A DNA stretch of 64,000 bases. It comes from an uncultured Clostridia bacterium (GTDB taxonomy: Bacteria > Bacillota > Clostridia > Christensenellales > Borkfalkiaceae). Positions 1-64,000 of the stretch are shown here, one piece after another. Below the pieces are notes generated by a model. That model saw only the letters and a list, made by a program, of their open reading frames with translations, did no database searches and was not told the DNA's origin. The stretch is from NCBI GenBank assembly GCA_947595585.1, contig CANQET010000009.1, positions 1 through 64,000 on the forward strand, written 5' to 3'. A program made the translations under genes and the position numbers. Numbering within the stretch: position 1 is the stretch's first letter; each line of letters opens with the position of its first letter.

Positions 1-69
1 GCAGATATGCCATAACTATACCATAAAACCGACGGTAAATCAAGTCCGTGCGGAACGAAAAAACAAAAA

Positions 70-143
70 TGGCATTTAGGCGTGAGCTTGTCCGCGCCGC
101 GTAGCGGCGCGCTTGTCATAGACAAGCTCACGCCTAAATGCCA
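70..143. repeat. Long perfect inverted repeat with inner hairpin
   Basis: Two arms of 22 bases (70-91 and 122-143) are exact reverse complements of each other. The 30-base interior holds a second GC-rich hairpin, CGCGCCGCGTAGCGGCGCG. No ORF uses it and no T-run follows, so it is not an ordinary terminator. It could be a cruciform-forming element or the remnant of a small palindromic mobile repeat. Only the symmetry is certain. Bases 144-184 hold purine-rich GGGATAA-like runs with no other signal seen. Confidence 0.6.
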
Positions 144-184
144 CAGGGGATAAACAAGGGATAAAGTAGGGATAATTGGGGGAT

Positions 185-213
185 AAAAAAGGCGGGAAAT
201 TTTTCTACCCGCC
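185..213 (-). terminator. Intrinsic terminator of the XRE/HEPN-like operon
   Basis: Read on the minus strand, GGCGGG pairs with CCCGCC around an 11-base loop and is followed by a T6 run. It lies about 160 bases beyond the stop of the 249-aa gene and is the first good stop signal for that transcript. Confidence 0.65.
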
Positions 214-236
214 CATACTGTGAAATATATTGCAAG

Positions 237-319
237 AGGAGGTGAACCGCGGTGCCGCTCGGGACCCTTATATCGCTACATCAAAGCCTTAAAAATGGCT
301 TTCATGTGCTTCACCTCCT
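237..319. other. Shine-Dalgarno/anti-Shine-Dalgarno inverted repeat
   Basis: AGGAGGTGAA at 237-246 is matched exactly by TTCACCTCCT at 310-319, enclosing a smaller hairpin (AAAGCC/GGCTTT, 283-302). On the minus strand a strong ribosome site precedes a nine-codon ORF (ATG at 305, stop at 276). On the plus strand another precedes a GTG ORF of about 30 codons. The RNA from either strand would hide its own ribosome site. This lies in the 3' region of the XRE/HEPN-like transcript. It could be a regulatory RNA or a decayed small gene; no known family was recognised. Confidence 0.35.
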
Positions 320-370
320 ACCACAATATGCTCTATATGATGAATAGCACCTGTCACATAGACGATTTAA

Positions 371-1120
371 TCAATTCCAATAAACCACACCCTTTCCGCC
401 GTAGTTTGGCGCACTAATAGAAAATTTGATTTTGTCCGATTCAAACAGTACCCTGTCATTCTTTCCGAATTGCTTCAAAATATATTCATAGGTTCCATAA
501 GCAAGACCGCCAATCGATTTGAAATACGCGCCGTCCTCGACTTTGTATTTCGCAAGCATTTGACCGTCATGGTATAAAGAAATTTCCGTCCGTTCGTATT
601 CGTCGCAACACGGTTGAAAATAGATGTTAACCAAATCATTTCCCGTTGAATGCTTGATTGCCGCAGCCTTAATAAGATTTTCACGGGCTGTTTTTGCCTG
701 TTCCGCATAGTATGCTTCTTTATCGGCTTCGACATATTGCAATTTCAAGATATAGTCGTCCGCTAAATCGCCTTTGAAGTGGAAGCGAATTTTGTCCGCT
801 CTGTCGTTAAAATCAACGATAATTCGGTAAGACAATACGGGGTAATTCGGAAACTGATAATTTTCCGGAATGATTTCTTGCCATACTCCGTTTTTCTCAA
901 CAAAAACTTTCTCAAATGGGACTTCTTTCTTTGCAATATATAGAGCATATTCTACCAGGTTGATATTCTTATCCTGCGTAATCGTGAACGTGTCCGTTTC
1001 CCCGTCATACTTTCCATAGAAGTTGCCGCTTTTTTCTTCGCCCAAGGGACAGCAACTGAAAAAAGCAAAACGAGATGGATTGAAACTTCCCTTTAAGAGA
1101 TATTCTTGATATTTATTCAT
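371..1120 (-). CDS. Hypothetical protein, partner of the XRE/HEPN-like gene
   Basis: A 249-residue soluble protein with no signal peptide or membrane segment. I do not recognise the family. It has an early CC pair (FFSCCPLGEE) and a charged alpha/beta composition, with several beta-like stretches such as the VLSYRIIVDF segment. The ATG at 1120 is preceded by AAGGAGAG, which overlaps the stop codon of the upstream XRE gene (12-base gap). The two are therefore almost certainly co-transcribed and translationally linked. Being tied to a regulator with a HEPN-like C-terminus suggests a partner, substrate or neutralising protein, but that is inference. Base composition is lower in GC than the housekeeping genes of the window, as is that of its partner, which fits acquisition by transfer. 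Confidence 0.7.
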   Translation of the reverse strand: MNKYQEYLLKGSFNPSRFAFFSCCPLGEEKSGNFYGKYDGETDTFTITQDKNINLVEYALYIAKKEVPFEKVFVEKNGVWQEIIPENYQFPNYPVLSYRIIVDFNDRADKIRFHFKGDLADDYILKLQYVEADKEAYYAEQAKTARENLIKAAAIKHSTGNDLVNIYFQPCCDEYERTEISLYHDGQMLAKYKVEDGAYFKSIGGLAYGTYEYILKQFGKNDRVLFESDKIKFSISAPNYGGKGVVYWN

Positions 1121-1132
1121 AGTTTTCTCTCC

Positions 1133-3019
1133 TTATTTCAGATTGCAGATATAATCGATACAATATTGAATTTCTTCAAGGGTAAGCATATCTTTCTTCT
1201 TTTCGGCGTGGACAATACTGTTGCGGCACATCCGAAGTTTTTGAAGATATTTTACAAATTTGGCTTCTTGATTATATCCCCAACCGTCGTCCTCTTGTCC
1301 GTGTTGCGAGCAATACTTATCGAGCATTTCCGAAAAGTCGCCTTCGTAATGGTACGAGGAACGAAGGATCGCTTCCAACCGAACACACAGCTTGATGATG
1401 ACAATTTCCGTGTTGCCTTTTTTGAGTTCGGATTCAAAATATTCTTGCGTCAATTCGTTGACGGCTTTGATTTTTTCCTCTTCAAAGGAGCAATCGGAAA
1501 TGACCTGTTGCCGATACTTTGCAAAATAATCAATGATATATGCGATATTCACAAAGTCTGTATTGGTGTACGAATAAATCGGCGTCGCGCTTCGCAAAAT
1601 CAACTTTTTATCATTTGTAGAAGAGGCAAATGGATGAGGATATCCACCATATGCGGATTTTACATAAATGGAAGCAATTTCTTTTTCAATCAAGCGTTCG
1701 TCATACTTCATAACGGCTCTTGCAAGGCTATCGTTTTTGCTATCTACGGCATATTCAAACAGCGCTCGCCATTGCTTATTTTGGAACATTCTGCAAAGCG
1801 GCTCAATCGGATGGATATCATGCGTTGCGAGCGCTTTCTTGATGAGTTGCAAATTATTTGTAGCAAGCAGTTCGTCAATGTTGATGATCCCGTCGTGAAC
1901 GGTAGATTGAATGGTCAATTCATCCTGCGTTACCGACTTGTCCGCCTTTAATTTTGCCATGCGGATCTCATATTCCGAAGCAATATACGGCTTAAAATCG
2001 TAATATGCTTGAATCGCTCTGTTAATATCGTCGAACTCCTTAAAAAGAGCGAAATCGCCTTTTTCAAGCGCGAGCTTAATGGTTTCTTCCAAAATTCGGA
2101 CTAATCCATGCCCCTTGTTACCGCCCGCCGCCATAAAGAAGAAATTCGGGGCATAATTTAATTCGCCATTATATCTGTCACGCACCAATTTCATATTATC
2201 ATAGGCATATTGATTATTCTCTACGGAGAGAGCCAAAAGTCTGCGTAACATTTTTTCATTGTTGTGAAGATAACTTTGATGAATCAAATACGGAAAAACA
2301 TGATACCAAACACATTGACGGTTGGGTTGCTTCCCCAAAAGGACACCGAAAGTATCTTCATTGATACGCTTGTCACAGACGATCGTTTCAAAAATATCGT
2401 CTGTCAAAAGACAGGAAAGTTTTGCCGAATACTCGCCTTCACGGTTGAATTTTTCCGCAATCGCTTGCGGTGCAAGCATTAAAAGTTGTGTTTCGGTTTC
2501 AAACTTCCACCGTGCAGAATAGCTTCTTCCGAGGCTAAATTCCGCTCCGCACAGTAAATCGAGGCGGTTCGTCAAAATCGATAGCTTAATTGCATCGAGA
2601 ATTGGAAATTTGGCGATACTTCCCTTTTGGGATTCGCAGAGTTTTACAAAGACATTAAAACTCTGATATTGCAGAATGTAATCCACAAGCGACTTTCCTT
2701 GCTCGTCTTTATGATTGATATCGATACCGTCGAGCATGGCTGGATTGTCATTCTTGGCGCAAAGCTCGGCTTTGGAAATCGTAATGACTTCCCTTTCTGG
2801 TTCTTTCCCCGTCATGATGTAATCGATACTCACACCGAAAAGTTCTGCAATCGCGGGGAAAAATTCAATGCTTGGCGCGCCGTTATCCTTTTCCCATTTA
2901 CTGACCGCTTTATCACTGACCTGCAACTTTTCTGCAAGCTCCGCCTGCGTCCAACCTTTTGATTTGCGAAGCTCGGCAATCGTTTTTCCGATACTGTGCT
3001 TTTTACTAAAAATACCCAT
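1133..3019 (-). CDS. XRE-family HTH protein with ankyrin-like region and C-terminal HEPN-like motif
   Basis: The start is placed at the internal ATG (3019), because CAGGAGGACATTT sits directly upstream and translation then opens with the HTH domain. The track start at 3115 lies upstream of the inner promoter. The protein has 628 residues. Residues about 9-67 form a classic Cro/C1 helix-turn-helix (GWTQAELAEKLQVSDKAVSK). Residues about 95-150 resemble ankyrin units (DINHKDEQGKSLVDYILQ). The middle is helical and unrecognised. The last 100 residues are helical and end with RNSIVH at about 599-604, the Rx4H pattern of HEPN RNases. Proteins joining HTH and HEPN are often regulators or toxins of stress and anti-phage modules; that role is inferred here. 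Two promoters and a palindrome upstream suggest self-repression. Confidence 0.75.
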   Translation of the reverse strand: MGIFSKKHSIGKTIAELRKSKGWTQAELAEKLQVSDKAVSKWEKDNGAPSIEFFPAIAELFGVSIDYIMTGKEPEREVITISKAELCAKNDNPAMLDGIDINHKDEQGKSLVDYILQYQSFNVFVKLCESQKGSIAKFPILDAIKLSILTNRLDLLCGAEFSLGRSYSARWKFETETQLLMLAPQAIAEKFNREGEYSAKLSCLLTDDIFETIVCDKRINEDTFGVLLGKQPNRQCVWYHVFPYLIHQSYLHNNEKMLRRLLALSVENNQYAYDNMKLVRDRYNGELNYAPNFFFMAAGGNKGHGLVRILEETIKLALEKGDFALFKEFDDINRAIQAYYDFKPYIASEYEIRMAKLKADKSVTQDELTIQSTVHDGIINIDELLATNNLQLIKKALATHDIHPIEPLCRMFQNKQWRALFEYAVDSKNDSLARAVMKYDERLIEKEIASIYVKSAYGGYPHPFASSTNDKKLILRSATPIYSYTNTDFVNIAYIIDYFAKYRQQVISDCSFEEEKIKAVNELTQEYFESELKKGNTEIVIIKLCVRLEAILRSSYHYEGDFSEMLDKYCSQHGQEDDGWGYNQEAKFVKYLQKLRMCRNSIVHAEKKKDMLTLEEIQYCIDYICNLK

Positions 3020-3041
3020 AAATGTCCTCCTGTGTAGGCTC

Positions 3042-3070
3042 ATTATAGCTTTTTGTGCCGAAAAAGTAAA
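3042..3070 (-). promoter_or_regulatory. Inner promoter P2 of the XRE/HEPN-like operon
   Basis: TTTACT and TATAAT are separated by 17 bases. The -10 lies about 22 bases from the chosen ATG, giving a very short leader that still contains the AGGAGG site. It supports the start at 3019 over the upstream one. Confidence 0.55.
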
Positions 3071-3123
3071 CCTACTTCTTTTTGAGTGGGCTTGTCCGTT
3101 TTCCGTGCGCCACACAATAAAAC

Positions 3124-3138
3124 TCTACGATTAGTAGA
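3124..3138 (-). promoter_or_regulatory. Probable operator palindrome
   Basis: TCTACGATTAGTAGA is a 5-5-5 palindrome lying immediately downstream of the P1 -10 box, over the expected transcription start. That is where a repressor would block initiation. The XRE protein encoded by this operon is the natural candidate ligand (inference). Confidence 0.5.
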
Positions 3139-3167
3139 ATTATAGCACAAAGCGATATGCTTGTCAA
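3139..3167 (-). promoter_or_regulatory. Consensus promoter P1 of the XRE/HEPN-like operon
   Basis: A perfect TTGACA and TATAAT pair with a 17-base spacer drives the minus strand. The leader is about 110 bases and contains P2. A consensus promoter on a potentially toxic gene makes strong repression likely. Confidence 0.8.
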
Positions 3168-3337
3168 TATCTATGGCGGAAGGAATCTTTAAGCTACCAA
3201 AAGATGCTTTAAGCGGCTGTTGCTGTTTTTGCAGTTACGTTGGAAATGAAAACAGCGGGGCGGGAAAATGCCCTCACTGTCTTTTACAATAAAAATGGGG
3301 CGCAAGTTTAGTTCAACTTACGTCCCACTTGGCGCGC

Positions 3338-3605
3338 CATGGAAAGGCACCCGCGAAGGGGTGCCTTTCTTCATGGCGCAGAAGACGAGCAGAAAGAAAT
3401 CGCGTACGAGTTCGCCCCGACCGAGGCTTCTATTTGTGCTACTAAGGTCGGCACAAGCGTTCCGAATAAGATTCTCTGAAGCGCTTCCGCTCATAACGCG
3501 AAGTAATCTCGTCTTCTGAGATTTCTCGCTACGCTCGAAATGACGGGGCACAGCATGGAAAGGCACCCGCGAAGGGGTGCCTTTCTTCATGGCGCAGAAG
3601 ACGAG
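3338..3605. repeat. Two copies of a 52-bp hairpin repeat
   Basis: An identical 52-base unit occurs at 3338-3389 and 3554-3605. Each contains AAAGGCACC/GGTGCCTTT, a 9-bp stem with an 8-base loop. The 164 bases between hold degenerate pieces of the genome-wide family that ends in CGAAATGACG. Bases 3170-3337 show no gene. ORF-track entries here are translated repeat. Confidence 0.75.
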
Positions 3606-3623
3606 AAAACTATGCGGCGGAGC

Positions 3624-3652
3624 TTGACTTTTCGCGGGGAGCTCGATATAAT
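3624..3652 (+). promoter_or_regulatory. Promoter of the thioesterase gene
   Basis: TTGACT and TATAAT with a 17-base spacer lie about 50 bases upstream of the thioesterase ATG, just outside the second 52-bp repeat. Confidence 0.75.
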
Positions 3653-3702
3653 AGAAATCAAGCGCGGGCGGCAAAAGCCAAGAGCGCTTCGGGGGGATAC
3701 GT

Positions 3703-4209
3703 ATGAAAGTCGTTTGTAAGCAAAGAAACAGCAAGATGTGTGCGATCTGCGGGCTCGATAATACCTTCGGCGTCCGTGCGCCCTTCTATTCCATGGAGGA
3801 CGGTAGCGTGGCCTCCCTCTTCCGCTTCCGCGAAGAGCATCAGAGCTATCCCGGCAGGGTGCACGGCGGGCTCATCACCGCCATGCTCGACGAAATGGGG
3901 CTACGTGCCCTCTGGGCGATGGAAGGCGGCGAATTCACCTACGGCGTGACGCTCTCGCTCGAGACGAAGTACCGCAAACCCGTGCCCTACGGGGAGCCGC
4001 TCATCGGGCAGGGGAAGATCGTGAAAGAGACGGGGAACTTCCTCACCGCGGAGTGCTGTATCATGAATGAAGCGCATACCGTGCTCGCCAATGCGACGAT
4101 CAAATACCTCAAACTCACACCGCAGCAGATCCAAAGCGGGGTGAACGAACACGAGGAGATGTGTTACCTCATCGAAGACGGCGTATTTGAGATCGATTTG
4201 CCCGCCTGA
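3703..4209 (+). CDS. PaaI-type hotdog-fold thioesterase
   Basis: A 168-residue cytoplasmic protein of the hotdog superfamily, expected to hydrolyse acyl-CoA or related thioesters. It shows the YPGRVHGGLITAMLDEMG signature at residues 49-66. The HGG loop and the acidic residue of the central helix are the usual active-site elements. Near the N-terminus, MCAICGLDNTFG matches the CxxCG-N-xG opening common in this subfamily. The start at 3703 follows GGGGGGAT, and the upstream -10 lies at a normal distance. It is a single-gene unit, ending at the terminator at 4251. The substrate cannot be deduced: PaaI, YbgC-like and menaquinone-pathway enzymes share the fold. Confidence 0.85.
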   Translation: MKVVCKQRNSKMCAICGLDNTFGVRAPFYSMEDGSVASLFRFREEHQSYPGRVHGGLITAMLDEMGLRALWAMEGGEFTYGVTLSLETKYRKPVPYGEPLIGQGKIVKETGNFLTAECCIMNEAHTVLANATIKYLKLTPQQIQSGVNEHEEMCYLIEDGVFEIDLPA

Positions 4210-4250
4210 GTGCGCGTTTTTCTTACCCCATGTATCACTTTTATACTTTC

Positions 4251-4274
4251 AGCACCCTCCTCGGGTGCTTTTTT
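4251..4274 (+). terminator. Intrinsic terminator after the thioesterase
   Basis: AGCACCC/GGGTGCT forms a 7-bp stem with a 5-base loop followed by a T run, about 40 bases after the stop codon. Confidence 0.85.
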
Positions 4275-4284
4275 GGTATTCTGA

Positions 4285-4735
4285 ATACGTCATGCGGGTG
4301 AGGGAAATACGAAGTCCGCTACCCCCTCCGCGGTTTATCCCAAGCAATACCCCCCTCCATTGGAGGGGGTGGCGCTTGGGATGAACCGTATCGGGAGTAC
4401 GCGCGAGGCCAATACGAAGTCCAACCCTCATACCGAGCGTAGCGAGTGTATCTTAAGATCCGCTCACTTCGCTACGCTTCGTTCGGGATGAGGTCGCTCA
4501 TCCTGTGCAACAACAGTAACCGTCAAACTGCGGAGAAGCAAGCAAGACAAGGAGAACGAGCATTTCCGACGGGAGTGTACTTTGTCGTACACGACCACCC
4601 CGCGCGCACTTCTAATTCTCTAAGCGCGGCACGAGCCCCCAAGGGCGAAGTAGGAAAGCGCAGTTCGACACAGTATTGCGCCGCTTATCCGCAGTTCGAG
4701 GGTACGAAGTCCAACAAAGCAAAAAGGTATAAATT
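4285..4735. repeat. Intergenic repeat mosaic, block 1
   Basis: No gene here. It contains the CCCCTCC/GGAGGGG hairpin unit (about 4340-4382), a unit with GAGCGGATCTTAAGA-like arms (about 4418-4500) that reads into GGGATGAGGTCGCTCA, and a long unit beginning near 4505 with CCGTCAAACTGCGGAG and running to about 4725. The last unit recurs near 56.6 and 59.4 kb, where it ends in a terminator; here the terminator part is missing. The ORF track wrongly extends spoIIR by 105 codons through this block. Confidence 0.8.
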
Positions 4736-4760
4736 GGGGGAGAGGGGCAATAATTTCCCC

Positions 4761-5288
4761 ATGAAAAAATTCGCAATTATCAGTTTACTTCTTCTCACTG
4801 CCTTCGGCATCTCCCTGTTTGCGGGCGCCACCAAGCCTACCGAGGCGGCCTCTTCGTATCTTCGCATACATATCCGTGCCGATTCCAACGACCCCGCCGC
4901 GCAATCGGTGAAGCTTCGCGTGCGCGACGCCGTCGTCGAATACCTCACCCCCATCGTTGCGAATTGTGCGACGAAGCAGGCTTCCCTCGATGCGATCGGC
5001 GCAAGGCTGAGCGATATCGAGGGCGTTGCGGAGGGCGTACTTCGCCAAAACGGCTATACGTACGGAGCCCGTGCGCGCCTCAAGAAAGAGGAGTTCCCCA
5101 CCCGTGTTTACGACGGCGTCACCCTCGATGCAGGCGTATACGACGCCCTCATCCTCGAACTCGGCACGGGCAAGGGGGATAATTGGTGGTGCGTCGTCTA
5201 TCCTCCCCTCTGCTTTACGGGCGGGCATGCGAATATCGTCTACCGCAGCAAGATCGCCGAGATCGTGGCAAGATTCTTCGGAAAATGA
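4761..5288 (+). CDS. spoIIR: Stage II sporulation protein R
   Basis: SpoIIR is the forespore-made, exported signal that switches on the SpoIIGA protease, so that pro-sigma-E is processed in the mother cell. The start is set at 4761, giving MKKFAIISLLLLTAFG, a clean export signal. Earlier in-frame codons translate intergenic repeat. The protein is 175 residues. Family landmarks are LRIHIRADSND (about 35-45), LKLRVRDAVVEYL-like text (about 52-64), the EFPTRVYDGVTLDAGVYDAL segment and DNWWCVVYPPLCF near the C-terminus. It is monocistronic between two repeat blocks. A sigma-F promoter was not identified with confidence. Its presence marks the host as an endospore former. Confidence 0.93.
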   Translation: MKKFAIISLLLLTAFGISLFAGATKPTEAASSYLRIHIRADSNDPAAQSVKLRVRDAVVEYLTPIVANCATKQASLDAIGARLSDIEGVAEGVLRQNGYTYGARARLKKEEFPTRVYDGVTLDAGVYDALILELGTGKGDNWWCVVYPPLCFTGGHANIVYRSKIAEIVARFFGK

Positions 5289-5309
5289 AAAATGAAGAAT
5301 GAAGAATGT

Positions 5310-6345
5310 GGTACGTCATTTCGACGACCATAGGGAGGAGAAATCTCGGTATGGCATCCGAACAGGCATTCGAAATACGTCATTCTGAGCGAAGCCCGTT
5401 AGGGCGAAGTCGAAGAATCGCAATAGTCTTAGCCTCATATTGTAGCTCATATATAAGATTAAGACTGCGGCGACCCTTCAACTACGTTCAGGGTGACGTG
5501 ATTAGAAGCACCGCCCCCCACCACCGCTACGCGGAGCCTCCCCCCGAAGGGGGTAGGCCTTGCGCTCTGAATGAACCCCGTCGTTTCCCGCCCACCCCCC
5601 TACCCCCCTCCAATGGAGGGGGTATCGCTTGGGATTGGCCGTGACGGATGGGGGGCAAAGGGAATGGAGTGGAGCACGTCATTTCGAACGTAGTGAGAAA
5701 TCTCAAGTAGAATTAAGACTAAGGCGATTCTTACTTCGCCTAACGGCTCGTGCCGCGCTTAGAGAATTAGAAATGCGCGCGGGGCGGCAAGCTCAGAATG
5801 ACGTAATTAGAACAAGATTCCTCCTCCCTACGGTCGTCGGAATGACGTATTGATGTGCCCCTACGCAGTCCATCCCCTTGCTTCCCCTTTTAGGGGAAGT
5901 ACCCGCATCGCGGGGGAAGGGGTTTCAAAACCCCTCAGCCGCGTCTCACGCCGCGACAGCTCCCCTACGAGGGGAGCCAAGGGGCGCGTGTGATACGCGC
6001 GCACGTCATTTCGAACGTAGTGAGAAATCTCACCCTTGAGATTCCTCACCCCCCCTGGGGGTTCGGAATGACGTACTGAGGGGCTCCGTCGTATTCCGCC
6101 CACCCCCCTACCCCCCTCCATTGGAGGGGGTATCGCTTGGAATAGGCTCCTACGCAGTCCGTCCCTCATCCCGAACGAAGCGTAGCGGAGTGAGCGGATC
6201 TTAAGATTCACTCGCCCCTAACGGGGCTCGGAATGAGGTCGCTCATGATGTGCCCCGTCGTCTTCCTTGCCTCCCCCACCACCGCCTACGGCGGAGCCTC
6301 CCCCCGAAGGGGGTAGGCCTTGCGTTTTTGATGGGGGTGGAAGAT
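5310..6345. repeat. Intergenic repeat mosaic, block 2
   Basis: A kilobase without genes between spoIIR and the pilin operon. Recognisable units are: palindromic units bounded by CGTCATT...AATGACG (about 5387-5500, 5672-5853 and 6001-6079); the CCCCCTCCAATGGAGGGGG hairpin (about 5591-5637 and 6099-6145); a multi-hairpin unit (5874-5987); and the GAACGAAGCGTAGCGGAGTG unit (about 6164-6246). Truncated copies fill most of the remainder. The ORFs here share repeat-derived peptides in several frames and are rejected as genes. Confidence 0.8.
5874..5987. repeat. Multi-hairpin repeat family, representative copy
   Basis: About 114 bases closed by CCCCTTG/CAAGGGG. Inside are successive hairpins (CTTCCCC/GGGGAAG, AGGGGTTT/AAACCCCT, CCGCGT/ACGCCGCG, GCTCCCC/GGGGAGC). 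Other copies lie at about 12600-12711, 27746-27858 (reverse orientation), 56183-56296 and 59101-59217. Differences between copies tend to sit in loops and in the third hairpin. Confidence 0.75.
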
Positions 6346-6376
6346 TTTTGAAGAACTTTTTCAAAATTAAATATTA

Positions 6377-6395
6377 TGTGACAAATTACGTCACA
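6377..6395. promoter_or_regulatory. Crp/Fnr-like palindrome upstream of the pilin promoter
   Basis: TGTGAC and GTCACA are arranged symmetrically around 7 bases in an AT-rich stretch, about 70 bases upstream of the pilin -35 box. The half sites resemble Crp/Fnr-family operators, but the spacing (TGTGA-9-TCACA) is wider than the classic site. Activator-binding site is a guess from position. Confidence 0.35.
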
Positions 6396-6464
6396 AATTT
6401 CTTGAATGGGCAGTGGAGATATAAGATAATAAGGTGAAATAATAAAAATTTTTTCCAAAAGAGA

Positions 6465-6493
6465 TTGACAATCTATTGTTTTTCCCGTACAAT
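6465..6493 (+). promoter_or_regulatory. Promoter of the prepilin-like operon
   Basis: TTGACA and TACAAT with a 17-base spacer. It lies about 55 bases before the first ATG of the operon and is the only consensus promoter seen upstream of the four genes. Confidence 0.8.
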
Positions 6494-6547
6494 GGGAATG
6501 CAATGAAACGTTTTTGCAAAGCAAATCATAGATCCAAAGGAGGACCG

Positions 6548-7153
6548 ATGCACAAATTGCGGCAACAACGGGGAGTCTCTATCCTGATCGCACTCCTCAT
6601 CTTTTTGCTCGTCGCGCTGACGGGCACGGCGGTTCTCACGATGTCTGCCTCCAACGCGGGGCGCTTCGTCCATGCGCGGGAAGACCAGCAGCGCTATCTC
6701 TCCGTCGCCTCCGCCGTCCGTCTTCTGAAGGATGAGCTGCGTCCGCACGCCGTCACCGTGACGATCGACCCCGCCGCCCCCATGGCATTCGGGGAAGACG
6801 ACGGCATCGAAGTCGTACACCGCGGAAGCGCGCTCTTCGGCAAGATGGACGCCCTCTCCGCACACTGCAAAGAAAAGGCGCTCTCGGATATGACGGGCGC
6901 CCAAACGGTCGCAAGTCCCTTTTCCGCACACGTCACCGAATTTTCGCTCACCGTTCTCCCCGACGGTGAGGATAGCGGCCTCTCCGAGCGGATCGGCAAA
7001 GTGGACGTGCGGCTCGAGATCGACAACGAGACCTCCAATATGGTCTTCACCCTTTGGCACAGCGGGACGGCGGGCAACAACTACCGCACGCGCATGACCG
7101 TACGCCATATCGGCTATGTCGGGGGGGGGGGGGGGGACGACCTCTACCTATGA
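6548..7153 (+). CDS. PilX-like minor prepilin, out of frame after a G16 tract
   Basis: The start at 6548 follows AAAGGAGGACC; the longer track ORF begins inside the promoter. As sequenced the protein has 201 residues. The N-terminus GVSILIALLIFLLVALTG at 9-26 is a type IV pilin hydrophobic helix without the usual Glu+5, as in PilX-type minor pilins. The body is a small extracellular domain. At residue 191 translation enters 16 consecutive G and ends five codons later. One G fewer would open a frame reading TTSTYEKVFRWDADHAV and stopping at 7220, where the TGA overlaps the ATG of the next gene. That is the usual coupling in this genome, so the long form is probably the functional one. Either the tract is phase-variable or the base count is wrong. 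Confidence 0.75.
   Translation: MHKLRQQRGVSILIALLIFLLVALTGTAVLTMSASNAGRFVHAREDQQRYLSVASAVRLLKDELRPHAVTVTIDPAAPMAFGEDDGIEVVHRGSALFGKMDALSAHCKEKALSDMTGAQTVASPFSAHVTEFSLTVLPDGEDSGLSERIGKVDVRLEIDNETSNMVFTLWHSGTAGNNYRTRMTVRHIGYVGGGGGDDLYL
7121..7136 (+). repeat. Homopolymeric tract of 16 G inside a coding region
   Basis: Sixteen uninterrupted G are read as five glycine codons plus one base. A 15- or 18-base tract restores the downstream frame to the stop at 7218-7220. No other comparable homopolymer was noticed in a coding region of the window. Confidence 0.9.
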
Positions 7154-7216
7154 AAAAGTCTTCCGCTGGGACGCAGATCATGCCGTCGTCGAACTTCTTC
7201 AGGGAGGTACGGCAGC

Positions 7217-7540
7217 ATGAAACGCATCCGCAGAAAACTTTCCTCCCGCAGGGGCGAGACGCTCATTGAGCTCCTCGTCAGCATCATGATCATCGCCCTC
7301 TCGGCCTTTCTTCTCGTGATGATGTATGAGGCCTCGGGCAAGATCAACCTCGCAGCGCGGAAGATGGACGACGACCTCTACCAATCGGTGACCGAGATCG
7401 GCAACCACACGGGCGAGGCCCAAAAGGGCAAAGTACAATACGAGATCCAAGACGATTTCGAAGCAAGACCGGGCGAGATCGAAGTGGAGATCTTCTCCGA
7501 CGACACCGTCGTCACCTATTCAAAACCGACTACGCCGTGA
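7217..7540 (+). CDS. Prepilin-like protein (short)
   Basis: A 107-residue protein with a prepilin N-terminus: a basic leader, then G|ETLIELLVSIMIIALSAF with Glu at +5, the expected cleavage and methylation site of a type IV prepilin peptidase. The remaining 70 residues form a small hydrophilic domain without a recognised fold. It has a GGAGG site 8 bases before the ATG. The ATG also overlaps the stop of the frame-corrected upstream gene (ATGA). No peptidase or assembly ATPase is nearby. It is probably a minor pseudopilin of the same fibre as its neighbours. Confidence 0.8.
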   Translation: MKRIRRKLSSRRGETLIELLVSIMIIALSAFLLVMMYEASGKINLAARKMDDDLYQSVTEIGNHTGEAQKGKVQYEIQDDFEARPGEIEVEIFSDDTVVTYSKPTTP

Positions 7541-7557
7541 GCGCAAGGAGCATTCTT

Positions 7558-8112
7558 ATGAAACCAAACCGTTGGAAGAAGCTCCGAGCGGGCTTCACGC
7601 TTGCGGAGACGCTGATCGCCGTCGCGATCCTTGCCCTCGTCTCCTCTGCCTGCGTCACACTCTCCGCGACGATCCTCGGCACCAAGGCCGAGATGATCGA
7701 AGTCGGCAAGTGCCAATCGCTGGCCTCCACCGCCGTCATGACGATCGCCGATGAGATCCGCTATGGGCAGAACATCCGCTGCGACGGCGATAAGATCGTG
7801 ATCGACAGCATGAACTTCGGCGCGGGAACGCATTTCGCGGCCGAAGGCGGAAAGATCGTGGCAAAGAACAACGGGAAGGAGCCCTATGCCCTCCTCCCCG
7901 AAAAATATTACGGCACACTGACCGTCTCGAAGCTGACCCTCGAGCGGGTGAACCTCGCCGCCGCCCCCGAAGAAGGGGCGGAAGCCGAAGCGGACGAGGC
8001 GGCTTCCGTCGCAGTGCAGTATGCCGTAAAAATCTCCATCACCGTAAACGGCAGCGGCGGGAGCCTCTACTCCACCGAGATGACGGTCCCCGCGCTCAAC
8101 GGGATCCAATGA
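7558..8112 (+). CDS. Prepilin-like protein
   Basis: A 184-residue protein starting at 7558, which has AAGGAG seven bases upstream. The track start at 7537 is a GTG overlapping the previous stop and is a possible alternative. The N-terminus AGFTLAETLIAVAILALVSS gives a G12|F13 cleavage site and Glu+5. The C-terminal half is beta-rich with an acidic insertion (EEGAEAEADEAAS). It is the third member of the operon and precedes the giant GLUG-repeat member. A minor pilin or pseudopilin role is inferred from the N-terminus and the operon. Confidence 0.8.
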   Translation: MKPNRWKKLRAGFTLAETLIAVAILALVSSACVTLSATILGTKAEMIEVGKCQSLASTAVMTIADEIRYGQNIRCDGDKIVIDSMNFGAGTHFAAEGGKIVAKNNGKEPYALLPEKYYGTLTVSKLTLERVNLAAAPEEGAEAEADEAASVAVQYAVKISITVNGSGGSLYSTEMTVPALNGIQ

Positions 8113-8129
8113 GGCGGAGGGAGGAGACC

Positions 8130-11100
8130 ATGAAACATAGCATAAGGCATAGGCACATACACCGCACGCGGGGCTTCACATTGATGGAGGCCCTTATCGT
8201 CGTTGCGATCATTTCCATTTTGTTGGGGCTTGCGGTCCCCAATGTCATCTCGTATTCCCGCAGTCTGAAGCTCACTTCGCTCGACGACAGCGCCCACAGC
8301 ATCTTCATGGCGGCACAGAACAACCTCATGGCGATGAAGAATGCGGGCGAGGACCTCATGGACGTTTTCGGGCTCGACGAAGAGACCGACAAGGTCCCCC
8401 TTGCCAAGACGAAGACGGCGGCCATCGGGGAATATTACGCCATCGATAAGAGCAACGGCCTCGAGAAACTTCTGCCGAACCTTTCGATCGATGCAGAACT
8501 GAAGGCCCAAAACTGCGTCGTGGAGATCGATCCGCACACGGGCGCCGTGTATGCCGTTTGGTTCTGGGAAAGCCACCCCTTCCTCTACAGGACGCAGGCC
8601 TACAACACGGCACGGCCCGAGCGCAGCGACCGCCTGCGCAACCATGTGATGGTGGGCTACTACGGCGGCACGCAGATCTTCCGCCCCGAGATCCGCCAGA
8701 CCCCGCTTCCCACCGTGGAGATCGTCAACGCCGAAGAGCTGCTCGTCAATGTCACCGTCTCCGTGGAAGAAGACACGGAAATTTTGCTTACGACCCCCAT
8801 CCTTCTCACCGTCACCCTGACTTCGGAAGGCAAAGACCATGAGATCGTCGCCGATGCTCCCCTCAACTATAGGAATGAAGGCGGGAAGGGCAAGTATTGC
8901 GCCACCCTCGTCCTCGATACGCTGAAAGAAGGGGCGTACCCCACCTTTTTCAATACCTTTATGGGGAAAGACTACGAAAAGCAGGGGATGCGCCTTCGGG
9001 ATTGGAAGGACACCTTCGGGGAGCCCATCGTCACGCCCGGCAAGGACTTCGACCTCACGGTGAAAGTCTGCGTGGAAGAGGACGGCTATCTTCCCCAATA
9101 TGTGTACCATTACGGCGAAAACAGCTTGTTCGCTTCGGTCGAAAAGAGCACGGCGAGGATCGCCTACGGGCGGCATCTGCAGAATTTGGATCCCGCGGTC
9201 TCGGGGGTGAGCTTCATCACCGCCGCAGAGCAGATCGCCTCCGTCGATTTCGACGCCCCGTCCAACGATACAAACCCCGTAAGATCGTGGAAAGATACAT
9301 ATGGGGTGCGAAAATTCCTCCCCATCGTCAATTCTTCTCTCACCCATTACGACGGGAAAAAGCATGAGATCGTTCACCTCTCGATCCAAAAAGAGGAGGG
9401 CGCCGCGGGGCTCTTCAAGACCGTGCAAAGCGGCACTCGCCTCGAGAATATCTACCTCAAAGACGCCGAGATCCACGCCCCGATCGTGGGCGGGCTCGTA
9501 GGAAAAGCGGACGATCTTTCGATCGCGGGCTGCCGCGTCTATCTGACCGAAGAGAGCTCCAAGGCGGAAGGCGCCGCGGCACGGCTCTTTGTGGGTGAGA
9601 CGGTCGGCGGGCTCATCGGAACGAGCGGAGAAGGCGGGCGCGGCGAGCTCAAGATCCATGGAAGCCTTGCGAGCACCAACGAGTTCGGCGATACGGTCGG
9701 CGGGCTCATCGGAATGTGTGAAAATCCCGTCGAGATCGAGAACAGCTATGCCGCAGGCTACCTTACGGGCGCCAAGGCGGGCGGGCTCATCGGCATCGCG
9801 AACGAAACAACTTCCCACGTGACCCTCAAGACGAGCTATGCCGCGGGCGTCATCGCCAAAGGCGAAAAGACGGCGCTCGCGGGCGGGCTCATCGCACAGG
9901 GCAAGCCGCATTCCGCCGAAGATTGCTATGCCGCAGTGCGCTACGATCGGGCGATCATCGAAGCCGTAAAGAACGGAAATAAAATAGAGGTCTACGGCAC
10001 CTTCCGCGGCGACACGGAACACACGGCCGAGTACGTCTCCCAGATGGGGCTCGAATATCGGGACGGCGGGACGCCTATCACCTCGTTTGAGCTCTACGTT
10101 TGGGGCGGCTATCAGCATTTCGACGACCTCCGCGAGGCCAATCCCTACAAACTTCTGCCCGAGACGGAGCATAGATACGGCCTCTCCGAGAAGTACCCCT
10201 ACCGCATGATCCGAGAGGACGGCAAAGACGTGCCGCACTACGGCGATTGGCTCGAAGAGACCGAGGCCTATCTCGTCTACTATGAGCAGTACGACGACAA
10301 AACCTATGGCATCTACGCCGATTACGAACGCTTCAAGACCAACACCCTCCGTGCGAGCGCCTTCGAAGATGAATTGGACGATCGCTCCTACGTGATCGAC
10401 GACGGCTACTCCCTCTTCGTCCTCTCGACGCCCGATAACGACGACGCGCTCAGCTTGGACGTCAGCATCGGCGATAAACCGTATAAATTCGAATTGGAGA
10501 CCTTCCAAGACGTCGACTTCCGCGGCACGAAGGTCAACTGCTCCATGCTCGTCATCAAAGAGCCCGATATCTCCATCAAGAGCAGCTGGACGGAATACGA
10601 CAGCAAGATAGATCCCCTCAACCAGCCCATCCGAACGTATTATACGACGCTCGTCTACAAGATCGTCTACACGGATATCTTCGGCACGACGTATGTGAAC
10701 CCGTATACGACAAAGACCTACTACTTCAACCCCCACTTCGCGTGCGACGTCTTCGAAGATACGCCCACACTCCGTTCGGATGCGAGCGGCGTCTACATTC
10801 CCAAGGCCAAGACGGGGGCGGAGGGCACCCTTTCCGAGAGCGCAGAGCTTCCCGATACGGCACACTACACGGCCGCGGAGGGCGACGTCGTCATCCGCTC
10901 TGCCCGCCACCTCTCCAACCTGCACTGCTACACCAACACGGAATCGGGGATAAGTGGCGTTCATGGCATCGCGGGCGTGAAATCGGCAAACTTCCACCAG
11001 CTCTTCGATATCGACTTTTTGCTGTACGTACAGACGAGGCTTGCGGGCGGCGGAAATTATAACGACAGGATCTACCCCGCGATCACCTACAACGGGCTCT

Positions 11101-12092
11101 ACGACGGGCATGAACACGTCATCCGCAACATCTTCTTGAGCAGACAGGCGATCAAAGACGGCATCGGGCTCTTCGCAAAATCCGTGGGAACGGATCTGAA
11201 AAATATCTTTATTGTCAACCCCGTTGGGTTTGTGAGCGAAAACGACTTCGGCAACTATATGGGCGGGCTCGTCGGCCATATCACGGGCGGCTCCGTCGAG
11301 AACTGCGGCATCTACACCGAGGCGAAGGAAGAAGAGAACGCCTTTGTGACCTACAAGCCCTATTACCGCCACAAGGCCGTCAACAGCAACGATCATACCG
11401 TCGTCCTCGGAGGCCTCATCGGGTATGCCCAAAACTGCAAGATCACGGGCAGCTTTGCCGCGGTGAAGATCTTCGGGCATACGGCGGGCGGCTTCATCGG
11501 GGAGATGGCAAGCGGCACCGTCGTAAAGGACTGCTACGCGGGCGGCTATACGAAATACAACTCGTATTACAGCGAGAAATGGCCGCAAGTGAAGGGGCTT
11601 GATAACGTCGGGGGGTACCCCTCCTATTCCGAGCAAAGCGGCACGGATAGCATCAACGTGGGCGGCGGCGGAACATCTATCATCGACGGAAAGCAATATG
11701 AAGGCTATATCGGCGGCTTTGTCGGGATCGTAGATGAGGGTGCGAGCTTTGAAGGCATCTGCTATTCGACCTGCTCGGTACGCGGTTCCTTCACCGAGCG
11801 GATCGGCCTCTTTGCGGGAAAGACGCCAAGCGGGTATACCACCCGCGCTACGCTCTACTCCGTGGGCGTGATCATCACGGAGGGCGCAACGCCTCAGACT
11901 CTGACTTTGAACGGGAACAAATATTCGTTCTATCAAAAAGGGAAGGCGCGGAACGAATCGTATTTGAAGGCAAAGGCGAACGTCAAGGCCACAGCGCCCA
12001 CGGCCAAGGCCTATCCCTACAACGATGCGCTCAATGGCACGCCCTACCCCTACCTCACCAATCTCCAAAAGCACTACGGCGACTGGGTCTGA
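8130..12092 (+). CDS. Giant prepilin-like protein with GLUG-type repeats
   Basis: A 1320-residue protein. The start is taken at 8130, preceded by GGGAGGAGACC. An upstream ATG at 8109 overlaps the previous stop and may also be used. The N-terminus TRGFTLMEALIVVAIISILL is a textbook type IV prepilin signal (cleavage after G15, Glu at 20). The rest is extracellular. GLUG-like units (GGLIG, AGGLIGIA, MGGLVGHI, AGGFIGEM), each followed by a C/SYAAG-like strand, cluster at about 450-620 and 1040-1240, with a different beta-rich region between. GLUG motifs occur in bacterial adhesins and extracellular peptidases. Most pilins have 120-250 residues, so this resembles a tip adhesin delivered on a pilus. 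A strong terminator follows. Confidence 0.85.
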   Translation: MKHSIRHRHIHRTRGFTLMEALIVVAIISILLGLAVPNVISYSRSLKLTSLDDSAHSIFMAAQNNLMAMKNAGEDLMDVFGLDEETDKVPLAKTKTAAIGEYYAIDKSNGLEKLLPNLSIDAELKAQNCVVEIDPHTGAVYAVWFWESHPFLYRTQAYNTARPERSDRLRNHVMVGYYGGTQIFRPEIRQTPLPTVEIVNAEELLVNVTVSVEEDTEILLTTPILLTVTLTSEGKDHEIVADAPLNYRNEGGKGKYCATLVLDTLKEGAYPTFFNTFMGKDYEKQGMRLRDWKDTFGEPIVTPGKDFDLTVKVCVEEDGYLPQYVYHYGENSLFASVEKSTARIAYGRHLQNLDPAVSGVSFITAAEQIASVDFDAPSNDTNPVRSWKDTYGVRKFLPIVNSSLTHYDGKKHEIVHLSIQKEEGAAGLFKTVQSGTRLENIYLKDAEIHAPIVGGLVGKADDLSIAGCRVYLTEESSKAEGAAARLFVGETVGGLIGTSGEGGRGELKIHGSLASTNEFGDTVGGLIGMCENPVEIENSYAAGYLTGAKAGGLIGIANETTSHVTLKTSYAAGVIAKGEKTALAGGLIAQGKPHSAEDCYAAVRYDRAIIEAVKNGNKIEVYGTFRGDTEHTAEYVSQMGLEYRDGGTPITSFELYVWGGYQHFDDLREANPYKLLPETEHRYGLSEKYPYRMIREDGKDVPHYGDWLEETEAYLVYYEQYDDKTYGIYADYERFKTNTLRASAFEDELDDRSYVIDDGYSLFVLSTPDNDDALSLDVSIGDKPYKFELETFQDVDFRGTKVNCSMLVIKEPDISIKSSWTEYDSKIDPLNQPIRTYYTTLVYKIVYTDIFGTTYVNPYTTKTYYFNPHFACDVFEDTPTLRSDASGVYIPKAKTGAEGTLSESAELPDTAHYTAAEGDVVIRSARHLSNLHCYTNTESGISGVHGIAGVKSANFHQLFDIDFLLYVQTRLAGGGNYNDRIYPAITYNGLYDGHEHVIRNIFLSRQAIKDGIGLFAKSVGTDLKNIFIVNPVGFVSENDFGNYMGGLVGHITGGSVENCGIYTEAKEEENAFVTYKPYYRHKAVNSNDHTVVLGGLIGYAQNCKITGSFAAVKIFGHTAGGFIGEMASGTVVKDCYAGGYTKYNSYYSEKWPQVKGLDNVGGYPSYSEQSGTDSINVGGGGTSIIDGKQYEGYIGGFVGIVDEGASFEGICYSTCSVRGSFTERIGLFAGKTPSGYTTRATLYSVGVIITEGATPQTLTLNGNKYSFYQKGKARNESYLKAKANVKATAPTAKAYPYNDALNGTPYPYLTNLQKHYGDWV

Positions 12093-12107
12093 CCCGAAAA
12101 AACGGCC

Positions 12108-12143
12108 AAGGCCCTGCCCCTTTTGCAAGGGACAGGGCCTTTT
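12108..12143 (+). terminator. Intrinsic terminator of the prepilin-like operon
   Basis: AAGGCCCTGCCCCTT and AAGGGACAGGGCCTT pair over 15 positions with one mismatch around a TTGC loop, 15 bases after the stop. Confidence 0.85.
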
Positions 12144-12164
12144 GCTATGTAGAGATTTGGGAAT

Positions 12165-13045
12165 GGAGCACGTCATTTCGCCCCGACCGCAGCGCCCACG
12201 TCATTTCGAACGTAGTGAGAAATCTCAAGGTCGAGATTCCTCACCCCCCTTGGGGGTTCGGAATGACGTACTGAGGGGCCCCATCGTATTCCGCCCACCC
12301 CCCTACCCCCCTCCGATGGAGGGGGTATCGCTTGGGATTGGCCGTGGCGGGTGCACGACGAAGCCCCTACGAAGTCCGCATGCCCCCTCCGTGGGAGGGG
12401 GATCAAGGGGGTGGGGCGGCAGATAAGCAAGTACGCAGTCCGACCCTCATCCCGAACGTAGCGTAGCGGAGTGAGCGGATCTTGAAGATACGCTCGCTAC
12501 GCTACTTCGCCGAACGGCTCGTGCCGTGCTTCGATAAACAATAGAAGCCTCGCTACGTTCGGTATGAGGTCGCTCAGGATCAGCCCCTACGAAGTCCGTC
12601 CCCTTGCTTCCCCTTTTAGGGGGACCGCATCGCGGGGGAAGGGGTTTCCAAAACCCCTCAGCCGCGTCTTACGCCGCGACAGCTCCCCTACGAGGGGAGC
12701 CAAGGGGCGCTCATGATTAGCCTCGTCGTATTCTGCCCACCCCCCTACCCCCCTCCAATGGAGGGGGTATCACTTGAAATAAACTATATAGGTATCCCGT
12801 CTACGTCATTTCGAACGTAGTGAGAAATCTCACCCTTGAGATTCCTCACCCCCCTTGGGGGTTCGGAATGACGTACTGAGGGGCCTCGTCGTATTCTGCC
12901 CACCCCCCTACCCCCCTCCAATGGAGGGGGTATCGCTTGAAATAAGCCGCGGAGGGGGTAGGGGGTCTGTTCTCCAATGGAGGGTTATGTGTTTTGTTCT
13001 CCGATGTGGGGCGTCACGCGAAATAAACGATATAGGTACCCCGTC
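12165..13045. repeat. Intergenic repeat mosaic, block 3
   Basis: A gene-free stretch between the convergent pilin operon and pheT. It holds two CGTCATT...AATGACG palindromic units (about 12171-12271 and 12801-12877), three CCCCCTCC hairpin units (about 12294-12340, 12736-12783 and 12897-12945), one GTAGCGGAGTGAGCGGATC unit (about 12440-12575) and one multi-hairpin unit (about 12600-12711). No promoter or terminator for pheT was identified in it. Confidence 0.8.
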
Positions 13046-13050
13046 TGCTT

Positions 13051-15465
13051 TTACCGCAGGTGGGCGCCGAGGGTGTGCTCAAGGCTCCCCACGATCTTCT
13101 TGAAAAACCCATCGACGGTCTCGGGCGAGAGCCCTTTCTCGGCCGCGGGGTCGGGCGTAAACGTGATGCGGACGGCCATGCTCTTCTTCTCCGCCCCAAG
13201 CCGTGCATCGCGATAGACGTCGAAGAGCTCTGCCTTCGTCGCCGCCTTGCAGGCACGGAGAATACACGCCTCCACTTCGGCGCAGGTGACCTTTTCCTCG
13301 ACGACGACGGCGAGATCCCGCTCCACGGCGGGGAACTTGGGCACGGGACGGTATACGATCCCCTTGCGCGCCTTGCGCATGAGCGTGGGGTAATCGAGTT
13401 CGGCGAAGAAGGCCTTGCGCTCGAGGGCAAGCGCCTCTGCGATCTCGGGGTGCAGCTCGCCTAACCAGCCGACCGACTTTTCGCCGAGCAGGACTTCGGC
13501 CGCAGCTCCGGGGTGCAGGAAGGGCTTCTCGCAGCGGCAATAGGTAAATTTGAGCCCGAAGGCCTCGCCGATCGCCTCCACGGCGCCCTTGAGGTCGAAG
13601 AAGTCCCCCTCGCCCCACAGCCCGATCGAAAGGTGCTTGCGCTCCTCGGGAAGGGAAACAAGCGGCAGATCTTCGGCGAGATAGACGTTTGCAAGCTCGA
13701 AGAGCCGCCCCGCTTCGTTGCCGCGGCGGACGTTGCGGACGACGTTCCAGATCATCGTAGGCGCCAAGATGGTACGCATCACCGAGAGGTCCTCGCCGAG
13801 GGGGTTCTTCACGGTGACGGCGTGGCGCTCGGGCGCATCCTCCGGCAGACGGAGAAGATCGAAGTCCTTGGGCGAATAGAAGGAATAGCCGTAGGCCTCG
13901 AAATACCCCTCGCCCGCAAGCACCTCTTTGAAGCGGAGCTCCTCCTTCTGCGCGGAGGTGAGCCCGCCGTGCGTCACGGTGGCGTTTTCGAGGAAGGTGG
14001 GCGTGATGTGCTCGTAGCCATACATCCGGATGACCTCTTCGGCGAGGTCGGGGAAGCCGTCGATATCCTCCCTCCAATGGGGCACCATTGCAACAAAATC
14101 CGACCCCATGTCTTCAATCAAGAAGCCGAGGCGCGCCAAAATGGCGTTCACTTCCTCCTTGGGCACGTGGATGCCGAGAAGGGCGTCGATGGCCGAATAG
14201 GAAGTCTTTATCTGCTTTCTCGGGGGCTCCTCAAGCGTGCAAAAGTGCGGAAGATACCAATTCTTCGTGGGTTTTCCGCAGCCGAGCGCATCGACGAGCG
14301 AAAGCGCACGCAGCATACCGAAGTGCGGGAAGACGGGGTACACCCCCTTCTCAAATCGGGCGGAAGAGTCGCTCCGCTGCCCGAGGGCACGGGAAGTCTT
14401 TCTCACGCTGTCGCGGGCAAAACTCGCCGCCTCGAAGAAGACCTCCCTCGTATCTTCGCGGATCTCGCTGTTGAGGCCGCCCATGACCCCTGCGAGGGCG
14501 ACGGGGCGATCGGCGTCGCAGATGAGAAGATTCTCGGGCGTGAGCGTGAACTCCTTTTCGTCGAGGGTCGTGATCTTCTCCCCCGCCTTCGCTCTCCGCA
14601 CGACGACGGTATCCCCATGCAAAAATCTTCGGTCGAAGGCGTGCATGGGCTGCCCCACTTCGAGGAGCACATAATTCGTGATATCGACGATGTTGTTCAC
14701 CGAGCGCATCCCGCAGAGCGCAAGCCGCCGCCTGAGCCATTGGGGGGACTTGCCGATCCCGACGTCTTTCACATAGCTGCCGATGTACCGCGGGCAGAGC
14801 GCGGGCTCCTGCACTTCTACGGTAAACTTCACGTCCGAGGGCGCCGCTTCATAGGGGCAGGGCGGGAGGAAGCTCCCGTGCGGGACTTTGAGCACCGCCG
14901 CGACTTCGTAGGCAATGCCGAGTACGCTCTGGCAATCGGGGCGGTTGGCGGTGACGGCGATATCGAAGATATAGTCGTCGATGCCCACGATCGGGCGGAT
15001 ATCCACGCCGAGCGGGGTATCCTTTTGCAGAATGAGGATGCCGTCCACTTCGGCGCCTTCATAGAAATCATCGCCGATGCCGAGCTCTTCGCCCGAACAG
15101 AACATACCCTCAGAGGTCACGCCGCGGAGCTTGCCCGTCTTGATCTTCTGCACCCCGCCCTCATGCTTTACGGTGGCGCCGTCGAGGGCGATGGGGACGA
15201 TCGCGCCCGCAAACACGTTGGTCGCCGCGGTGACGATCTGCTTTTCGCCCATATTCCCGCAATCCACTTTGCAGACGGTGAGCCTGTCTGCATCGGGATG
15301 CTTCTCGCAACTTACGATCTTCCCCGTGACGACACCCTCGACGTCCTTCCCGAGGTAGATGAGCTCCTCCACTTCGAAGCCGCAGGAGAAGAGCTTCTCC
15401 TCGAGTTCTTCGGCGGAGACGGTGATATCGACGTACTCTTTTAACCAAGAAAAAGGAACTTTCAT
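13051..15465 (-). CDS. pheT: Phenylalanine--tRNA ligase, beta subunit
   Basis: An 804-residue cytoplasmic subunit of the alpha2-beta2 enzyme that charges tRNA-Phe. In order: N-terminal region MKVPFSWLKEYVD; an EMAPII-like tRNA-binding OB domain at about 39-150 (ADRLTVCKVDCG); B3/B4 editing region at about 205-370 with NIVDITNYVLLEVGQPMHAF; B5 and catalytic-like core; and the C-terminal FDX-ACB anticodon-binding domain from about 705 (FPAVERDLAVVV). Length is normal for the long bacterial form. It lies 9 bases downstream of pheS, in the same transcript and under the same T-box. The GAGAAG sequence before the ATG serves as the ribosome site. Confidence 0.97.
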   Translation of the reverse strand: MKVPFSWLKEYVDITVSAEELEEKLFSCGFEVEELIYLGKDVEGVVTGKIVSCEKHPDADRLTVCKVDCGNMGEKQIVTAATNVFAGAIVPIALDGATVKHEGGVQKIKTGKLRGVTSEGMFCSGEELGIGDDFYEGAEVDGILILQKDTPLGVDIRPIVGIDDYIFDIAVTANRPDCQSVLGIAYEVAAVLKVPHGSFLPPCPYEAAPSDVKFTVEVQEPALCPRYIGSYVKDVGIGKSPQWLRRRLALCGMRSVNNIVDITNYVLLEVGQPMHAFDRRFLHGDTVVVRRAKAGEKITTLDEKEFTLTPENLLICDADRPVALAGVMGGLNSEIREDTREVFFEAASFARDSVRKTSRALGQRSDSSARFEKGVYPVFPHFGMLRALSLVDALGCGKPTKNWYLPHFCTLEEPPRKQIKTSYSAIDALLGIHVPKEEVNAILARLGFLIEDMGSDFVAMVPHWREDIDGFPDLAEEVIRMYGYEHITPTFLENATVTHGGLTSAQKEELRFKEVLAGEGYFEAYGYSFYSPKDFDLLRLPEDAPERHAVTVKNPLGEDLSVMRTILAPTMIWNVVRNVRRGNEAGRLFELANVYLAEDLPLVSLPEERKHLSIGLWGEGDFFDLKGAVEAIGEAFGLKFTYCRCEKPFLHPGAAAEVLLGEKSVGWLGELHPEIAEALALERKAFFAELDYPTLMRKARKGIVYRPVPKFPAVERDLAVVVEEKVTCAEVEACILRACKAATKAELFDVYRDARLGAEKKSMAVRITFTPDPAAEKGLSPETVDGFFKKIVGSLEHTLGAHLR

Positions 15466-15474
15466 CTTCTCACC

Positions 15475-16518
15475 TCAATCCTTGAACTGTTCCAAAAACC
15501 GCACGTCGTTCTCGGTGAACGAACGGATGTGGCCGATGCCGTATTTGAGCATGGCGATGCGCTCGATGCCCATGCCGAAGGCAAAGCCCGTGTACACGTC
15601 GGGATCGACGCCGCAGTTCTCGAGCACGCGCCTGTTGACCATGCCCGCGCCGAGGACCTCAATCCACCCCGTTCCCTTACAGAGGGGGCACCCCTTTCCG
15701 CCGCACGCGGCACAGGAGACGTCCACCTCCACCGAGGGCTCCGTAAACGGGAAGTACGAGGGGCGAAGGCGGGTCTTGGACAAGGAGGAGAACATCGTGC
15801 GGGCGAATTCGTCGAGCATGCCCTGAAGATCGCACAGCGTGATGCCTTTATCCACCACAAGCCCCTCCATCTGGTGGAACATCGGGGAATGGGTGGCATC
15901 GTCGTCCGAACGGAAGACCCGCCCCGGGGAGAGCATCTTGATGGGCGGCTTCTTCTGCTCCATGAGGCGGATCTGCCCCGCGCTCGTCTGGGTGCGGAGA
16001 AGGAAGCCCTCCGTGATGTAGAAGGTATCCTGCATGTCGCGGGCAGGATGGTCCGCGGGCGTGTTGAGGGCGGTGAAGTTGTAGTATTCGCTCTCGATCT
16101 CGGGCCCTTCGAAGACTTCGAAGCCCATGCCCGCGAAGATATCGATGAGCTCCTGCCGCGTCCGCGTGATGGGATGCAGCCCCCCTTTCTTCGCCTTGCG
16201 CCCGGGCATCGTCACATCGATCTGCTCCCGCGCGAGCTTGCTTTTCAGCTCCTTCTCCTTCATACGCGCCTCATGCGCCGCGAAGAGCTCCTCGAGCTTT
16301 TCCCGAAGCGCATTGACCTTCTTCCCGAAGGCGGGACGGTTTTCCGCGGCGATCTCGCGCATCCCCTTGAGAAGCGCCGTGATCTTGCCCGTACGCCCCA
16401 AGAATTTCATCTTAGTCTCGTAGAGGGCACGGGAAGAGGAGGCCTGCTCCGCCTCCTGCTGTGCCTCGGCAACGATATCGCCCTGATCGGGCCCGAGTTG
16501 GATGTTTTCGTCTTCCAT
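15475..16518 (-). CDS. pheS: Phenylalanine--tRNA ligase, alpha subunit
   Basis: A 347-residue class II catalytic subunit. An N-terminal coiled coil (about 1-90) binds tRNA. The catalytic domain shows motif 2 around [20 protein letters not shown] and motif 3 near [29 protein letters not shown] segment (about 260) matches the Cys-rich insertion common in Firmicute PheS. The start at 16518 follows AAGGAGCAGGT. A T-box leader lies directly upstream, so expression is expected to rise when uncharged tRNA-Phe accumulates. Confidence 0.97.
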
Positions 16519-16534
16519 ACCTGCTCCTTATAAA

Positions 16535-16776
16535 AAATAAAACGCCCCGTCTTCTCCGACAGGGCGCGGTCATCCGCGCGGTACCACCTGCGTTCGCGCC
16601 GCATACAGCGGCAGCCTCATTTCTCCCTTTACGCGGGGAACGCCCTCCCTTAAAGTTCTGTTCGGGGCGGGGGCTCACGGGGGAATACCGCACCGCCGCC
16701 GCAAGGACCTTTCAGCCGAGGAGCCCTCTCTCTGTGGGAGCGAATTGGTGCGTCTCTTCCGTTTCAACGCCTTTCT
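16535..16776 (-). ncRNA. T-box leader of pheST with terminator
   Basis: The minus-strand leader contains GCAGGTGGTACCGCG, the conserved T-box that pairs with the uncharged tRNA acceptor end. It is followed by a terminator stem, CGCCCTGTC/GACGGGGCG (16543-16566), and TTTTATTTTTT, ending 16 bases before the pheS ATG. Further upstream, ACAGAGAGAGG and GGCTGAAAGG match the usual Stem I and nearby conserved text, and AGGGAGAAATGAGG lies before the antiterminator. I could not place the specifier codon with certainty. Phe specificity is inferred from the gene controlled. Confidence 0.92.
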
Positions 16777-16782
16777 ATCCCT

Positions 16783-16811
16783 ATTATAGCCGCTTTTGCG
16801 GGGAATGTCAA
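16783..16811 (-). promoter_or_regulatory. Consensus promoter of pheST
   Basis: TTGACA and TATAAT are both perfect and separated by 17 bases. Initiation about 7 bases downstream would begin the T-box RNA. It overlaps the region just beyond the rsmA stop. Confidence 0.9.
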
Positions 16812-16857
16812 AGGATTTTCGGGCGGGAAATGTATTTTGAAAAATTTCCGCAGCGGC

Positions 16858-17685
16858 CTACGATCGCGCGGAGATGAGGTCGGCAAGGCGGGCAAACATG
16901 GCGGGGGAGAGCGTTTCCCCCCGAACGTTTGCGGGAAACCCCGCCTCCTCGAGGAGGGCATGCGCCGCGGCGCGGTCCCACAAAAAGGCCGTCATGAGGT
17001 TGTTCTCGAGGGTCTTCCTTCGGCTCGAGAAGGCCGCCCGTACGACAGCGCGATACATCTTCTCGCTCTGCACCGCGACGCCGCCCGTAAAACGGATGCG
17101 GACGACGGCCGAATCGACGTTGGGGCGGGGATAGAAGAGGGTACGTGGTACTTTTCTCGTGATCTCGCACGTCCCGCGGAGGGCGATCGCGGCGGTGATG
17201 GCGCCGTATTCGGGCGTCCCCTCACGGGCGGAAAAGCGGGCGGCGACCTCCTCCTGCACCATCACGGTGATGCCGCGGCACAGCGCGGCTTCCTCGAGAA
17301 AGCGCAAGACGACGGGCGTCGTGATGTAGTAGGGAAGATTGGCGACGACGACGTACTCTTTGAGCTCTTTTTCGAGGGCGGGAAGGTCCTCCCGCATAAA
17401 ATCGCGGAAGACGACTTCCGCATTCTCACACCCTCTCAGCGTCTCGGCGAGCACGGGCTTTAGGTCGGGGTCGATCTCATAGGCGACGACCCGCCTTGCA
17501 CAGCCCGCAAGGATGCGCGTGAGCGCCCCCGCACCCGCCCCGATCTCGAGGACTGTGGTCGTTTTTTCGACGCCCGCATCCTCCGCGATCGCACGGAGCA
17601 GGTTTTGATCGGAGAGAAAATTCTGCCCGAACTTCTTCTTGAACCCGAAGCCGTTCCGCTTCAGGATCTCCCCCTCGCCGCTCAT
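16858..17685 (-). CDS. rsmA: 16S rRNA (adenine1518/1519-N6)-dimethyltransferase
   Basis: RsmA (KsgA) dimethylates two adjacent adenines at the 3' end of 16S rRNA during small-subunit maturation. The start is placed at 17685, where ATGA overlaps the stop of the radical SAM gene. The track ORF adds 34 residues in the wrong context. The result is 275 residues, a normal length. It shows KKKFGQNFLSDQNLL (about 15-29), the SAM-binding VLEIGAGAGALT, and the catalytic NLPYYITTPV motif. It is the last gene of the metG-tatD-radical SAM-rsmA chain, a gene order familiar in Firmicutes. No terminator was seen before the pheS promoter. Confidence 0.96.
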   Translation of the reverse strand: MSGEGEILKRNGFGFKKKFGQNFLSDQNLLRAIAEDAGVEKTTTVLEIGAGAGALTRILAGCARRVVAYEIDPDLKPVLAETLRGCENAEVVFRDFMREDLPALEKELKEYVVVANLPYYITTPVVLRFLEEAALCRGITVMVQEEVAARFSAREGTPEYGAITAAIALRGTCEITRKVPRTLFYPRPNVDSAVVRIRFTGGVAVQSEKMYRAVVRAAFSSRRKTLENNLMTAFLWDRAAAHALLEEAGFPANVRGETLSPAMFARLADLISARS

Positions 17686-18275
17686 GAGATCATCGGGCGG
17701 ACGCGCAGCGGAATTCCCACCCCATCCGCAACTTTTCGGCATGCGGCGACCTTCTCTTCCCCGATGCAGTCGACGACGGAAAACCACACATTCAGCCCCG
17801 CCGCCTTGGCGCGTCTTGCAAAATCGAGCAAAATGGAGAACCCCTCTTCCTTATAGATCGAGCGGCAGACTTCGTTGTAGCCCTGCGCGTCGGGCATGTT
17901 CAGCGAGACGTTGATGCCGTCGAGCCTGCCCGCAAGGTCGGGCACGATGTCCCTTCCGCAGATGGCGCTGCCGTGGCCGTTGGTGTTGAGGCGGGTCTTC
18001 CCGCCCTGTGCGTGGACGGCGTCTGAAATCTTGCAAAGCGCGTCGAGACGGTAGGTAGGCTCCCCGTAGCCGCAAAATACGATCTCGCGGAAGCGCTTGG
18101 GGTCTCCGATCTCGGAGAGCACCTCTTCCGCCGTCGGTTCGCCGCCGCGTAGCCAAAGCGCGTAACCCTCGTAGGTCTCCTTCCCGCGTACGCAGAACGT
18201 GCAGCGGTTGGAGCACCGGTTGGTGAGGTTCAGATACAGGCTTTCGCCGATTTTATAGGTATAGGTGTCCTTCAT
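17682..18275 (-). CDS. TatD-associated radical SAM protein
   Basis: A 197-residue radical SAM enzyme. The true start is 18275 (MKDTYTYKIGESLYLNLTNR), overlapping the TatD stop by ATGA; the longer track ORF reads TatD in another frame. CSNRCTFC at about residues 22-29 is the CxxxCxxC [4Fe-4S] site. GYGEPT further on is a SAM-contacting motif. Proteins of this size, encoded right after tatD, form a recognised family (TatD-linked radical SAM protein) whose reaction is unknown to me. Its place between tatD and rsmA suggests a nucleic-acid or RNA-related task (inference). Confidence 0.88.
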   Translation of the reverse strand: MKDTYTYKIGESLYLNLTNRCSNRCTFCVRGKETYEGYALWLRGGEPTAEEVLSEIGDPKRFREIVFCGYGEPTYRLDALCKISDAVHAQGGKTRLNTNGHGSAICGRDIVPDLAGRLDGINVSLNMPDAQGYNEVCRSIYKEEGFSILLDFARRAKAAGLNVWFSVVDCIGEEKVAACRKVADGVGIPLRVRPMIS

Positions 18276-19030
18276 TTTTGCTGTAATTTGGGGAAGAGGC
18301 GCATGGCGTTTTCGCGGACGGCGGATGTAAATTCCTCCACGGAAAGGCCCTTGAGCGCCGCCAGCCGCGCTGCGATATGGGGGATATTCGCGGGCGTGTT
18401 CTTCTCCCCGCGGAAGGGGGACAGGTAGGGGCTGTCCGTCTCGGTGAGGATGCGGTCTATGGGGCAGCGGAGGGCGCTCTCTAAGGCCTTTCGCGCATTT
18501 TTGAAGCACACCACCCCGCCGAAGGAGACGTAGCCACCGAGCGCGAGAAAATCTTCGAGGACTTCGGCGCCGTAGCTGTAGCAGTGCATGAGGAAGCCGT
18601 GCCGCAATAGCTGCTTGGAGGCGCGGAGCAGTTCGAGCGTCTCGGAGCAGGCGTCGCGGGAATGGATCTCGAGGGGCAGGCCGAGCGCATCCGCAAGGGC
18701 GATCTGGCGAAGAAAACAAGCACGTTGTGCCGCTTTTTGGTCGGTCCCGTAGTGGAAGTCCAGCCCGATCTCGCCGACGGAGACGCACTTTTCCTCACTT
18801 GCGAGCGAGAGAAATTCCGCCTCGTCGAAGGGCTCGGCCGCAAATTCGGGATGGACGCCCACCGTAAAATAGCACCCTTGGAGCGATCTTGCGATCTCGA
18901 GATGCATGCGGGCGTGTTTGAGCGTATCGGCGGCGAGGATCACGGTGTGCACCCCCACGCTTTGGATCTTCTCCCATTCGGCGGGAATTTCGTACCCCTC
19001 CTCCGCAAAATGGGCGTGGACGTCGATCAT
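18272..19030 (-). CDS. tatD: TatD-family metal-dependent hydrolase/DNase
   Basis: A 252-residue TIM-barrel amidohydrolase-type enzyme. TatD proteins act as 3'-5' exonucleases on DNA, and some have been tied to RNA or D-aminoacyl-tRNA turnover. The start is 19030, overlapping the metG stop by ATGA. Metal ligands are visible in VHAHF (residues 4-8), GEIGLDFHYG (about 96-105), LPLEIHSRDA, MHCYSYG and ILTETDSPYL. The tight metG-tatD linkage is common in Firmicutes. Nothing odd was seen. Confidence 0.93.
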   Translation of the reverse strand: MIDVHAHFAEEGYEIPAEWEKIQSVGVHTVILAADTLKHARMHLEIARSLQGCYFTVGVHPEFAAEPFDEAEFLSLASEEKCVSVGEIGLDFHYGTDQKAAQRACFLRQIALADALGLPLEIHSRDACSETLELLRASKQLLRHGFLMHCYSYGAEVLEDFLALGGYVSFGGVVCFKNARKALESALRCPIDRILTETDSPYLSPFRGEKNTPANIPHIAARLAALKGLSVEEFTSAVRENAMRLFPKLQQK

Positions 19031-20982
19031 CGTACCGTCGCTCCGCTCGCCACGAGCCGCTCGGGCGAGACAAGGGAGAGGTTGCCCTCGCCGTCTTCGG
19101 CGCAGAGGATCATGCCCTCCGAGAGGACGCCGCACAGCTTCACGGGCTTCAAATTGGTGACGACGACGACCTTCTTCCCCACCATTTCCTCGGGGGTGTA
19201 GTATTTTGCGATGCCCGAGACGACCGAACGAAGCGCATCGCCGATCTTCACCGTCTCATGCAGCAGTTTTTCGCTCTTTTTAACCTTTTCGCAGGCGACG
19301 ACTTCGCCCACCTTCAGCTCGAGTTTTTGGAAGTCTTCAAAGGCGATCTCGGGCTTCTTTTCGGGCGCATTTTGGGGAGCAGGGGTGGATTTTTCGGGGG
19401 CAGGTACGGCTTTTTGGGCGTTTTTGCAGAGCGCTTCGACCTCAAGAAGTTCCTTCTTTACGTCGATCCGCGGGAAGACGGGCGGAAGTTTTTCGACGGG
19501 GGTCCCCTCTTTGCTTACGCCGAAGACGGGCTCCGTCGGCGCGGTGCAGCCGAAACTTTTCAGGATCTTCTCCGTCGCCGCGGGAAGGAAGGGGCGGAGC
19601 AGTTCGCAGCAGATGCGCACCGCCTCGGCGAGGTTGTAGAGCACGGCGCCGAGACGCGCCCGCTTTTGCGGGTCCTTGGCGAGCAGCCACGGCGTCGTTT
19701 CGTCGATATATTTGTTGGCACGGTCGATGACGGCAAAGATCTCCGCAAGCGCGTCGGGCGCATTCAGGGCGCCCATGGCGGCGTCGACACGGGCATAGAG
19801 CCCTTCACACATCGCGATAAGATCTCCGTCCGGGCCCTCTTCCGCACCACGGGGGGGAAGGGCGCCGAAGTTTTGCACGATCATCGCCTGCGTCCGCGAG
19901 ACGAGGTTGCCGAGGTCGTTGGAGAGATCCGCATTGATGCGCAGAAGGAAGCGCTCCGTCGTGTATTCCCCGTCGCTGCCGAAGGGGATCTCGCGGAGAA
20001 GATAGTATCTTACGGCATCGGCGCCGTACCGCTTGACGAGGGCATAGGGATCGGTGAGCTCGGGGCGGGCGTTCTCCTTGGATTTGGAGAGCTTCTCACC
20101 GCCGATGAGCAGCCACCCATGCCCGTAGATGTGTTCGGGAAGCGGTTCGCCGAGCGCCATAAGAATGGCAGGCCAGATGATGGCGTGGAAGCGCACGATC
20201 TCCTTGCCCACCATGTGCAGATCTGCGGGATAGAATTTTCGATACAGGCTGTCGTCCTTCGTGCCGTAGCCGAGGGCGGAGACGTAGTTGGAGAGGGCGT
20301 CGATCCAGACGTAAGCCGTATGCTTGGGATCGAAGGGAAGGGGGATGCCCCACTTCACCGTCGTGCGGGAGACGGAGAGATCGGAAAGCCCCGCTTTCAG
20401 GAAATTATTCACCATCTCGTTGACGCGGGAACGGGGACGCAGGAAGTCCGGCTTCTCCTCGTAGAGCCGCAAAAGACGGGGGGCGTACTTCGATAAACGG
20501 AAGAAATAGCTCTCCTCTTTTTGCAGCGTGACCTCTCTTCCGCAGTCGGGGCACTTGCCCTCTTTGAGCTGGGTCTCCGTCCAGAACGCTTCGCACGGGG
20601 TGCAGTAGTACCCCTCGTACTCGGCCTTGTAGATATCGCCGCTCTCATAGAGTTTTTGATAGATGTGCTGCACACAGGCGACGTGATCGGGATCGGTCGT
20701 GCGGAGGAAACGATCGTACTCCACATCGAGAAGCCGCCACATATCCTTGAGCTCGGCGACCAAGGGGTCGATGAACGCACGGGGGGTGATGCCCCGCTTC
20801 GCCGCCTCTTTTTCTACCTTTTGGCCGTGTTCGTCCGTCCCGGTGAGGAAGAAGACCTCTTCTCCCTTCATCTTGTGAAAACGGGCGAGGGCGTCGCAGA
20901 TGACCGTCGTATAGCAGTGCCCGATGTGCCAATTGCCGCTCGGATAATAGATGGGTGTGGTGATGTAGTATTTCTTTGCCAT
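19027..20982 (-). CDS. metG: Methionine--tRNA ligase
   Basis: A 651-residue class I enzyme charging elongator and initiator tRNA-Met. It shows HIGH at 19-22, a zinc knuckle (CTPC at about 127 and CPDCG at about 143) and KLSKSK at about 296 (the KMSKS loop). The helical anticodon domain is followed by a linker rich in A, P and K. A C-terminal EMAPII-like tRNA-binding domain covers about 545-651 (GEVVACEKVKKSEKLL). This is the usual dimer-forming Firmicute form. It heads the four-gene chain with tatD, the radical SAM gene and rsmA. Confidence 0.97.
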   Translation of the reverse strand: MAKKYYITTPIYYPSGNWHIGHCYTTVICDALARFHKMKGEEVFFLTGTDEHGQKVEKEAAKRGITPRAFIDPLVAELKDMWRLLDVEYDRFLRTTDPDHVACVQHIYQKLYESGDIYKAEYEGYYCTPCEAFWTETQLKEGKCPDCGREVTLQKEESYFFRLSKYAPRLLRLYEEKPDFLRPRSRVNEMVNNFLKAGLSDLSVSRTTVKWGIPLPFDPKHTAYVWIDALSNYVSALGYGTKDDSLYRKFYPADLHMVGKEIVRFHAIIWPAILMALGEPLPEHIYGHGWLLIGGEKLSKSKENARPELTDPYALVKRYGADAVRYYLLREIPFGSDGEYTTERFLLRINADLSNDLGNLVSRTQAMIVQNFGALPPRGAEEGPDGDLIAMCEGLYARVDAAMGALNAPDALAEIFAVIDRANKYIDETTPWLLAKDPQKRARLGAVLYNLAEAVRICCELLRPFLPAATEKILKSFGCTAPTEPVFGVSKEGTPVEKLPPVFPRIDVKKELLEVEALCKNAQKAVPAPEKSTPAPQNAPEKKPEIAFEDFQKLELKVGEVVACEKVKKSEKLLHETVKIGDALRSVVSGIAKYYTPEEMVGKKVVVVTNLKPVKLCGVLSEGMILCAEDGEGNLSLVSPERLVASGATVR

Positions 20983-20998
20983 AAGTTACCTCACGACC

Positions 20999-21027
20999 AT
21001 TATACCGCAATCTTTACGAAAAGTAAA
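20999..21027 (-). promoter_or_regulatory. Promoter of the metG operon
   Basis: TTTACT and TATAAT with a 17-base spacer, giving a leader of only about 10 bases before the metG ATG. Confidence 0.65.
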
Positions 21028-21037
21028 ATTATTTGCG

Positions 21038-21138
21038 TCCCCCTCTTGCAAATTTCCGTCTCCCCCTGCAGATTTCCATATCTCTCTGCAAATCTCCCCG
21101 GCAGATAGACCACGCACCCCCAAATTGGAGGGGGTGCG
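21038..21138. repeat. Three tandem 20-22-bp units and a 9-bp hairpin upstream of metG
   Basis: On the minus strand three imperfect units of the form GGAAATxTGCAxxGGGGAC lie head to tail (21038-21103), directly upstream of the metG -35. Beyond them CGCACCCCC/GGGGGTGCG (21113-21138) forms a perfect 9-bp stem just after the rsmF stop, with no T-run. The first may be a binding array for a regulator. The second may end the rsmF transcript or be a piece of the CCCCCTCC repeat family. Confidence 0.45.
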
Positions 21139-21153
21139 CAGGCGATAGGCAAT

Positions 21154-22440
21154 TCAGCTGATCTTGCGGAGGGCTTTGGGGAGGTGGTTCTTGATGACGC
21201 CGCGGACGCATTTGCCCCAGCCGAGGGGAAATTCTTCCACGCAGACGACGCACCAGCCGTCCGAAAGTTCCCCTTCGAGCGTCTCGCCGCGGAGATACTT
21301 CTCCGCCGCCGCGCGGGAGAGCGAAACTTTCCGCTTCGCCCCTTTCCCGTAGGCCATGGCGAGGGCGTGGGCGGGTTTGAAAAATTTTCCGTCCCATTCC
21401 CCGAGCTCCACACCGAGGCGAAGGAGCGTCGCGCCCGTAAGGTCGGGCATGCCCATGGGGACGCGGTACATCCTGCCGTCTGCAAGGGTATGGATGGCCC
21501 CTTCGAAGGGGGAAGAAAAGCAGGCCTCCCAAAAGGCGGAAAACGCCCGCTCCGCCTGCGGATCCCGCAGCACAGGGAAGGGTTTTTTGTACCCCATATC
21601 CTCATTTTGCTTCTCGAGCAGGGCGCAGTAGTGCCCTTCGCCGCGGACGAGATGGGGATAGAGCTTCTTCTCCTCGAGAAGGGAAAAGGCGGGGTGCCTA
21701 TGTAGAAATCCGGCGATCTGCAGCTCGTCCTCTTCCTCGGCGAAGGTACAGGTGGAATAGATGATCCTTCCGCCGCCCGAGAGCATGCTTGCGGCGTGCT
21801 CCAAGATCTCCCTCTGCCTTGCGGCGCAGCGGGCGACGTTTTCCTCGCTCCATTCGGGAATGGCGTTCTCCTCCTTCTTGAACATGCCCTCCCCCGAACA
21901 GGGGGCGTCGAGCAGGATAAGATCGAAATATGCGGGAAAACGGGCGGCAAGGGTATCGGGGGAAGCGCTCATCACGGCACAATTTGCGATGCCCATGCGC
22001 TCGACGTTCTGCGCCAGGATCTTCGCACGCGTATAGTTGATTTCATTGGAAAGAAGTACTCCGTCCCCCGCCATTTGTGCCGCGATCTGGGTAGTCTTCC
22101 CGCCGGGTGCGGCGCAGAGATCGAGGACGCGCGTCTTCCTGCAGCGCTTTGCAAGCTCGCCCACCGCCATCGCAGAGGGCTCCTGCAGATAATACAGCCC
22201 CGCAAAGTGGTAGACATCGGCCCCCGGTTTTTCTTCGCGGATGTAGAAGGCATTCTGCTCCCAAGGCACGCCCTCCCCGAGGGGGAAGGGCGTACGCGCG
22301 GCAAACTCCTCCGCGGAGAGCTTGCCCGTGTTGACGCGCAGCCCCTTTTCGGGCGGTTTTTCGTAAGATGCCAAAAAGGCGGGGAAGTCCGCCCCCAGCC
22401 TTTTTTGCATGCGTTCTATGAATTTTTCGGGCAAATTCAC
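21154..22440 (-). CDS. rsmF: RsmB/NOP-family RNA (cytosine-5-)methyltransferase
   Basis: A 428-residue SAM-dependent rRNA/tRNA m5C methyltransferase. The start is a GTG at 22440 overlapping the stop of the exonuclease gene (GTGA). AAPGGKTTQ at about 112 is the SAM loop. The two family cysteines are visible in DAPCSGEGMF (about 181, release) and YSTCTF (about 230, catalytic). The C-terminal 130 residues match the RsmF/YebU-type tail rather than an N-terminal NusB-like domain. It is the last gene of the serS transcript. RsmF is the best guess; the exact target base cannot be read from sequence. Confidence 0.88.
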   Translation of the reverse strand: MNLPEKFIERMQKRLGADFPAFLASYEKPPEKGLRVNTGKLSAEEFAARTPFPLGEGVPWEQNAFYIREEKPGADVYHFAGLYYLQEPSAMAVGELAKRCRKTRVLDLCAAPGGKTTQIAAQMAGDGVLLSNEINYTRAKILAQNVERMGIANCAVMSASPDTLAARFPAYFDLILLDAPCSGEGMFKKEENAIPEWSEENVARCAARQREILEHAASMLSGGGRIIYSTCTFAEEEDELQIAGFLHRHPAFSLLEEKKLYPHLVRGEGHYCALLEKQNEDMGYKKPFPVLRDPQAERAFSAFWEACFSSPFEGAIHTLADGRMYRVPMGMPDLTGATLLRLGVELGEWDGKFFKPAHALAMAYGKGAKRKVSLSRAAAEKYLRGETLEGELSDGWCVVCVEEFPLGWGKCVRGVIKNHLPKALRKIS

Positions 22441-23387
22441 GAAAGCTCCTCCTTGAGCGTATCGAGCGGAATGAACGCGGCGCCCTGCCGCATGGCGCTC
22501 TCATAGCGCATGCCCCCCTCGCTCCGTGCGATATACACGTTGCAATCGGAGGGATGGGAGGTATATTTCCCTCCCGAATTGAAGATCGAGGCCACGAGCT
22601 TGACCGACATCGGTACATCGATCTCGACGTCTTTGGCGAAGCAGAACACCTTGCCCTCGAGCGCGCCGCCCTTCTTGCGCCTGTGCATATATTTATTGAC
22701 GTAGCGATAGAATTCCTCGTGCGCACGGTGGTATTCTTCCCGCTCCCGCGCACGGTCGGCAAGGTACTGCTTGAGCCCGGCCGAGTTCTCCTTCACGATC
22801 CTATAGTCTGCGATCTTCCCGCCGCGGATCTTATAGCGGGCGATGAGGCCCTGCACATCGACGCCCTCCCGCTTGCAGAGCGCCTCGCAGACGCGCATGG
22901 TGGCATAGGCGTCGTCGACCGCCCGATGGGGCGTGAAGTCGACGGAGAGCGCCTCGGCCATCACGCCGAGCCCCACCTGCCGCGAAAAATCGTGCTCGGT
23001 GTTCATCCAGAAGAACTGCGTATCGTGGAATTCGAAGCGGAAGGAAGGGAGCTTGTAGCGCTTGGTCTCGAGGTTCAGATAGTTGACGTCGTTCATCGTC
23101 GCATGGCCGAGGACGATGGCGTCGCCGTCCTCGAGCAGGGCTTTGATCCGCCTGTATTCGGCGGGAAAGACGGGGTACTTCTTGAAGTCCTCGTATTCAT
23201 AGGGAAGCACAAGCCCCTCGCCGCCCTTGCGGCCCGTGAGGTGGAACTTCCCCTTGGGGTTGAGCAATATATCCTCGCGGGCGAGGACGTTGAACTTTTC
23301 ATCGGTAACGACATATCCGAATGCGCACATCTTTGCCACGTTCCGATAGACGCAGGCGCACTCGATGTCAAAAAAGACGTACTTCAC
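22437..23387 (-). CDS. DEDDh-type 3'-5' exonuclease with C-terminal BRCT-like domain
   Basis: The start is a GTG at 23387 overlapping the serS stop (GTGA), giving 316 residues beginning MKYVFFDIE. The track ATG at 23411 lies inside serS and adds only eight residues. DIE at about 7-9, GHATMNDVNYL and PHRAVDDAYATM supply the acidic residues and the His of a DnaQ-like DEDDh exonuclease. After a basic linker, the last 75 residues (EGKVFCFAKDVE... to the C-terminus) look like a BRCT fold. The arrangement resembles the nuclease plus BRCT pairing seen in some DNA polymerase III epsilon-like proteins. Substrate unknown; RNA or DNA 3' ends are both possible. Confidence 0.75.
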   Translation of the reverse strand: MKYVFFDIECACVYRNVAKMCAFGYVVTDEKFNVLAREDILLNPKGKFHLTGRKGGEGLVLPYEYEDFKKYPVFPAEYRRIKALLEDGDAIVLGHATMNDVNYLNLETKRYKLPSFRFEFHDTQFFWMNTEHDFSRQVGLGVMAEALSVDFTPHRAVDDAYATMRVCEALCKREGVDVQGLIARYKIRGGKIADYRIVKENSAGLKQYLADRAREREEYHRAHEEFYRYVNKYMHRRKKGGALEGKVFCFAKDVEIDVPMSVKLVASIFNSGGKYTSHPSDCNVYIARSEGGMRYESAMRQGAAFIPLDTLKEELS

Positions 23388-24670
23388 TGCTTGGGCACGA
23401 TCTCCTTGCAACCTCCCATGTAGGGACGTAAGACTTCGGGAATATCCACGCTCCCGTCGGCGTGCAGGTGGTTTTCGACAAACGCGATGAGCATGCGCGG
23501 CGGCGCGACCACCGTATTGTTGAGGGTATGGGCGAATTTATTGCCCCCCTCGCTCTTATAGCGGATGCCCAGCCTTCTCGCCTGTGCATCGGTGAGGTTG
23601 GAGCAGGAGCCCACCTCGAAATACTTCTTCTGGCGGGGCGACCAAGCCTCGACGTCGCAACTTCTGTATTTGAGATCGGCGAGATCCCCCGAGCAGCACT
23701 CGAGCTGGCGGCAGGGGATGCCCATCGAGACGAAGAGCTCCACCGTGTAGCGCCACATCTTCTCGTACCACGCCTCGCTCTCTTCGGGCTTACAGATGAC
23801 GATCATCTCCTGCTTCTCGAATTGATGGATGCGGTAGATGCCCCGCTCCTCGATGCCGTGCGCCCCCTTCTCCTTGCGGAAGCAGGGCGAATAGCTCGTG
23901 AGCGTCAAGGGAAGGTCCTTCTCCTCGAGGGTTGTATTCATGAATCTTCCGATCATGGAGTGTTCGCTCGTGCCGATGAGGTACAAGTCCTCCCCCTCGA
24001 TCTTATACATCATGCCGTCCATCTCCTCGAAGGACATCACGCCCGAGACGACGTCCGAACGGATCATAAACGGGGGGATGCAGTAGGTAAAACCCTTCCC
24101 GATCATGAAATCCCGCGCGTAGGCGAGCACGGCGGAGTGCAGGCGGGCGATATCCCCCGTGAGGTAGTAGAAACCCTGCCCGCTCGTACGCCTTGCGCTG
24201 TCGATATCGATGCCCGCAAGTTTTTGGAGGATATCGAGATGATAGGGCACCTCGAAATCATAGGCCGTGGGCGCGAGGAAGCGCTGCCGCTCGACGTTCT
24301 CGCTGTCGTCTTTTCCGAGGGGAGTATCGGGGGAAATGATGTTGGGGATGCGCATCATCACGGCTTTGAGACGGGCCTCGACTTCGGGCGTCTCCGCCTC
24401 GATCTCTGCAAGACGGGCGGCGTTTTGCGCGACCTGCTTTTTGACCGCTTCGGCCTCCTCCGTCTTCTTCTCGCGCATGAGGCTCCCGATCTGCTTGGAG
24501 AGGGCATTTCGGGAAGCGCGGAGGGCGTCCCCCTCCGTCTGGAGCGCACGGCGCTTTTCATCGAGGGCGAGGGCCTCATCGACGAGGGGCAGTTTTTGCT
24601 CCTGGAATTTTTTGCGGATGTTTTCCCGCACGAGTTCGGGCTGCGTACGCAACAGTGCGATATCGATCAT
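23384..24670 (-). CDS. serS: Serine--tRNA ligase
   Basis: A 428-residue class II synthetase for tRNA-Ser and tRNA-Sec. The long antiparallel coiled-coil arm covers about 25-105. The catalytic domain shows TSYSPCFRKEKGAHG (motif 2) and a C-terminal motif 3 region. Length is typical. It heads a three-gene unit with the exonuclease and rsmF, joined by GTGA overlaps. The ATG at 24670 is preceded by CCGAGGTAGAAG, a weak ribosome site. Confidence 0.97.
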   Translation of the reverse strand: MIDIALLRTQPELVRENIRKKFQEQKLPLVDEALALDEKRRALQTEGDALRASRNALSKQIGSLMREKKTEEAEAVKKQVAQNAARLAEIEAETPEVEARLKAVMMRIPNIISPDTPLGKDDSENVERQRFLAPTAYDFEVPYHLDILQKLAGIDIDSARRTSGQGFYYLTGDIARLHSAVLAYARDFMIGKGFTYCIPPFMIRSDVVSGVMSFEEMDGMMYKIEGEDLYLIGTSEHSMIGRFMNTTLEEKDLPLTLTSYSPCFRKEKGAHGIEERGIYRIHQFEKQEMIVICKPEESEAWYEKMWRYTVELFVSMGIPCRQLECCSGDLADLKYRSCDVEAWSPRQKKYFEVGSCSNLTDAQARRLGIRYKSEGGNKFAHTLNNTVVAPPRMLIAFVENHLHADGSVDIPEVLRPYMGGCKEIVPKQ

Positions 24671-24699
24671 CTTCTACCTCGGAGTATCGTTTTTCTTAT

Positions 24700-24728
24700 A
24701 TTATACAGCATTTTCTCGAGAAAGGCAA
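24700..24728 (-). promoter_or_regulatory. Promoter of the serS operon
   Basis: TTGCCT and TATAAT with a 17-base spacer. The leader is about 25 bases, too short for a T-box. Confidence 0.75.
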
Positions 24729-24800
24729 GCCGCAACGCCCCCTCAATCGCCGTTCCCGCAAAAAAATCCGAAACTTGCCCCCGTTTTTTGGGCTTCTCCT

Positions 24801-24829
24801 TTGACTTCTCCCGAAAACCGTGCTATAAT
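24801..24829 (+). promoter_or_regulatory. Promoter of the P-type ATPase gene
   Basis: TTGACT and TATAAT with a 17-base spacer, divergent from the serS promoter. A short leader with AAGGAGG follows. Confidence 0.8.
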
Positions 24830-24860
24830 AAAGACGAAAAAACCGTAAGGAGGAAAGATT

Positions 24861-27470
24861 TTGTCGCAGCAAAGACCTATGCAGGATGAGACGCCGAGCG
24901 CGGCACAGCCCGAAACGGCACAGACGGATGCAACGCAGCCCGAGCAAAGTTTTTCTTCCCGCGTCCTCGCCAACAATTCCCCCAAGAAGGAGAGCCCGCG
25001 CAAAGAGCGCAAAGAGCTCATGAAGCGCTTCAAACGCGCCAAGAACATCCCCTCCTCGAGCGAGGTGGAGCGCTTCACACCCTCCCTCGATACGGGCCTT
25101 ACCGCCGACCAAGTGGAGACGAGATTTTCGCAGTTCCTCTTCAACGACGTCAACCGAAAATATACGAAGTCGTATGCGAGCATCTTCTTCGGCAACATCT
25201 GCACCTTCTTCAACCTGCTCTGCGTGCTCGTCGCCGTCGCCCTCGCCTATGCGGGCGCCGAGATCTCGCAGTTCCTCTTCGTGGCGATCTTCGCCGCCAA
25301 CCTCTTCATCGGCATCCTGCAAGAACTCCTCGCCAAGCGCCAGATCGATAAGCTCTCCGTGCTCATCTCCTCGACGGCCAAGGTGATCCGAAGCGGCATC
25401 AAGGTGGAGATCCCCGTAAAAGAGATCGTCCTCGACGACGTGCTCCTGCTCGAAGCGGGGCAGCAGATCCCCGCCGATTGCATCCTCGCAGACGGCAACG
25501 CCGAAGTCAATGAATCCCTGCTCACGGGGGAATCCGTTCCCATCAAAAAGCAGGTCGGGGAGACCCTCTATGCGGGTTCCTTCGTCTCGAGCGGTTCCTG
25601 CCGCGTCCGTGTGGAGAAGGTCGGCAGTGCGACGTATCTCAACTCCCTCACCTCCAAGGCGAAGAAGTATTCCAAGCCCAAATCCGAGATCATGAACTCC
25701 ATCCGCCTCTTCATCCGCGTCATCGGCGTGCTCATCATCGTCGTCTCCGTGCTCATGTTCTGGCGGAATTGGCAGGCGATCACGGACTCCATGCTCGCCG
25801 CGGGCGGCGTCGATACCTACGGCCGCATCTCCAAGACCATACAGGCGACGGGCGCCGTCATCATCGGCATGATCCCCTCGGGGCTGTTGCTCCTCACGTC
25901 CTTTGCGATGGCGATGGGGGCATGGCGGCTGGCCAAGAAGCGTACCCTCGTGCAGGATATGAATTCCCTCGAGATGCTCGCACGCGTCAACGTGCTCTGC
26001 CTCGATAAGACGGGTACGATCACCGACGGCCGCATGACCGTGAACGATTGCATGATCCTCAACACCTTCGTCGATTATTCGCTCGACGACATCATGGGAA
26101 GCATGCTCTCCGCCCTCGACGACAACAACCAGACTTCCATCGCCCTCTACAACCGCTTCGGGCACAGGAACACCCTCTCGCCGACGGCGACCATCCCCTT
26201 CTCTTCCAAGCGCAAACTCTCCGCGGTGACGTTTGAAGACGTCGGGACCTTCGTGATGGGGGCTCCCGAATTCGTCCTCCGCCCCATGCCGCCCAAGATC
26301 GAGAAGATCGTAAAACAATATGCACAGGCGGGGCTGCGCGTGCTCGTCGTCGCCTATTCGCCCAACTCCATCAACGGGGAGCGGATCCCCGCGATCCTGC
26401 GCCCCGCCGCCATCATCACCCTTGCCGACAACATCCGTTCCGACGCCATCGAGACCATCAAGTGGTTCCGCGAAAACGACGTGGATATCCGCATCATCTC
26501 GGGCGATAACCCCGTGACCGTAGCCGAAGTCGCACGGCGGGTGGGCGTGAAGGATGCGGGAAAATACATCTCCCTCGACGGCCTCACCGATCTCGAAGTG
26601 GAGAACGTCGCCTCGCAGTATACCGTATTCGGCCGCGTGACGCCCGAACAGAAGGCCATCCTCGTGAAGACCCTCAAAAAGCAGGGCAGTACCGTCGCAA
26701 TGACGGGGGACGGCGTCAACGATATCCTCGCCCTGAAGGAAGCAGACTGCGCGATCTCGGTCGCCTCGGGCGCCGAAGCCGCACGCAACGTGAGCCACCT
26801 TGTCCTCATGGACAACAACTTTTTGAGCCTTCCCGGCGTCGTCTATGAGGGGCGGCGGGTCATCAACAACATCAAGTCCTCGGCCTCCCTCTACATCATG
26901 AAGACGCTCTTCATCACGATCCTCGCGTGCATCTGCATCTTTCTCGGCAGGGAGTACTTCTTCAAGACCAACAACATGTTGCTCTTCGAGATGTTCGTGG
27001 CCGCCCTTCCCTCCGCGATCGTCACGATCTTCCAACCCAATACGGCACGCGTCAAAGGGCGATTTATCCCATACGTCCTATCCCGAAGTTTCCCGGGCGC
27101 CTTCACCCTGACGCTGTGTATCATGGCGGTCTATATCGCCCAGCTATACCTTCCCGAAGCCTATGGCTTCTCGGGCGACACGCTCGGGGCGATGTATCTT
27201 TTGGCGCTGACCTTCGGCGGGCTCGTGATGCTCTTCCGCATCCTGCAGCCCTTCAACCTGCTCCGCTTTGCCGTGTACGCGGTCTCCGCGGGCGTCTGTA
27301 TCATCGTGCTCTCCTTCCCCGTGCTCGGGAATTTCGTGTATACGGGGTGGTCTGAGATCACGTTTACCTTCCCGCAGATCCTATATATCGCCTGCGTCCT
27401 GCTCGCGGCGTTCCCCGTATCGGGGGCGCTGGTACGCGCTTGCGACCTGCTCAACCGAACAGGAGAATAG
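24861..27470 (+). CDS. P-type cation-transporting ATPase, CtpE-like
   Basis: An 869-residue membrane pump. The start is a TTG at 24861, 7 bases after AAGGAGG; an ATG at 24879 is a weaker alternative. After a 60-residue polar N-terminus it shows: a membrane pair (about 108-150); the actuator loop with TGES at about 222; two membrane helices with a GMIPSGL element (in place of PEGL); the phosphorylated Asp at about 382 in DKTGTITDGRM; the hinge GDGVND at about 616; and six C-terminal helices. No Cys-Pro-Cys or heavy-metal-binding domain is present, so a copper/zinc P1B pump is unlikely. The overall order and IPSGL fit CtpE-like Ca2+-type pumps of Gram-positive bacteria. The ion is inferred only. 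Confidence 0.85.
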   Translation: MSQQRPMQDETPSAAQPETAQTDATQPEQSFSSRVLANNSPKKESPRKERKELMKRFKRAKNIPSSSEVERFTPSLDTGLTADQVETRFSQFLFNDVNRKYTKSYASIFFGNICTFFNLLCVLVAVALAYAGAEISQFLFVAIFAANLFIGILQELLAKRQIDKLSVLISSTAKVIRSGIKVEIPVKEIVLDDVLLLEAGQQIPADCILADGNAEVNESLLTGESVPIKKQVGETLYAGSFVSSGSCRVRVEKVGSATYLNSLTSKAKKYSKPKSEIMNSIRLFIRVIGVLIIVVSVLMFWRNWQAITDSMLAAGGVDTYGRISKTIQATGAVIIGMIPSGLLLLTSFAMAMGAWRLAKKRTLVQDMNSLEMLARVNVLCLDKTGTITDGRMTVNDCMILNTFVDYSLDDIMGSMLSALDDNNQTSIALYNRFGHRNTLSPTATIPFSSKRKLSAVTFEDVGTFVMGAPEFVLRPMPPKIEKIVKQYAQAGLRVLVVAYSPNSINGERIPAILRPAAIITLADNIRSDAIETIKWFRENDVDIRIISGDNPVTVAEVARRVGVKDAGKYISLDGLTDLEVENVASQYTVFGRVTPEQKAILVKTLKKQGSTVAMTGDGVNDILALKEADCAISVASGAEAARNVSHLVLMDNNFLSLPGVVYEGRRVINNIKSSASLYIMKTLFITILACICIFLGREYFFKTNNMLLFEMFVAALPSAIVTIFQPNTARVKGRFIPYVLSRSFPGAFTLTLCIMAVYIAQLYLPEAYGFSGDTLGAMYLLALTFGGLVMLFRILQPFNLLRFAVYAVSAGVCIIVLSFPVLGNFVYTGWSEITFTFPQILYIACVLLAAFPVSGALVRACDLLNRTGE

Positions 27471-27491
27471 CAAAAAACCGCACCCATGTAT

Positions 27492-27560
27492 AAAAAACCG
27501 CACATGGAGTGCGGTTTTTTTCATGCTTTTCTGGACTTCGTACTTACAAACTGCGGATAA
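27492..27560 (+). terminator. Intrinsic terminator within a dispersed repeat (reverse copy)
   Basis: AAAAAACCGCAC/GTGCGGTTTTTT (27492-27520) is a strong bidirectional hairpin 20 bases after the ATPase stop. The next 40 bases, read on the minus strand, give GCTTATCCGCAGTTTGTAAG and then GTACGAAGTCC. This flank is shared almost base for base with the terminators at 56.8 and 59.7 kb, so the terminator is carried by a repeat family. Confidence 0.85.
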
Positions 27561-28036
27561 GCGGCAAGGCCCATTAGCACGTCATTCCGAGGGCATAGCC
27601 CGAGGAATCTCGACTTTGAGATTTCTCACCCCTAACGGGGTTCGAAATGACGTAGACGGGGCCCCATATCGCTTATCATGCGCGCCACCCCCTCCATCGG
27701 GGGGGTAGGGGGGTGGGCAGGAGACCGACGGGGCGTATCATGAGCGTCCCTTGGCTCCCCTCGTAGGGGAGCTGGCACGGCATAGCCGTGACTGAGGGGT
27801 TTTGGAACCCTATCCCCTGCTACGCAGGTACTTCCCCTAAAGGGGAAGCGAGGGGACGAACTACGTAGGGGCACATCAGTACGTCATTCCGCCCCGTGCG
27901 AGGCTTCTATTGTTTATCGAAGCACGGCACAAGCCGTTAGGCGAAGTAGGGCGTAGCCCGAGGAATCTCGACTTTGAGATTTCTCACCCCTAACGGGGTT
28001 CGAAATGACGTACCCCATTCTCAATTCTCAATTCCC
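27561..28036. repeat. Intergenic repeat mosaic, block 4
   Basis: No genes. It lies between the convergent ATPase and metallo-hydrolase genes and contains palindromic GACGT-bounded units (about 27577-27653 and 27882-28012), an inverted CCCCCTCC unit (about 27685-27719) and an inverted multi-hairpin unit (about 27746-27858). Most units are in the opposite orientation to those in blocks 1-3. Confidence 0.8.
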
Positions 28037-28042
28037 CATTCT

Positions 28043-29593
28043 TCATTCTTCATTTTCCTTTCCCCCTTCCGTGTGCACGGTGACGTACTCCTCGGCATGA
28101 ATGCACGCCTTGAGCCGCGCGAGCTCCTCTTCGGAGGCGTGCCCGCTCGTATGCAGGGTATGCTCCTCGAGCCCCAATTCCCGCGCTTCGGCCAAAAATC
28201 GTGCGACATCCTCCTTCTCGCGGTACCCGCTCCACATCGAATAGATGAGCATCCCCCCGCCAAGGTCCATCTTCCCGGCGAGTTTTTTGAGGTAGCCGAG
28301 CATCGAGGGGCGGACGAGCATCACGAACTTCCCCCCTCTTGCGATCTGCGCCATGCCGCGCTTAGCTTGAAATTCGAAGAAGAGGTCCTTCCGCCTTCCC
28401 CGCACGGGGCGGGGCGTGAAGGCGAAGACGTCGGAAAACACATCGGGGCGGGGGATCTTTCCGCCTGCAGCCGCGGCGAGAAGGGCGGTGTAGACGTCTT
28501 CATAGAAGATCCGCCCGCAGCGCTTTGCGGCGCGGTAGAAGCTCACGAGGCGATCGAAATTTGCGGCCGACTGTAGGATAAAGATCGGCCTTTCCGTGCG
28601 CCCGAAGAGCTCCGCCGCACGGGCCTCGAGCATCTGCTCCGAAATGCAGGGCTTCCCGCTCCCGAGGTTGGTCCCCTCCGCGATGAGCACGTCCACCGCA
28701 TGCGGAAGCCGCCGCAGCAGCGCTTCTTCCGACTTTCTGCCGTGGAAGCGGAAGTCCCCCGTATAGAGGATACGCTTCCCTCCCGCCTCGAAGAGCAGCA
28801 TGTAGCTATCGAACGCCGAATGATCGCACAGGTAGGGCGTGACGAAGATCTGCCCGCAGCGGAAGGTCCTGCCGCTGCGGTATGCGGCGATGTTGGGGGG
28901 AAGCGCCCTCCCGCGGTATTCGTCCATCGCCTCGAGAATGCGCTTCGCCCCCGCCCCGATGTAGATGGGGCAATCTCTCTTTTGCTCGATGCGCCCCGCA
29001 TGGTCGGCATGATAATGGGAGATGAGGACGGCGTCGTACTTCTTTTTCAGCACCGCTTCCTCGATCTCGGCAGAAGCCGCGCTCTCCTCGAGCGCCTTCC
29101 CGAGTTCCACGAGAAGTTTGGTCTTATCATAGGTGATCTCGATGAGGTTCTCCCCGATCTTCTCCCTCCCTCGCAAGATCTGATAGTTCAGGACGGGCCG
29201 CGGCTTCGGGCGTCCGCGCTTTGTATAGGCGCTCACATAGTGCTCGTCGCGGCAGAGGACGTAGTCCTCGATATCGTAGTACTCGAGGATCTCATCGAGG
29301 TCGCCCACATCGAGGCATGCATCCGCAAAGATGCGGTGCCTATGTCGTTTTACATCATAGAGGATCCTGCCGCGCGGATAAAAATAGCAATCCTCGGGCT
29401 CGCTTTCCTTTCGGGCCTCTTCCCAATCGCCGTAATGCGAATAGGGGGGATCGATGATCCCCACGGAGTTTGCAAGCTCCTTTTCCGACGAAGACGGATA
29501 CGATCTCTGCAGGACGCGGAACTCCCATCCCCCCTCCTCCCTGTTCGGGATCGCCCAAAAGATGCCCACGCGGATAAATTTTTCCTCTCCCAT
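28043..29593 (-). CDS. Metallo-beta-lactamase-fold hydrolase, RNase J/beta-CASP-like
   Basis: The start at 29593 (MGEEKFIRVG) follows AAAAGGAGGAATGT; the upstream track ATG lacks a ribosome site. The protein has 516 residues. The first 150 form an unrecognised domain containing CYFYPRGRILYDVKRHRHR. The metallo-hydrolase motifs follow: SHYHADHAG at about 190-198, CDHSAFDSY, LYTGDFRFHGR at about 275, and a C-terminal HTSGHASEEE at about 481 that resembles the last metal-ligand region of beta-CASP nucleases. Those enzymes cut RNA or DNA. The N-terminal domain is unusual for RNase J and may recognise a special substrate. It is a single gene bounded by repeats and an unclear promoter region. Confidence 0.75.
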   Translation of the reverse strand: MGEEKFIRVGIFWAIPNREEGGWEFRVLQRSYPSSSEKELANSVGIIDPPYSHYGDWEEARKESEPEDCYFYPRGRILYDVKRHRHRIFADACLDVGDLDEILEYYDIEDYVLCRDEHYVSAYTKRGRPKPRPVLNYQILRGREKIGENLIEITYDKTKLLVELGKALEESAASAEIEEAVLKKKYDAVLISHYHADHAGRIEQKRDCPIYIGAGAKRILEAMDEYRGRALPPNIAAYRSGRTFRCGQIFVTPYLCDHSAFDSYMLLFEAGGKRILYTGDFRFHGRKSEEALLRRLPHAVDVLIAEGTNLGSGKPCISEQMLEARAAELFGRTERPIFILQSAANFDRLVSFYRAAKRCGRIFYEDVYTALLAAAAGGKIPRPDVFSDVFAFTPRPVRGRRKDLFFEFQAKRGMAQIARGGKFVMLVRPSMLGYLKKLAGKMDLGGGMLIYSMWSGYREKEDVARFLAEARELGLEEHTLHTSGHASEEELARLKACIHAEEYVTVHTEGGKENEE

Positions 29594-29762
29594 ACATTCC
29601 TCCTTTTCTTGCGGCGTGTGCCGCGTAAGCAATACAAAAAGCACGTTTCTCTTTGTTTGTCAAGCGTTTTTTCACGCGTTCGGATATTTTTATGCTTTCA
29701 ATCCGTAAATATCCATATTCAAATCCCAAACGATAGGGCGGGTTTCCCCGCCCTTGCTCGGG

Positions 29763-30713
29763 TCATACGAGTTTTCCGTCTGCAAAATAGGCCTTTTCGA
29801 TCCGAGGATCGGAGGGCTTGTAGGCCTTGCCGATGCGTATCACGTCGTCGGAGAAGACGAATTGCGCCTTGACGCTCGTGATATTCTCCGGGGTGAGCTG
29901 TTCGGGGTAGGGCGCCGCAAAGAGCTTCGTGAAAAGAAGGACCGTCTCGCAGGCCTCCTTCTTGCGGGCGGGAAGAAGATCGCTCTCGAGGTAGCGGAGA
30001 TAATCTGCCTCATGCGCCGCAAGTCCCGATTTACCGCCGATCGCCGCATACGTCGATTTGAGCTCGGAAAGCAGCAGGGTGTAGCCGTTTTCCTCGCGGC
30101 GCAGACCCAAAAGATCGAACCTTCCGGGGACGTTCTTTTCCTTACTGTCGTGTTCGGTGTACTCCAAATCGTAATACATGAGGCTGTCCTGCATAAAATA
30201 GGCGGCATAGAGCTGTTGCTGGCGGTCTTTTTCGAAATTCTTGGGCTTTCTGCACACACTCTTGCGGTCGAAACAGTGCTCGTGCTTCTCGGGATCGACA
30301 TAGTCGTCGATGAGCGCCCGATAGATATCCAAGACGCGCCCGAGGTTCTCTTCGCCGAAGCCGCGGAGCGCAAACTTCACATACCTGCGGCTATCTTCCC
30401 CCGGGGCATCGGAAAAGTGCGAAATATCCACCCCCATGCCCGAGAGCGTGCTTAAGATCTCCGCATATTCTTCCGTGAAGCGGGCGTGGCGGAAGTCGAA
30501 TTCTCCGACAAGCCCCCTCCTTGCTTTATAGATGCGCAGAAGCTGCCTGCAGCGGTAGTACAAAGTCGCATAGTTGCCGCGGAAGCAGAGCGCAACGCTC
30601 CTCGCTCCGCCCTGCAGATTTTCTTGCACATAGCGAACGATAACATCCCGTTCGGGAGAAGGTTCCTCGAAAAAATTACATACGTCCCCCGTCAAAATAC
30701 GATCGTATTGCAT
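29763..30713 (-). CDS. PD-(D/E)XK nuclease-like protein
   Basis: 316 residues, cytoplasmic. The core RFDLLGLRR (about 196-204) followed by YTLLLSELKST (about 208-218) gives the D...E-x-K spacing of PD-(D/E)XK nucleases. An upstream helix around QQQLYAAYFMQDSL and a downstream HEADYLRYLES helix fit the fold. The N-terminal 150 residues have no recognised domain. Its ATG overlaps the stop of the 123-aa gene (TAATG), so the two are coupled. A GC-rich hairpin (29736-29753) follows the stop. The pairing with a small protein suggests a restriction-like or toxin-like module, but a helicase, methyltransferase or specificity gene is absent. The nuclease call rests on motif reading only. Confidence 0.55.
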   Translation of the reverse strand: MQYDRILTGDVCNFFEEPSPERDVIVRYVQENLQGGARSVALCFRGNYATLYYRCRQLLRIYKARRGLVGEFDFRHARFTEEYAEILSTLSGMGVDISHFSDAPGEDSRRYVKFALRGFGEENLGRVLDIYRALIDDYVDPEKHEHCFDRKSVCRKPKNFEKDRQQQLYAAYFMQDSLMYYDLEYTEHDSKEKNVPGRFDLLGLRREENGYTLLLSELKSTYAAIGGKSGLAAHEADYLRYLESDLLPARKKEACETVLLFTKLFAAPYPEQLTPENITSVKAQFVFSDDVIRIGKAYKPSDPRIEKAYFADGKLV

Positions 30714-31084
30714 TATCTTTTCTCCTTTTTATAAAAATAACTCGCAGTTTTGATGCCCGTCTTTTCGTCGTTGAACCAGCACTGTTCGGAGTCGTACCCG
30801 CCGTAGAGGAACTTGTAGAGATACCCGAAACACGCCCCAAGTCCGCGTTTTGCGGTCTTCGACATCTTCTCACGGAAGACGTCTTTCCCCAAGACGTCGC
30901 GTTGGTAGAGCACGAACGTCTTGAGCGGCGGAACGCACAACACGTCGTTGGCAAAGCGAATATGTTCCAAAAGCTCCTCGTCCTCCAAGAGATCCAAAAA
31001 GAGCTCGTAGGAGGCGCGTTCCTCGTTGACGAAGGTCTCCGTGCCGCGATAGGTCTTCAAAAATTCTTCTTCGATCCAAGTCAT
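30713..31084 (-). CDS. Hypothetical protein preceding the PD-(D/E)XK-like gene
   Basis: A 123-residue acidic-to-neutral soluble protein, start at 31084, with no signal peptide. The N-terminal half is helical (EERASYELFLDLLEDEELLE). The C-terminal half has aromatic text (CFGYLYKFLYGGYDSEQCWF). I do not recognise the family. It is the first gene of a two-gene unit under a clear promoter and is translationally coupled to the nuclease-like gene. A specificity, inhibitor or adaptor role for that protein is possible but unproven. Confidence 0.65.
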   Translation of the reverse strand: MTWIEEEFLKTYRGTETFVNEERASYELFLDLLEDEELLEHIRFANDVLCVPPLKTFVLYQRDVLGKDVFREKMSKTAKRGLGACFGYLYKFLYGGYDSEQCWFNDEKTGIKTASYFYKKEKR

Positions 31085-31114
31085 AATTTTACTTCAATAT
31101 TGAAATTTACATAT

Positions 31115-31143
31115 ATAATACCACATTTTCATCGATTTGTCAA
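31115..31143 (-). promoter_or_regulatory. Promoter of the 123-aa/nuclease-like operon
   Basis: TTGACA and TATTAT with a 17-base spacer in an AT-rich leader, about 30 bases before the ATG. The region 31144-31210 downstream of GH36 holds an A-rich and then C/T-rich stretch with no clear terminator. Confidence 0.75.
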
Positions 31144-31210
31144 GGGGTTTGGGAAAAAAAGTACAAAAAAAGAAGGGGGTGCCCCCTCTTTTTTATGAAT
31201 TTTGGGAAAA

Positions 31211-33343
31211 TTACTCCTCTGCGGTGAGGTGGAAAGTCCACGTCGCGAAGTCGCCGAGGGAGGGAAGCGGGAGGCCCGCATACATGAGCGCCCCGCCGCT
31301 GCAGCAGATCCCGAGCTCCTCCACACGGTACTTCTTGTTTGCATCGAGCCCCGCGAGGCGGATCCTGCGGGGAAAATCGGCGGGGACGGCGTGCACCGTC
31401 ATCCCGACGAAATAGGCCGACGTCTTCTCCTTCGCGACGAGCATCTCGGCAAAATAGTTGCCCGCGAAGGGATCGGATAATCGGTATAGGTCCCCCGTGA
31501 GGACGAGATCTTCGATGCGCTTATAGGCCGCGATCTGCTCTTTTACGGCGCTACGCTCTTCCTCGGTGAGCTTTCCGAGGTCGAGCTCATAGCCCGTTGC
31601 GCCGAGCGAGGCGATGTGCCCGCGGGAAGAAAAGGGCGTGATGCGGCCCGTTTGGTGGTTGGGGCAGGCGGAAACGTGGCAGCTCATCGCCGAAACGGGA
31701 TAGGCGTAGGAGGTCCCCCATTGGATGCCCGCGCGGGAGAGGCTATCGGTGTTGTCGCTCGTCCAGATCTGCGGGAAATAGGCGAGCATGCCCGCATCGA
31801 ACCTTCCTCCGCCCCCCGAACAGCCTTCGAAGAAGACATCGGGGAAGGCCTCGGTAAGGCGCCTTGCAAGGGCGTAGACGCCGAGCATGTAGCGATGCTG
31901 CATCTCCCCCTGCCGTGCGGCGGGAAGTCCTTCCGAGAAGAACTCCGTCATGTGGCGGTTCATATCCCACTTCACATAGGAGATCTCGTGTGCAGAAAGA
32001 AGGGCCTGCATCTGCAAATAGACGCATTCCACGACTTCCTCGCGGGAAAAATCGAGGATGTATTGATTGCGCCCCGTGCAGCGCGGAGCCCGCCCGATCG
32101 CATAACCCGGGTGGGCGCGGAAGAGATCGGAATCCTCGGAGACCATCTCGGGCTCAAACCAGAGGCCGAAGCGCATCCCGTGCGCCTTGCAGCGGGCAAT
32201 GATGGGGTCGAGGCCGCCTTCGAGCTTTTTGGTGTTGACGTACCAATCCCCGAGGCCCGTCGTATCGCTGTCCCGCTTGCCGAACCAGCCGTCGTCGAGC
32301 ACAAAGGTGTCGATGCCGAGCGCGGCTGCTTCGTCGATGAGGGCAAATAACTTTTCGCGGTCGAAATCAAAATACGTCGCTTCCCAGTTATTTGCGACGA
32401 TGGGGCGGGACATGTGGAGATATTTCTCGGGGATGAGCCGTGTGCGGAGAAGATCGGAAAGGGCACGGGACATGCCGCCGAAGCCCGTATGTGAGTAACA
32501 AAGGGCGACCTGTGGTGTATAAAACGCCTCGCCCGCATCGAGCTGCCACGAAAAATTCGTATCCTCGATGCCGCCCGTGATGCGGACGGTCTCGGTCTGG
32601 GACTTCTCCGCGGTGAGCACGAAGGAGCCGCTGTAGATGAGTTCGAAGCCGTAAACCTCCCCCATCTCCTCATTTGCTCCCTCCGAGAACAGGGCGAGGA
32701 AGGGGTTCATCTGATGGGAAGAGGCCCCCCTTCTCGAGCATACGGAAAACGCCCCATGCCCGAGCTTGCGCTTCTCGGGGGTACGCTCGGCGGCATGCCG
32801 CCCATGGAGCGTGAGCGTGGAATAGTCCCCCGCGGGAAGGTCGAGAGAAAAGGAATAGGCCCGTTTTATCGATATAGGCTCCCCCGCTTCGATCTTCGCC
32901 CAGCGCACGAGCGCTTCCTCGAAGACGGCGTAGAAGAGCGCGATTCGGGTCTTGGAGCAGGCGTCTTCCAAATAGATCGTGAGAAGTTCGCCGCCCCGCA
33001 CCGCGGGAAGCCCTTCTAAAAGCTCTGCCCCCATCTTGTAGCCCGCATAGCGGAATCTGCTCGCGATCTCGCCGTTTTGGCGGGTAAAAAGCACAGATGG
33101 GGTACGAAAATCGCCCTGTCCGTAGCTCGCATACTCCTGCGATGCGGTATCAAGCGAGAAGATCTTCGCATCGGGGGGGACGGGCGCAAAGCTCAGCTCC
33201 CGCACTTGAGCAAGGTAGGCGAAATCGTCTTCGACGGGGGATCCGAAGTGCATCTGCTCGAGATATCCCCACGCATTGACCCGCAAGATGTAGCTATACG
33301 TCTTGCCCTGCAAGAAAAAGGCGTTGTTCCTTACTTCAATCAT
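31211..33343 (-). CDS. Alpha-galactosidase, GH36
   Basis: 710 residues, no signal peptide, so it acts in the cytoplasm on imported alpha-galactosides such as raffinose-type sugars. The N-terminal beta-sandwich covers about 1-300. The (beta/alpha)8 barrel follows with NNWEATYFDFD and DDGWFGKRDSD. The nucleophile Asp lies in KWDMNRH (about 459), the acid/base Asp in WTSDNTDS (about 525), and CSGGGGRFD between. The ATG overlaps the stop of the mutarotase-like gene (ATGA). It is the terminal gene of the region's glycan operon or of a two-gene unit read through the terminator at 34.2 kb. Confidence 0.95.
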   Translation of the reverse strand: MIEVRNNAFFLQGKTYSYILRVNAWGYLEQMHFGSPVEDDFAYLAQVRELSFAPVPPDAKIFSLDTASQEYASYGQGDFRTPSVLFTRQNGEIASRFRYAGYKMGAELLEGLPAVRGGELLTIYLEDACSKTRIALFYAVFEEALVRWAKIEAGEPISIKRAYSFSLDLPAGDYSTLTLHGRHAAERTPEKRKLGHGAFSVCSRRGASSHQMNPFLALFSEGANEEMGEVYGFELIYSGSFVLTAEKSQTETVRITGGIEDTNFSWQLDAGEAFYTPQVALCYSHTGFGGMSRALSDLLRTRLIPEKYLHMSRPIVANNWEATYFDFDREKLFALIDEAAALGIDTFVLDDGWFGKRDSDTTGLGDWYVNTKKLEGGLDPIIARCKAHGMRFGLWFEPEMVSEDSDLFRAHPGYAIGRAPRCTGRNQYILDFSREEVVECVYLQMQALLSAHEISYVKWDMNRHMTEFFSEGLPAARQGEMQHRYMLGVYALARRLTEAFPDVFFEGCSGGGGRFDAGMLAYFPQIWTSDNTDSLSRAGIQWGTSYAYPVSAMSCHVSACPNHQTGRITPFSSRGHIASLGATGYELDLGKLTEEERSAVKEQIAAYKRIEDLVLTGDLYRLSDPFAGNYFAEMLVAKEKTSAYFVGMTVHAVPADFPRRIRLAGLDANKKYRVEELGICCSGGALMYAGLPLPSLGDFATWTFHLTAEE

Positions 33344-34194
33344 TCCGCATCCCCGCTTTGATAGTAGATTTTTTGCTCGAAATGCGCACTCTCGCCCCGC
33401 TTCAAAAGGACGACTTCCTTCTCATAAAATTCCTTCATTTCCCCTACATGGTCGGGCAAATTCAGCCACGGCTCGATGCAGATCATGTTTGCACCCTCGG
33501 GCCGCCACAGAAGGAGATGCGAAAATCCCGCAAACTCGATCTCCGCGAGGACGCCCCGCCGTGCCGAACACAGCGAGACACTCTGCGAACGCAGCCCGCC
33601 GAGGATGACCGTCTTGCCCTCCGAGAGCCCGCGCTCGGGGAAGGGGAACACTTGCCCGCAGCCGTAACGGATGCGCTCCCCCGTGAGCCGCCCTTGGCTA
33701 TCGTGTGCGTACGCGGAAAACTCCTCCTCCTTCGGGAAGACGAGCATGTGGTCGAAGACGCTCCCCAAGAGGCGGTAGGAAGTATGCATACCGCAGGAGA
33801 AGGGCAGCTCCTCGCCGCGGCAGACGACTTCATAGCGCGTCGAGAGCATTCCCCCCTCGATCGTATACGTCACATAGAGGGAAAACGGGAAGGGGAAGAG
33901 CTTCATCGTCTCCCCGCTCTCCCGCAGAAGGAAGCGCAGAAAGTTCTCCCCGCGTCCGTCGAGCACGAACTGCATCCGCCGTGCAAAGCCGTGACGGGGC
34001 ATGGCATAGTCTACGCCGCCGATCCGCACGGCACAGTTGCCGCAGACGGGGAAGAGCACGGGGGCATGCCCCGCCCAAGCGCCGTTTTCGTTTTGCCAGA
34101 GCTGCTCTCTTCCGAAGAGCTTCACGCTGCAAAGTTCGGCGCCGAGCGTATCCGCTTCCGCCTTCAGGATGTCGTTTCCGATCGTATATCGCAT
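33340..34194 (-). CDS. Aldose 1-epimerase-family protein (LacX/YihR type)
   Basis: 284 residues starting at 34194 behind GGAGGATAT. The galactose-mutarotase fold is recognised from LFPVCGNCAVRIGG, MPRHGFARRMQF and the Glu-rich strand LPFSCGMHTSYRLL. Such enzymes interconvert alpha and beta anomers of free sugars, here probably galactose released by the adjacent GH36. A strong terminator lies between this gene and the Gfo/Idh gene upstream. Its ribosome site directly follows the terminator T-run, so expression may depend on read-through or on a promoter inside the upstream gene. Confidence 0.88.
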   Translation of the reverse strand: MRYTIGNDILKAEADTLGAELCSVKLFGREQLWQNENGAWAGHAPVLFPVCGNCAVRIGGVDYAMPRHGFARRMQFVLDGRGENFLRFLLRESGETMKLFPFPFSLYVTYTIEGGMLSTRYEVVCRGEELPFSCGMHTSYRLLGSVFDHMLVFPKEEEFSAYAHDSQGRLTGERIRYGCGQVFPFPERGLSEGKTVILGGLRSQSVSLCSARRGVLAEIEFAGFSHLLLWRPEGANMICIEPWLNLPDHVGEMKEFYEKEVVLLKRGESAHFEQKIYYQSGDAE

Positions 34195-34203
34195 ATATCC
34201 TCC

Positions 34204-34235
34204 CAAAAAACACACCCGAGGAGCGCTCGGGTGCA
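34204..34235 (-). terminator. Intrinsic terminator after the Gfo/Idh gene
   Basis: GCACCCGAG/CTCGGGTG around a GCGCTC-like loop is followed by TTTTTT on the minus strand. The end of the T-run is within 10 bases of the next ATG, an attenuator-like placement. Confidence 0.8.
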
Positions 34236-34257
34236 AAAAGCCGATCCGAAGATCTGT

Positions 34258-35511
34258 TTAATTGCCGTGGACGGAGATACACGCCCCGCCCATCTTGCGG
34301 GAGTCTTCCGCCGCGAACGCCATGAGATGGCTCTCGATGGACGCCGCAAGCGAAGTCCCCTCCGTTCCGCCGCCCGAGAGCACCTCGTAGAGCATGTTAC
34401 AAAGCCCCGCGTCGCCGCCGCCGTGGCCGCTGTCTACGGCCCCCAGCGCGGAGATGGAATACACCTCCTCTTTGCCGCCGAAGGGCAGAAGGCGCACGGT
34501 ATCCCCGAGTTCATCGAGGACGATCTCCCCGAGCGTGCCGTGGAAGCGCATGATCCTTCCGCAGCCCGCGGTGAAGCCCATCATCGTGAGCGTCGCCTTC
34601 ACGCCGTTTTCAAAGGCGATCTCGACGAGCTGATGATCGACGACGTCGTTATCGCAGGCGTAGACGCACCGCCCATACGGCCCCGTTTCGAGGGCCTCGT
34701 AGAGCGCCTTCTCGGTGAGCGGATAGGCCGAAGTGATCTGGATATGCGGCCAGATGGAAGGCTTGCAGCCCCCCTCCTTCCACGTATCGATGTAGATGCG
34801 CTTGGCGCTGTAGGGGCAGGTCTCGACGAAGGGGCAGGTAAGGCAGCGCTTTTGCGCCCCCAAGGGTGCATTTTCGGGTTTGAAATACGCAAGGTCCCCC
34901 ACCGAAGATACGGTCTTGGCGCGGGAGCCCGCATAGAATTGCAGAAGATCGAGATCGTGGCAGCACTTCGCGAGGATCATGGGCGCCGTCTCATCGCGGC
35001 GGCGCCAATTCCCGCGGACGAAGCTGTGCGCCATGTGCCAATAGGCGACTTGCTCGAGTGCCTGTATCTCGACGAGCTGCCCGATTTTCCCCGCACGGAG
35101 AAGTTTCTCCACGAGGACGAAGGCGGGCGCATAGCGAAGGACGTGGCAGACGAGCACCTTTCCGCCGCTCCGCTTCTGTGCCGCAAGAAGGGCCTCGCAC
35201 TCCTCTTTGGAATCCGAGATGGGCTTCTCGAGCAGAAGATCGTATCCGAGCTCGAGCCCGCGGATCCCCTGCCGCACGTGATCGCGGTCCATCGTCGCGA
35301 CGACGAGCACATCCGCACGTTTTTTGGCGAAGAATTCCTCTTCGTCGGAGAACATCTCTCCGCCGAAGCGGGCGCCGTAGTAGGCAAGGCGCGCCTTGTC
35401 GCGGTCGCACAGGGCCGCCACGGTGAATTTTCCGCTCTCGGTGAGAAGATTTCCGTAGGTATCCCCGCCGCGGTTGCCGCAGCCGAGGATCGCCACCGTA
35501 AACTTTTTCAT
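34258..35511 (-). CDS. Gfo/Idh/MocA-family oxidoreductase
   Basis: 417 residues. The N-terminal Rossmann domain begins FTVAILGCGNRGGDTYG. The catalytic-type EKP motif (about 95) is in LLLEKPISDSKEE. The C-terminal alpha/beta domain carries a Cys cluster, CLTCPFVETCPYSAK, seen in several sugar-acting members and possibly binding metal. These enzymes oxidise or reduce sugars, inositols or amino sugars with NAD(P), and some act as NAD-dependent glycosidase partners. It follows nanE with an ATGA overlap, so an amino-sugar substrate is plausible. Confidence 0.9.
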   Translation of the reverse strand: MKKFTVAILGCGNRGGDTYGNLLTESGKFTVAALCDRDKARLAYYGARFGGEMFSDEEEFFAKKRADVLVVATMDRDHVRQGIRGLELGYDLLLEKPISDSKEECEALLAAQKRSGGKVLVCHVLRYAPAFVLVEKLLRAGKIGQLVEIQALEQVAYWHMAHSFVRGNWRRRDETAPMILAKCCHDLDLLQFYAGSRAKTVSSVGDLAYFKPENAPLGAQKRCLTCPFVETCPYSAKRIYIDTWKEGGCKPSIWPHIQITSAYPLTEKALYEALETGPYGRCVYACDNDVVDHQLVEIAFENGVKATLTMMGFTAGCGRIMRFHGTLGEIVLDELGDTVRLLPFGGKEEVYSISALGAVDSGHGGGDAGLCNMLYEVLSGGGTEGTSLAASIESHLMAFAAEDSRKMGGACISVHGN

Positions 35512-36224
35512 TTCTTTGCCTCTTTCTCCGCCGCGAAGCCTTCGTGGCTCTCCAAGACGCCGACGAACATCCGCGTGATATTCTGTGGACGGGTGATCGC
35601 GCCGCCGATGATGACATGCCTTGCTCCCGCATCGAGCACATCCTTGAGCGCCGCAAAGCTCGTGATGCCGCCTTCGGCGACGACCACGGAGTTTTTGATG
35701 TTCTCTACGAGCAGGCGGCAGAACGCGGCATCGGGGATCTGAATATCCTTGGTCTCCTCGGTGTAGCTGCGAAGCGTCGTCGAGATATAGTCGAAGCCGA
35801 GCGCTTCGGCGTTCTTCGCCTCCTCGAACGTGGCGATATCCGCCATGATCTCCTTATTGCAGTGACCCCGTACGTATTGCACGAGCATCTCGAGAGAATT
35901 CCCCGCAGGGCGCTTTCTGAGCGTGGCGTCCATGGCGATGACGTCGCACTTGGAATCGATGAGCGCCTTGACTTCCTTGAGCGTGGGGGTGATGTAGACA
36001 GGAGAATCCGCATAATCGCGCTTGATGAGCCCGATGATGGGAAGCGAGCCGTCGAGATGGCGGTAGATGCCGTTGATATCGCGCACGGTGTTCGCACGGA
36101 TGCCGACGGCCCCGCCGACTTTCGCCGCGACGGCCATCTTCGGGATGGTATCGCCGCCGTAGAGCGGTTCATCCTTCAATGCCTGGCAAGATACGACCAA
36201 TCCTCTCGGTAAAACGTTCTTCAT
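35508..36224 (-). CDS. nanE: N-acylglucosamine-6-phosphate 2-epimerase
   Basis: 238 residues. The start at 36224 (MKNVLPRGLVVSCQ) follows AAGGAAGG; the track ORF runs further upstream without support. It is a TIM-barrel enzyme converting ManNAc-6-phosphate to GlcNAc-6-phosphate, part of sialic-acid and ManNAc use. Recognisable elements are VSCQALKDEPLYGG, IGLIKRDY, AMDATLRKRP, ADIATFEEA and the phosphate-binding VVAEGGITS with VIIGGAITRP. No sialidase, nanA or nanK lies in the window, so the locus handles only part of that route or uses a ManNAc-containing glycan. Confidence 0.95.
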   Translation of the reverse strand: MKNVLPRGLVVSCQALKDEPLYGGDTIPKMAVAAKVGGAVGIRANTVRDINGIYRHLDGSLPIIGLIKRDYADSPVYITPTLKEVKALIDSKCDVIAMDATLRKRPAGNSLEMLVQYVRGHCNKEIMADIATFEEAKNAEALGFDYISTTLRSYTEETKDIQIPDAAFCRLLVENIKNSVVVAEGGITSFAALKDVLDAGARHVIIGGAITRPQNITRMFVGVLESHEGFAAEKEAKK

Positions 36225-36291
36225 AGACCAAAACCTTCCTTGTCTTTTTCCGTGAGCAGCCCCGCTTGGGGTACAGCGTATACATTCAGCC

Positions 36292-38211
36292 TTAGTTTTT
36301 TCTCTTCGCCTCTTCCGCAAAGCCCTTGCGGAATTCTGCCCAGGTCTGCCCGAGATCGGAATAATCCTCGCCTTTATCGCCCGTACCCGCATCGGTGAAG
36401 CGGAAGCGGTTGGATACGAGATCGCCGACGTAATCGTTGCAGTTGAACCAGATGAGCCCCTTGATCTGCCGTACGTACGGGGCGGGATCGGGCGCATTGA
36501 GCTCCTCGAACATCCCCTTCACCCATTCCGCCTGTGCGGCGGCGTTACGGCCGATCTTGCCTGAAGTCGCCCCGCCGGAGCCGCAGGCGAACTCGCCGAC
36601 GATCATGCTCCATTCGCCGAAATACGGGCGGTTTTTCTCATACAGGGCGGCATAATGCTGTTTGAACGGGACGAGCTGAAGCATCGCATCGCCCGTGTAG
36701 TTGTTGGCCTCGTAGCTCGTGCCCCCGAGCAGCTGCACATAGTCCACGCCGGGGAAATAGCAGAGGTCCTCCCCCCAACCCGAGAACGGGCAGGAACGCG
36801 CGATGGGGTTCCACACCCAGATCACGTTATCGACGCCGTTTGCAATGAAGATATCGTAGAGCCTGCGCCACGTCATCGTGAAGATATCGGGGTCGAGAAG
36901 GGTCATGATGCCCGAGTAACTCGTCCAGTCCGAATTCATCTCGTTGTTGAGGCGGAACATCACGGGCTTACCATAGGCCTTGATGTCGCGCGCGAGGCGG
37001 GCAAAGTAGTCGTCGTACTTGCCGCGCATGATATCGAACATGGGCGTGAGCTCCTCATCGACGAGGTTGTTGTTCGTCGTATATTGGAAACTGAACTCCA
37101 AGGTGGGCTTCTCATCGAAGCCGCTTCCGTGGGCGAGCGCGATGCTCATATCCACGGGGTAGTAGTGCGGGGTACGGTCTTTTTCGCCCAATGCCCCCTT
37201 GCCGAGATGGGTATACGTCATGTACACATCGTACTTTTTCCCACCCCATATCTCATTTTCGATGAATTTCTGCATCGCGACGCTATTGCGATAAAAGAAG
37301 TCGTAATTGCCGCCGCCCGCATGCAGGCTCTCCTCGTCGCCCGGCATCGAATAGCTGAAGACGCCCCAACTCTTCTTGGACTGCGTGGTGAACTTGCGGA
37401 AATACTTTAAGGTCTCCTCGCTCCAATGCGGATCTTCCTTTGCGGCGCCCGGGGCGAAGTAATTCTTTCCCGTCCCCGTCCCCGCAAACTGCGTGAAGCT
37501 CATCACGATCGTATCCATCACCGCGGCGCGGTTCTCCTTGGACTTCATCACGAACATCCCGAAGAAGGCGAGCTCGCCCGCTCTTCGGATGATGCCGATG
37601 TTGTAATACGGGCGCTCGATGCCCTCCGCGTCGTCGATACGGATATCGAAACGGAAGATCTCGTAGCCCTCCCGCATCGCCGTGTTGCCCTCCTTCACGG
37701 TAGGATATGCACGGGTGCCGTCGGATGTGCCGTCTTCGCCCACGGGGGTGATCGCAAAGCCGAGGGTGTCCTTATTGAGAAGGGTAAGCCCTTGGTTCTT
37801 GTAATACGCGGGATTCACGAGGTGGCGGATCGTCCATTCGTTGATGTGGATGAACCAACCGTTCTCGAGATCGGTGTAGGGATTCTTGGTCTCCGCCGAA
37901 GCCGTAAGGATGCTGTCGCCGAAGAAATACTGCGTGCGGTATGCCGCGATCGTGTAATCGACGGTGACCTCTTCGGCGGGGATCGTAAAGGCCATGCCCG
38001 CGGCAAGGTCGACGAATCGCGCCGCCCCGCCCTTATAGAATTCAAGCTTGGTGTCCTTTCCCGCCTGCGCCGTATAGGCGCCGTCCGAGAAGCACTTTGC
38101 GCCCTCGGGAGCCCCTATAAAGCCGTTTTCCTTGTCTTCCGCCGCACAGCCCGCGAGCGCCCAAAGGCGCCCGAGGGCCGTAGGATCGGTGATGCGGTCT
38201 TGCTGTCTCAT
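36292..38211 (-). CDS. GH26-like protein, copy without signal peptide
   Basis: 639 residues from the ATG at 38211, preceded by GGGGAGGGACAG. It aligns end to end with the next gene upstream from about that protein's residue 60 onward. The catalytic part fits clan GH-A, closest by eye to GH26: FRLNNEMNSDW (about 422, acid/base Glu), VIWVWNPIARS, YFPGVDYVQLLGG, and GEFACGSGG (about 536, possible nucleophile). The N-terminal 200 residues form a beta-rich region (DYTIAAYRTQYFFGDS). Unlike its paralogue it lacks an export signal. A short ALGRLWALAGC run follows a charged, non-hydrophobic start, so it looks N-terminally truncated after duplication or is kept in the cytoplasm. Confidence 0.75.
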   Translation of the reverse strand: MRQQDRITDPTALGRLWALAGCAAEDKENGFIGAPEGAKCFSDGAYTAQAGKDTKLEFYKGGAARFVDLAAGMAFTIPAEEVTVDYTIAAYRTQYFFGDSILTASAETKNPYTDLENGWFIHINEWTIRHLVNPAYYKNQGLTLLNKDTLGFAITPVGEDGTSDGTRAYPTVKEGNTAMREGYEIFRFDIRIDDAEGIERPYYNIGIIRRAGELAFFGMFVMKSKENRAAVMDTIVMSFTQFAGTGTGKNYFAPGAAKEDPHWSEETLKYFRKFTTQSKKSWGVFSYSMPGDEESLHAGGGNYDFFYRNSVAMQKFIENEIWGGKKYDVYMTYTHLGKGALGEKDRTPHYYPVDMSIALAHGSGFDEKPTLEFSFQYTTNNNLVDEELTPMFDIMRGKYDDYFARLARDIKAYGKPVMFRLNNEMNSDWTSYSGIMTLLDPDIFTMTWRRLYDIFIANGVDNVIWVWNPIARSCPFSGWGEDLCYFPGVDYVQLLGGTSYEANNYTGDAMLQLVPFKQHYAALYEKNRPYFGEWSMIVGEFACGSGGATSGKIGRNAAAQAEWVKGMFEELNAPDPAPYVRQIKGLIWFNCNDYVGDLVSNRFRFTDAGTGDKGEDYSDLGQTWAEFRKGFAEEAKRKN

Positions 38212-38243
38212 ATTCTGTCCCTCCCCGTATGAAAGGCAAAAGT

Positions 38244-40337
38244 TCAGTCGCGTGCCGCCTCTGCCGCGAAGCCGTCGCGGAAGGCCTGCCACGTCTCGGC
38301 GAGATCGCTGTAATCCTCGCCCGGACGGACGAGCGGATCGTTGGGCGCGTTGGCGAACTTCAGGCGGTTGGTGATGCCCGCAGGGCCCGTGCCGCCGTAG
38401 TCGTTGCAGTTGAACCAGATGAGGCCCTTGATCTGCTTGACGTAGTCGGCGGGGTTCTCTGCGTTGAGCTCATCGAACATGCCCCTCACCCATGCAGCCT
38501 GCTCGGCACGGTTCCTGCCGAGTTCGCCCGTGGCGTCGCCGCCCGAGCCGCATGCGAATTCGCCGATGATCATGCTCCATTCGGAGAAGAAGGGCTTATT
38601 CTTGGCATAGAGGCTGCTGTAGTACGTCTTGAAGGACTTGATCTGCGAAGCGACGTCGCCGTTGTAGTTGTTGAACTCATAGCACGTGCCGCCGAGCAGC
38701 TGCACATAGTCCACGCCGGGGAAGTAGGCGAGATCTTCGCCCCAGCCCGAATACGGCGCCGAGTCCGCGATGGGGTTCCACACCCAGATCACGTTGTCGC
38801 ATCCCTGTTCGATGAAGATGTTGTAGAGCCTGCGCCACGTGGCGGTGAAGATATCGGGATCGAGCAGGTTCATGATGCCCGAGTAGCTCGTCCAGTCGGT
38901 GTTCATCTCGTTGTTGAGGCGGAACATCACGGGCTTGCCGTAGGTCTTGATATCTCTTCCGAGACGGGCGAAATACTCATCGTATTTGCCGCGCATGATA
39001 TCGAAGAGCGGCGTGATCTCCTCATCGACGAGGTTGTTGTTGGAGGTGAATTGGTAGGTGAATTCGAGCACGGGCTTCCCGTCGAATCCGTTGCCGTGGG
39101 CGAGCGCGATGCTCATATCCACGGGGTAGTAGTGGTGATTGCCCGAGACGGCCGCATAGTTGGGGCCCCAGCCGAGGTGGGTGTACGTCATGTAGATATC
39201 GTACTTCTTGCCGCCCCAGACTTCATCTTCGATATACTGCTGGACCAAACGGCTGCTCTTCAGATATTTGTCGTAGTCTTCCTGCCCGGGATGCAGTTTG
39301 GAGGCTTCGCCGGGCATCGAATAACTGAAGACGCCCCAGCTCTTCTTGGACTGCGTCGTGAACTTACGGAAGAACTTCAAGGTCTCTTCGTTCCAGTGCG
39401 GGTCCTCTTTCGCCGCGCCCGGTTTGAAGTAGTTGCGCTGCAGGCCCTTCGCGGAGATGGGCTTCCAGCTCATCATGATCTTATCCATCATCTCGGCCTT
39501 GTTCGTCTCGGACTTCAAGACGAAGAGGCTGAAGAATCTCGCATCGCTCTTCTGATGGATGAGGCCGATGTGATAGAAGGGATGGGTGATATCGCCGGGA
39601 TCGTTGATCTCGATATCGAAGCGGTAGATCTCATAGCCCGGGCGCATCGTGACGTTGCCTTCCTTCACGGTAGGATATGCACGGGTGCCGTCCGAAGTTT
39701 TGGTGACGGGATCGACGGGCGTGATTTCGAATCCGAGGTCGTCCGCGTTGAGAAGGGTGAGGTTCTGGTTGTCGTAGTACTTCATGTTGACGAGGTGGCG
39801 GATCGCCCACTCGTTGACATAGACATACCAACCATCGGAGATCGATGTGTAGGGGTTCTTGGATTCCGCGGAGGCGGTGAGGATGCTGTCGCCGAACGTA
39901 TATTGGATGCGATAATCGGCGATGGTGTAATCCACATCGATCTTCTCGCTCGTGGGGATGGTGAATTCCATGCCCGCCGAGACGCTGACGATCCTTGCCG
40001 CGGTGTCGTTATAGAGCTCGAGGCGGATATCCTGCCGCGATCCGATCTTCGTGAACGACTTCACATAGTTGCCGTTGATGAAAAATCTTCCGCCCTTGAT
40101 ATCCGAAGCCGTCTCGAAGCCGTTTTCCTTATCGACGAGCGTGTTCGGATTGTAGAGATCGTTGAAGATGTACTCGAAAGAGGCGTTGTCGTTTTGGATC
40201 TCGTCTCCCGTGACTTCGAGCGTGGTGTCGCCGCCCGGAGTGGGATCGGGACCGGGACCGTCCTCATTGTTGCACCCGGCAAGGCACATCGCGCCGAGCA
40301 TACAGATGCCGAGGATCGCTGCGAGAAATTTCTTCAT
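38244..40337 (-). CDS. GH26-like lipoprotein
   Basis: 697 residues. The start at 40337 follows AAGGAGTAAAAAC. Residues 1-22 are a lipoprotein signal (MKKFLAAILGICMLGA, lipobox LAGC), followed by a proline/glycine linker (PGPDPTPGGD). The beta-rich N-terminal region precedes a clan GH-A-like barrel with FRLNNEMNTDW (about 476) and GEFACGSGG (about 592). WVWNP and YFPGVDYV resemble beta-mannanases of GH26. The protein should be tethered outside the membrane and act on a polysaccharide backbone. A tandem copy lies 32 bases downstream. Substrate unproven. Confidence 0.8.
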   Translation of the reverse strand: MKKFLAAILGICMLGAMCLAGCNNEDGPGPDPTPGGDTTLEVTGDEIQNDNASFEYIFNDLYNPNTLVDKENGFETASDIKGGRFFINGNYVKSFTKIGSRQDIRLELYNDTAARIVSVSAGMEFTIPTSEKIDVDYTIADYRIQYTFGDSILTASAESKNPYTSISDGWYVYVNEWAIRHLVNMKYYDNQNLTLLNADDLGFEITPVDPVTKTSDGTRAYPTVKEGNVTMRPGYEIYRFDIEINDPGDITHPFYHIGLIHQKSDARFFSLFVLKSETNKAEMMDKIMMSWKPISAKGLQRNYFKPGAAKEDPHWNEETLKFFRKFTTQSKKSWGVFSYSMPGEASKLHPGQEDYDKYLKSSRLVQQYIEDEVWGGKKYDIYMTYTHLGWGPNYAAVSGNHHYYPVDMSIALAHGNGFDGKPVLEFTYQFTSNNNLVDEEITPLFDIMRGKYDEYFARLGRDIKTYGKPVMFRLNNEMNTDWTSYSGIMNLLDPDIFTATWRRLYNIFIEQGCDNVIWVWNPIADSAPYSGWGEDLAYFPGVDYVQLLGGTCYEFNNYNGDVASQIKSFKTYYSSLYAKNKPFFSEWSMIIGEFACGSGGDATGELGRNRAEQAAWVRGMFDELNAENPADYVKQIKGLIWFNCNDYGGTGPAGITNRLKFANAPNDPLVRPGEDYSDLAETWQAFRDGFAAEAARD

Positions 40338-40389
40338 GTTTTTACTCCTTGATTTTTTTATCGTCTGCCTTGCGGCAAAGTTCCATGAG

Positions 40390-42150
40390 TCAGGCTACGG
40401 TGACGTCGCAAAGTTCGCTGTAGAGCCCGAACTTCGTGCCGTCCTTTGCCTTCTGCTGGAGGAAGTAGAGCACTTTCGCGCTGTTCCCGTTTTCGGAGAC
40501 GACGATGATCTCGCACTCCTCTTCGAGCTTCCAACCGTTGTACGTCGTGCAAGGAACGGTCGCCTTGCCCGCCTCGAGTTCGGCCTTGGTGAGCTGCGTC
40601 TTGCCCTCGATGTTCTTTACGAGCATCGCGCATTGCTCGGCGGCGTTGGTCGTGGCGACGTTTGCCTTATAGGTGAAGTGCGACGTATCTTCGAACGTCC
40701 ACGTGTTCTGCGTGTAGCCGCGGGCGAGGAAGTTCTGCGCCGTCGTATTGGTGGCGGAGCCCATCATCTCGTCGAGCCCGACGTTGAAGCTGCGAATGTG
40801 CTTGATCTTTCCGCCGATGTTCGTCATGGCGACGTCCGTCCCGTGCCAGCCCTTTTGGTTGAGCGCGCTCTCCTTCCCCGAGGCCGCGGCACCGAGGGTG
40901 GCGCAAGGGATCTCGGGAAGCACGCGGCGCATCTCCTCCGCGAAGGGGCCGTAGAAGGTGATCGTGAACCAATGCCCCTTGATCTCGGGATATTTATCCA
41001 TGGTCTCCTTCAAGACTTCGATGGCCTTGAGCTCATCGACGGCCTTTGCCGAGCATGCATCGAGCTTGAGCTCGACGATGATGATGACGTCCGTGCGCGC
41101 CATCGCCTTGACGATCTCATCGAGCGAGGCGAAGGTATCGCCGTATTTCTGCGAATAATTGTTGAGCTGCATCTTCCTGAGCTGGGCGTAGGTGGCGTTG
41201 ATGAACTGCCCCGCCGCCCCCGTCACGCGGTGGACATCCGAATCGTGTCCGCTGACGAGGCGCTTATCCGCCGTGATCTGGATATCGATCTCGACGTGCG
41301 TCGCGCCCTCGCTCGCGGAGGCCATGATGCCCGTGAGGGACTGTTCGTTGGCATAGCTCGTGATGCCGCGGTGCGCCGCGATATACTGTGCCCGCGCGAA
41401 GCCGTCCTTTTGGAAGGGCTCCACGGCGCCGAGCAGAACATCTTTATCTTCGGCGACGATGCCGTAGCACCCCGCCGCGATCGCGGCGACCCCCTCTTCG
41501 GTGTTCTCGACGTATGCCCAGCAGACCTTGGTGAGCGCTTCGACATACTCCGCCGCCACGGGAAGATTTTCATCCGACCCGTCGTACATGAGGATGTTGC
41601 AGCCCGCCTTGTTCGCCGCGCCCACGTGATCCCATTCGGCATAGCGGTCCGCGGAGAGCTTTACGTCCGTGAGGTCGTAGACGGTGTTCACGAGATAGCC
41701 CGCTTCATCGGCATAGATCTTTTCGATGACCGCGATATCGTCGGAGACGGCCATCATATCCGAGACGGCATACGTCGTATTGAGCCAGGTGAGGAAGGGA
41801 TCGACCGTCGTGCTGTCGAGGCGGACGATGGGGATGAACCTGCCCTTGAGGTAGGTATCGAAGAAGGAGGCGAGCGTGGAAGTCTTTCCGCCCACCGTCA
41901 CGTTCATCTTGCTGTCGGGGGTGACGATCGCCGATGCGGGGCGGGGCGTCGTGGCCTCCAAGGCGCCCGTATCTTGCGGCTCGACGACGAGCGTGGGCTC
42001 GATCTTGAGCTTGCTCCCCGGGGAGGTGACGTTAAAGTAGCTCGTGTAGCTGCTTCCCGCCGCCGTGGCGGCGGGCTTGTAGGCGGGCATCGCCGCGAAT
42101 GCCGCGGCAAAAAGGACCGCCGCGCTTGCGATACATAAGAATTTCTTCAT
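40390..42150 (-). CDS. Secreted glycerophosphodiester phosphodiesterase-family protein
   Basis: 586 residues with an N-terminal export signal (MKKFLCIASAAVLFAAAFAA) ending near AxA. The GDPD domain starts at about 255 with AAHRGITSYANEQS, then VEIDIQITAD (about 283) and SGHDSDVHR (about 303), which supply the catalytic His residues and metal-binding acids. Residues about 100-240 look like a second, degenerate barrel (LVNTVYDLTDVKL, AGCNILMYDG), so this may be a tandem or split PLC-like fold. GDPD enzymes cleave glycerophosphodiesters, including teichoic-acid or phospholipid head groups. In a glycan locus it may remove glycerol-phosphate substituents (inference). Confidence 0.88.
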   Translation of the reverse strand: MKKFLCIASAAVLFAAAFAAMPAYKPAATAAGSSYTSYFNVTSPGSKLKIEPTLVVEPQDTGALEATTPRPASAIVTPDSKMNVTVGGKTSTLASFFDTYLKGRFIPIVRLDSTTVDPFLTWLNTTYAVSDMMAVSDDIAVIEKIYADEAGYLVNTVYDLTDVKLSADRYAEWDHVGAANKAGCNILMYDGSDENLPVAAEYVEALTKVCWAYVENTEEGVAAIAAGCYGIVAEDKDVLLGAVEPFQKDGFARAQYIAAHRGITSYANEQSLTGIMASASEGATHVEIDIQITADKRLVSGHDSDVHRVTGAAGQFINATYAQLRKMQLNNYSQKYGDTFASLDEIVKAMARTDVIIIVELKLDACSAKAVDELKAIEVLKETMDKYPEIKGHWFTITFYGPFAEEMRRVLPEIPCATLGAAASGKESALNQKGWHGTDVAMTNIGGKIKHIRSFNVGLDEMMGSATNTTAQNFLARGYTQNTWTFEDTSHFTYKANVATTNAAEQCAMLVKNIEGKTQLTKAELEAGKATVPCTTYNGWKLEEECEIIVVSENGNSAKVLYFLQQKAKDGTKFGLYSELCDVTVA

Positions 42151-42163
42151 CGTCTTTCCCTCC

Positions 42164-42727
42164 TTATTGCACGCCGACCGTGAGCCTGAAGCTCGCCGAG
42201 TAGCCGTCGACCGAGACGGTGATCACGCATTCCCCTCTATCGACCGCCGTCACGCGGGCGAGAAGGCCCTGTGCCTCGACGGTGCCGATCGAGGGATCCG
42301 AGGTGGTCCACACGGGTTCGCCCTGCATCTCGCCGTCGAAGAAGGCGAGGACGGAGGCGGTGACGTTTTTCTTGATGATGAGCTTTCCGAGCGGCAGATT
42401 GATCTCGAGCGGGGAAGGCTCCACCGTGACGTCGCAATGGCCGATCTCGTCGTCGCCCTTGTAGAGGGTGATCGTCGCCGTGCCCACGCTCTTTGCCGTC
42501 AGCGTGACGGAGGCGCCCTCTTTCTTGATCGAGACGACCGACTTATCCGAGGTCTCCCAGTCGATGTCGTCGGCGTCGCTTTCCTTGACGTTGGCCTCGA
42601 GCACGTAGATCTGCCCGACGGTGAGCGTGAGCTCCTTATCCTTGAGGGGCGAGGTACACGCCGCCGCAAACAGGATGCAGACGAAGCAGACGACGGACGT
42701 CAAGAGCAGTGTGATCCGTTTCTTCAT
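42164..42727 (-). CDS. Lipoprotein with Ig-like (BIG2-type) domains
   Basis: 187 residues. The signal MKKRITLLLTSVVCFVCI is followed by lipobox AAAC (Cys24). Two beta-sandwich units follow: LTVGQIYVLEANV with the WETSDKSVVSIKK signature of BIG2 domains, and a second with VWTTSDPSIGTVEAQG. No catalytic motif. It starts with ATGA overlapping the GH31 stop and precedes the GDPD gene by 13 bases. It is probably a surface glycan-binding or scaffolding accessory of the locus. Confidence 0.85.
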   Translation of the reverse strand: MKKRITLLLTSVVCFVCILFAAACTSPLKDKELTLTVGQIYVLEANVKESDADDIDWETSDKSVVSIKKEGASVTLTAKSVGTATITLYKGDDEIGHCDVTVEPSPLEINLPLGKLIIKKNVTASVLAFFDGEMQGEPVWTTSDPSIGTVEAQGLLARVTAVDRGECVITVSVDGYSASFRLTVGVQ

Positions 42728-44724
42728 GATTCCCTCCTTTCCGTCTCTTTGGGGACGGTGCCGAAAAGTTTATCTTGTTCGATGCGAAGTACGTTGAACG
42801 TCGTATTCAACTTGTTCTTGCGGGTGAAGCAATCCCGCTGGTTCCAACCGAGCGTGATGGAATTTCCGAAGTCGTCCGAGAAATCCCAAGTGCCTTCGCC
42901 CGCCACGAGGAAGGTGAGCTCTTCGTATTTCGAGAAGTCGTTGCCGACGTCCGAACACAGCTTCCCGCCCTTGAGGTTGAGCGCCACGCAGGTGTTGTCG
43001 CGCATGAACACGGGGATGTGTTCGCGCTTTAAGGGGATCTCGTGCCAGCCGCCGCCGATGGCGTTGCCCGTGTAGAGATCGTACCATCTCCCGCGGGGGA
43101 GGTAGACCTTGCGGGTCGCGGCGAAGTCCTTGAGGACGGGGGCGATGAGGAGGGAAGAGCCGAGCATGAACTCGTCTTCCACCCCGTAGGCGCCTTCGTC
43201 TTCGGGGAACTCCATGACGAGATGCCGCATCATGGGGACGCCCGTCTTGGCGGAATCCCGCATCAAGCTGTAGAAATACGGGTTGAGATTGTAGTGCAGG
43301 AAGAATTGATCGCGGAGAAGATCCAAGAGCTTCTCGTTCTTATGGAAGGCGGCGATGTTCCACGGGCTGCGGTCGTTGATGGGCCATGCGCCCGTAAAAT
43401 CGCATCTGCCGTTGGAGACGGGATCGCTGTGCCACTGCATCACGGGCACGAAGGCCGCGGCTTGCACGGCACGCAGGTAGAGTTCTTCGGTGGGAAGATA
43501 TCCCGAGAAGCCCGCGATATCGAAGCCCCAGCAGTTGACGCCGCAGATGCTCGCCGAGAGCCCTGCCTTGATCACGGCCGCGAATTCCGCCCACGTGGAC
43601 TCCTGATCGCCCGCCCAGAGCACCGAGCTCGAGGGAAGCCGCGCGCCGCCCGCACGGGAGAACACGATCCCCTCTTCGCCGATGAAATCCGCAAAGGCCT
43701 TCACGTAGAGCTCGCTGTATCTACTCTGCCCTTCGAGGCCCGTCGTGCCGTCCGCAAATTTTACGGTGGGCTCGTGGATGAATTCGCCGCCGTCGGTCTT
43801 GAAGCCGTCGATGCCGATCTCCTTGAGATATTCGAAGCGCCCGAACCAGAACTTCGTGGCCTCCTCGCTCGTGAAATCGGGCACCATGCTGCCGATACAC
43901 CACGTGTGCGGGATCTCGTAGGGCGTGCCGTCCGCATTCATCACGCAGTAGCCCTTCTCTTTGACGTATTCGTCTTCCTTGAGGCAGAGCTCGGCGTTGC
44001 ACTTCGTCTGAAGATCTTCCCGCTGCGCATAGATGGGGACGACCCAAAGCAGCACTTTGATGCCGTCGGCATGGAGATCGGAGACGAGCTTTTTGGGATC
44101 GCTCCACGGCTCGGAGAAGGTCATCTCGCAGTAGGGCACCGAGAAGTCCTCCTTCTCGGGCACCGAACAGCCGTTGAAGAGGTAGTGCGTCGTGAGGTCG
44201 CTCCACGGCTCGATGACGAGCACGTTATGCGGGAAGTTGTGCTTCTTCGTGAGAAGCCGCTGTTCTTCGACCTCCGCCTGCGTCCGCCAACGGTTGCCGC
44301 TCATCCAAGCGCCGAGCGTCCACTTGGGGAAGATGCGCGGCCTTCCCACGAGTTTGCGGAATTCGCCGAGGATCTGCTTGGGCGTGCCCTCGAAGTACCA
44401 CACGTCCGCCTGTTCTCCGCGGCTGCCCGCGGGGAAGGTGATGGTCATCTCGCCGCGGGTGCGGAAGTCGAAGTCCACCTCGGCATAGGTATCCACAAAG
44501 ATGCCGAAGCCGTCGGGCGTCAGAAAGAAGGGAACGGAGTAGTAGGTGTACTCCCCTTGGCGGAAGCACTTCTCCCGCACGCACGCGCGTACGAAATTCC
44601 CCTTTTGGTTGACGCAGTCGAACTTCTCCCCGAAGCCGAACACCGCGCGGTACTCGCGGGACAGCGTGACGATAAACCCGCCGTCTTCGTTGCGCCTGAT
44701 GTGTTTCGTGTTGATTTTTTTCAT
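42724..44724 (-). CDS. GH31-family glycosidase
   Basis: 666 residues starting at 44724. A GTG nine bases earlier overlaps the DUF4127 stop and is an alternative start. There is no signal peptide. The barrel shows LGAWMSGNRWRTQAEV and VIEPWSDL, the nucleophile Asp in GIDGFKTDGGEF (about 310) and the acid/base Asp in VLWAGDQEST (about 371), followed by the C-terminal beta domains. The FKTDGGE form is closer to alpha-xylosidase/sulfoquinovosidase-like branches than to the WNDMNEP branch of the second GH31 at 61.6 kb. It acts in the cytoplasm on an alpha-linked oligosaccharide. Exact substrate unknown. Confidence 0.9.
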   Translation of the reverse strand: MKKINTKHIRRNEDGGFIVTLSREYRAVFGFGEKFDCVNQKGNFVRACVREKCFRQGEYTYYSVPFFLTPDGFGIFVDTYAEVDFDFRTRGEMTITFPAGSRGEQADVWYFEGTPKQILGEFRKLVGRPRIFPKWTLGAWMSGNRWRTQAEVEEQRLLTKKHNFPHNVLVIEPWSDLTTHYLFNGCSVPEKEDFSVPYCEMTFSEPWSDPKKLVSDLHADGIKVLLWVVPIYAQREDLQTKCNAELCLKEDEYVKEKGYCVMNADGTPYEIPHTWCIGSMVPDFTSEEATKFWFGRFEYLKEIGIDGFKTDGGEFIHEPTVKFADGTTGLEGQSRYSELYVKAFADFIGEEGIVFSRAGGARLPSSSVLWAGDQESTWAEFAAVIKAGLSASICGVNCWGFDIAGFSGYLPTEELYLRAVQAAAFVPVMQWHSDPVSNGRCDFTGAWPINDRSPWNIAAFHKNEKLLDLLRDQFFLHYNLNPYFYSLMRDSAKTGVPMMRHLVMEFPEDEGAYGVEDEFMLGSSLLIAPVLKDFAATRKVYLPRGRWYDLYTGNAIGGGWHEIPLKREHIPVFMRDNTCVALNLKGGKLCSDVGNDFSKYEELTFLVAGEGTWDFSDDFGNSITLGWNQRDCFTRKNKLNTTFNVLRIEQDKLFGTVPKETERRES

Positions 44725-44729
44725 ACAAT

Positions 44730-46238
44730 TCACCGTTTGAGCTTGAGGACGAAGTCCATCTCGAAGGTCCTGTTCCAAGGGCTCGAGACGTCGATATCCT
44801 CAACGAGCGCCGCAAGCGAGGGATAATTCTCCTCCATGTAGCGCATGAGTTCCCGCTTTGCCGCCGCAACGCACTTTCCGCGCTCGCCGTCGAGCTCGAA
44901 CACCGTGCATCCGTTCGCGGGAACGGCATGGATATCGATCCATGTGCGGGCGTGGGAACAATAGCCGACGTCGTCGTAATAGCGGTGCAGAAGGAAGTAG
45001 CGGTTGCCTTCTTCATCGTGTCCTGCAAGATAGAGGCAGGATTCGCAGATGACCGTTCCGAGCGTGTTGGAAGAAGTGTTCCAACCCGCATACGCATGGA
45101 TCGCAAGCAGGAGGCCTCTGTCGCGCAGAAGCTCCGCAAGCTCGAGATCGTTGTGGGTGGGATAGGCGACGTCCGCCACCGCCACCACTTTGCCGAGGGA
45201 GAGCGCATACTCGATCTCGTCGATATATTCGGCGAGACTGCGCTCGATGTCGTAGGCGACGATCCTCTCCTCGAAGGTGCCCTCGTAGAACATCTCGGAT
45301 CCGATGTTCACGGCGAGCAGGATATCCGCCTCGGGAAGGCTGTAGACCCTCCTGCACCCCGCCGCGCGGATCTGGCATTTTACGGTCGCATCGATGGAGC
45401 GGTCCTCGAAGGACGGGGTGACGAACTGCCCCTGCGCCGAAGCATAGTAGACGTAAACTTTCGGGGTCTCCCCGCGCATCTCGTTCACGGCACGGGCGAG
45501 CATCGTCATGCCCGTATCGTCGGCCGCGGGATAGATGGGGATCTCGAGCTGCAGCCCGTGTTCCTTCAGATAGCGGACGACGCGCTGCCGATCGAGCGAG
45601 GTGAAGCCGTAGGGGGCGCTGTCGTCCTGCGGGACGATAAACCCCTCGAAGATCCCCTCTTCCGCGAGCGCAAGGGTGTGGAAGAGCACGTTTAAGTTGA
45701 TCTCCCGCCGCCCCGTATAATCCGCGAGCGCCTCGGGCGGGATCAGCTTCTTTACGGCCGCATAGTCTTCCCGCTCCTCCTCGGTGAGGATGCCGAGCTG
45801 CTCCTTGTGGAGGTACCGCCCGTAGCGGTGGATCTCGGCGCCGCAGACGCCGTAGTACGACGGCTCCTCATCGGCATTGGTGAAGCGGGGGCAGCGCATC
45901 ACGGTCTGGAAGCCGTAGATGCGAAGATCGGGATGTGCCTTTTTGAGCGTCTTGAGAAGGTCCGCACGCGCGCAGAGCGCCGCTTCCGTCTCGAAATGCA
46001 GGCGGGAAGGGATGAGGCCGCCGTAGATGAGCGTATCCATCGAGACGATGAGGATATCCGCGCTTTCGGCATTTTCCTCGAGCCATGCGGCGAGTTTATC
46101 CCGGTCCGCAGGCGTCTTTTTTCGCCCCATGTACGCAAAAGGCGGCATAGTAAGCTCGAAATCCGCGCGGGGCATGATCGCGGGGAAGCGATAGTTGCAC
46201 GGGCGCTCGTCGAGCGGGAGCATGAGGATCTTCTTCAT
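44730..46238 (-). CDS. DUF4127 family protein
   Basis: 502 residues, cytoplasmic, recognised from the opening KKILMLPLDERPCNYRFP and from FQTVMRCPRFTNADEEPSYY, IVPQDDSAPYGFTS and the DDTGMTMLARAVNEM segment. DUF4127 proteins are found mainly in sugar-use loci of Firmicutes and in Paenibacillus-type gut bacteria. Their reaction is not established to my knowledge. The alternating strand/helix pattern suggests a TIM-barrel or deacetylase-like fold. It lies 1 base from the permease gene and 5 bases from GH31, within one transcript. Confidence 0.88.
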   Translation of the reverse strand: MKKILMLPLDERPCNYRFPAIMPRADFELTMPPFAYMGRKKTPADRDKLAAWLEENAESADILIVSMDTLIYGGLIPSRLHFETEAALCARADLLKTLKKAHPDLRIYGFQTVMRCPRFTNADEEPSYYGVCGAEIHRYGRYLHKEQLGILTEEEREDYAAVKKLIPPEALADYTGRREINLNVLFHTLALAEEGIFEGFIVPQDDSAPYGFTSLDRQRVVRYLKEHGLQLEIPIYPAADDTGMTMLARAVNEMRGETPKVYVYYASAQGQFVTPSFEDRSIDATVKCQIRAAGCRRVYSLPEADILLAVNIGSEMFYEGTFEERIVAYDIERSLAEYIDEIEYALSLGKVVAVADVAYPTHNDLELAELLRDRGLLLAIHAYAGWNTSSNTLGTVICESCLYLAGHDEEGNRYFLLHRYYDDVGYCSHARTWIDIHAVPANGCTVFELDGERGKCVAAAKRELMRYMEENYPSLAALVEDIDVSSPWNRTFEMDFVLKLKR

Positions 46239-46239
46239 A

Positions 46240-47385
46240 TCAACCTTTCACGGAACCGATCTGCAGCCCGCCCTTGATGTACCGCACGATGTAAGGATAC
46301 ATGCAGAGGATGGGCACGATGCTGAGGAGCATCATCGCGGCCTGTACGTTCTCGATATTGTATTGGAGCCAAGGTTCGTTCTTGGATTCCGCCTGACTGC
46401 TGTTCATGAAGTAGTAGATGTAGTAGGCAAGGGGCATCTGCGAGACGGCCGACTTGGAATCGTGGATGAAGAGCAAGGCCGAGCCGTAGCCGTTCCATGT
46501 GCCGACGATCGTGAAGAAGCAGCAGCTGCCGATGATGGGCAGGGACATCGGGACGATGATGCGGAAGAAGAGCTGCCATTCGCTCGCGCCGTCGAGCCGC
46601 GCCGCCTCTTCGATATCCTGCGAGATGCCCTCGAAGAAGGTCTTGAAGTAGAGCAGGTGCGTGACGTTGCTGATCGAGATGAGGACGACCGACCACAGCG
46701 AATCGATGAGGTGCAGGGCGTTCATGAGGAGGTAGATCGGCATGATGCCCGCCGAGAAGAGCATCGTGATGATGAAAAACATCATGATGCCGCTGCGGAA
46801 GGGACAATCGGCCTTGGAGAGCGGATAAGCCGCCATCGCCTCGACGAGGTTGGAGCCGATCGTGATGACGACCGTGATGAGCACGGAGTTGCCGAATGCC
46901 CGCCAGAAGTCCGCAGCAAACTTTCCGAGGAGCACATATTTGAATGCCTCGAGGGAGAACACGCGCGGCACGAGCACGATGTTCAGGTTGAACACGCCGT
47001 TGTTGAAGGCGAGCGAGAAGTACTGCAGAAGGGGCAATACGATGATGACGACGCCCGCGAGCAGCAGCACGACGTTGAGCACGGAGAGCGACGTATCGAG
47101 CAAGCTCTCATGAATGTGGTTGGGGTTGCGTTGGAAGAGCCCCTTGCGCTTTTCGGGCTCCGCTTTTCCCGCATCCATGCGTACCCAGATGGAGTTTCGG
47201 ATGGGGAAATACAGCCAAAGCACGAGCGCCGCGCCGCCGAACAGTAGCACGCCCAAATACCAGATCTTGCCGAACATCGCAAAGATGATGATCGAGACGG
47301 CGATGAGGAGCGCCGCGAGCAGCGGGATCACGATGCGGAACAGGAGCAGGAGTACGGAAAGCGTATTATTCTTTTTCTTCGTCAT
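46240..47385 (-). CDS. Carbohydrate ABC transporter permease, LplC type, with N-terminal extension
   Basis: 381 residues against the usual 275-300. The extra 90 residues at the N-terminus add two membrane helices (LLLLFRIVIPLLAALLIAVS and WYLGVLLFGGAALVLWLYF) and a basic linker. The permease core then has six helices, with the EAA loop EEAARLDGASEWQLFFRIIV at about 265. Such permeases import oligosaccharides delivered by a lipoprotein. No ABC ATPase gene is present in the locus, so a shared MsmK-like ATPase is likely. It is preceded by AAGGAGGGAAGTGCC. Confidence 0.92.
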   Translation of the reverse strand: MTKKKNNTLSVLLLLFRIVIPLLAALLIAVSIIIFAMFGKIWYLGVLLFGGAALVLWLYFPIRNSIWVRMDAGKAEPEKRKGLFQRNPNHIHESLLDTSLSVLNVVLLLAGVVIIVLPLLQYFSLAFNNGVFNLNIVLVPRVFSLEAFKYVLLGKFAADFWRAFGNSVLITVVITIGSNLVEAMAAYPLSKADCPFRSGIMMFFIITMLFSAGIMPIYLLMNALHLIDSLWSVVLISISNVTHLLYFKTFFEGISQDIEEAARLDGASEWQLFFRIIVPMSLPIIGSCCFFTIVGTWNGYGSALLFIHDSKSAVSQMPLAYYIYYFMNSSQAESKNEPWLQYNIENVQAAMMLLSIVPILCMYPYIVRYIKGGLQIGSVKG

Positions 47386-47398
47386 GGCACTTCCCTCC

Positions 47399-48430
47399 TT
47401 ACCAAAGCCCGCGCTTGAGCGTCTTCGTCGTGATCTTGTTGCCGACGAGCATCAGGATGAGCGCGATCGCACCGTTGACAACGCCGACGGCCGTCGCAAA
47501 CGGGATATCGTCTGCGCCGTGGGCGATCGAGATATTATAGATGTAGGTATCGAGCGTCATCTGCGAATTGATGAGGTCGGTATTGCCCTTCATCATCGTC
47601 CAGACCTGCTCGAAGCCGACCGCCATCATGCCCGAGATGTTGAGCACGAGCGTGAGCGCGATCGTGGGAAGGATGGAGGGAATGGTGAGGTACCACATCT
47701 TCTGCAGGCGGTTGGCCCCCTCGAGCGTGGCGGATTCATAATACGTCTTATCGATCGCCATGATCGCCGAGTAGTAGAGGATGCACCCCCACCCTGCGCC
47801 CTTCCACGCCGAGAGGAAGATGACGAGCGGCTTGAACCAAGCGTTGTCCGTCATGAGGTTGCCCGTAAATCTTCCGATGAGCCCGAAGCCCGAGGCGAAC
47901 ATGCCCGACCAAATACCGATGACGATCGCCCACGAGAGGAAGTTCGGGATGGTGATGATGATGAGGATCACCTTGGCGAGCGTCTGCGATTTGAGCTCGG
48001 AGAGCATCACGGCGATCACGATCGAGAGCGGGAAGCAGATCCCGAGACGGATGACGTTGATGATGAGCGTATTGACGACGGCATGCCCGATCTCGGCGTT
48101 GCGGAAGATCTCGGCGAATTTCATGACCGTCCATGGCTGGTTGATGACGTTCCACATGAGGTCGCCGACCGACGAATATTCCTTTTTGAACGCAAACAGG
48201 ATGCCGAGCATGGGAACATAAGAAAAGAACAGCGAGAAAAAGGCAGCAGGGATGATGAACCACAACACATAACGATATTTCTTTATGCGTTTCCACTGGT
48301 CTGCCCAAAATCCGCCGTCCTTTTGTTGCTTTGCCGTAGCCGTGACGGGTTCGGAAAGCGCCTCCTGAGGAGGGGAGAGCTCCCCTGCCGAGATCTCGGC
48401 AGGGTCGCTCAGTTGTTGCATTTCATTCAT
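47399..48430 (-). CDS. Sugar ABC transporter permease, LplB type
   Basis: 343 residues. A polar N-terminus of about 45 residues precedes six membrane helices starting at YRYVLWFIIPAAFFSLFFSY. The family motif FSYVPMLGILFAFKKEYSS is present, and the coupling EAA-type loop reads ESATLEGANRLQKMWYLTIP. It forms the heteromeric channel with the LplC-type permease downstream (13-base gap). The solute-binding protein gene lies 71 bases upstream. Confidence 0.93.
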   Translation of the reverse strand: MNEMQQLSDPAEISAGELSPPQEALSEPVTATAKQQKDGGFWADQWKRIKKYRYVLWFIIPAAFFSLFFSYVPMLGILFAFKKEYSSVGDLMWNVINQPWTVMKFAEIFRNAEIGHAVVNTLIINVIRLGICFPLSIVIAVMLSELKSQTLAKVILIIITIPNFLSWAIVIGIWSGMFASGFGLIGRFTGNLMTDNAWFKPLVIFLSAWKGAGWGCILYYSAIMAIDKTYYESATLEGANRLQKMWYLTIPSILPTIALTLVLNISGMMAVGFEQVWTMMKGNTDLINSQMTLDTYIYNISIAHGADDIPFATAVGVVNGAIALILMLVGNKITTKTLKRGLW

Positions 48431-48501
48431 TTTGCACCTCGCAAGTCCTTTCGGGACGTAGAACGCAAAAGCTTATGGGACGAATACCTACTTTAGTTCG
48501 T

Positions 48502-50643
48502 TCAGACGCGCTGTCCGAGCTTGACTTCCTTATACCAATCGGTGAGCTCTTTCTTGATGGCGTCGCTCCAATACTTCTGCTGGATCGCGCCTTGGCGGGC
48601 GTTCTCGAGTGCGGTGAGGCAGCCGCCGTCCTTGGCGTCGATGGCCGAGCAGATGCCGTTCTTGAGCTGGGTACGGCAGTCGATGGAGTGCTTGGCCCAG
48701 AGCTTCAGAGGAGGCGCCATCGCCATCGGGTTCTGGATGAGCGTTTCATCGGTGGGGATGACGACGCGCCATGCGTTGAAGCCCGTCTCGCGGAGGTGGA
48801 AGAGGATGCGCGCCGAGACGGCGTTGGTGCCGTTGCAATACTGCGAGTTATCGGCGAGGACCTCTTCGTATCTCTTGGTGAGCTGCACCCACATCCCGGG
48901 TTTGGAATAGGTGACGACTTCCTGTGCGATATCCGATTCGTCTTCCGTGAACTCCGCCTTCGCCTTGCCGCACTGCGGGCAGACGTAGGTCTCGGGGAGC
49001 TGCGACCATTCCTCGTTGCCGTCGTATTGATAGCCGCACGGGCAGACGTGCCCGATGTGGAGCATGTTGCCGTAGGAAGGATCCTTATTGGTGTATTTGA
49101 TGTAGGAGAAGCTGTAGGGGCGGAGGAAGATCTTCTTCGCGCCGAGGTCCTCCCACCGGTTGTAGACCTCGCTCTCGATGAGCTCGCCGATCACGCTCTC
49201 ATCCGTGTAGCCCTTGGCCTTGTACTGTTCGACGTACGTCTCGTAGTCTTCCTTGGTGGGAGCACCGTCGGGGGCGTCGATCTCATACCAGTGCGTATCT
49301 TCGGGAAGCTTTGAAGGATCGCCGTTAAATTCTGCGTCGATCTGCTCCTTGGAGTAGCCGTTGCCGCCGTAGAAGTCGCCGAAGAATTCCATCTTCTTGG
49401 CGAGGAAATCGATGACGTAGAGCGCCTTATCCTGCATGTAGGCGGGGATACAGGTATAATACGAGACGCCCGCGGGGCCGCCCTCGATACGGGCCTTCTC
49501 CTGATCTTTGCAGGTGTGTGTCTGCCCGTCGTCGCCCACGAAGCTGTAGCCGTCGCCGCGGACGCGGAGCTGCCAGCCGATCAGATTCTCCTTGATCCAT
49601 TCGCGGCGTTCGCTTTCGGTCTCGCCGATCGCCGTAGGGTCTGCGCCGAAGTGGGAGATCATGCCGTCCTTGGTCTCGGAGTCGGTCGTGAAGATCGCAT
49701 CGAGCAGACCGTTGACGTTCCAATAGGGCTGGAAAACGCACGAATACTTCTCCTGCGCGAACTTCGAATAGAGGCTTCCTGCGCTGCTCTCTTTCTGCCA
49801 ATCTTCATAGAGGATGCCCTTCTTGCGGAGCATGTTCATATACATCGCGTAGTCCGTCGTGTTGTCGCTGTAGACATACTGCATGATGTCGCCGTTGTCA
49901 TCCACATAGAAGAATAGCGGCACTTCGAAGGCGCCCTTGAGCTGGGTGACTTCGACGGAGTTGCTGCCGTTGAGGCCGAAGGCGTGATATTTTTTGTCTG
50001 CGCCGAATCTCTCCTGGCACTTCTCGAAGGCCCACGTGACTTCGGTGAGCGTTTCGGGAAGCCCGCTCACATTGTCGGGGAATTGGTTCTTGAACCCGAT
50101 GAGCTCGAGATGGCGGGTATTCCAGATCATCGCCGAGTCGGTCATGGAGACGTAGCCGAAATCGGGAATGCCGTAGATGTGCTTCTGCCCCGCGTCGTCG
50201 ACGTACGTCACCGCATCCCAGCCGTAGTCCATGAGGTCGATGAGCTGATAGAGCGTTCTGCCCGCCGTCGTGTTGTGGAGAAGATCGGTAAGGTCGCACA
50301 GCTCCGCCTTCTCGAGGTGGGCGTGATATTCAGCCTCGGTGAGCTTCATGAAGTGGAATTGCGCATGCGTATTCAGATAGTTGGTGACGTCGGCATCCGC
50401 ATTCGACCCGAGTTCGGTATATTCGATCGTATACCCCGTGGTGTTCTTGATGATCTTGGCCGTATCGTCTTTGCCGAAGGCGCCGATGCCCGTCTCGGGG
50501 TAGAGGCCCTTGAGGGTGATCGGCTGGGAAAGATCGACATCCCAGTTGACATCGACGGTATATAATTTGCCGCACCCGGCAAATGCTGCCATACCCGAAA
50601 GCAGCATGACGCTTGCAACCGCTACGGATACGAACTTTTTCAT
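48502..50643 (-). CDS. Extracellular solute-binding lipoprotein with rubredoxin-like knuckle
   Basis: 713 residues, longer than the usual 420-560. Lipoprotein signal MKKFVSVAVASVMLLSGM with lipobox FAGC. The body matches family 1 sugar-binding proteins (ADVTNYLNTHAQFHF, IPDFGYVSMTDSAMIWNTR, FAQEKYSCVFQPYWNVNG). Unusually, residues about 530-566 read CPCGYQYD then WSQLPETYVCPQCGKAKAEF, very close to the rubredoxin pattern, with the first knuckle one residue short (CxC rather than CxxC). It could bind Fe or Zn as a structural insert. It is the binding protein for the two permeases downstream. The ribosome site is AGGGAGGAAAC. Confidence 0.85.
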   Translation of the reverse strand: MKKFVSVAVASVMLLSGMAAFAGCGKLYTVDVNWDVDLSQPITLKGLYPETGIGAFGKDDTAKIIKNTTGYTIEYTELGSNADADVTNYLNTHAQFHFMKLTEAEYHAHLEKAELCDLTDLLHNTTAGRTLYQLIDLMDYGWDAVTYVDDAGQKHIYGIPDFGYVSMTDSAMIWNTRHLELIGFKNQFPDNVSGLPETLTEVTWAFEKCQERFGADKKYHAFGLNGSNSVEVTQLKGAFEVPLFFYVDDNGDIMQYVYSDNTTDYAMYMNMLRKKGILYEDWQKESSAGSLYSKFAQEKYSCVFQPYWNVNGLLDAIFTTDSETKDGMISHFGADPTAIGETESERREWIKENLIGWQLRVRGDGYSFVGDDGQTHTCKDQEKARIEGGPAGVSYYTCIPAYMQDKALYVIDFLAKKMEFFGDFYGGNGYSKEQIDAEFNGDPSKLPEDTHWYEIDAPDGAPTKEDYETYVEQYKAKGYTDESVIGELIESEVYNRWEDLGAKKIFLRPYSFSYIKYTNKDPSYGNMLHIGHVCPCGYQYDGNEEWSQLPETYVCPQCGKAKAEFTEDESDIAQEVVTYSKPGMWVQLTKRYEEVLADNSQYCNGTNAVSARILFHLRETGFNAWRVVIPTDETLIQNPMAMAPPLKLWAKHSIDCRTQLKNGICSAIDAKDGGCLTALENARQGAIQQKYWSDAIKKELTDWYKEVKLGQRV

Positions 50644-50940
50644 AGTCTTGTTTCCTCCCTGTAAATTGTATCCCCCGCTTCCCGTCTCCCCTTCTCGCGA
50701 AGGGGAGTGGGAGGTATCGGTCCTGCCCCGCGGGGGGAGCGAAGCAGGCGTCTTTGGTATTTCTTTGGTAACGGACTCGCTTGATTTTCAGTACCCCCTC
50801 CCCCACCGTACCCTCCCCCGAGCGGGGGAAGGGTAGGGTAAAGGTATGGAGGAATGGAACCTTCCTTGGGGGGAAGGAAATCGGCAATAGAATGCGGTGT
50901 TTCCCTTCCCGCGGCTTGCGGGAAGGGAATGCGTTTTGGG
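50644..50940 (-). other. Intergenic stretch with two GC hairpins
   Basis: Almost 300 bases between the large lipoprotein and the solute-binding gene, without an ORF of its own. TTCCCTTCCCGC/GCGGGAAGGGAA (50901-50929) is a 12-bp perfect stem just after the upstream stop, and CCCTCCCCC/GGGGGAAGGG lies near 50812-50834. Neither has a strong T-run. They may stabilise or partly terminate the upstream message, giving unequal expression. No confident promoter was seen. Confidence 0.5.
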
Positions 50941-53900
50941 TTATGCGTTTACGGGAGCGGAGATCGCTGCCTCAATGCCCATCATGTTGTCTTCGGGCGC
51001 GGAATCCGAATTATATCTCAGGTTCGTTGCGCCATATTTCTCAACGAGATAGGTGATGACCTGCTTTTGGAAATCTACGAATTTGCCAGAAATGCCGAAG
51101 TATACCTGATAGCCCTTTCCGTGCCATGCGGTGACGTCGTTAATAAAGGCACCATCGCTGGTATACGCCCACGCAAATCCGCCGTTCTTGAATACGTTCT
51201 TCCCGACAAGATTGCTGTTGACCATCTTTACTTCTTCAGCGGTCAGAACATGGTTGGGATCGGCTGCGAGCGCCTTTGCGACCGTCATGATGGTTACGAT
51301 GTAGCGCACATCTTCCTTGATCGTATCGTCGTTCAGCTCTGCGAGCTTCGCGGAGATAGCGGTGGGAACGGTGACGCCCATCATTTCAAGCTGATAGAGG
51401 AAGTAGTATGCACGGAAGGACGTATGAGCCGCAATGCCTTTATCGAAATCAAAGATAATCCCTGCTGCTTTCACCGTGTTTGCAACGACAATGAGCTCGC
51501 CGAGCACTTCGCCTACGGTGTAGGTTTGAGCGGTCGCCTCTGTCCTGTCGGTGGCCTTGACGGTAAGTTCGAGCTTATCGCCAATCGCGTCAAACTCCTC
51601 CGTGAACGTCTTCCAAGCCGTCCAATTCGCGCTGCTGGCTACAGTCGCTTTCGCCTGCTCGCCTGCGTCGAGCTTGTTGTAGGCCTCGAAGATCGTCTTA
51701 AAGAGCGTGATTTCGCTGAAGAGGTAGCCCTTCTTGTCTGCACCGAGTGTCGTCCAACCCTTGTAGGTAAATTTCGACATGTTGTCGGTGACATCGGAAA
51801 GCCTGGCAAACTGCGTGTTGACGTCCTCTGCGGTCTCGATGGGATCTTCCACGACGGGAACTTCGATGGTGGCATCGGTGACGCCCCAACCGTTTGCGTT
51901 GATCGTGTAACCGTTGTTCTTAAGAAGTTCGGCAACGATCTCGAAGTACTGATATGCCTTGTAAGGTTCGGGCTTCTCGGCTTCGGTCATGATCGTGCCG
52001 CCCGCATATTCCGTCATCACAGCGGCAACTCCGCCGATCCAAGCCTCGAACTTATTGCCGTTGCCGTTCCATTGTGCATCGAGGAACGAGGAGGAATAGC
52101 TGTTGGTCCAATACTTGTTGAGGTACTTAAGGTCGGCTTCGGAGAGCTCGGAGATCTTGGTGAAGTTGCCATCGTGAATGTGCATTGCGACCTTCACGGT
52201 GCCGACGATGGGAAGCCATGCGTCATCGTAGAAGCTCTGGAACTTGATGTTCGTGAGCAAGGTCTCTACGAAGGCAGGAAGCACAAAGCCTTCCGCATTT
52301 TCCTTGAGTGCATCATAGAGCAAGCAGAGGTAAGGAGCCGGGTACATCGCACCGCTGAAATCCACAATGCCGGTACCGGTACGGTTGGGATCGTTGTATT
52401 CGCCGAAGCTGCCGCCCGTCTGGATCCTGTAGGCCCAATAGAGGAAGTGATCGAAGAGTTCTTGGCCGTTGTAGGTCTTCTTCGTTTCCATATCCTTCGG
52501 GTTCGCATAGAGCTCGACGGAGACGCTGTTGAGCGCCGCGTAGGTTTCGGTGATATCCTTTGCTTCGGTGAGCGCCATCCAAGCCTCGAAGGAGGTCTTG
52601 TTCACGATGCGGAGCACTTCTTCCTGCTTGGTTTCATCGAGGGCGTCGTACTTCGCCTTGACGTCTTCCTTGAACTTCTGAAGTTCGGAATAGAGATAAC
52701 CCTTCACATCCGAGCTATCCTGTGTGGCCCAACCCTTGTACTCATACTTGGGCATGATCGAGAAAGGCTTGAAGGCATTCATGACGGCCTTCGCCTCGGC
52801 GGAAGCGCTCTCTCTCGGGTCGGCCGCAGCCTCGACTTGCGAGGTGTAGCCGTAGCCGAGTTCATCGAGCTTCGCTTCGGGCGCATACAGCGCTACGATA
52901 TCCGTGATGTATGCCAAGTTAGCCTTGAGGTTGGCTGCATCCGGGAGACCGAAGTAAATCTCGTAGTAGGTGTTGCCGTTACGAAGGTCATAGGGCGACT
53001 GCTTGGTGTTCCAGTTGAAGCCGCCTTCACGGAACGTGAAGTTCTGCATGTTGGTGTTGATGACGTTTGCAAGCTCTTCGTCAAGCCAAACGAGCTCACC
53101 TTGCTGTTGCAAATTGTAGATCCTCGCGACCTGCGTCATCACGGGATAGATGTATTCGTCGAAGTCCAAAACAAAGTTCTTGGAGCGTTCGGTCGAAGTG
53201 ATCGCAGCGAAGAACACGTCGGTGAAGATCTCGGGGATCTCGACATTCCCTTCTTCCATCTTCTTCATGAGGAAGAGGAGATGGAAGCTGTCTTGATAGC
53301 ACGCCGTGCTGTCCGAGTCGATGGTGCCCTTCCCGTCCGAGTGACCGACGTACGTCGTCGTGTGGATCTTGTTCGCGAGCTCGAAGAGCTTCACGAGCGC
53401 GTCGGTGCCATTATAGGTCACCGTGCCGTTCATCGCGATGTTGCCGAGGGTATAGCTCTTTTCGGTGTAGGTCGCGTTGTCGAGATACGCCTTGATGCCG
53501 TTGTAGGCCTTCGACCAGCGATCGAACTCCGTCTGCCCGCCGCTCCAACGGCGGATGACGTTGGTCTTATCGAGGGGATCGGTGAGGGCGTTGTACTCTT
53601 TGAGAACTTCACCGAATGCCTGGGCTTCGCTCCAGAGATAGCCCTTGGGATCGGCAGTGCCATCGGGCACCGTCCAGCCCTTGTAGCCGTAATTCTCGAA
53701 GAGGGAGAACTTCGTAAGTTTCTCAAGGACGGCTTCCCCTGCGGGGGTCAGCTTGATGGACGACTCATAGACCTGCTTCGCGGAGAGATAGTTCGTCCAA
53801 TCGAGGAGAAGACGATACTGCTGAAGGATCCCCGTGCTGCCGGTGTGGGCTTCGTCTTTGCCGTACCAAGCCGTGACTTCGTCGTAGGCCGCCTGATACT

Positions 53901-55446
53901 GCGGGACGGTGTCGACGGTCATCTTGGCGAGGCTGTCGACTTTATCCTGGTACTCCTTGAGCTTGCCGCCGATCTCGTTGTCGGAGACGGGGCTTGCGTC
54001 GAAGCGGAAGTTGAAGACGTCGGTGCCGTCCACGGCCTCGTACGACGTGCACGCGTAATTCATAAGGTACGTGTAGTCGACGAGTGCGCTGGCGCCCTTG
54101 TCGTTGAGCGTGACTTCGTCGTTCGCCATGAGGGCGTCGTGCAACTGGCCGCGGTATTCATCGTCGATGGTCGCGATCGAATAGTCGAGGTTGCTGCACT
54201 CTTCCTCGGTGGGAACATAGAACTCAGCCTTCGTGACCGTGAAGCCTTCGAACTTGGCGCCGTTGAAGTAGTCGACGTTCTCGACGGCCGGCTTGCTCAC
54301 GACCTTATTCTTGATATCGAGACCGGCGATGAAGACGATCGCGTTCTCGGCCTTGACCTGATAGCCGGGGAAGAGCCCTTCGACGGTCTCGTCGTTGATG
54401 ACGATCCTGTGGGTCTTCTTGGCGTTGCCGTCGAACGTGAAATCGATGTAGTCTTCCCAATACTCTTCATCGGCCTGCTCATCGTAGCAGCGAACGGTAC
54501 GGGCCTGCATATCCACCGTCTTTACGTTGGGGGTGAAGTAGCCGCCGTCCTTATCGTTGTGCCACTTGGAAGTCATCACGGGCTTCTCTTTGCGGTCGAC
54601 ATGATAGACGATATCGGAGAAGGAGTCGTCGCGCGAGGTGCCGCGGAAGGTGTACCAATCGCCGGTACGCGTATCGCAAGCAAGGCCCGTCGCGATAACA
54701 TAGTAATCCTGCCAAGCGTAGACGCCGAAGTAGGCATAGACGCCTTCGTCGACTTCTTCATCCTCGCCGATGATGTACTTGCCGTCGTACATGCCCTTAT
54801 AGGGAGGAGTGATCTTGACGTTGGAGAGGTCGATCGTGTAGTTGAGCCCGTTGACGCCGGCCTTTCTCGTGGGGAAGGTGATGACGCCTGCATCCATGGG
54901 CTTGGAGAATTCCCATGTGGGAGGCAGGGTCGTCGATGCGGGGATCTCTTCGCCATAGACGTCGAGAAGACCATAGCCGTTCCACGTCTGCATCGGCACG
55001 GCGCCCATCGAACCCGTCTGGTGTGCGATGATCTTCTGATTCTGAAGGATCTTTACGCCTTCGGTGGCATCCCAGCAGTTGAATGCCGTGAGTTCGGTGC
55101 CGTTTTCATAGTACCAGAAGCAGTCGGAGTTGCCCGCTCCGAATCCCTTGCGGTTTTCGAAGAGGTGCTTCGTGCCGCCCTTCTTCGTCACGTAGCCACC
55201 TACGGCACCGGCCGCCGTGGCTTCGTCTTCCGTAAACTCGAGGTCCGCGTTTACGGTAGCATTGATGGCGTCTGCGATCGTCTTGTAGGCGCCGACAAAA
55301 TTCTTATTATAGTCGTACGCCTCATAGGCATCCGCAGCCCGAGGGTCGTCGCGGCGCGTTGCCTTGCCGCCTCCGCACGCCACCAGACCCGCAACCGATG
55401 TTGCCACCATCGCGGAGCCGAGTAATAGCGCTGCCAGCTTTTTCAT
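50941..55446 (-). CDS. Very large lipoprotein with three internal repeats
   Basis: 1501 residues. The start at 55446 follows AGGAGGAAAGTT. Signal MKKLAALLLGSAMVATSVAG with lipobox LVAC. Residues about 25-400 are beta-rich and aromatic, resembling a carbohydrate-binding or sandwich domain (WNGYGLLDVYGEEIP, YAYFGVYAWQDYYVIATG). From about 540 onward a unit of roughly 320 residues occurs three times, each opening YKGW...KGYL.SE...F (about 585, 904 and 1227). Two copies close with GGF-W and YxIYFG/YQVYFG text. I recognise no family for the repeat. It is transcribed first, ahead of the transporter, so it is probably the locus's main surface glycan-capturing protein. Confidence 0.85.
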   Translation of the reverse strand: MKKLAALLLGSAMVATSVAGLVACGGGKATRRDDPRAADAYEAYDYNKNFVGAYKTIADAINATVNADLEFTEDEATAAGAVGGYVTKKGGTKHLFENRKGFGAGNSDCFWYYENGTELTAFNCWDATEGVKILQNQKIIAHQTGSMGAVPMQTWNGYGLLDVYGEEIPASTTLPPTWEFSKPMDAGVITFPTRKAGVNGLNYTIDLSNVKITPPYKGMYDGKYIIGEDEEVDEGVYAYFGVYAWQDYYVIATGLACDTRTGDWYTFRGTSRDDSFSDIVYHVDRKEKPVMTSKWHNDKDGGYFTPNVKTVDMQARTVRCYDEQADEEYWEDYIDFTFDGNAKKTHRIVINDETVEGLFPGYQVKAENAIVFIAGLDIKNKVVSKPAVENVDYFNGAKFEGFTVTKAEFYVPTEEECSNLDYSIATIDDEYRGQLHDALMANDEVTLNDKGASALVDYTYLMNYACTSYEAVDGTDVFNFRFDASPVSDNEIGGKLKEYQDKVDSLAKMTVDTVPQYQAAYDEVTAWYGKDEAHTGSTGILQQYRLLLDWTNYLSAKQVYESSIKLTPAGEAVLEKLTKFSLFENYGYKGWTVPDGTADPKGYLWSEAQAFGEVLKEYNALTDPLDKTNVIRRWSGGQTEFDRWSKAYNGIKAYLDNATYTEKSYTLGNIAMNGTVTYNGTDALVKLFELANKIHTTTYVGHSDGKGTIDSDSTACYQDSFHLLFLMKKMEEGNVEIPEIFTDVFFAAITSTERSKNFVLDFDEYIYPVMTQVARIYNLQQQGELVWLDEELANVINTNMQNFTFREGGFNWNTKQSPYDLRNGNTYYEIYFGLPDAANLKANLAYITDIVALYAPEAKLDELGYGYTSQVEAAADPRESASAEAKAVMNAFKPFSIMPKYEYKGWATQDSSDVKGYLYSELQKFKEDVKAKYDALDETKQEEVLRIVNKTSFEAWMALTEAKDITETYAALNSVSVELYANPKDMETKKTYNGQELFDHFLYWAYRIQTGGSFGEYNDPNRTGTGIVDFSGAMYPAPYLCLLYDALKENAEGFVLPAFVETLLTNIKFQSFYDDAWLPIVGTVKVAMHIHDGNFTKISELSEADLKYLNKYWTNSYSSSFLDAQWNGNGNKFEAWIGGVAAVMTEYAGGTIMTEAEKPEPYKAYQYFEIVAELLKNNGYTINANGWGVTDATIEVPVVEDPIETAEDVNTQFARLSDVTDNMSKFTYKGWTTLGADKKGYLFSEITLFKTIFEAYNKLDAGEQAKATVASSANWTAWKTFTEEFDAIGDKLELTVKATDRTEATAQTYTVGEVLGELIVVANTVKAAGIIFDFDKGIAAHTSFRAYYFLYQLEMMGVTVPTAISAKLAELNDDTIKEDVRYIVTIMTVAKALAADPNHVLTAEEVKMVNSNLVGKNVFKNGGFAWAYTSDGAFINDVTAWHGKGYQVYFGISGKFVDFQKQVITYLVEKYGATNLRYNSDSAPEDNMMGIEAAISAPVNA

Positions 55447-55502
55447 AACTTTCCTCCTACTATCCCCCGTTCATAATGACAGAAGATAATTTTTATAGTC
55501 TC

Positions 55503-55531
55503 ATTGTACGCTTCCTTTTATATTTTGTCAA
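55503..55531 (-). promoter_or_regulatory. Promoter of the large glycan operon
   Basis: TTGACA and TACAAT with a 17-base spacer, leader about 50 bases. Bases 55535-55815 upstream are AT-rich with A/T runs and hold no gene or clear operator. Confidence 0.8.
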
Positions 55532-55814
55532 TACCTTTTGAAAAAAATTTTTATTTTTAGCGAAATTTTTTTCTTTTTTCTTTTCACCGCCGCGAAAGCA
55601 ATTCGCAAACGTTGAAAAAAATTTCAATCGACACAAAAAATATGTTGAGTTTTCTCCCCTCTCGCGCGGAAGCTCCGTCCCCGCTTGGATCGAAGCTCCC
55701 TCTCTCTCCCCTTTTGAAAGATTTTTTTCTTTTCTCCACCCCATGCGGTTTTGTCCATAAATAAGGATGTGTTTTGATATAGAAGGATACGCTTGGGGAT
55801 AGAAAAATCCGCTT

Positions 55815-56779
55815 GGGATGAGGTCGCTCATGATACGCCCCGTCGTCTCCCGCCCACCCCCCTACCCCCCTCCAATGGAGGGGGTGTGTGGTCTGTTCTC
55901 CGATAGAGGGGCGCAGAATAAGCGATATGGGTACCACGCCTACGTCATTTCGAACGTAGTGAGAAATCTCAAAGTCGAGATTCCTCGGGCTACGTCCTCG
56001 GAATGACGTACTGATTGGCTCCCTCGTACTCTGCCCACCCCCCTACCCCCACCGTGGCAGAGCAAAAACCACCACACCGTGGGAAAACAAAAAATACCCC
56101 CGCCGTGGGAGAACAATAAACTACCCCCTCCGTGGGAGGGGGATCAAGGGGGTGGGGCGGCAAAAAAGCAACTACGAAGTCCGTCCCCTTGCTTCCCCTC
56201 TCAGGGGAAGTACCCGCGTGAGCGAGGGATGGGGTTTCCAAAACCCCTCAGTCACGGCTGCGCCGCGACAGCTCCCCTACGAGGGGAGCCAAGGGACGCA
56301 TGGGATGGACCGCGTCGTACTCTGCCCACCCCCCTACCCCCCCCCGCGGGAGGGGGTATCGTTTTAATAAACGATACGGGTACCCCGCCTGCGTCATTTC
56401 GCCCCGACCGCAGCTTCTATTTGTTCTACTAAGGTCGGCACGAGCCGTTCGGCGAAGTAACGTAGTGAGAAATCTCAAAGTCGAGATTCCTCACCCCTAA
56501 AGGGGTTACTTCGCGCTACGCGCTCGTGCCGTGCTTCGATAAACAATAGAAGCCTCGCACGGGGCGGAATGACGTACTGATGAACCCCGTTGGTTACCAT
56601 GCATGCCCATCATGAGCGACAACGGGTACCGTCAAACTGCAAAGTTGCAAGTAAGACAAGCAATAGCGAGGCTTTTCGCAGGGAGCGTACTTAAGACGTA
56701 CGTGACCAAGAAAAACGTAGCATGACGCAGTATTACGCAGCAAATTTGCAGTTCGTAAGTTCGAAGCGAGTAGTATTGC
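55815..56779. repeat. Intergenic repeat mosaic, block 5
   Basis: No genes. It contains palindromic CGTCATT units (about 55938-56011 and 56391-56576), CCCCCTCC hairpin units (about 55848-55890, 56034-56160 and 56325-56362), a multi-hairpin unit (56183-56296), and the long CCGTCAAACTGC unit from about 56624 that runs into the tsf terminator. Confidence 0.8.
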
Positions 56780-56847
56780 GTAGCTTATCCGCAGTTCGTA
56801 AATACGAAGTTCAAACAAAAAACCGCACATGGGGTGCGGTTTTTTGT
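56780..56847 (-). terminator. Terminator of rpsB-tsf carried by a dispersed repeat
   Basis: AAAAAACCGCAC/GTGCGGTTTTTT forms the hairpin at 56817-56846, 20 bases beyond the tsf stop. The flank TTATCCGCAGTTCGTAAATA then CGAAGTTCAAAC matches the flanks of the terminators at 27.5 and 59.7 kb. Confidence 0.85.
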
Positions 56848-56865
56848 ATATATTGTTGTAAAAAC

Positions 56866-57777
56866 TTATTTCTTCATGGCTTCGACTTGCTTCGCCACTT
56901 CCTCGGAGAGATCCTCGGATTTCTTCTCGATGCCCTCGCCCATGACGTAGAACATAAACGCCTTGAGCGTGACGGGCACACCCGCCTCTTTGGCGCCCTG
57001 CGCGATGAGCTGCCCCACCGTCACGCTGTCGTCTTTGACGAACTTCTGCGCGAGCAGGCAGTTATCTTCGTAGAACTTCTTGAGCTTGCCTTCGACGATG
57101 CGGGCCGCGATCGCTTCGGGCTTGCCCTCGTTCATGACTTCCTGCAAGAGGATGGCGCGCTCCTTCGCAAGCGTCTCTGCGGGGACGTCCCCCGCTTCTT
57201 TATAGGTGGGCTTGGAGAAGGCCGTATGCAGTGCGACGTTGTGCGCAAGCGCCTTGGTCACAGGGGTCTCGGGGCAATCGAAGTCGAGCATGACGCCCAT
57301 CGTGCCGCCCATGTGGATATAGGTCTCGATGAAGCCCTCGGTATCGTATACGGTGAAGCGGCGCACGGAAATCTTCTCCCCGATGACGCCCGTCTGCTCG
57401 GAGATGAACGTCTCCACCGTCTTGCCGCCCATATCCGAAGCGAGGAGTGCGGCGACGTCTGCAGGCGCAACTTTTGCGATCTGTTTTGCGATGGCGCCCA
57501 CGACCTCGTGGAACTTCTCCCCTTTGGCGACGAAATCGCTCTCGCAGTTGACTTCGACGAGCACGCCGCGCTTGCCTTCGACGTAGGCATACACGATGCC
57601 CTCGGCCGCGACTTTGCCCTGACGCTTCTGCGCTTTGGCGATGCCGCGCTCGCGGAGGAGTTCGCCCGCCTTCTCGAAGTCGCCGTCCGCATCGACGAGC
57701 GCCTTCTTGCAATCCAACATACCCGCCCCCGTCTGTTCGCGGAGACGCATGACGTCCTTTGCCGTAAACTCAGCCAT
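56866..57777 (-). CDS. tsf: Translation elongation factor Ts
   Basis: 303 residues. EF-Ts recharges EF-Tu with GTP by expelling GDP. The N-terminal UBA-like part shows EQTGAGMLDCKKALVDADGD, followed by the EF-Tu-contacting core with EVNCESDFVAKGEKF and a C-terminal dimer-type subdomain. The ATG overlaps the rpsB stop (TAATG). Usual order rpsB-tsf. Confidence 0.97.
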   Translation of the reverse strand: MAEFTAKDVMRLREQTGAGMLDCKKALVDADGDFEKAGELLRERGIAKAQKRQGKVAAEGIVYAYVEGKRGVLVEVNCESDFVAKGEKFHEVVGAIAKQIAKVAPADVAALLASDMGGKTVETFISEQTGVIGEKISVRRFTVYDTEGFIETYIHMGGTMGVMLDFDCPETPVTKALAHNVALHTAFSKPTYKEAGDVPAETLAKERAILLQEVMNEGKPEAIAARIVEGKLKKFYEDNCLLAQKFVKDDSVTVGQLIAQGAKEAGVPVTLKAFMFYVMGEGIEKKSEDLSEEVAKQVEAMKK

Positions 57778-58532
57778 TATTCTTCCTCCTTGTTTTCGAC
57801 CTCGGTCTCTTCTGCGGCGGGAGCCTCGTCCTGTTCGGGAACGGGCGTCACGCCTTCCGTCGCCTCGATGACGGCATTCGCCATGACGGACGAGATGAGC
57901 TTGATCGCGCGGATCGCGTCGTCGTTGCCCGGGATCACATAGTCGATGAGATCGGGATCGCAGTTGGTATCGGTGATGGCGACGATCGGCACGTGCATCT
58001 TACGCGCTTCGGCGACGGCGATATCTTCGTTGTGCGGGTCGACGACGAACATCACGCCCGGCATACCGCGCATCTGCTTGATGCCGCCGAGGTTTTCCTG
58101 AAGTTTCGCCATCTCCTTCTTGAGCCCCAAAACTTCCTTCTTGGGGAGAAGATCGAACTCGCCGCTCTGCTCCATGCGCTCGAGTTTTTCGAGATAATCG
58201 ATACGGGAGCGGATCGTCTTGAAGTTGGTGAGCGTGCCGCCCAGCCAACGGGAATTGACGTAGAATTGTCCGCAGCGCTCCGCCTCTTCCTTGATGGCGT
58301 CCTGCGCCTGCTTCTTCGTCCCGACGAAGAGCACGCTCTTGCCCTGCTTCACCGATTCGACGACGAAGGTATACGCATCTTCGATGAGCTTTGCCGTCTG
58401 CTCGAGGTCGATGATGTGGATATCATGACGGGCGGCGAAGATGTACTTCTTCATCTTGGGGTTCCACTTTCTCGTCTGGTGCCCGAAATGGACGCCGGCT
58501 TCGAGAAGCTGCTTCATGGTAATAACTGCCAT
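57777..58532 (-). CDS. rpsB: 30S ribosomal protein S2
   Basis: 251 residues with [19 protein letters not shown] near the N-terminus, [17 protein letters not shown] and a [20 protein letters not shown] segment. An acidic tail ([11 protein letters not shown]) ends the protein. First gene of the rpsB-tsf unit, with GGAGGACCT before the ATG. The leader is about 120 bases and could hold an autoregulatory structure; none was modelled. Confidence 0.98.
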
Positions 58533-58661
58533 AGGTCCTCCGTTTCTCCTCTTTCCGCTGCCTTTTTTCCGCTCCTAACGCCGCATGAGAAAAATTTACG
58601 GAGCACGGAGAGCGGGACAAGCGAAAATGTGGATTTGCCTGCGATGGCCGCAGACTTGAAT

Positions 58662-58690
58662 ATTATAGCACGCGTACGCGCAAAAAGCAA
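58662..58690 (-). promoter_or_regulatory. Promoter of rpsB-tsf
   Basis: TTGCTT and TATAAT with a 17-base spacer, leader about 120 bases. Confidence 0.75.
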
Positions 58691-58794
58691 CTCGTTTTGC
58701 CGCCCCTTTCCGAAATTTTTTCCGCGAAAGGGAAAAGAATGAAAAATGAAGAATGGAGAATGAAGAATTGAGAATTGAGAATTGAGAATTGGAG

Positions 58795-59684
58795 AAGCAA
58801 TACCCCCTCCGTGGTTTATCCCAAGCACTACCCCCTCCGTGGTTTATCCCAAGCACTACCCCCTCCGTCGTCCATTCCGAACAATACCCCCTCCGTGGGA
58901 GGGGGACTAAGGGGGTGGGGCGGCAAAAAAGCAACTACGAAGTCCGTCCTCATCCCGAACGAAGCGGAGCGGAGTGAGCGGATCTTAAAGATACACTCGC
59001 TACGCTACTTCGCCGAACGGCTCGTGCCGTGCTTCGATAAACAATAGAAACCTCGCACGGGGCGGTATGAGGTCGCTTTGAATAAGCCCCTACGACGTCC
59101 GACCTCTTGCTGCCCCTTTCAGGGGAAGTACCTGCGTCAGCAGGGGAAGGGGTTTTTGAAACCCCTCAGCCGCGTCTTACGCCGCGACAGCTCCCCTGCG
59201 AGGGGAGCCAAGGGGTCGCTCTGAATACGCCCCCGCCGTCTCCTGCCCACCCCCCTACCCCCCTCCGATGGAGGGGGTATGTGGTCTGTTCTCCAATGGA
59301 GGGGGTACATACGTCATTTCGAACGTAGTGAGAAATCTCAAGTAAGATTAAGACTAAGGCGATGTTTCGACTACGCTCAACATGACGTTATTAGAATGAG
59401 ATTCCTCGGCTATGCCTCGGAATGACGTAGTCGGGTACCGTCAAACTGCGGAGAAGCAAGCAAGACAAGCAATAGCGAGGCTTTTCGCAGGGAGTGTACT
59501 AAATCGTACACGACCACCCCGCGCGCATTTCTAATTCTCTAAGCGCGGCACGAGCCCCCGAGGGCGAAGTAGTAAAACGCAGCATGACGAAGTATTACGC
59601 AGCAAATTTGCAGTTCGTAAGTTCGAAGCGAGTAGTGTTGCGCAGCTTATCCGCAGTTCGCAAGTACGAAGTCCAAACAAGCAT
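58795..59684. repeat. Intergenic repeat mosaic, block 6
   Basis: No genes. It opens with three or four tandem copies of ACCCCCTCCGTGGTTTATCC (58799-58880), then a GGAGCGGAGTGAGCGGATC unit (about 58945-59078), a multi-hairpin unit (59101-59217), CCCCCTCC units (59245-59305), a palindromic unit (59310-59428) and the most complete CCGTCAAACTGCGGAG unit (59433-59684). Confidence 0.8.
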
Positions 59685-59715
59685 GAAAAAACCGCACTTG
59701 GGGTGCGGTTTTTTA
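59685..59715 (-). terminator. Terminator of the RpiR-type gene, repeat-borne
   Basis: AAAAAACCGCAC/GTGCGGTTTTTT, directly beyond the regulator's stop codon. It is the third copy of the terminator-carrying repeat. Confidence 0.85.
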
Positions 59716-59717
59716 GA

Positions 59718-60557
59718 TCAAATCAACTTACTTACGGTTGCGCGGCTGCTCTTCGCGTAGTACGCATCGAACCGCGTCTGGTCCACGCGGTGAAGCCCCG
59801 TACAGAGCGCATCCACCATAAAGAGCTGCATGACTTTGCCCGTCATGGCGCCGGGCTGCATGGGCGAATCCATGGGCGCCGCAGAGAGCACGAGGTCGGC
59901 AAACTTTGAAAGCGGCGATTTCTCGTAGCAGGTGATGACGAGCACCTTCATGCCGCGCGAACGGGCGATCTCCGCCGCCTCAACCGTATCCTTGGAGGAC
60001 CCCGAGACGGAGAAGATGATCATGAGGTCGTCTTCTCCGCGGGAAGAGAGCAGCACGTTCTGCAGGTGCGTATCGCGTTCGCAGAAGGTCACCATACCCA
60101 TCATCATGAAACGGTTATGGAGTTCAAGCGCGGCGAGGTAGGAATGCCCCACGCCGAAGCAGCAGATCGTCTTCGCCGAGAGGACGAGGTCGAATGCCGC
60201 CCGAAGCTGTTCTTCGGAGAGCCCCCGCCTGCAGTTCTCCATCGCGATGCGGTAGTTGTTCGCGATCTCCGTGATGTAGCTCGTACCGCGGCCGTCGGTG
60301 GGTTCCTCGTCGGCAAGGACCGTCGAGCCCTGTGCGAGGTTCAGGCGGAATTCCTGATATCCGTTGTAACCGAGCGAACGGCAGAAGCGAAGCACGGTGG
60401 CTTCGGCGACGTCCGTCGCGGCGGCAAGGTCGGTGATAGACATATAGATGACGCGGCGAAGGTCGACGTTGTCAAAATAGTCTATAAGTTTCTTCTGGCT
60501 CTTCGTGAGCTTTCCCTCGCGAAGTTGTGCGATCTTATTGCGGATCGTGCTCGGCAT
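59718..60557 (-). CDS. MurR/RpiR-family transcriptional regulator
   Basis: 279 residues. An N-terminal RpiR-type HTH domain (about 1-77; TDVAEATVLRFCRSLGYNGY) is joined to a C-terminal SIS sugar-phosphate-binding domain (about 125-250; CCFGVGHSYLAALELHNRF, IIFSVSGSSKDTVEAAEIA). Such proteins sense phosphosugars, for instance GlcNAc-6-P or ManNAc-6-P, and control amino-sugar loci. With nanE and a GH20-like gene nearby, a hexosamine-phosphate ligand is likely. It has its own promoter and terminator. Confidence 0.93.
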   Translation of the reverse strand: MPSTIRNKIAQLREGKLTKSQKKLIDYFDNVDLRRVIYMSITDLAAATDVAEATVLRFCRSLGYNGYQEFRLNLAQGSTVLADEEPTDGRGTSYITEIANNYRIAMENCRRGLSEEQLRAAFDLVLSAKTICCFGVGHSYLAALELHNRFMMMGMVTFCERDTHLQNVLLSSRGEDDLMIIFSVSGSSKDTVEAAEIARSRGMKVLVITCYEKSPLSKFADLVLSAAPMDSPMQPGAMTGKVMQLFMVDALCTGLHRVDQTRFDAYYAKSSRATVSKLI

Positions 60558-60669
60558 GGTTTTGTTCTCCCCTCTTCGTTATTTTTGCCCCGGTATTGCG
60601 CTGCCGCCCTTTGAATGCGGACTGCACGGAAAGGAGCTTATCCCCGTCTTGCGCAGGGAATATGCTTTT

Positions 60670-60698
60670 ATTTTATCCAATTCTATATATAGTGTCAA
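60670..60698 (-). promoter_or_regulatory. Promoter of the RpiR-type regulator
   Basis: TTGACA and TAAAAT with a 17-base spacer. The spacer contains CTATATATAG, a short palindrome that might serve autoregulation. Confidence 0.7.
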
Positions 60699-60782
60699 TA
60701 GTTTTGGACATATGAGGAGAAAAAATTTTTCTTATGTTAAGTTTTTTACATTTTTTTACAATATTTTACGAAATCCCTCAAT

Positions 60783-61583
60783 TTATTGCAGAAAATCGTT
60801 TCCAAATAACATTCCTCGCGCCGTTCCGAAGCGCCCTCCGCGCAGAAGATGTGCCTTCAGCGCACGCTGCAAAGAGGTGGTCTCGGGCAGTTCTTCCAAA
60901 GGAAGACCCTTCTTCCGGAAGATGAAGCCGAGGCCGTCTGCGTCTTCGTAGCGGGCGAGGAGACGGAAGCGGGCGGCGAAGGCGAGGATGCGCGAATCCT
61001 CGGGGAGCAGCTCCTTGAGGGTGGGCTCGAGCATCCACGAAGTACAGGTCATGGGCGCAGCGGAAAAGGCGGGATAGAACTCGGAAAAGAACGCACGTGC
61101 CGCCGCCATGGAGGCATCCACCGAGGGCGCCGAAAGATCGGCCCGCAGCGGGATATGCACGGAGAGCTCGGGCCCCGTCTCCTCGATGCACATCTCGTAT
61201 TCGAGGGCGCCGATGCGGAAGAGGGAGAGCGAGGTCTGCCGCCCCGCCCAGCTCCACGTCTCGAAGCCGTATTCCCCGTGCGCGAGAAAATATTCCTCCA
61301 CGAAGCGGGAAAACGCCCCCATGGTATCAAAATATACGCCATCGGGGATGCCGCGGCGCATATACTTTGCATGGGCGAGCACGGCGGCATCGAGCATGGC
61401 GGAGAGGATCTTCCTCCCGTCGGGATCGGGCGCCAGCCCCGCGTAGAGGACCTTGGCCGCGGCGTCGTAACTTTCGCGTTCGCACAAAAGGGCAATCTCC
61501 CGCGTAAAACCCGCGACCTGTGGTAGTTTATTCACCATTTCCGCGGGCATGCCGATGCGGGAGAGCAGGGTATTTTTCTCCAT
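60783..61583 (-). CDS. Acyltransferase domain-containing protein (GNAT_C type)
   Basis: 266 residues, cytoplasmic. Recognised from FETWSWAGRQTSLSLFRIGA, LEYEMCI, VHIPLRADLS and SWMLEPTLKELLPEDSRIL, which recur in a Firmicute family annotated as acyltransferase-like with a GNAT C-terminal-type domain. No clear acetyl-CoA P-loop was picked out, so activity is uncertain. It starts one base after the GH31 stop and shares its transcript. A modifying role on sugars released by GH31 or GH20 is conceivable. Nothing seen acts as a terminator in the AT-rich 60720-60782. Confidence 0.65.
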   Translation of the reverse strand: MEKNTLLSRIGMPAEMVNKLPQVAGFTREIALLCERESYDAAAKVLYAGLAPDPDGRKILSAMLDAAVLAHAKYMRRGIPDGVYFDTMGAFSRFVEEYFLAHGEYGFETWSWAGRQTSLSLFRIGALEYEMCIEETGPELSVHIPLRADLSAPSVDASMAAARAFFSEFYPAFSAAPMTCTSWMLEPTLKELLPEDSRILAFAARFRLLARYEDADGLGFIFRKKGLPLEELPETTSLQRALKAHLLRGGRFGTARGMLFGNDFLQ

Positions 61584-61584
61584 G

Positions 61585-63579
61585 TCAGGGTGCTACGATG
61601 ATCGTCTCGAAGGTGCCGAGCGAGGACTTCGTCTCGCCGTCGTCGCGGGCGACTTCGTATTCGGTGGGGCGGTCGATGAAGCGCAGGAAGTAGAGGTGCT
61701 GTTCATCGAGCAAGGAGACGTTCATGGCGGGCTTGGCGAGCGGGACGACCTTCCCTTCCCGCAGGAAGAAGACGACTTCGTTGAGCGGGATCTCGATGTA
61801 ATAATCCCCCTTTTCGTAGATGCCTTCCTCGAGATAGACCCCCTCCTTCATGCGGATGAGCTTCATGCGGGCGGGGAAATATACATAGCGTCCCCTCGCG
61901 TTTTGCTCGACGACGGGGGCGATCATGATGCTATCGCCGATGAAGAGCTGATCTTCGACACCGCGCGCACGCTTATCTTCGGGGTAATCGAATGCGAGCG
62001 GGCGGGAGAGCATCTTCCCGCGGAGGGCGCATTTTACGAATTCGCTGTAGAGGTAGGGGATCATGGCGTAGCGCATGCTGAGGATGTTGTGGAAGGCGGC
62101 CTTATCCTTGAAGACGTAGCACTCCTGATCCCGTGTGCCGAGCGAGGCGTGGTTGCGCATGAGGGGCGTAAAGATGCCGAAGGCCAGCCAGCGGAGCATG
62201 AGCTCCTCCGTCGTATCGTGGCCGTGGCCGCCGAGGTCGGCGCCCGCGTACAGGAAGCCGCACATGTCGAGCCCGGGCATCATCGCAAGGTTGAGCTTCA
62301 GGTGCGACCACCACGAGCAGTTGTCCCCCGTCCAGATGCCGCCGTAGCGGTGGTGCCCGATGTAGGAGGAACGCGAGAAGAGCAGGAAACGGCGGTCGGG
62401 ATCGTATTGCTCGAAATACTCGGACGCGCCGCGCGTCATGTTGTAGCCATAGAGGTTGTGCACCTTCTTGTGGACGTGCCGCCCGTCGGGGGCGTTGTGG
62501 TAGAAGGAAGCGTAGTCATCGGGGTTGTTCGCGAGCTCGTGGAACTTGCCCGTGACGTCGTAGAAGGCCTCGAGATCGAGATTCTTGCCCTGTGCCGCGG
62601 CGACGTAGGAGATCGCATCCGAGAGCCGCCCCTTGCTGTAGAAGATGCCCGGCTCGTTCATATCGTTCCAGAAGCCCTCGATGCCCTGATCGAGGAGGGC
62701 CTTATACTGCGAACCGAACCACAGGCGTGCTTCGGGATTCAAGACGTCGGGCAGGACGCTGTCGCCCGGCCAAACGCCGACGATGAAGGGCTTGCCTTCG
62801 GCGTCCGTACAGAAGTACCCCTTCTCGAGGCCTTCCTCATAGACGGAATACCCAGCTTCGACCTTGACGGCCGCATCGATGATGGGCACGAGATGCACCC
62901 CGCTCCGCTTCATGCTCTTGGCGAGCTTGGTGAGATCGGGATAGCGCTCGGGATCGACCGTGAAGTCCTTATAGTCCTTCATGTAGTCGATATCCATGTA
63001 GATCATATCGAGGGGAAGCTCGGCCTTGCGGTAGCCGTCGTACACGGCACGGATATCCGCCTCGCACTTATAGCCCCATTTGGACTGCGCGAAGCCGAAC
63101 GCCCACTTGGGTGGGATATAGCTCGGGCCGATGAGGGCACGGAACTCTTCGACGATCTTCAATACGCTCTCCCCTTCGAGGATGTAGACGTCGGCGTCCT
63201 CGCTCGTCACGGTGAGCATGTCGCGGTCGGAATAGCCGATGTCGAAGACGACCTCCCCGGGGCAATCGAAGAAGGCGCCGAAGGTCTTCTCGCCGAAGAC
63301 GACGATGAAATTATGTGCACCGTATAGCGACTTTCTTCCCTCGTGGATGATGGGGTCGTCGTAATTCCAGCTCTTGTAGATCCAGCCGCGCTTGTTGATG
63401 CCGCGGATCTGCTCGCCGAGGCCGTAGACGCAATCCTCTGCGCCGAGGGCGTAGGAGAAGATGTACTTCCCCTCCTCTTCCCGGAGCGTGAACGGGGCGA
63501 TCTCGCCCTCCGCCGCGGGGACTTCTTGCACCGTCGCATCCGTCTTGACGGGGACGCCGTAGGTATACTTTTTGATCAT
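61585..63579 (-). CDS. GH31-family alpha-glucosidase-like enzyme
   Basis: 664 residues, no signal peptide. It has an N-terminal beta domain with VYGLGEQIRGINKRGW, then the barrel with WAFGFAQSKWGYKCEADIRA and PLDMIYMDIDYM. The nucleophile Asp is in GFWNDMNEPG (about 303) and the acid/base Asp in WTGDNCSWW (about 416). MRNHASLGTRDQE matches the substrate-binding loop of GH31 alpha-glucosidases. It lies in one transcript with the GH20-like gene upstream and the GNAT_C gene downstream. Compared with the GH31 at 42.7 kb it belongs to the WxDMNE branch, so the two probably act on different linkages. Confidence 0.93.
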   Translation of the reverse strand: MIKKYTYGVPVKTDATVQEVPAAEGEIAPFTLREEEGKYIFSYALGAEDCVYGLGEQIRGINKRGWIYKSWNYDDPIIHEGRKSLYGAHNFIVVFGEKTFGAFFDCPGEVVFDIGYSDRDMLTVTSEDADVYILEGESVLKIVEEFRALIGPSYIPPKWAFGFAQSKWGYKCEADIRAVYDGYRKAELPLDMIYMDIDYMKDYKDFTVDPERYPDLTKLAKSMKRSGVHLVPIIDAAVKVEAGYSVYEEGLEKGYFCTDAEGKPFIVGVWPGDSVLPDVLNPEARLWFGSQYKALLDQGIEGFWNDMNEPGIFYSKGRLSDAISYVAAAQGKNLDLEAFYDVTGKFHELANNPDDYASFYHNAPDGRHVHKKVHNLYGYNMTRGASEYFEQYDPDRRFLLFSRSSYIGHHRYGGIWTGDNCSWWSHLKLNLAMMPGLDMCGFLYAGADLGGHGHDTTEELMLRWLAFGIFTPLMRNHASLGTRDQECYVFKDKAAFHNILSMRYAMIPYLYSEFVKCALRGKMLSRPLAFDYPEDKRARGVEDQLFIGDSIMIAPVVEQNARGRYVYFPARMKLIRMKEGVYLEEGIYEKGDYYIEIPLNEVVFFLREGKVVPLAKPAMNVSLLDEQHLYFLRFIDRPTEYEVARDDGETKSSLGTFETIIVAP

Positions 63580-63598
63580 AGGTATGGCTCCTTTTTGT

Positions 63599-64000
63599 TT
63601 ATTCGTTGACGTTGACCGACGTCATGCGGCGCCAGCGCCATTCGCACTGGTCGTAGTCTTTTTCGAATTCCTCGTTGTGGCCCATGAAGTCGAGGAGCTT
63701 CTCCCCGAGTTCGGGCACCGAGGGCGCTTCGCCGTCGAGATAGGCGCTCACCTTGCGGATGGCCGTCTGCACCCGCTGTTTGAGGGCGCCGATGCGAAGA
63801 TCCTGCACGTCGAAGCCGTTGGGGCGGTTCTCCCTCTCCCACTGCGCGCGGAGGGCCTCGTAAAATGCTTCAATGAGGGCGGGAAGCCGCTTGAGACGGG
63901 CAAGTTCGCATGCAAGCGCCTTCTTGTCTCCCGATGCATATGCGCGGCGCAGGGTGACGCCGATCTCGGATTTGATCGCGAGAAGTTCGGCGAGCGTGCG
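63599..64000 (-). CDS. C-terminus of a GH20-like beta-N-acetylhexosaminidase (partial)
   Basis: The reading frame is open from the window edge to the stop at 63599, 133 residues. The ORF track lists only the last 69 because it needs a start codon. The text REN-RPNGFDVQDLRIGALKQR, followed by a helix and a closing RWRRMTSVNV, resembles the helical C-terminal tail of Firmicute GH20 hexosaminidases. The catalytic barrel lies outside the window, so the assignment rests on the tail only. It is the upstream member of the GH31/GNAT_C transcript. Confidence 0.55.
   Translation of the reverse strand, partial: RTLAELLAIKSEIGVTLRRAYASGDKKALACELARLKRLPALIEAFYEALRAQWERENRPNGFDVQDLRIGALKQRVQTAIRKVSAYLDGEAPSVPELGEKLLDFMGHNEEFEKDYDQCEWRWRRMTSVNVNE

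Follow-up and report, generated by a model that had tools for sequence, protein, structure and literature searches.

Phase variation by homopolymer slippage has mostly been described in Gram-negative pathogens, and poly-G/C phase variation of the type IV pilus genes pilC1 and pilC2 was reportedly described by Jonsson in 1991. Neisserial pilC is phase-switched by a genic tract of 9-20 G (PMC5953494). The locus presented here is located in a stretch of 64,000 nucleotides from an uncultured Clostridia bacterium (the window) and resembles pilC1 and pilC2 in that a genic G/C homopolymer of comparable length is present in a type IV pilus gene, with a predicted ON/OFF logic based on frameshifting. 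The neisserial host is repair-proficient, and the genome of the window encodes MutS and MutL. However, PilC is a large tip and retraction protein and not a pilin. In addition, the neisserial tract is located early in the gene, whereas the tract analyzed here lies close to the 3' terminus of a minor pilin gene of a Clostridia MAG, where switching is predicted from the sequence.

In Campylobacter jejuni, 29 poly-G loci per genome were described as contingency loci which switch at about 1e-3 per division (PMC4965091). These loci are similar in that G tracts are found within reading frames of surface-related genes, whereas only one long tract is present in the genome of the window. Campylobacter is not known to have canonical mismatch repair, in contrast to the MutS- and MutL-encoding genome analyzed here. 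According to a 2025 review, multi-locus phase variation may appear to be confined to pathogens because of database bias (PMC11868660). In the titles and abstracts of the open-access papers listed in our searches, homopolymer switching was found neither for a minor pilin of the GspK/PilX type nor in this lineage. A switch of this kind has thus been described in neisserial pilC; the target here, a tip-type minor pilin of an uncultured member of the Clostridia, appears to be new. If true, a poly-G switch of a pilus tip in a gut Clostridium with mismatch repair would extend the mechanism to commensal Firmicutes.

With respect to the gene product, the closest described proteins are the tip-initiating minor pilins GspK and PilX of T2SS and Pseudomonas-type T4P, which have a prepilin-like start without Glu5. 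The protein encoded by the tract gene shares the prepilin-like N-terminus after Gly without Glu5 (RG/VSILIALLIF), the long hydrophobic N-terminal helix and the location in an operon with three other pilins. It differs in that its partner is a giant GLUG pilin and in that solved structures gave no clear match. Furthermore, no Pfam family was matched, and the curated GspK model was matched by the N-terminus only, at 21.2 bits as compared to a cut-off of 130 bits. We therefore refer to the protein as GspK/PilX-like and not as GspK.

The G16 tract and the pilin operon

A pure homopolymer of 16 G is present inside the first gene of an operon of four minor-pilin genes (Table 1), at the position given in a preliminary description of this DNA. 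It is the sole G/C run of at least 11 nt on both strands of the whole 1.69-Mb assembly (1,694,251 bases), all of the other 19 runs of at least 8 nt being 8-10 nt long. By chance, about 0.002-0.03 G16 runs per whole genome are expected from Markov models of order 1-5. As is typical for a contingency gene, the homopolymer is exceptionally long for its genome, the next longest run being 10 nt.

As assembled, the reading frame passes through the tract with the sequence ...HIGYV-GGGGG-DDLYL and then terminates. The break of the frame had been described before and is confirmed, but it had been placed after residue 190, whereas the last native residue before the tract is V191. In the frame corresponding to 15 G (mod 3), translation would continue with TTSTYEKVFRWDADHAVVELLQGGTAA up to a TGA at 7218-7220, which overlaps the ATG of gene 2 at 7217. 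The third frame leads to an unrelated tail with a stop about 50 nt within gene 2.

Table 1. Features of the tract gene and of the downstream pilin genes in the window.
Feature	Position	Strand	Basis
Sigma-70-like promoter TTGACA-17-TACAAT, 11/12	6465..6493	+	consensus scan
PilX/GspK-like minor pilin gene as assembled, 201 aa, tail GGGGGDDLYL	6548..7153	+	GspK N-terminal match, E=1.7e-4, below family cut-off
G16 homopolymer, putative slippage switch	7121..7136	+	sequence, run counts, Markov models
Conserved C-terminal coding segment in the shifted frame (TTSTYEKVFRWDADHAVVELLQGGTAA, stop), TGA overlapping next ATG	7137..7220	+	translation; homologues; last 16-residue strand of family model
Shine-Dalgarno-like GGGAGG belonging to gene 2	7202..7207	+	read from sequence
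Gene 2, small pilin-like protein, 107 aa, N_methyl	7217..7540	+	ORF and domain search
Gene 3, pilin-like protein, 184 aa, N_methyl; weak ComGE/GspI resemblance	7558..8112	+	domain/profile search
Gene 4, giant pilin, 1320 aa, N_methyl and GLUG motif	8130..12092	+	domain search

The four pilin-like genes are co-directional with the tract gene at the first position and a strong promoter-like site upstream, and the prepilin motif is carried by all three downstream genes. The start of gene 4 was chosen on account of the upstream sequence GGAGGAGA; an alternative ATG at 8109 overlaps the stop of gene 3. The giant pilin encoded by gene 4 is a probable modular adhesin. In addition to the other pilins of the operon, two pilus-type ATPases (PilB/PilT-type) and further pilins are encoded elsewhere in the genome. 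A second giant pilin, followed by a PilX-like gene without a tract, is encoded at the end of contig C21 (1,251 aa, L122:2479-6234). GC-rich dispersed repeats such as CCCACCCCCCTACCCCCCTCCAATGGAGGGGGTATCGCTTG flank the pilin operon at 5400-6350 and 12190-13050, with two and three copies, respectively.

The preliminary description had also proposed that a shift of the frame uncouples the next genes. This effect would be weak, since gene 2 has its own Shine-Dalgarno-like sequence; the stop of the assembled frame is located 63 nt before its ATG.

The conserved frame and a second tract in the nearest ortholog

Using the family alignment, 22 intact homologues were identified in sibling Clostridia MAGs ('Lapin' bins, which we take from the bin name to be derived from rabbit gut). 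The corresponding search of the genome contigs with the single protein sequence gave no relative, and only siblings were found with the family alignment. An exact 24-mer had no match in viral contigs, and none of the phage records matched. All of the 22 homologues end in a recognizable version of a conserved strand with the consensus xRxLxFxTxxAxFxVE, and 13 of them have kept the junction with the ATGA overlap. As judged from this shared final strand and junction, the shifted frame (15 G mod 3) is the ancestral and real frame of the tract gene, in agreement with the sensible alternative C-terminus and the TGA/ATG overlap pointed out in the preliminary description. A change in tract length thus alters the frame of a conserved product. 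None of the 22 intact homologues contains a G/C run of at least 7 nt within the gene. The combination of a missing tract and a missing downstream frame in homologues had been named beforehand as an argument against a switch; the tract is indeed absent from these proteins' genes, whereas the downstream frame is present.

In an AlphaFold2 model of the intact homologue L180 (mean pLDDT 82.8), an N-terminal helix (residues 8-65) is followed by a beta-sheet with a last strand at residues 187-202. When combined with the alignment, this model places the G16 in a variable loop directly before the last strand, and the strand lost after the tract belongs to the beta-sheet. For the as-assembled form the mean pLDDT was 61 as compared to 83 for the intact homologue, a difference between predictions with different alignments and targets which does not permit any inference of misfolding. 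A Foldseek search gave no match at E<=0.001, and the best VIA-align Z score of 4.3 was obtained with unrelated chains. Neither a pilin nor a clear solved relative was among the structures listed.

The nearest ortholog, with 65% DNA identity, was found in G140, a rabbit-gut Clostridia MAG (contig CANRNP010000032.1). No other close ortholog is present in the 103 genomes of the genus (one per species). Its operon is collinear with that of the window, genes 2-4 are intact, and an upstream TTGACA-17-TAAAAT resembles the promoter of the window. The G140 tract gene is off frame as assembled and contains a G11, the only run of at least 11 nt in that genome. This tract precedes the position of the G16 by about 50 codons and lies in a different inter-strand loop, both tracts being located in inter-strand loops of the family model (pLDDT 83). 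At the site of the G16, G140 has the ordinary codons YQHGLPDGAASYTKVFRWD, equal in length to the in-frame tract of the window; at the site of the G11, the window has the ordinary codons LPDGEDSGLSERIG, equal in length to the in-frame tract of G140. With in-frame tracts, the two orthologs align without any length change at either site. By our own estimate, a lone tract would hit this gene by chance with a probability of about 4e-4 (roughly 700/1.7e6), or somewhat higher as the gene is GC-rich.

The NG86 pN/pS values between the two orthologs are 0.45 before, 0.42 between and 0.33 after the tracts, the last value being derived from 14 codons. Thus, at the sequence level the substitutions on both sides of the tracts point to coding constraint, most of which is older than the tracts. 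More distant homologues have no tract, and recurrence in the same gene is seen in the G140 ortholog. That the same gene has acquired a tract twice, independently, speaks against chance, artefact or simple decay and in favour of a contingency switch in which slippage sets the ON and OFF states. Phase variation, put forward as a possibility in the preliminary description, is supported as the best reading and is strengthened by the independent G11.

The proposed switch and alternative explanations

We consider the G16 to be a genuine contingency locus at which slippage toggles a tip-type minor pilin between a full-length form and a form without the last strand, with a probability of about 0.67. 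Slipped-strand mispairing during replication would change the length of the G tract. At lengths divisible by three (12, 15, 18), the PilX/GspK-like minor pilin of the tip type would be complete and include its last beta-strand, whereas other lengths would give a poly-glycine tail without the final strand and hence a protein which is probably unable to fold or to join the pilus tip. Toggling would then determine whether a type IV pilus tip complex carrying the giant GLUG pilin encoded downstream is assembled or presented, and off-frame lengths may in addition mildly reduce translation of the downstream genes. In other words, the cells probably flip a surface pilus on and off by miscopying a run of G. 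The tract, its frames, the conserved ON frame, the intact operon and the second, independent tract of the ortholog are seen directly in the sequences; it is inferred that the tract slips in the population, that the shifted frames abolish function and that the pilus phenotype changes. The poly-G tracts which some siblings have in typical switch targets (see below) and the example of neisserial pilC are in favour of such a switch. The presence of MutS and MutL, which lower slippage, counts against it, as do the lone tract in this genome, the lack of a tract in the other homologues and the poly-G tracts of the genus, most of which are intergenic or at contig ends and two of which are in housekeeping genes.

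Less likely, although the strongest of the alternatives, is an error in calling the tract length. In this case the population would be essentially fixed in frame (e.g. with G15), one G having been added by the assembler or by PCR, and the gene would be ON, the tract encoding a poly-glycine linker. The genomes of relatives are MAGs assembled from short reads (SPAdes-style), and the assembly of the window is probably of the same type. PCR slippage leads to a 20-35-fold over-estimation of poly-G variants, and the sequencing error rises with the repeat number (PMC4965091). Furthermore, the in-frame spacing is exactly equal to that of the ortholog. A consensus of 16 as compared to 15 G is not reliable in a short-read assembly and lies within the slippage error. 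Therefore, the OFF state which had been assigned to the gene as sequenced is unsafe. However, a long pure G tract would be unusual even if fixed and is intrinsically prone to slippage, and the ortholog is in the same situation at a different site. Dark-cycle poly-G, moreover, cannot bridge both flanks, as reads of the opposite strand need poly-C.

It is considerably less probable that the gene is no longer needed and that the tract arose as a chance frameshift and expands while the gene decays. Although the genes of the window and of G140 are both off frame as assembled, neither contains a further stop or frameshift, the downstream pilins including giants of more than 1,300 codons are intact in both, and codon-level constraint is seen throughout. 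A poly-G arising twice in the same gene is not expected from random decay either.

Marginally less probable still is transcriptional slippage, in which RNA polymerase would slip on the G tract and produce mRNAs of mixed frame and thereby a non-heritable ratio of two pilin forms. The anatomy of the locus fits this equally well, and RNA polymerase is known to slip on long homopolymers, but the known cases are mostly runs of A or T, and slippage of the DNA at the same tract would be compatible with it. A dark-cycle poly-G artefact was rejected for the G16, which lies mid-contig (77.6 kb) between flanks of conserved length whose spacing matches that of the ortholog, and for which no poly-C would have been available to let opposite-strand reads join the right flank.

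Returning to the slippage switch, a broader and rather tentative idea is that uncultured gut Clostridia have several alternative giant-adhesin pilus cassettes and that, in one of these, poly-G switches have arisen repeatedly and independently at different surface loops of the tip-initiating minor pilin, so that slippage would pick which adhesin tip, if any, is shown.

Poly-G tracts in other genomes of the genus

Poly-G tracts of at least 11 nt were found in 42 of the 103 genomes of the genus, mostly in intergenic regions or at contig ends; the genome of the window has a single such tract. Poly-G tracts thus occur in the lineage, but obvious contingency genes are not abundant in it. Some of the genic tracts of siblings are located in typical switch targets, namely a DNA methylase, a carbohydrate-binding surface protein and a glycosyltransferase. 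In G056 (L050:751-2114, minus strand), a ParB-like half and an N6_N4 DNA methylase half lie in different frames on either side of a G11, an arrangement resembling a phase-variable methyltransferase. A methylase-like gene of G142 (L118:1738-2357, minus strand) is split by a G11 into two frames, neither half of which has a Pfam match. In G129 (L047:486-3012, minus strand), a G11 splits a large surface-type protein with a shift of the frame and CBM_4_9 in the downstream half, and in G139 (L116:153-1802, minus strand) an in-frame G15 is located between two glycosyltransferase domains. Poly-G also interrupts the housekeeping genes for a cyclophilin in G013 (L110:2020-2030) and for RsmF in G043 (L101), either through error or through genuine mutation. 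These cases show that poly-G can occur within a gene without being a contingency locus. In G009, six contigs (L096, L097, L099 and L123-L125) end in G17-G26; these ends probably reflect artefacts of assembly or sequencing, or else contigs that broke at unstable tracts, and for contig-end tracts of this kind a dark-cycle poly-G artefact is plausible.

Follow-up and report, generated by a model that had tools for sequence, protein, structure and literature searches.

A lipoprotein with three copies of an undescribed helical domain heads a sugar ABC importer operon in uncultured gut Clostridia and is a candidate glycan-capture protein

In Bacteroidota, SusC and SusD constitute a well-known pair for grasping glycans. 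SusD and the SusE-SusF proteins resemble the lipoprotein described here in proposed role, namely catching glycan for an adjoining importer, but the importer in the present case is an ABC system, with a solute-binding protein and two permeases, and not SusC. Pfam scans revealed no SusD family member, and no SusD chain is present among the 50 Foldseek matches listed (best E 0.62). The repeat lipoprotein is not a SusD member and, with no match in sequence or fold, the term 'SusD-like' can denote role alone; the comparison with SusD drawn in a preliminary description of this DNA is thus retained only as a proposal about role.

The closest described analogue is Sas20 of Ruminococcus bromii, a starch-binding surface protein of a Gram-positive gut bacterium that is multi-domain, flexible and little predictable from sequence (PMC9112005). 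Domain 1 of Sas20, which belongs to the amylosome, is CBM26-like and carries a 3-helix bundle, so that both proteins present a beta-sandwich followed by a helical bundle (PMC9112005). In the protein studied here, by contrast, the sandwich extends over ~450 residues, the helical unit of ~300 residues is repeated, and the gene belongs to an operon for ABC import. Sas20 is absent from the listed PDB profile and Foldseek matches of the repeat and the N-terminal domain. At the level of the locus, the available excerpts on the beta-mannan system of Roseburia intestinalis describe capture through CBM27 and CBM23 modules on a GH26 enzyme and through a binding protein (PMC6385246). According to the same excerpts, that Gram-positive locus shares GH26, GH36, an epimerase, a solute-binding protein and two permeases with the present one, but they describe no giant repeat lipoprotein, and the operon here adds GH31, GDPD, DUF4127 and NanE to what they list (PMC6385246). 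Surface glycan-capture proteins of sugar-uptake operons are a known kind; the repeat domain that builds this one is undescribed. We give an even chance to the reading in which this lipoprotein, anchored in the membrane and multivalent, captures glycans for a sugar ABC importer of the Gram-positive type.

The gene was found in what we call the window, that is, the whole 64,000-nucleotide stretch of an uncultured Clostridia contig that was analyzed. The gene, its signals and the regions of its product are the following.

55503 to 55531, minus strand: promoter-like element TTGACA-17-TACAAT, assigned by consensus match (11 of 12 positions)
55453 to 55458, minus strand: ribosome-binding site AGGAGG, 6 nt before the ATG, read from the sequence
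50941 to 55446, minus strand: repeat-lipoprotein gene (1501 aa, ATG start), identified by its open reading frame, purifying selection and whole-length relatives
55375 to 55446, minus strand: signal peptide and lipobox LVAC (residues 21-24, including Cys24), based on the conservation of Cys24
53995 to 55329, minus strand: N-terminal beta-sandwich domain, residues ~40-484 (~450 residues), the most conserved part
53725 to 53994, minus strand: helical connector, residues 485-574
52816 to 53724, minus strand: repeat 1, residues ~575-877
51850 to 52779, minus strand: repeat 2, residues 890-1199
50944 to 51816, minus strand: repeat 3, residues 1211-1501

A comparison of the minus-strand gene with its 87%-identical relative at locus L025 gives a dN of 0.07 and a dS of 0.41. 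A plus-strand ORF of 1523 aa over the same DNA was rejected, as dN/dS places the coding signal on the minus strand; this second frame is a consequence of GC-rich third codon positions, which reach 75% GC in the lipoprotein gene. The predicted promoter is situated 57-85 bases upstream of the gene, which is the first of its operon, as the preliminary description had proposed. The N-terminus combines a signal peptide with a lipobox of the type [LVI][ASTVI][GAS]C whose cysteine, Cys24, is kept in 14/14 intact N-domain sequences. Judging by these sequence features, the lipid is probably attached at Cys24, and the protein is likely exposed at the cell surface.

The three repeats are diverged, with ~20% identity over an aligned unit of ~300 residues, and a BLASTP self-comparison of the lipoprotein detected no self-match. 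Phmmer, on the other hand, scores repeat against repeat at 23.5-31.1 bits, compared with at most 8.0 bits for shuffled sequences and values below zero for the repeats against the N-domain. The open reading frame, the LVAC lipobox and these scores bear out the earlier view of a 1501-residue lipoprotein with three repeat copies, and the YKGW...KGYL.SE signature ascribed to the unit occurs in all three. The downstream YFG-type strand ascribed to it is confined to repeats 1 and 3, and the model of repeat 1, nearly all alpha-helical, does not show it as a strand. The connector (residues 485-574) was considered as a partial repeat and rejected, hhalign yielding no match.

A profile of the unit collects 42 copies in 15 proteins with E values of 1e-50 to 1e-95, and an AlphaFold2 model computed from the alignment of these 42 sequences (pLDDT 93.1, pTM 0.91) displays a helical domain with one small beta-hairpin. 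Searches of Pfam, NCBIfam, PHROGs and PDB sequences, with single sequences as well as profiles, returned no credible match for the repeat. A Foldseek search with the repeat model likewise found no match in the PDB (best E 0.62, probability 0.08) or among the BFVD viral models (best E 0.71), so that no known enzyme or binding family emerged from any of these sequence and fold libraries and the unit can still be called unrecognized. Weak Pfam matches of the repeat (Imm7, DUF2922, Vip3A_N and others) involve 1-2 members each at E values of at least 0.004, are inconsistent, and were rejected; PDB profile matches of the repeat and the N-domain (E 0.09 and worse) were dismissed as chance-level. Neither the repeats nor the N-domain match a CBM model in Pfam at E <= 0.1. 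On this basis the repeat domain is undescribed and, as far as its predicted model can be compared with the PDB and BFVD, possibly represents a new fold. The best-conserved positions of the unit are G16, W17, G28, Y29, L47, W70, N223 and W238, and no acidic or His column of the repeat alignment is conserved above 70%. Conservation of Gly, Trp, Tyr, Leu and Asn in this pattern points to binding more than to catalysis, but the aromatic residues could also be kept for core packing.

Clear relatives of the protein were found in 11 genomes from a sample of 201 of the same family, a twelfth match being marginal, and at two further loci in Clostridia MAGs from rabbit gut. Outside this family of uncultured Clostridia only the signal peptide was matched, and plasmid and phage-family (PHROGs) searches gave no match; an origin from a phage, a plasmid or the wider Bacillota was therefore rejected. 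The confinement of the relatives to one family indicates a lineage-restricted protein. At L031 (G180:C74), a second copy in genome G180 has one repeat and an extra N-terminal part of ~250 residues, in which pairs of cysteines and collagen-like repeats of the sequence GQDGKDG occur. In a distantly related operon of G108 (L082:3-8442), an in-frame stop at 582-584 interrupts the N-domain gene. Downstream of it lie several paralogous lipoproteins of ~450-516 aa, which a profile comparison hints are distant N-domain relatives, and then a solute-binding protein and the same type of importer.

Across the relatives, the 42-repeat profile counts between 1 and 4 units per protein. In the repeat tree, repeats 1, 2 and 3 are positionally orthologous among close species, while genome G112 shows an A-B-A-B block duplication and locus L026 a recent duplication of its third and fourth repeats. 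A recent event is visible within repeat 3 of the lipoprotein in the window:

51068 to 51735, minus strand: recombination tract inside repeat 3, with ~5 mismatches over 668 bp relative to L025, between flanks of 86-90% identity

The stretches of the gene flanking this tract differ from L025 by 10-15%, and the same comparison yields a dS of 0.08 for repeat 3 and of 0.72 for the N-domain. The near-identity of the tract and the low dS of repeat 3 imply a recent recombination confined to one unit.

These dynamics also bear on the main rival explanation, according to which the repeats form a stalk or scaffold of helical spacers that lift or organize other parts, such as enzymes or cell-wall contacts, with sugar binding confined to the N-domain or absent from the protein altogether. 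Stalks of variable length behave in the way that the copy number of 1-4 and the recombining units do, and the repeats drift to ~20% identity while the N-domains keep 35-84%. As the membrane-proximal N-domain is better conserved than the repeats, the latter might be mere spacers. However, stalks are usually built from smaller units, and the unit here is a large domain of ~300 residues with conserved Trp, Tyr and Asn positions; moreover, the two-type A-B-A-B array of G112 suggests that the units have distinct roles. Overall, we regard a stalk or scaffold as unlikely, though it is the first competitor of the capture reading, followed by an enzyme and then by an adhesin.

The possibility of an enzyme, in which the beta-sandwich would be a glycosidase or peptidase and the repeats accessory, arises from the N-domain. 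Its model is a beta-sandwich (pLDDT 83), and its relatives share 35-84% identity with the N-domain of the window. Foldseek aligns the model with neprosin and the YncM/CPAVM1 proteases (E 4.4e-5 to 4e-4) and with a GH16 glucanase (E 6.5e-4), all at low TM-scores of 0.2-0.26 on the query; the neprosin alignment, in particular, combines an E of 4e-5 and a probability of 1.0 with TM-scores of 0.26/0.41 and an rmsd of 14.8. The modelled beta-sandwich of the N-domain resembles the folds of neprosin, the YncM-type peptidases and the GH16 glucanases, but no sequence relationship to them was detected. In neprosin, catalysis depends on the glutamate pair E188/E297 (PMC9343461). That pair is not conserved here, E416 being the only invariant glutamate among 15 N-domains; the ExDxE motif of GH16 is not among the invariant columns either, and no Pfam enzyme matches the N-domain. 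A non-catalytic beta-sandwich is the more likely assignment, and we consider it quite improbable that the lipoprotein is an enzyme.

The glycan-capture reading draws further on the operon, whose genes downstream of the lipoprotein gene are listed below.

48502 to 50643, minus strand: solute-binding lipoprotein of 713 aa, the partner gene
47399 to 48430, minus strand: ABC permease 1
46240 to 47385, minus strand: ABC permease 2
44730 to 46238, minus strand: DUF4127 protein
42724 to 44778, minus strand: GH31 glycosidase
42164 to 42727, minus strand: small Big_2 (Ig-like) lipoprotein
40390 to 42150, minus strand: secreted glycerophosphodiesterase-like (GDPD) protein
38244 to 40337, minus strand: GH26-like lipoprotein
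36292 to 38292, minus strand: second GH26-like protein, start uncertain
31211 to 36497, minus strand: continuation of the operon with NanE, Gfo/Idh, aldose epimerase and GH36 genes

With a co-located regulator, an ABC sugar importer and glycoside hydrolases, the locus displays the composition of a Gram-positive polysaccharide utilisation operon. The order of lipoprotein, binding protein and two permeases recurs at the loci with enough flanking DNA, and the downstream DUF4127, GH31, Big_2, GDPD and GH26 genes recur in most of them, with some losses, e.g. at L161 and L162. Within the genus, the lipoprotein is present in 21 of 103 genomes, and a close solute-binding protein accompanies it in 21/21; in four further genomes the binding protein is present without the lipoprotein, on short fragments of contigs in one of them and in a distant form in the other three. 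This association has a Fisher p of 3e-18 with the four binding-protein-only genomes counted, a value that treats species as independent, which they are not, and is uncorrected for shared ancestry. In the family sample, the lipoprotein and the binding protein are present in the same 11 genomes. The binding-protein profile has one weak match in the PDB (E 0.006), CbpB, a sugar-binding protein. Least probable among the rivals is an adhesin or structural protein of the cell envelope, an operon passenger with which the cell would adhere to food particles, to mucus or to host cells and which would not serve uptake. The giant size of this surface lipoprotein, its repeats and its lineage-specific variation would fit such a role, but across the genus sample the linkage to the importer has no exception, every genome with the gene also having the importer's binding protein.

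Several other features of the locus and its surroundings were noted. Residues 532-566 of the solute-binding protein contain a rubredoxin-like cysteine knuckle (CPCG...CPQCG) in the window and L025 that is absent in the other 13 relatives compared. In the window, rpsB and tsf separate the rpiR regulator from the lipoprotein gene (55578-59704), with composite direct repeats (families D1-D14) on both sides; since rpiR directly adjoins the lipoprotein gene in L025, this placement suggests an insertion or rearrangement mediated by the repeats. Two DUF4127 proteins occur in or near the same operon (44730-46238 of the window; L027:8326-9834), a family with no described function and named in no paper found in the literature searched. 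In the sister operons L159 and L160 (genomes G111 and G964), a distant solute-binding protein is preceded by other large surface proteins (an Ig-like protein of 883 aa, a GHL10-type protein of 1072 aa and a phosphodiester glycosidase), and large surface proteins ahead of this type of importer may be common in the lineage as a whole. Elsewhere in the window, positions 8109-12092 of the plus strand encode a 1327-aa protein, unusually long for a pilin, in which a type IV pilin-like methylation motif (GFTLMEALIVVAIISILLGLAVP) at the start is followed by GLUG-like repeats.

The region between the lipoprotein gene and that of the binding protein contains two stem-loops.

50901 to 50929, minus strand: 13-bp stem-loop just past the lipoprotein stop codon, with no U-run on the coding strand
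50800 to 50844, minus strand: further strong stem-loop (-32 kcal/mol), ahead of the solute-binding protein gene

As no U-run follows it, the first stem is not terminator-like. In 17 of the 18 loci tested, the hairpin after the lipoprotein stop codon (with a median of -27 kcal/mol) is stronger than each of its 60 shuffles, a comparison in which the shuffles preserve base composition only and not dinucleotides, in intergenic regions rich in GC-rich palindromes; its sequence varies between species. The next strongest hairpin, of -22.8 kcal/mol, follows the binding-protein gene, and a weak one of -11.5 kcal/mol follows permease 1. In E. coli, the part of the message that encodes MalE or another binding protein of an ABC operon is stabilized by structures downstream of the gene (PMC5927463). 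By analogy, the strong hairpin after the lipoprotein gene suggests that more lipoprotein than permease may be produced, as would be expected of a capture protein.

In the glycan-capture reading, the lipid at Cys24 would hold the beta-sandwich domain near the membrane, with an arm of one to four helical units extending from it. The helical units, the sandwich or both would bind the target polysaccharide or its fragments and retain them on the cell surface, within reach of the GH26-like and GDPD enzymes that are secreted; the oligosaccharides released would pass to the neighbouring solute-binding protein and on to the permeases. Sugar binding by the lipoprotein and the hand-over to the binding protein are thus anticipated. 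The operon context, the anchoring, the variation in copy number and the hairpins after the gene all fit the capture role proposed in the preliminary description, but the repeats could instead form the stalk or scaffold considered above.

As to the glycan, the GH26-like, GH36, GH31 and epimerase genes recall beta-galactomannan loci such as that of Roseburia, as portrayed in the excerpts cited (PMC6385246), and a similar substrate may be supposed by analogy. A glycan containing HexNAc and phosphodiesters, such as a teichoic acid or a capsule, would also be compatible with the locus, given a NanE without a sialidase match, the secreted GDPD and the phosphodiester glycosidases of the distant sister operons. 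Sialic acid was rejected as a substrate: no sialidase was matched, and a NanA-type match appeared only below the cut-off, for which reason NanE more likely reflects the use of ManNAc or HexNAc.

In its boldest form, the proposal is that the ~300-residue helical unit is both a new fold and a new glycan-capture module, displayed as a membrane array of 1-4 copies in uncultured gut Clostridia, and would represent an independently evolved Gram-positive counterpart of SusD that works with ABC importers; we regard this as possible but doubtful. How Gram-positive gut bacteria with small genomes keep large glycans beside their ABC importers is less clear than the way in which SusC/SusD operate, and a repeat lipoprotein that accompanies one importer provides a concrete candidate for this glycan holding.
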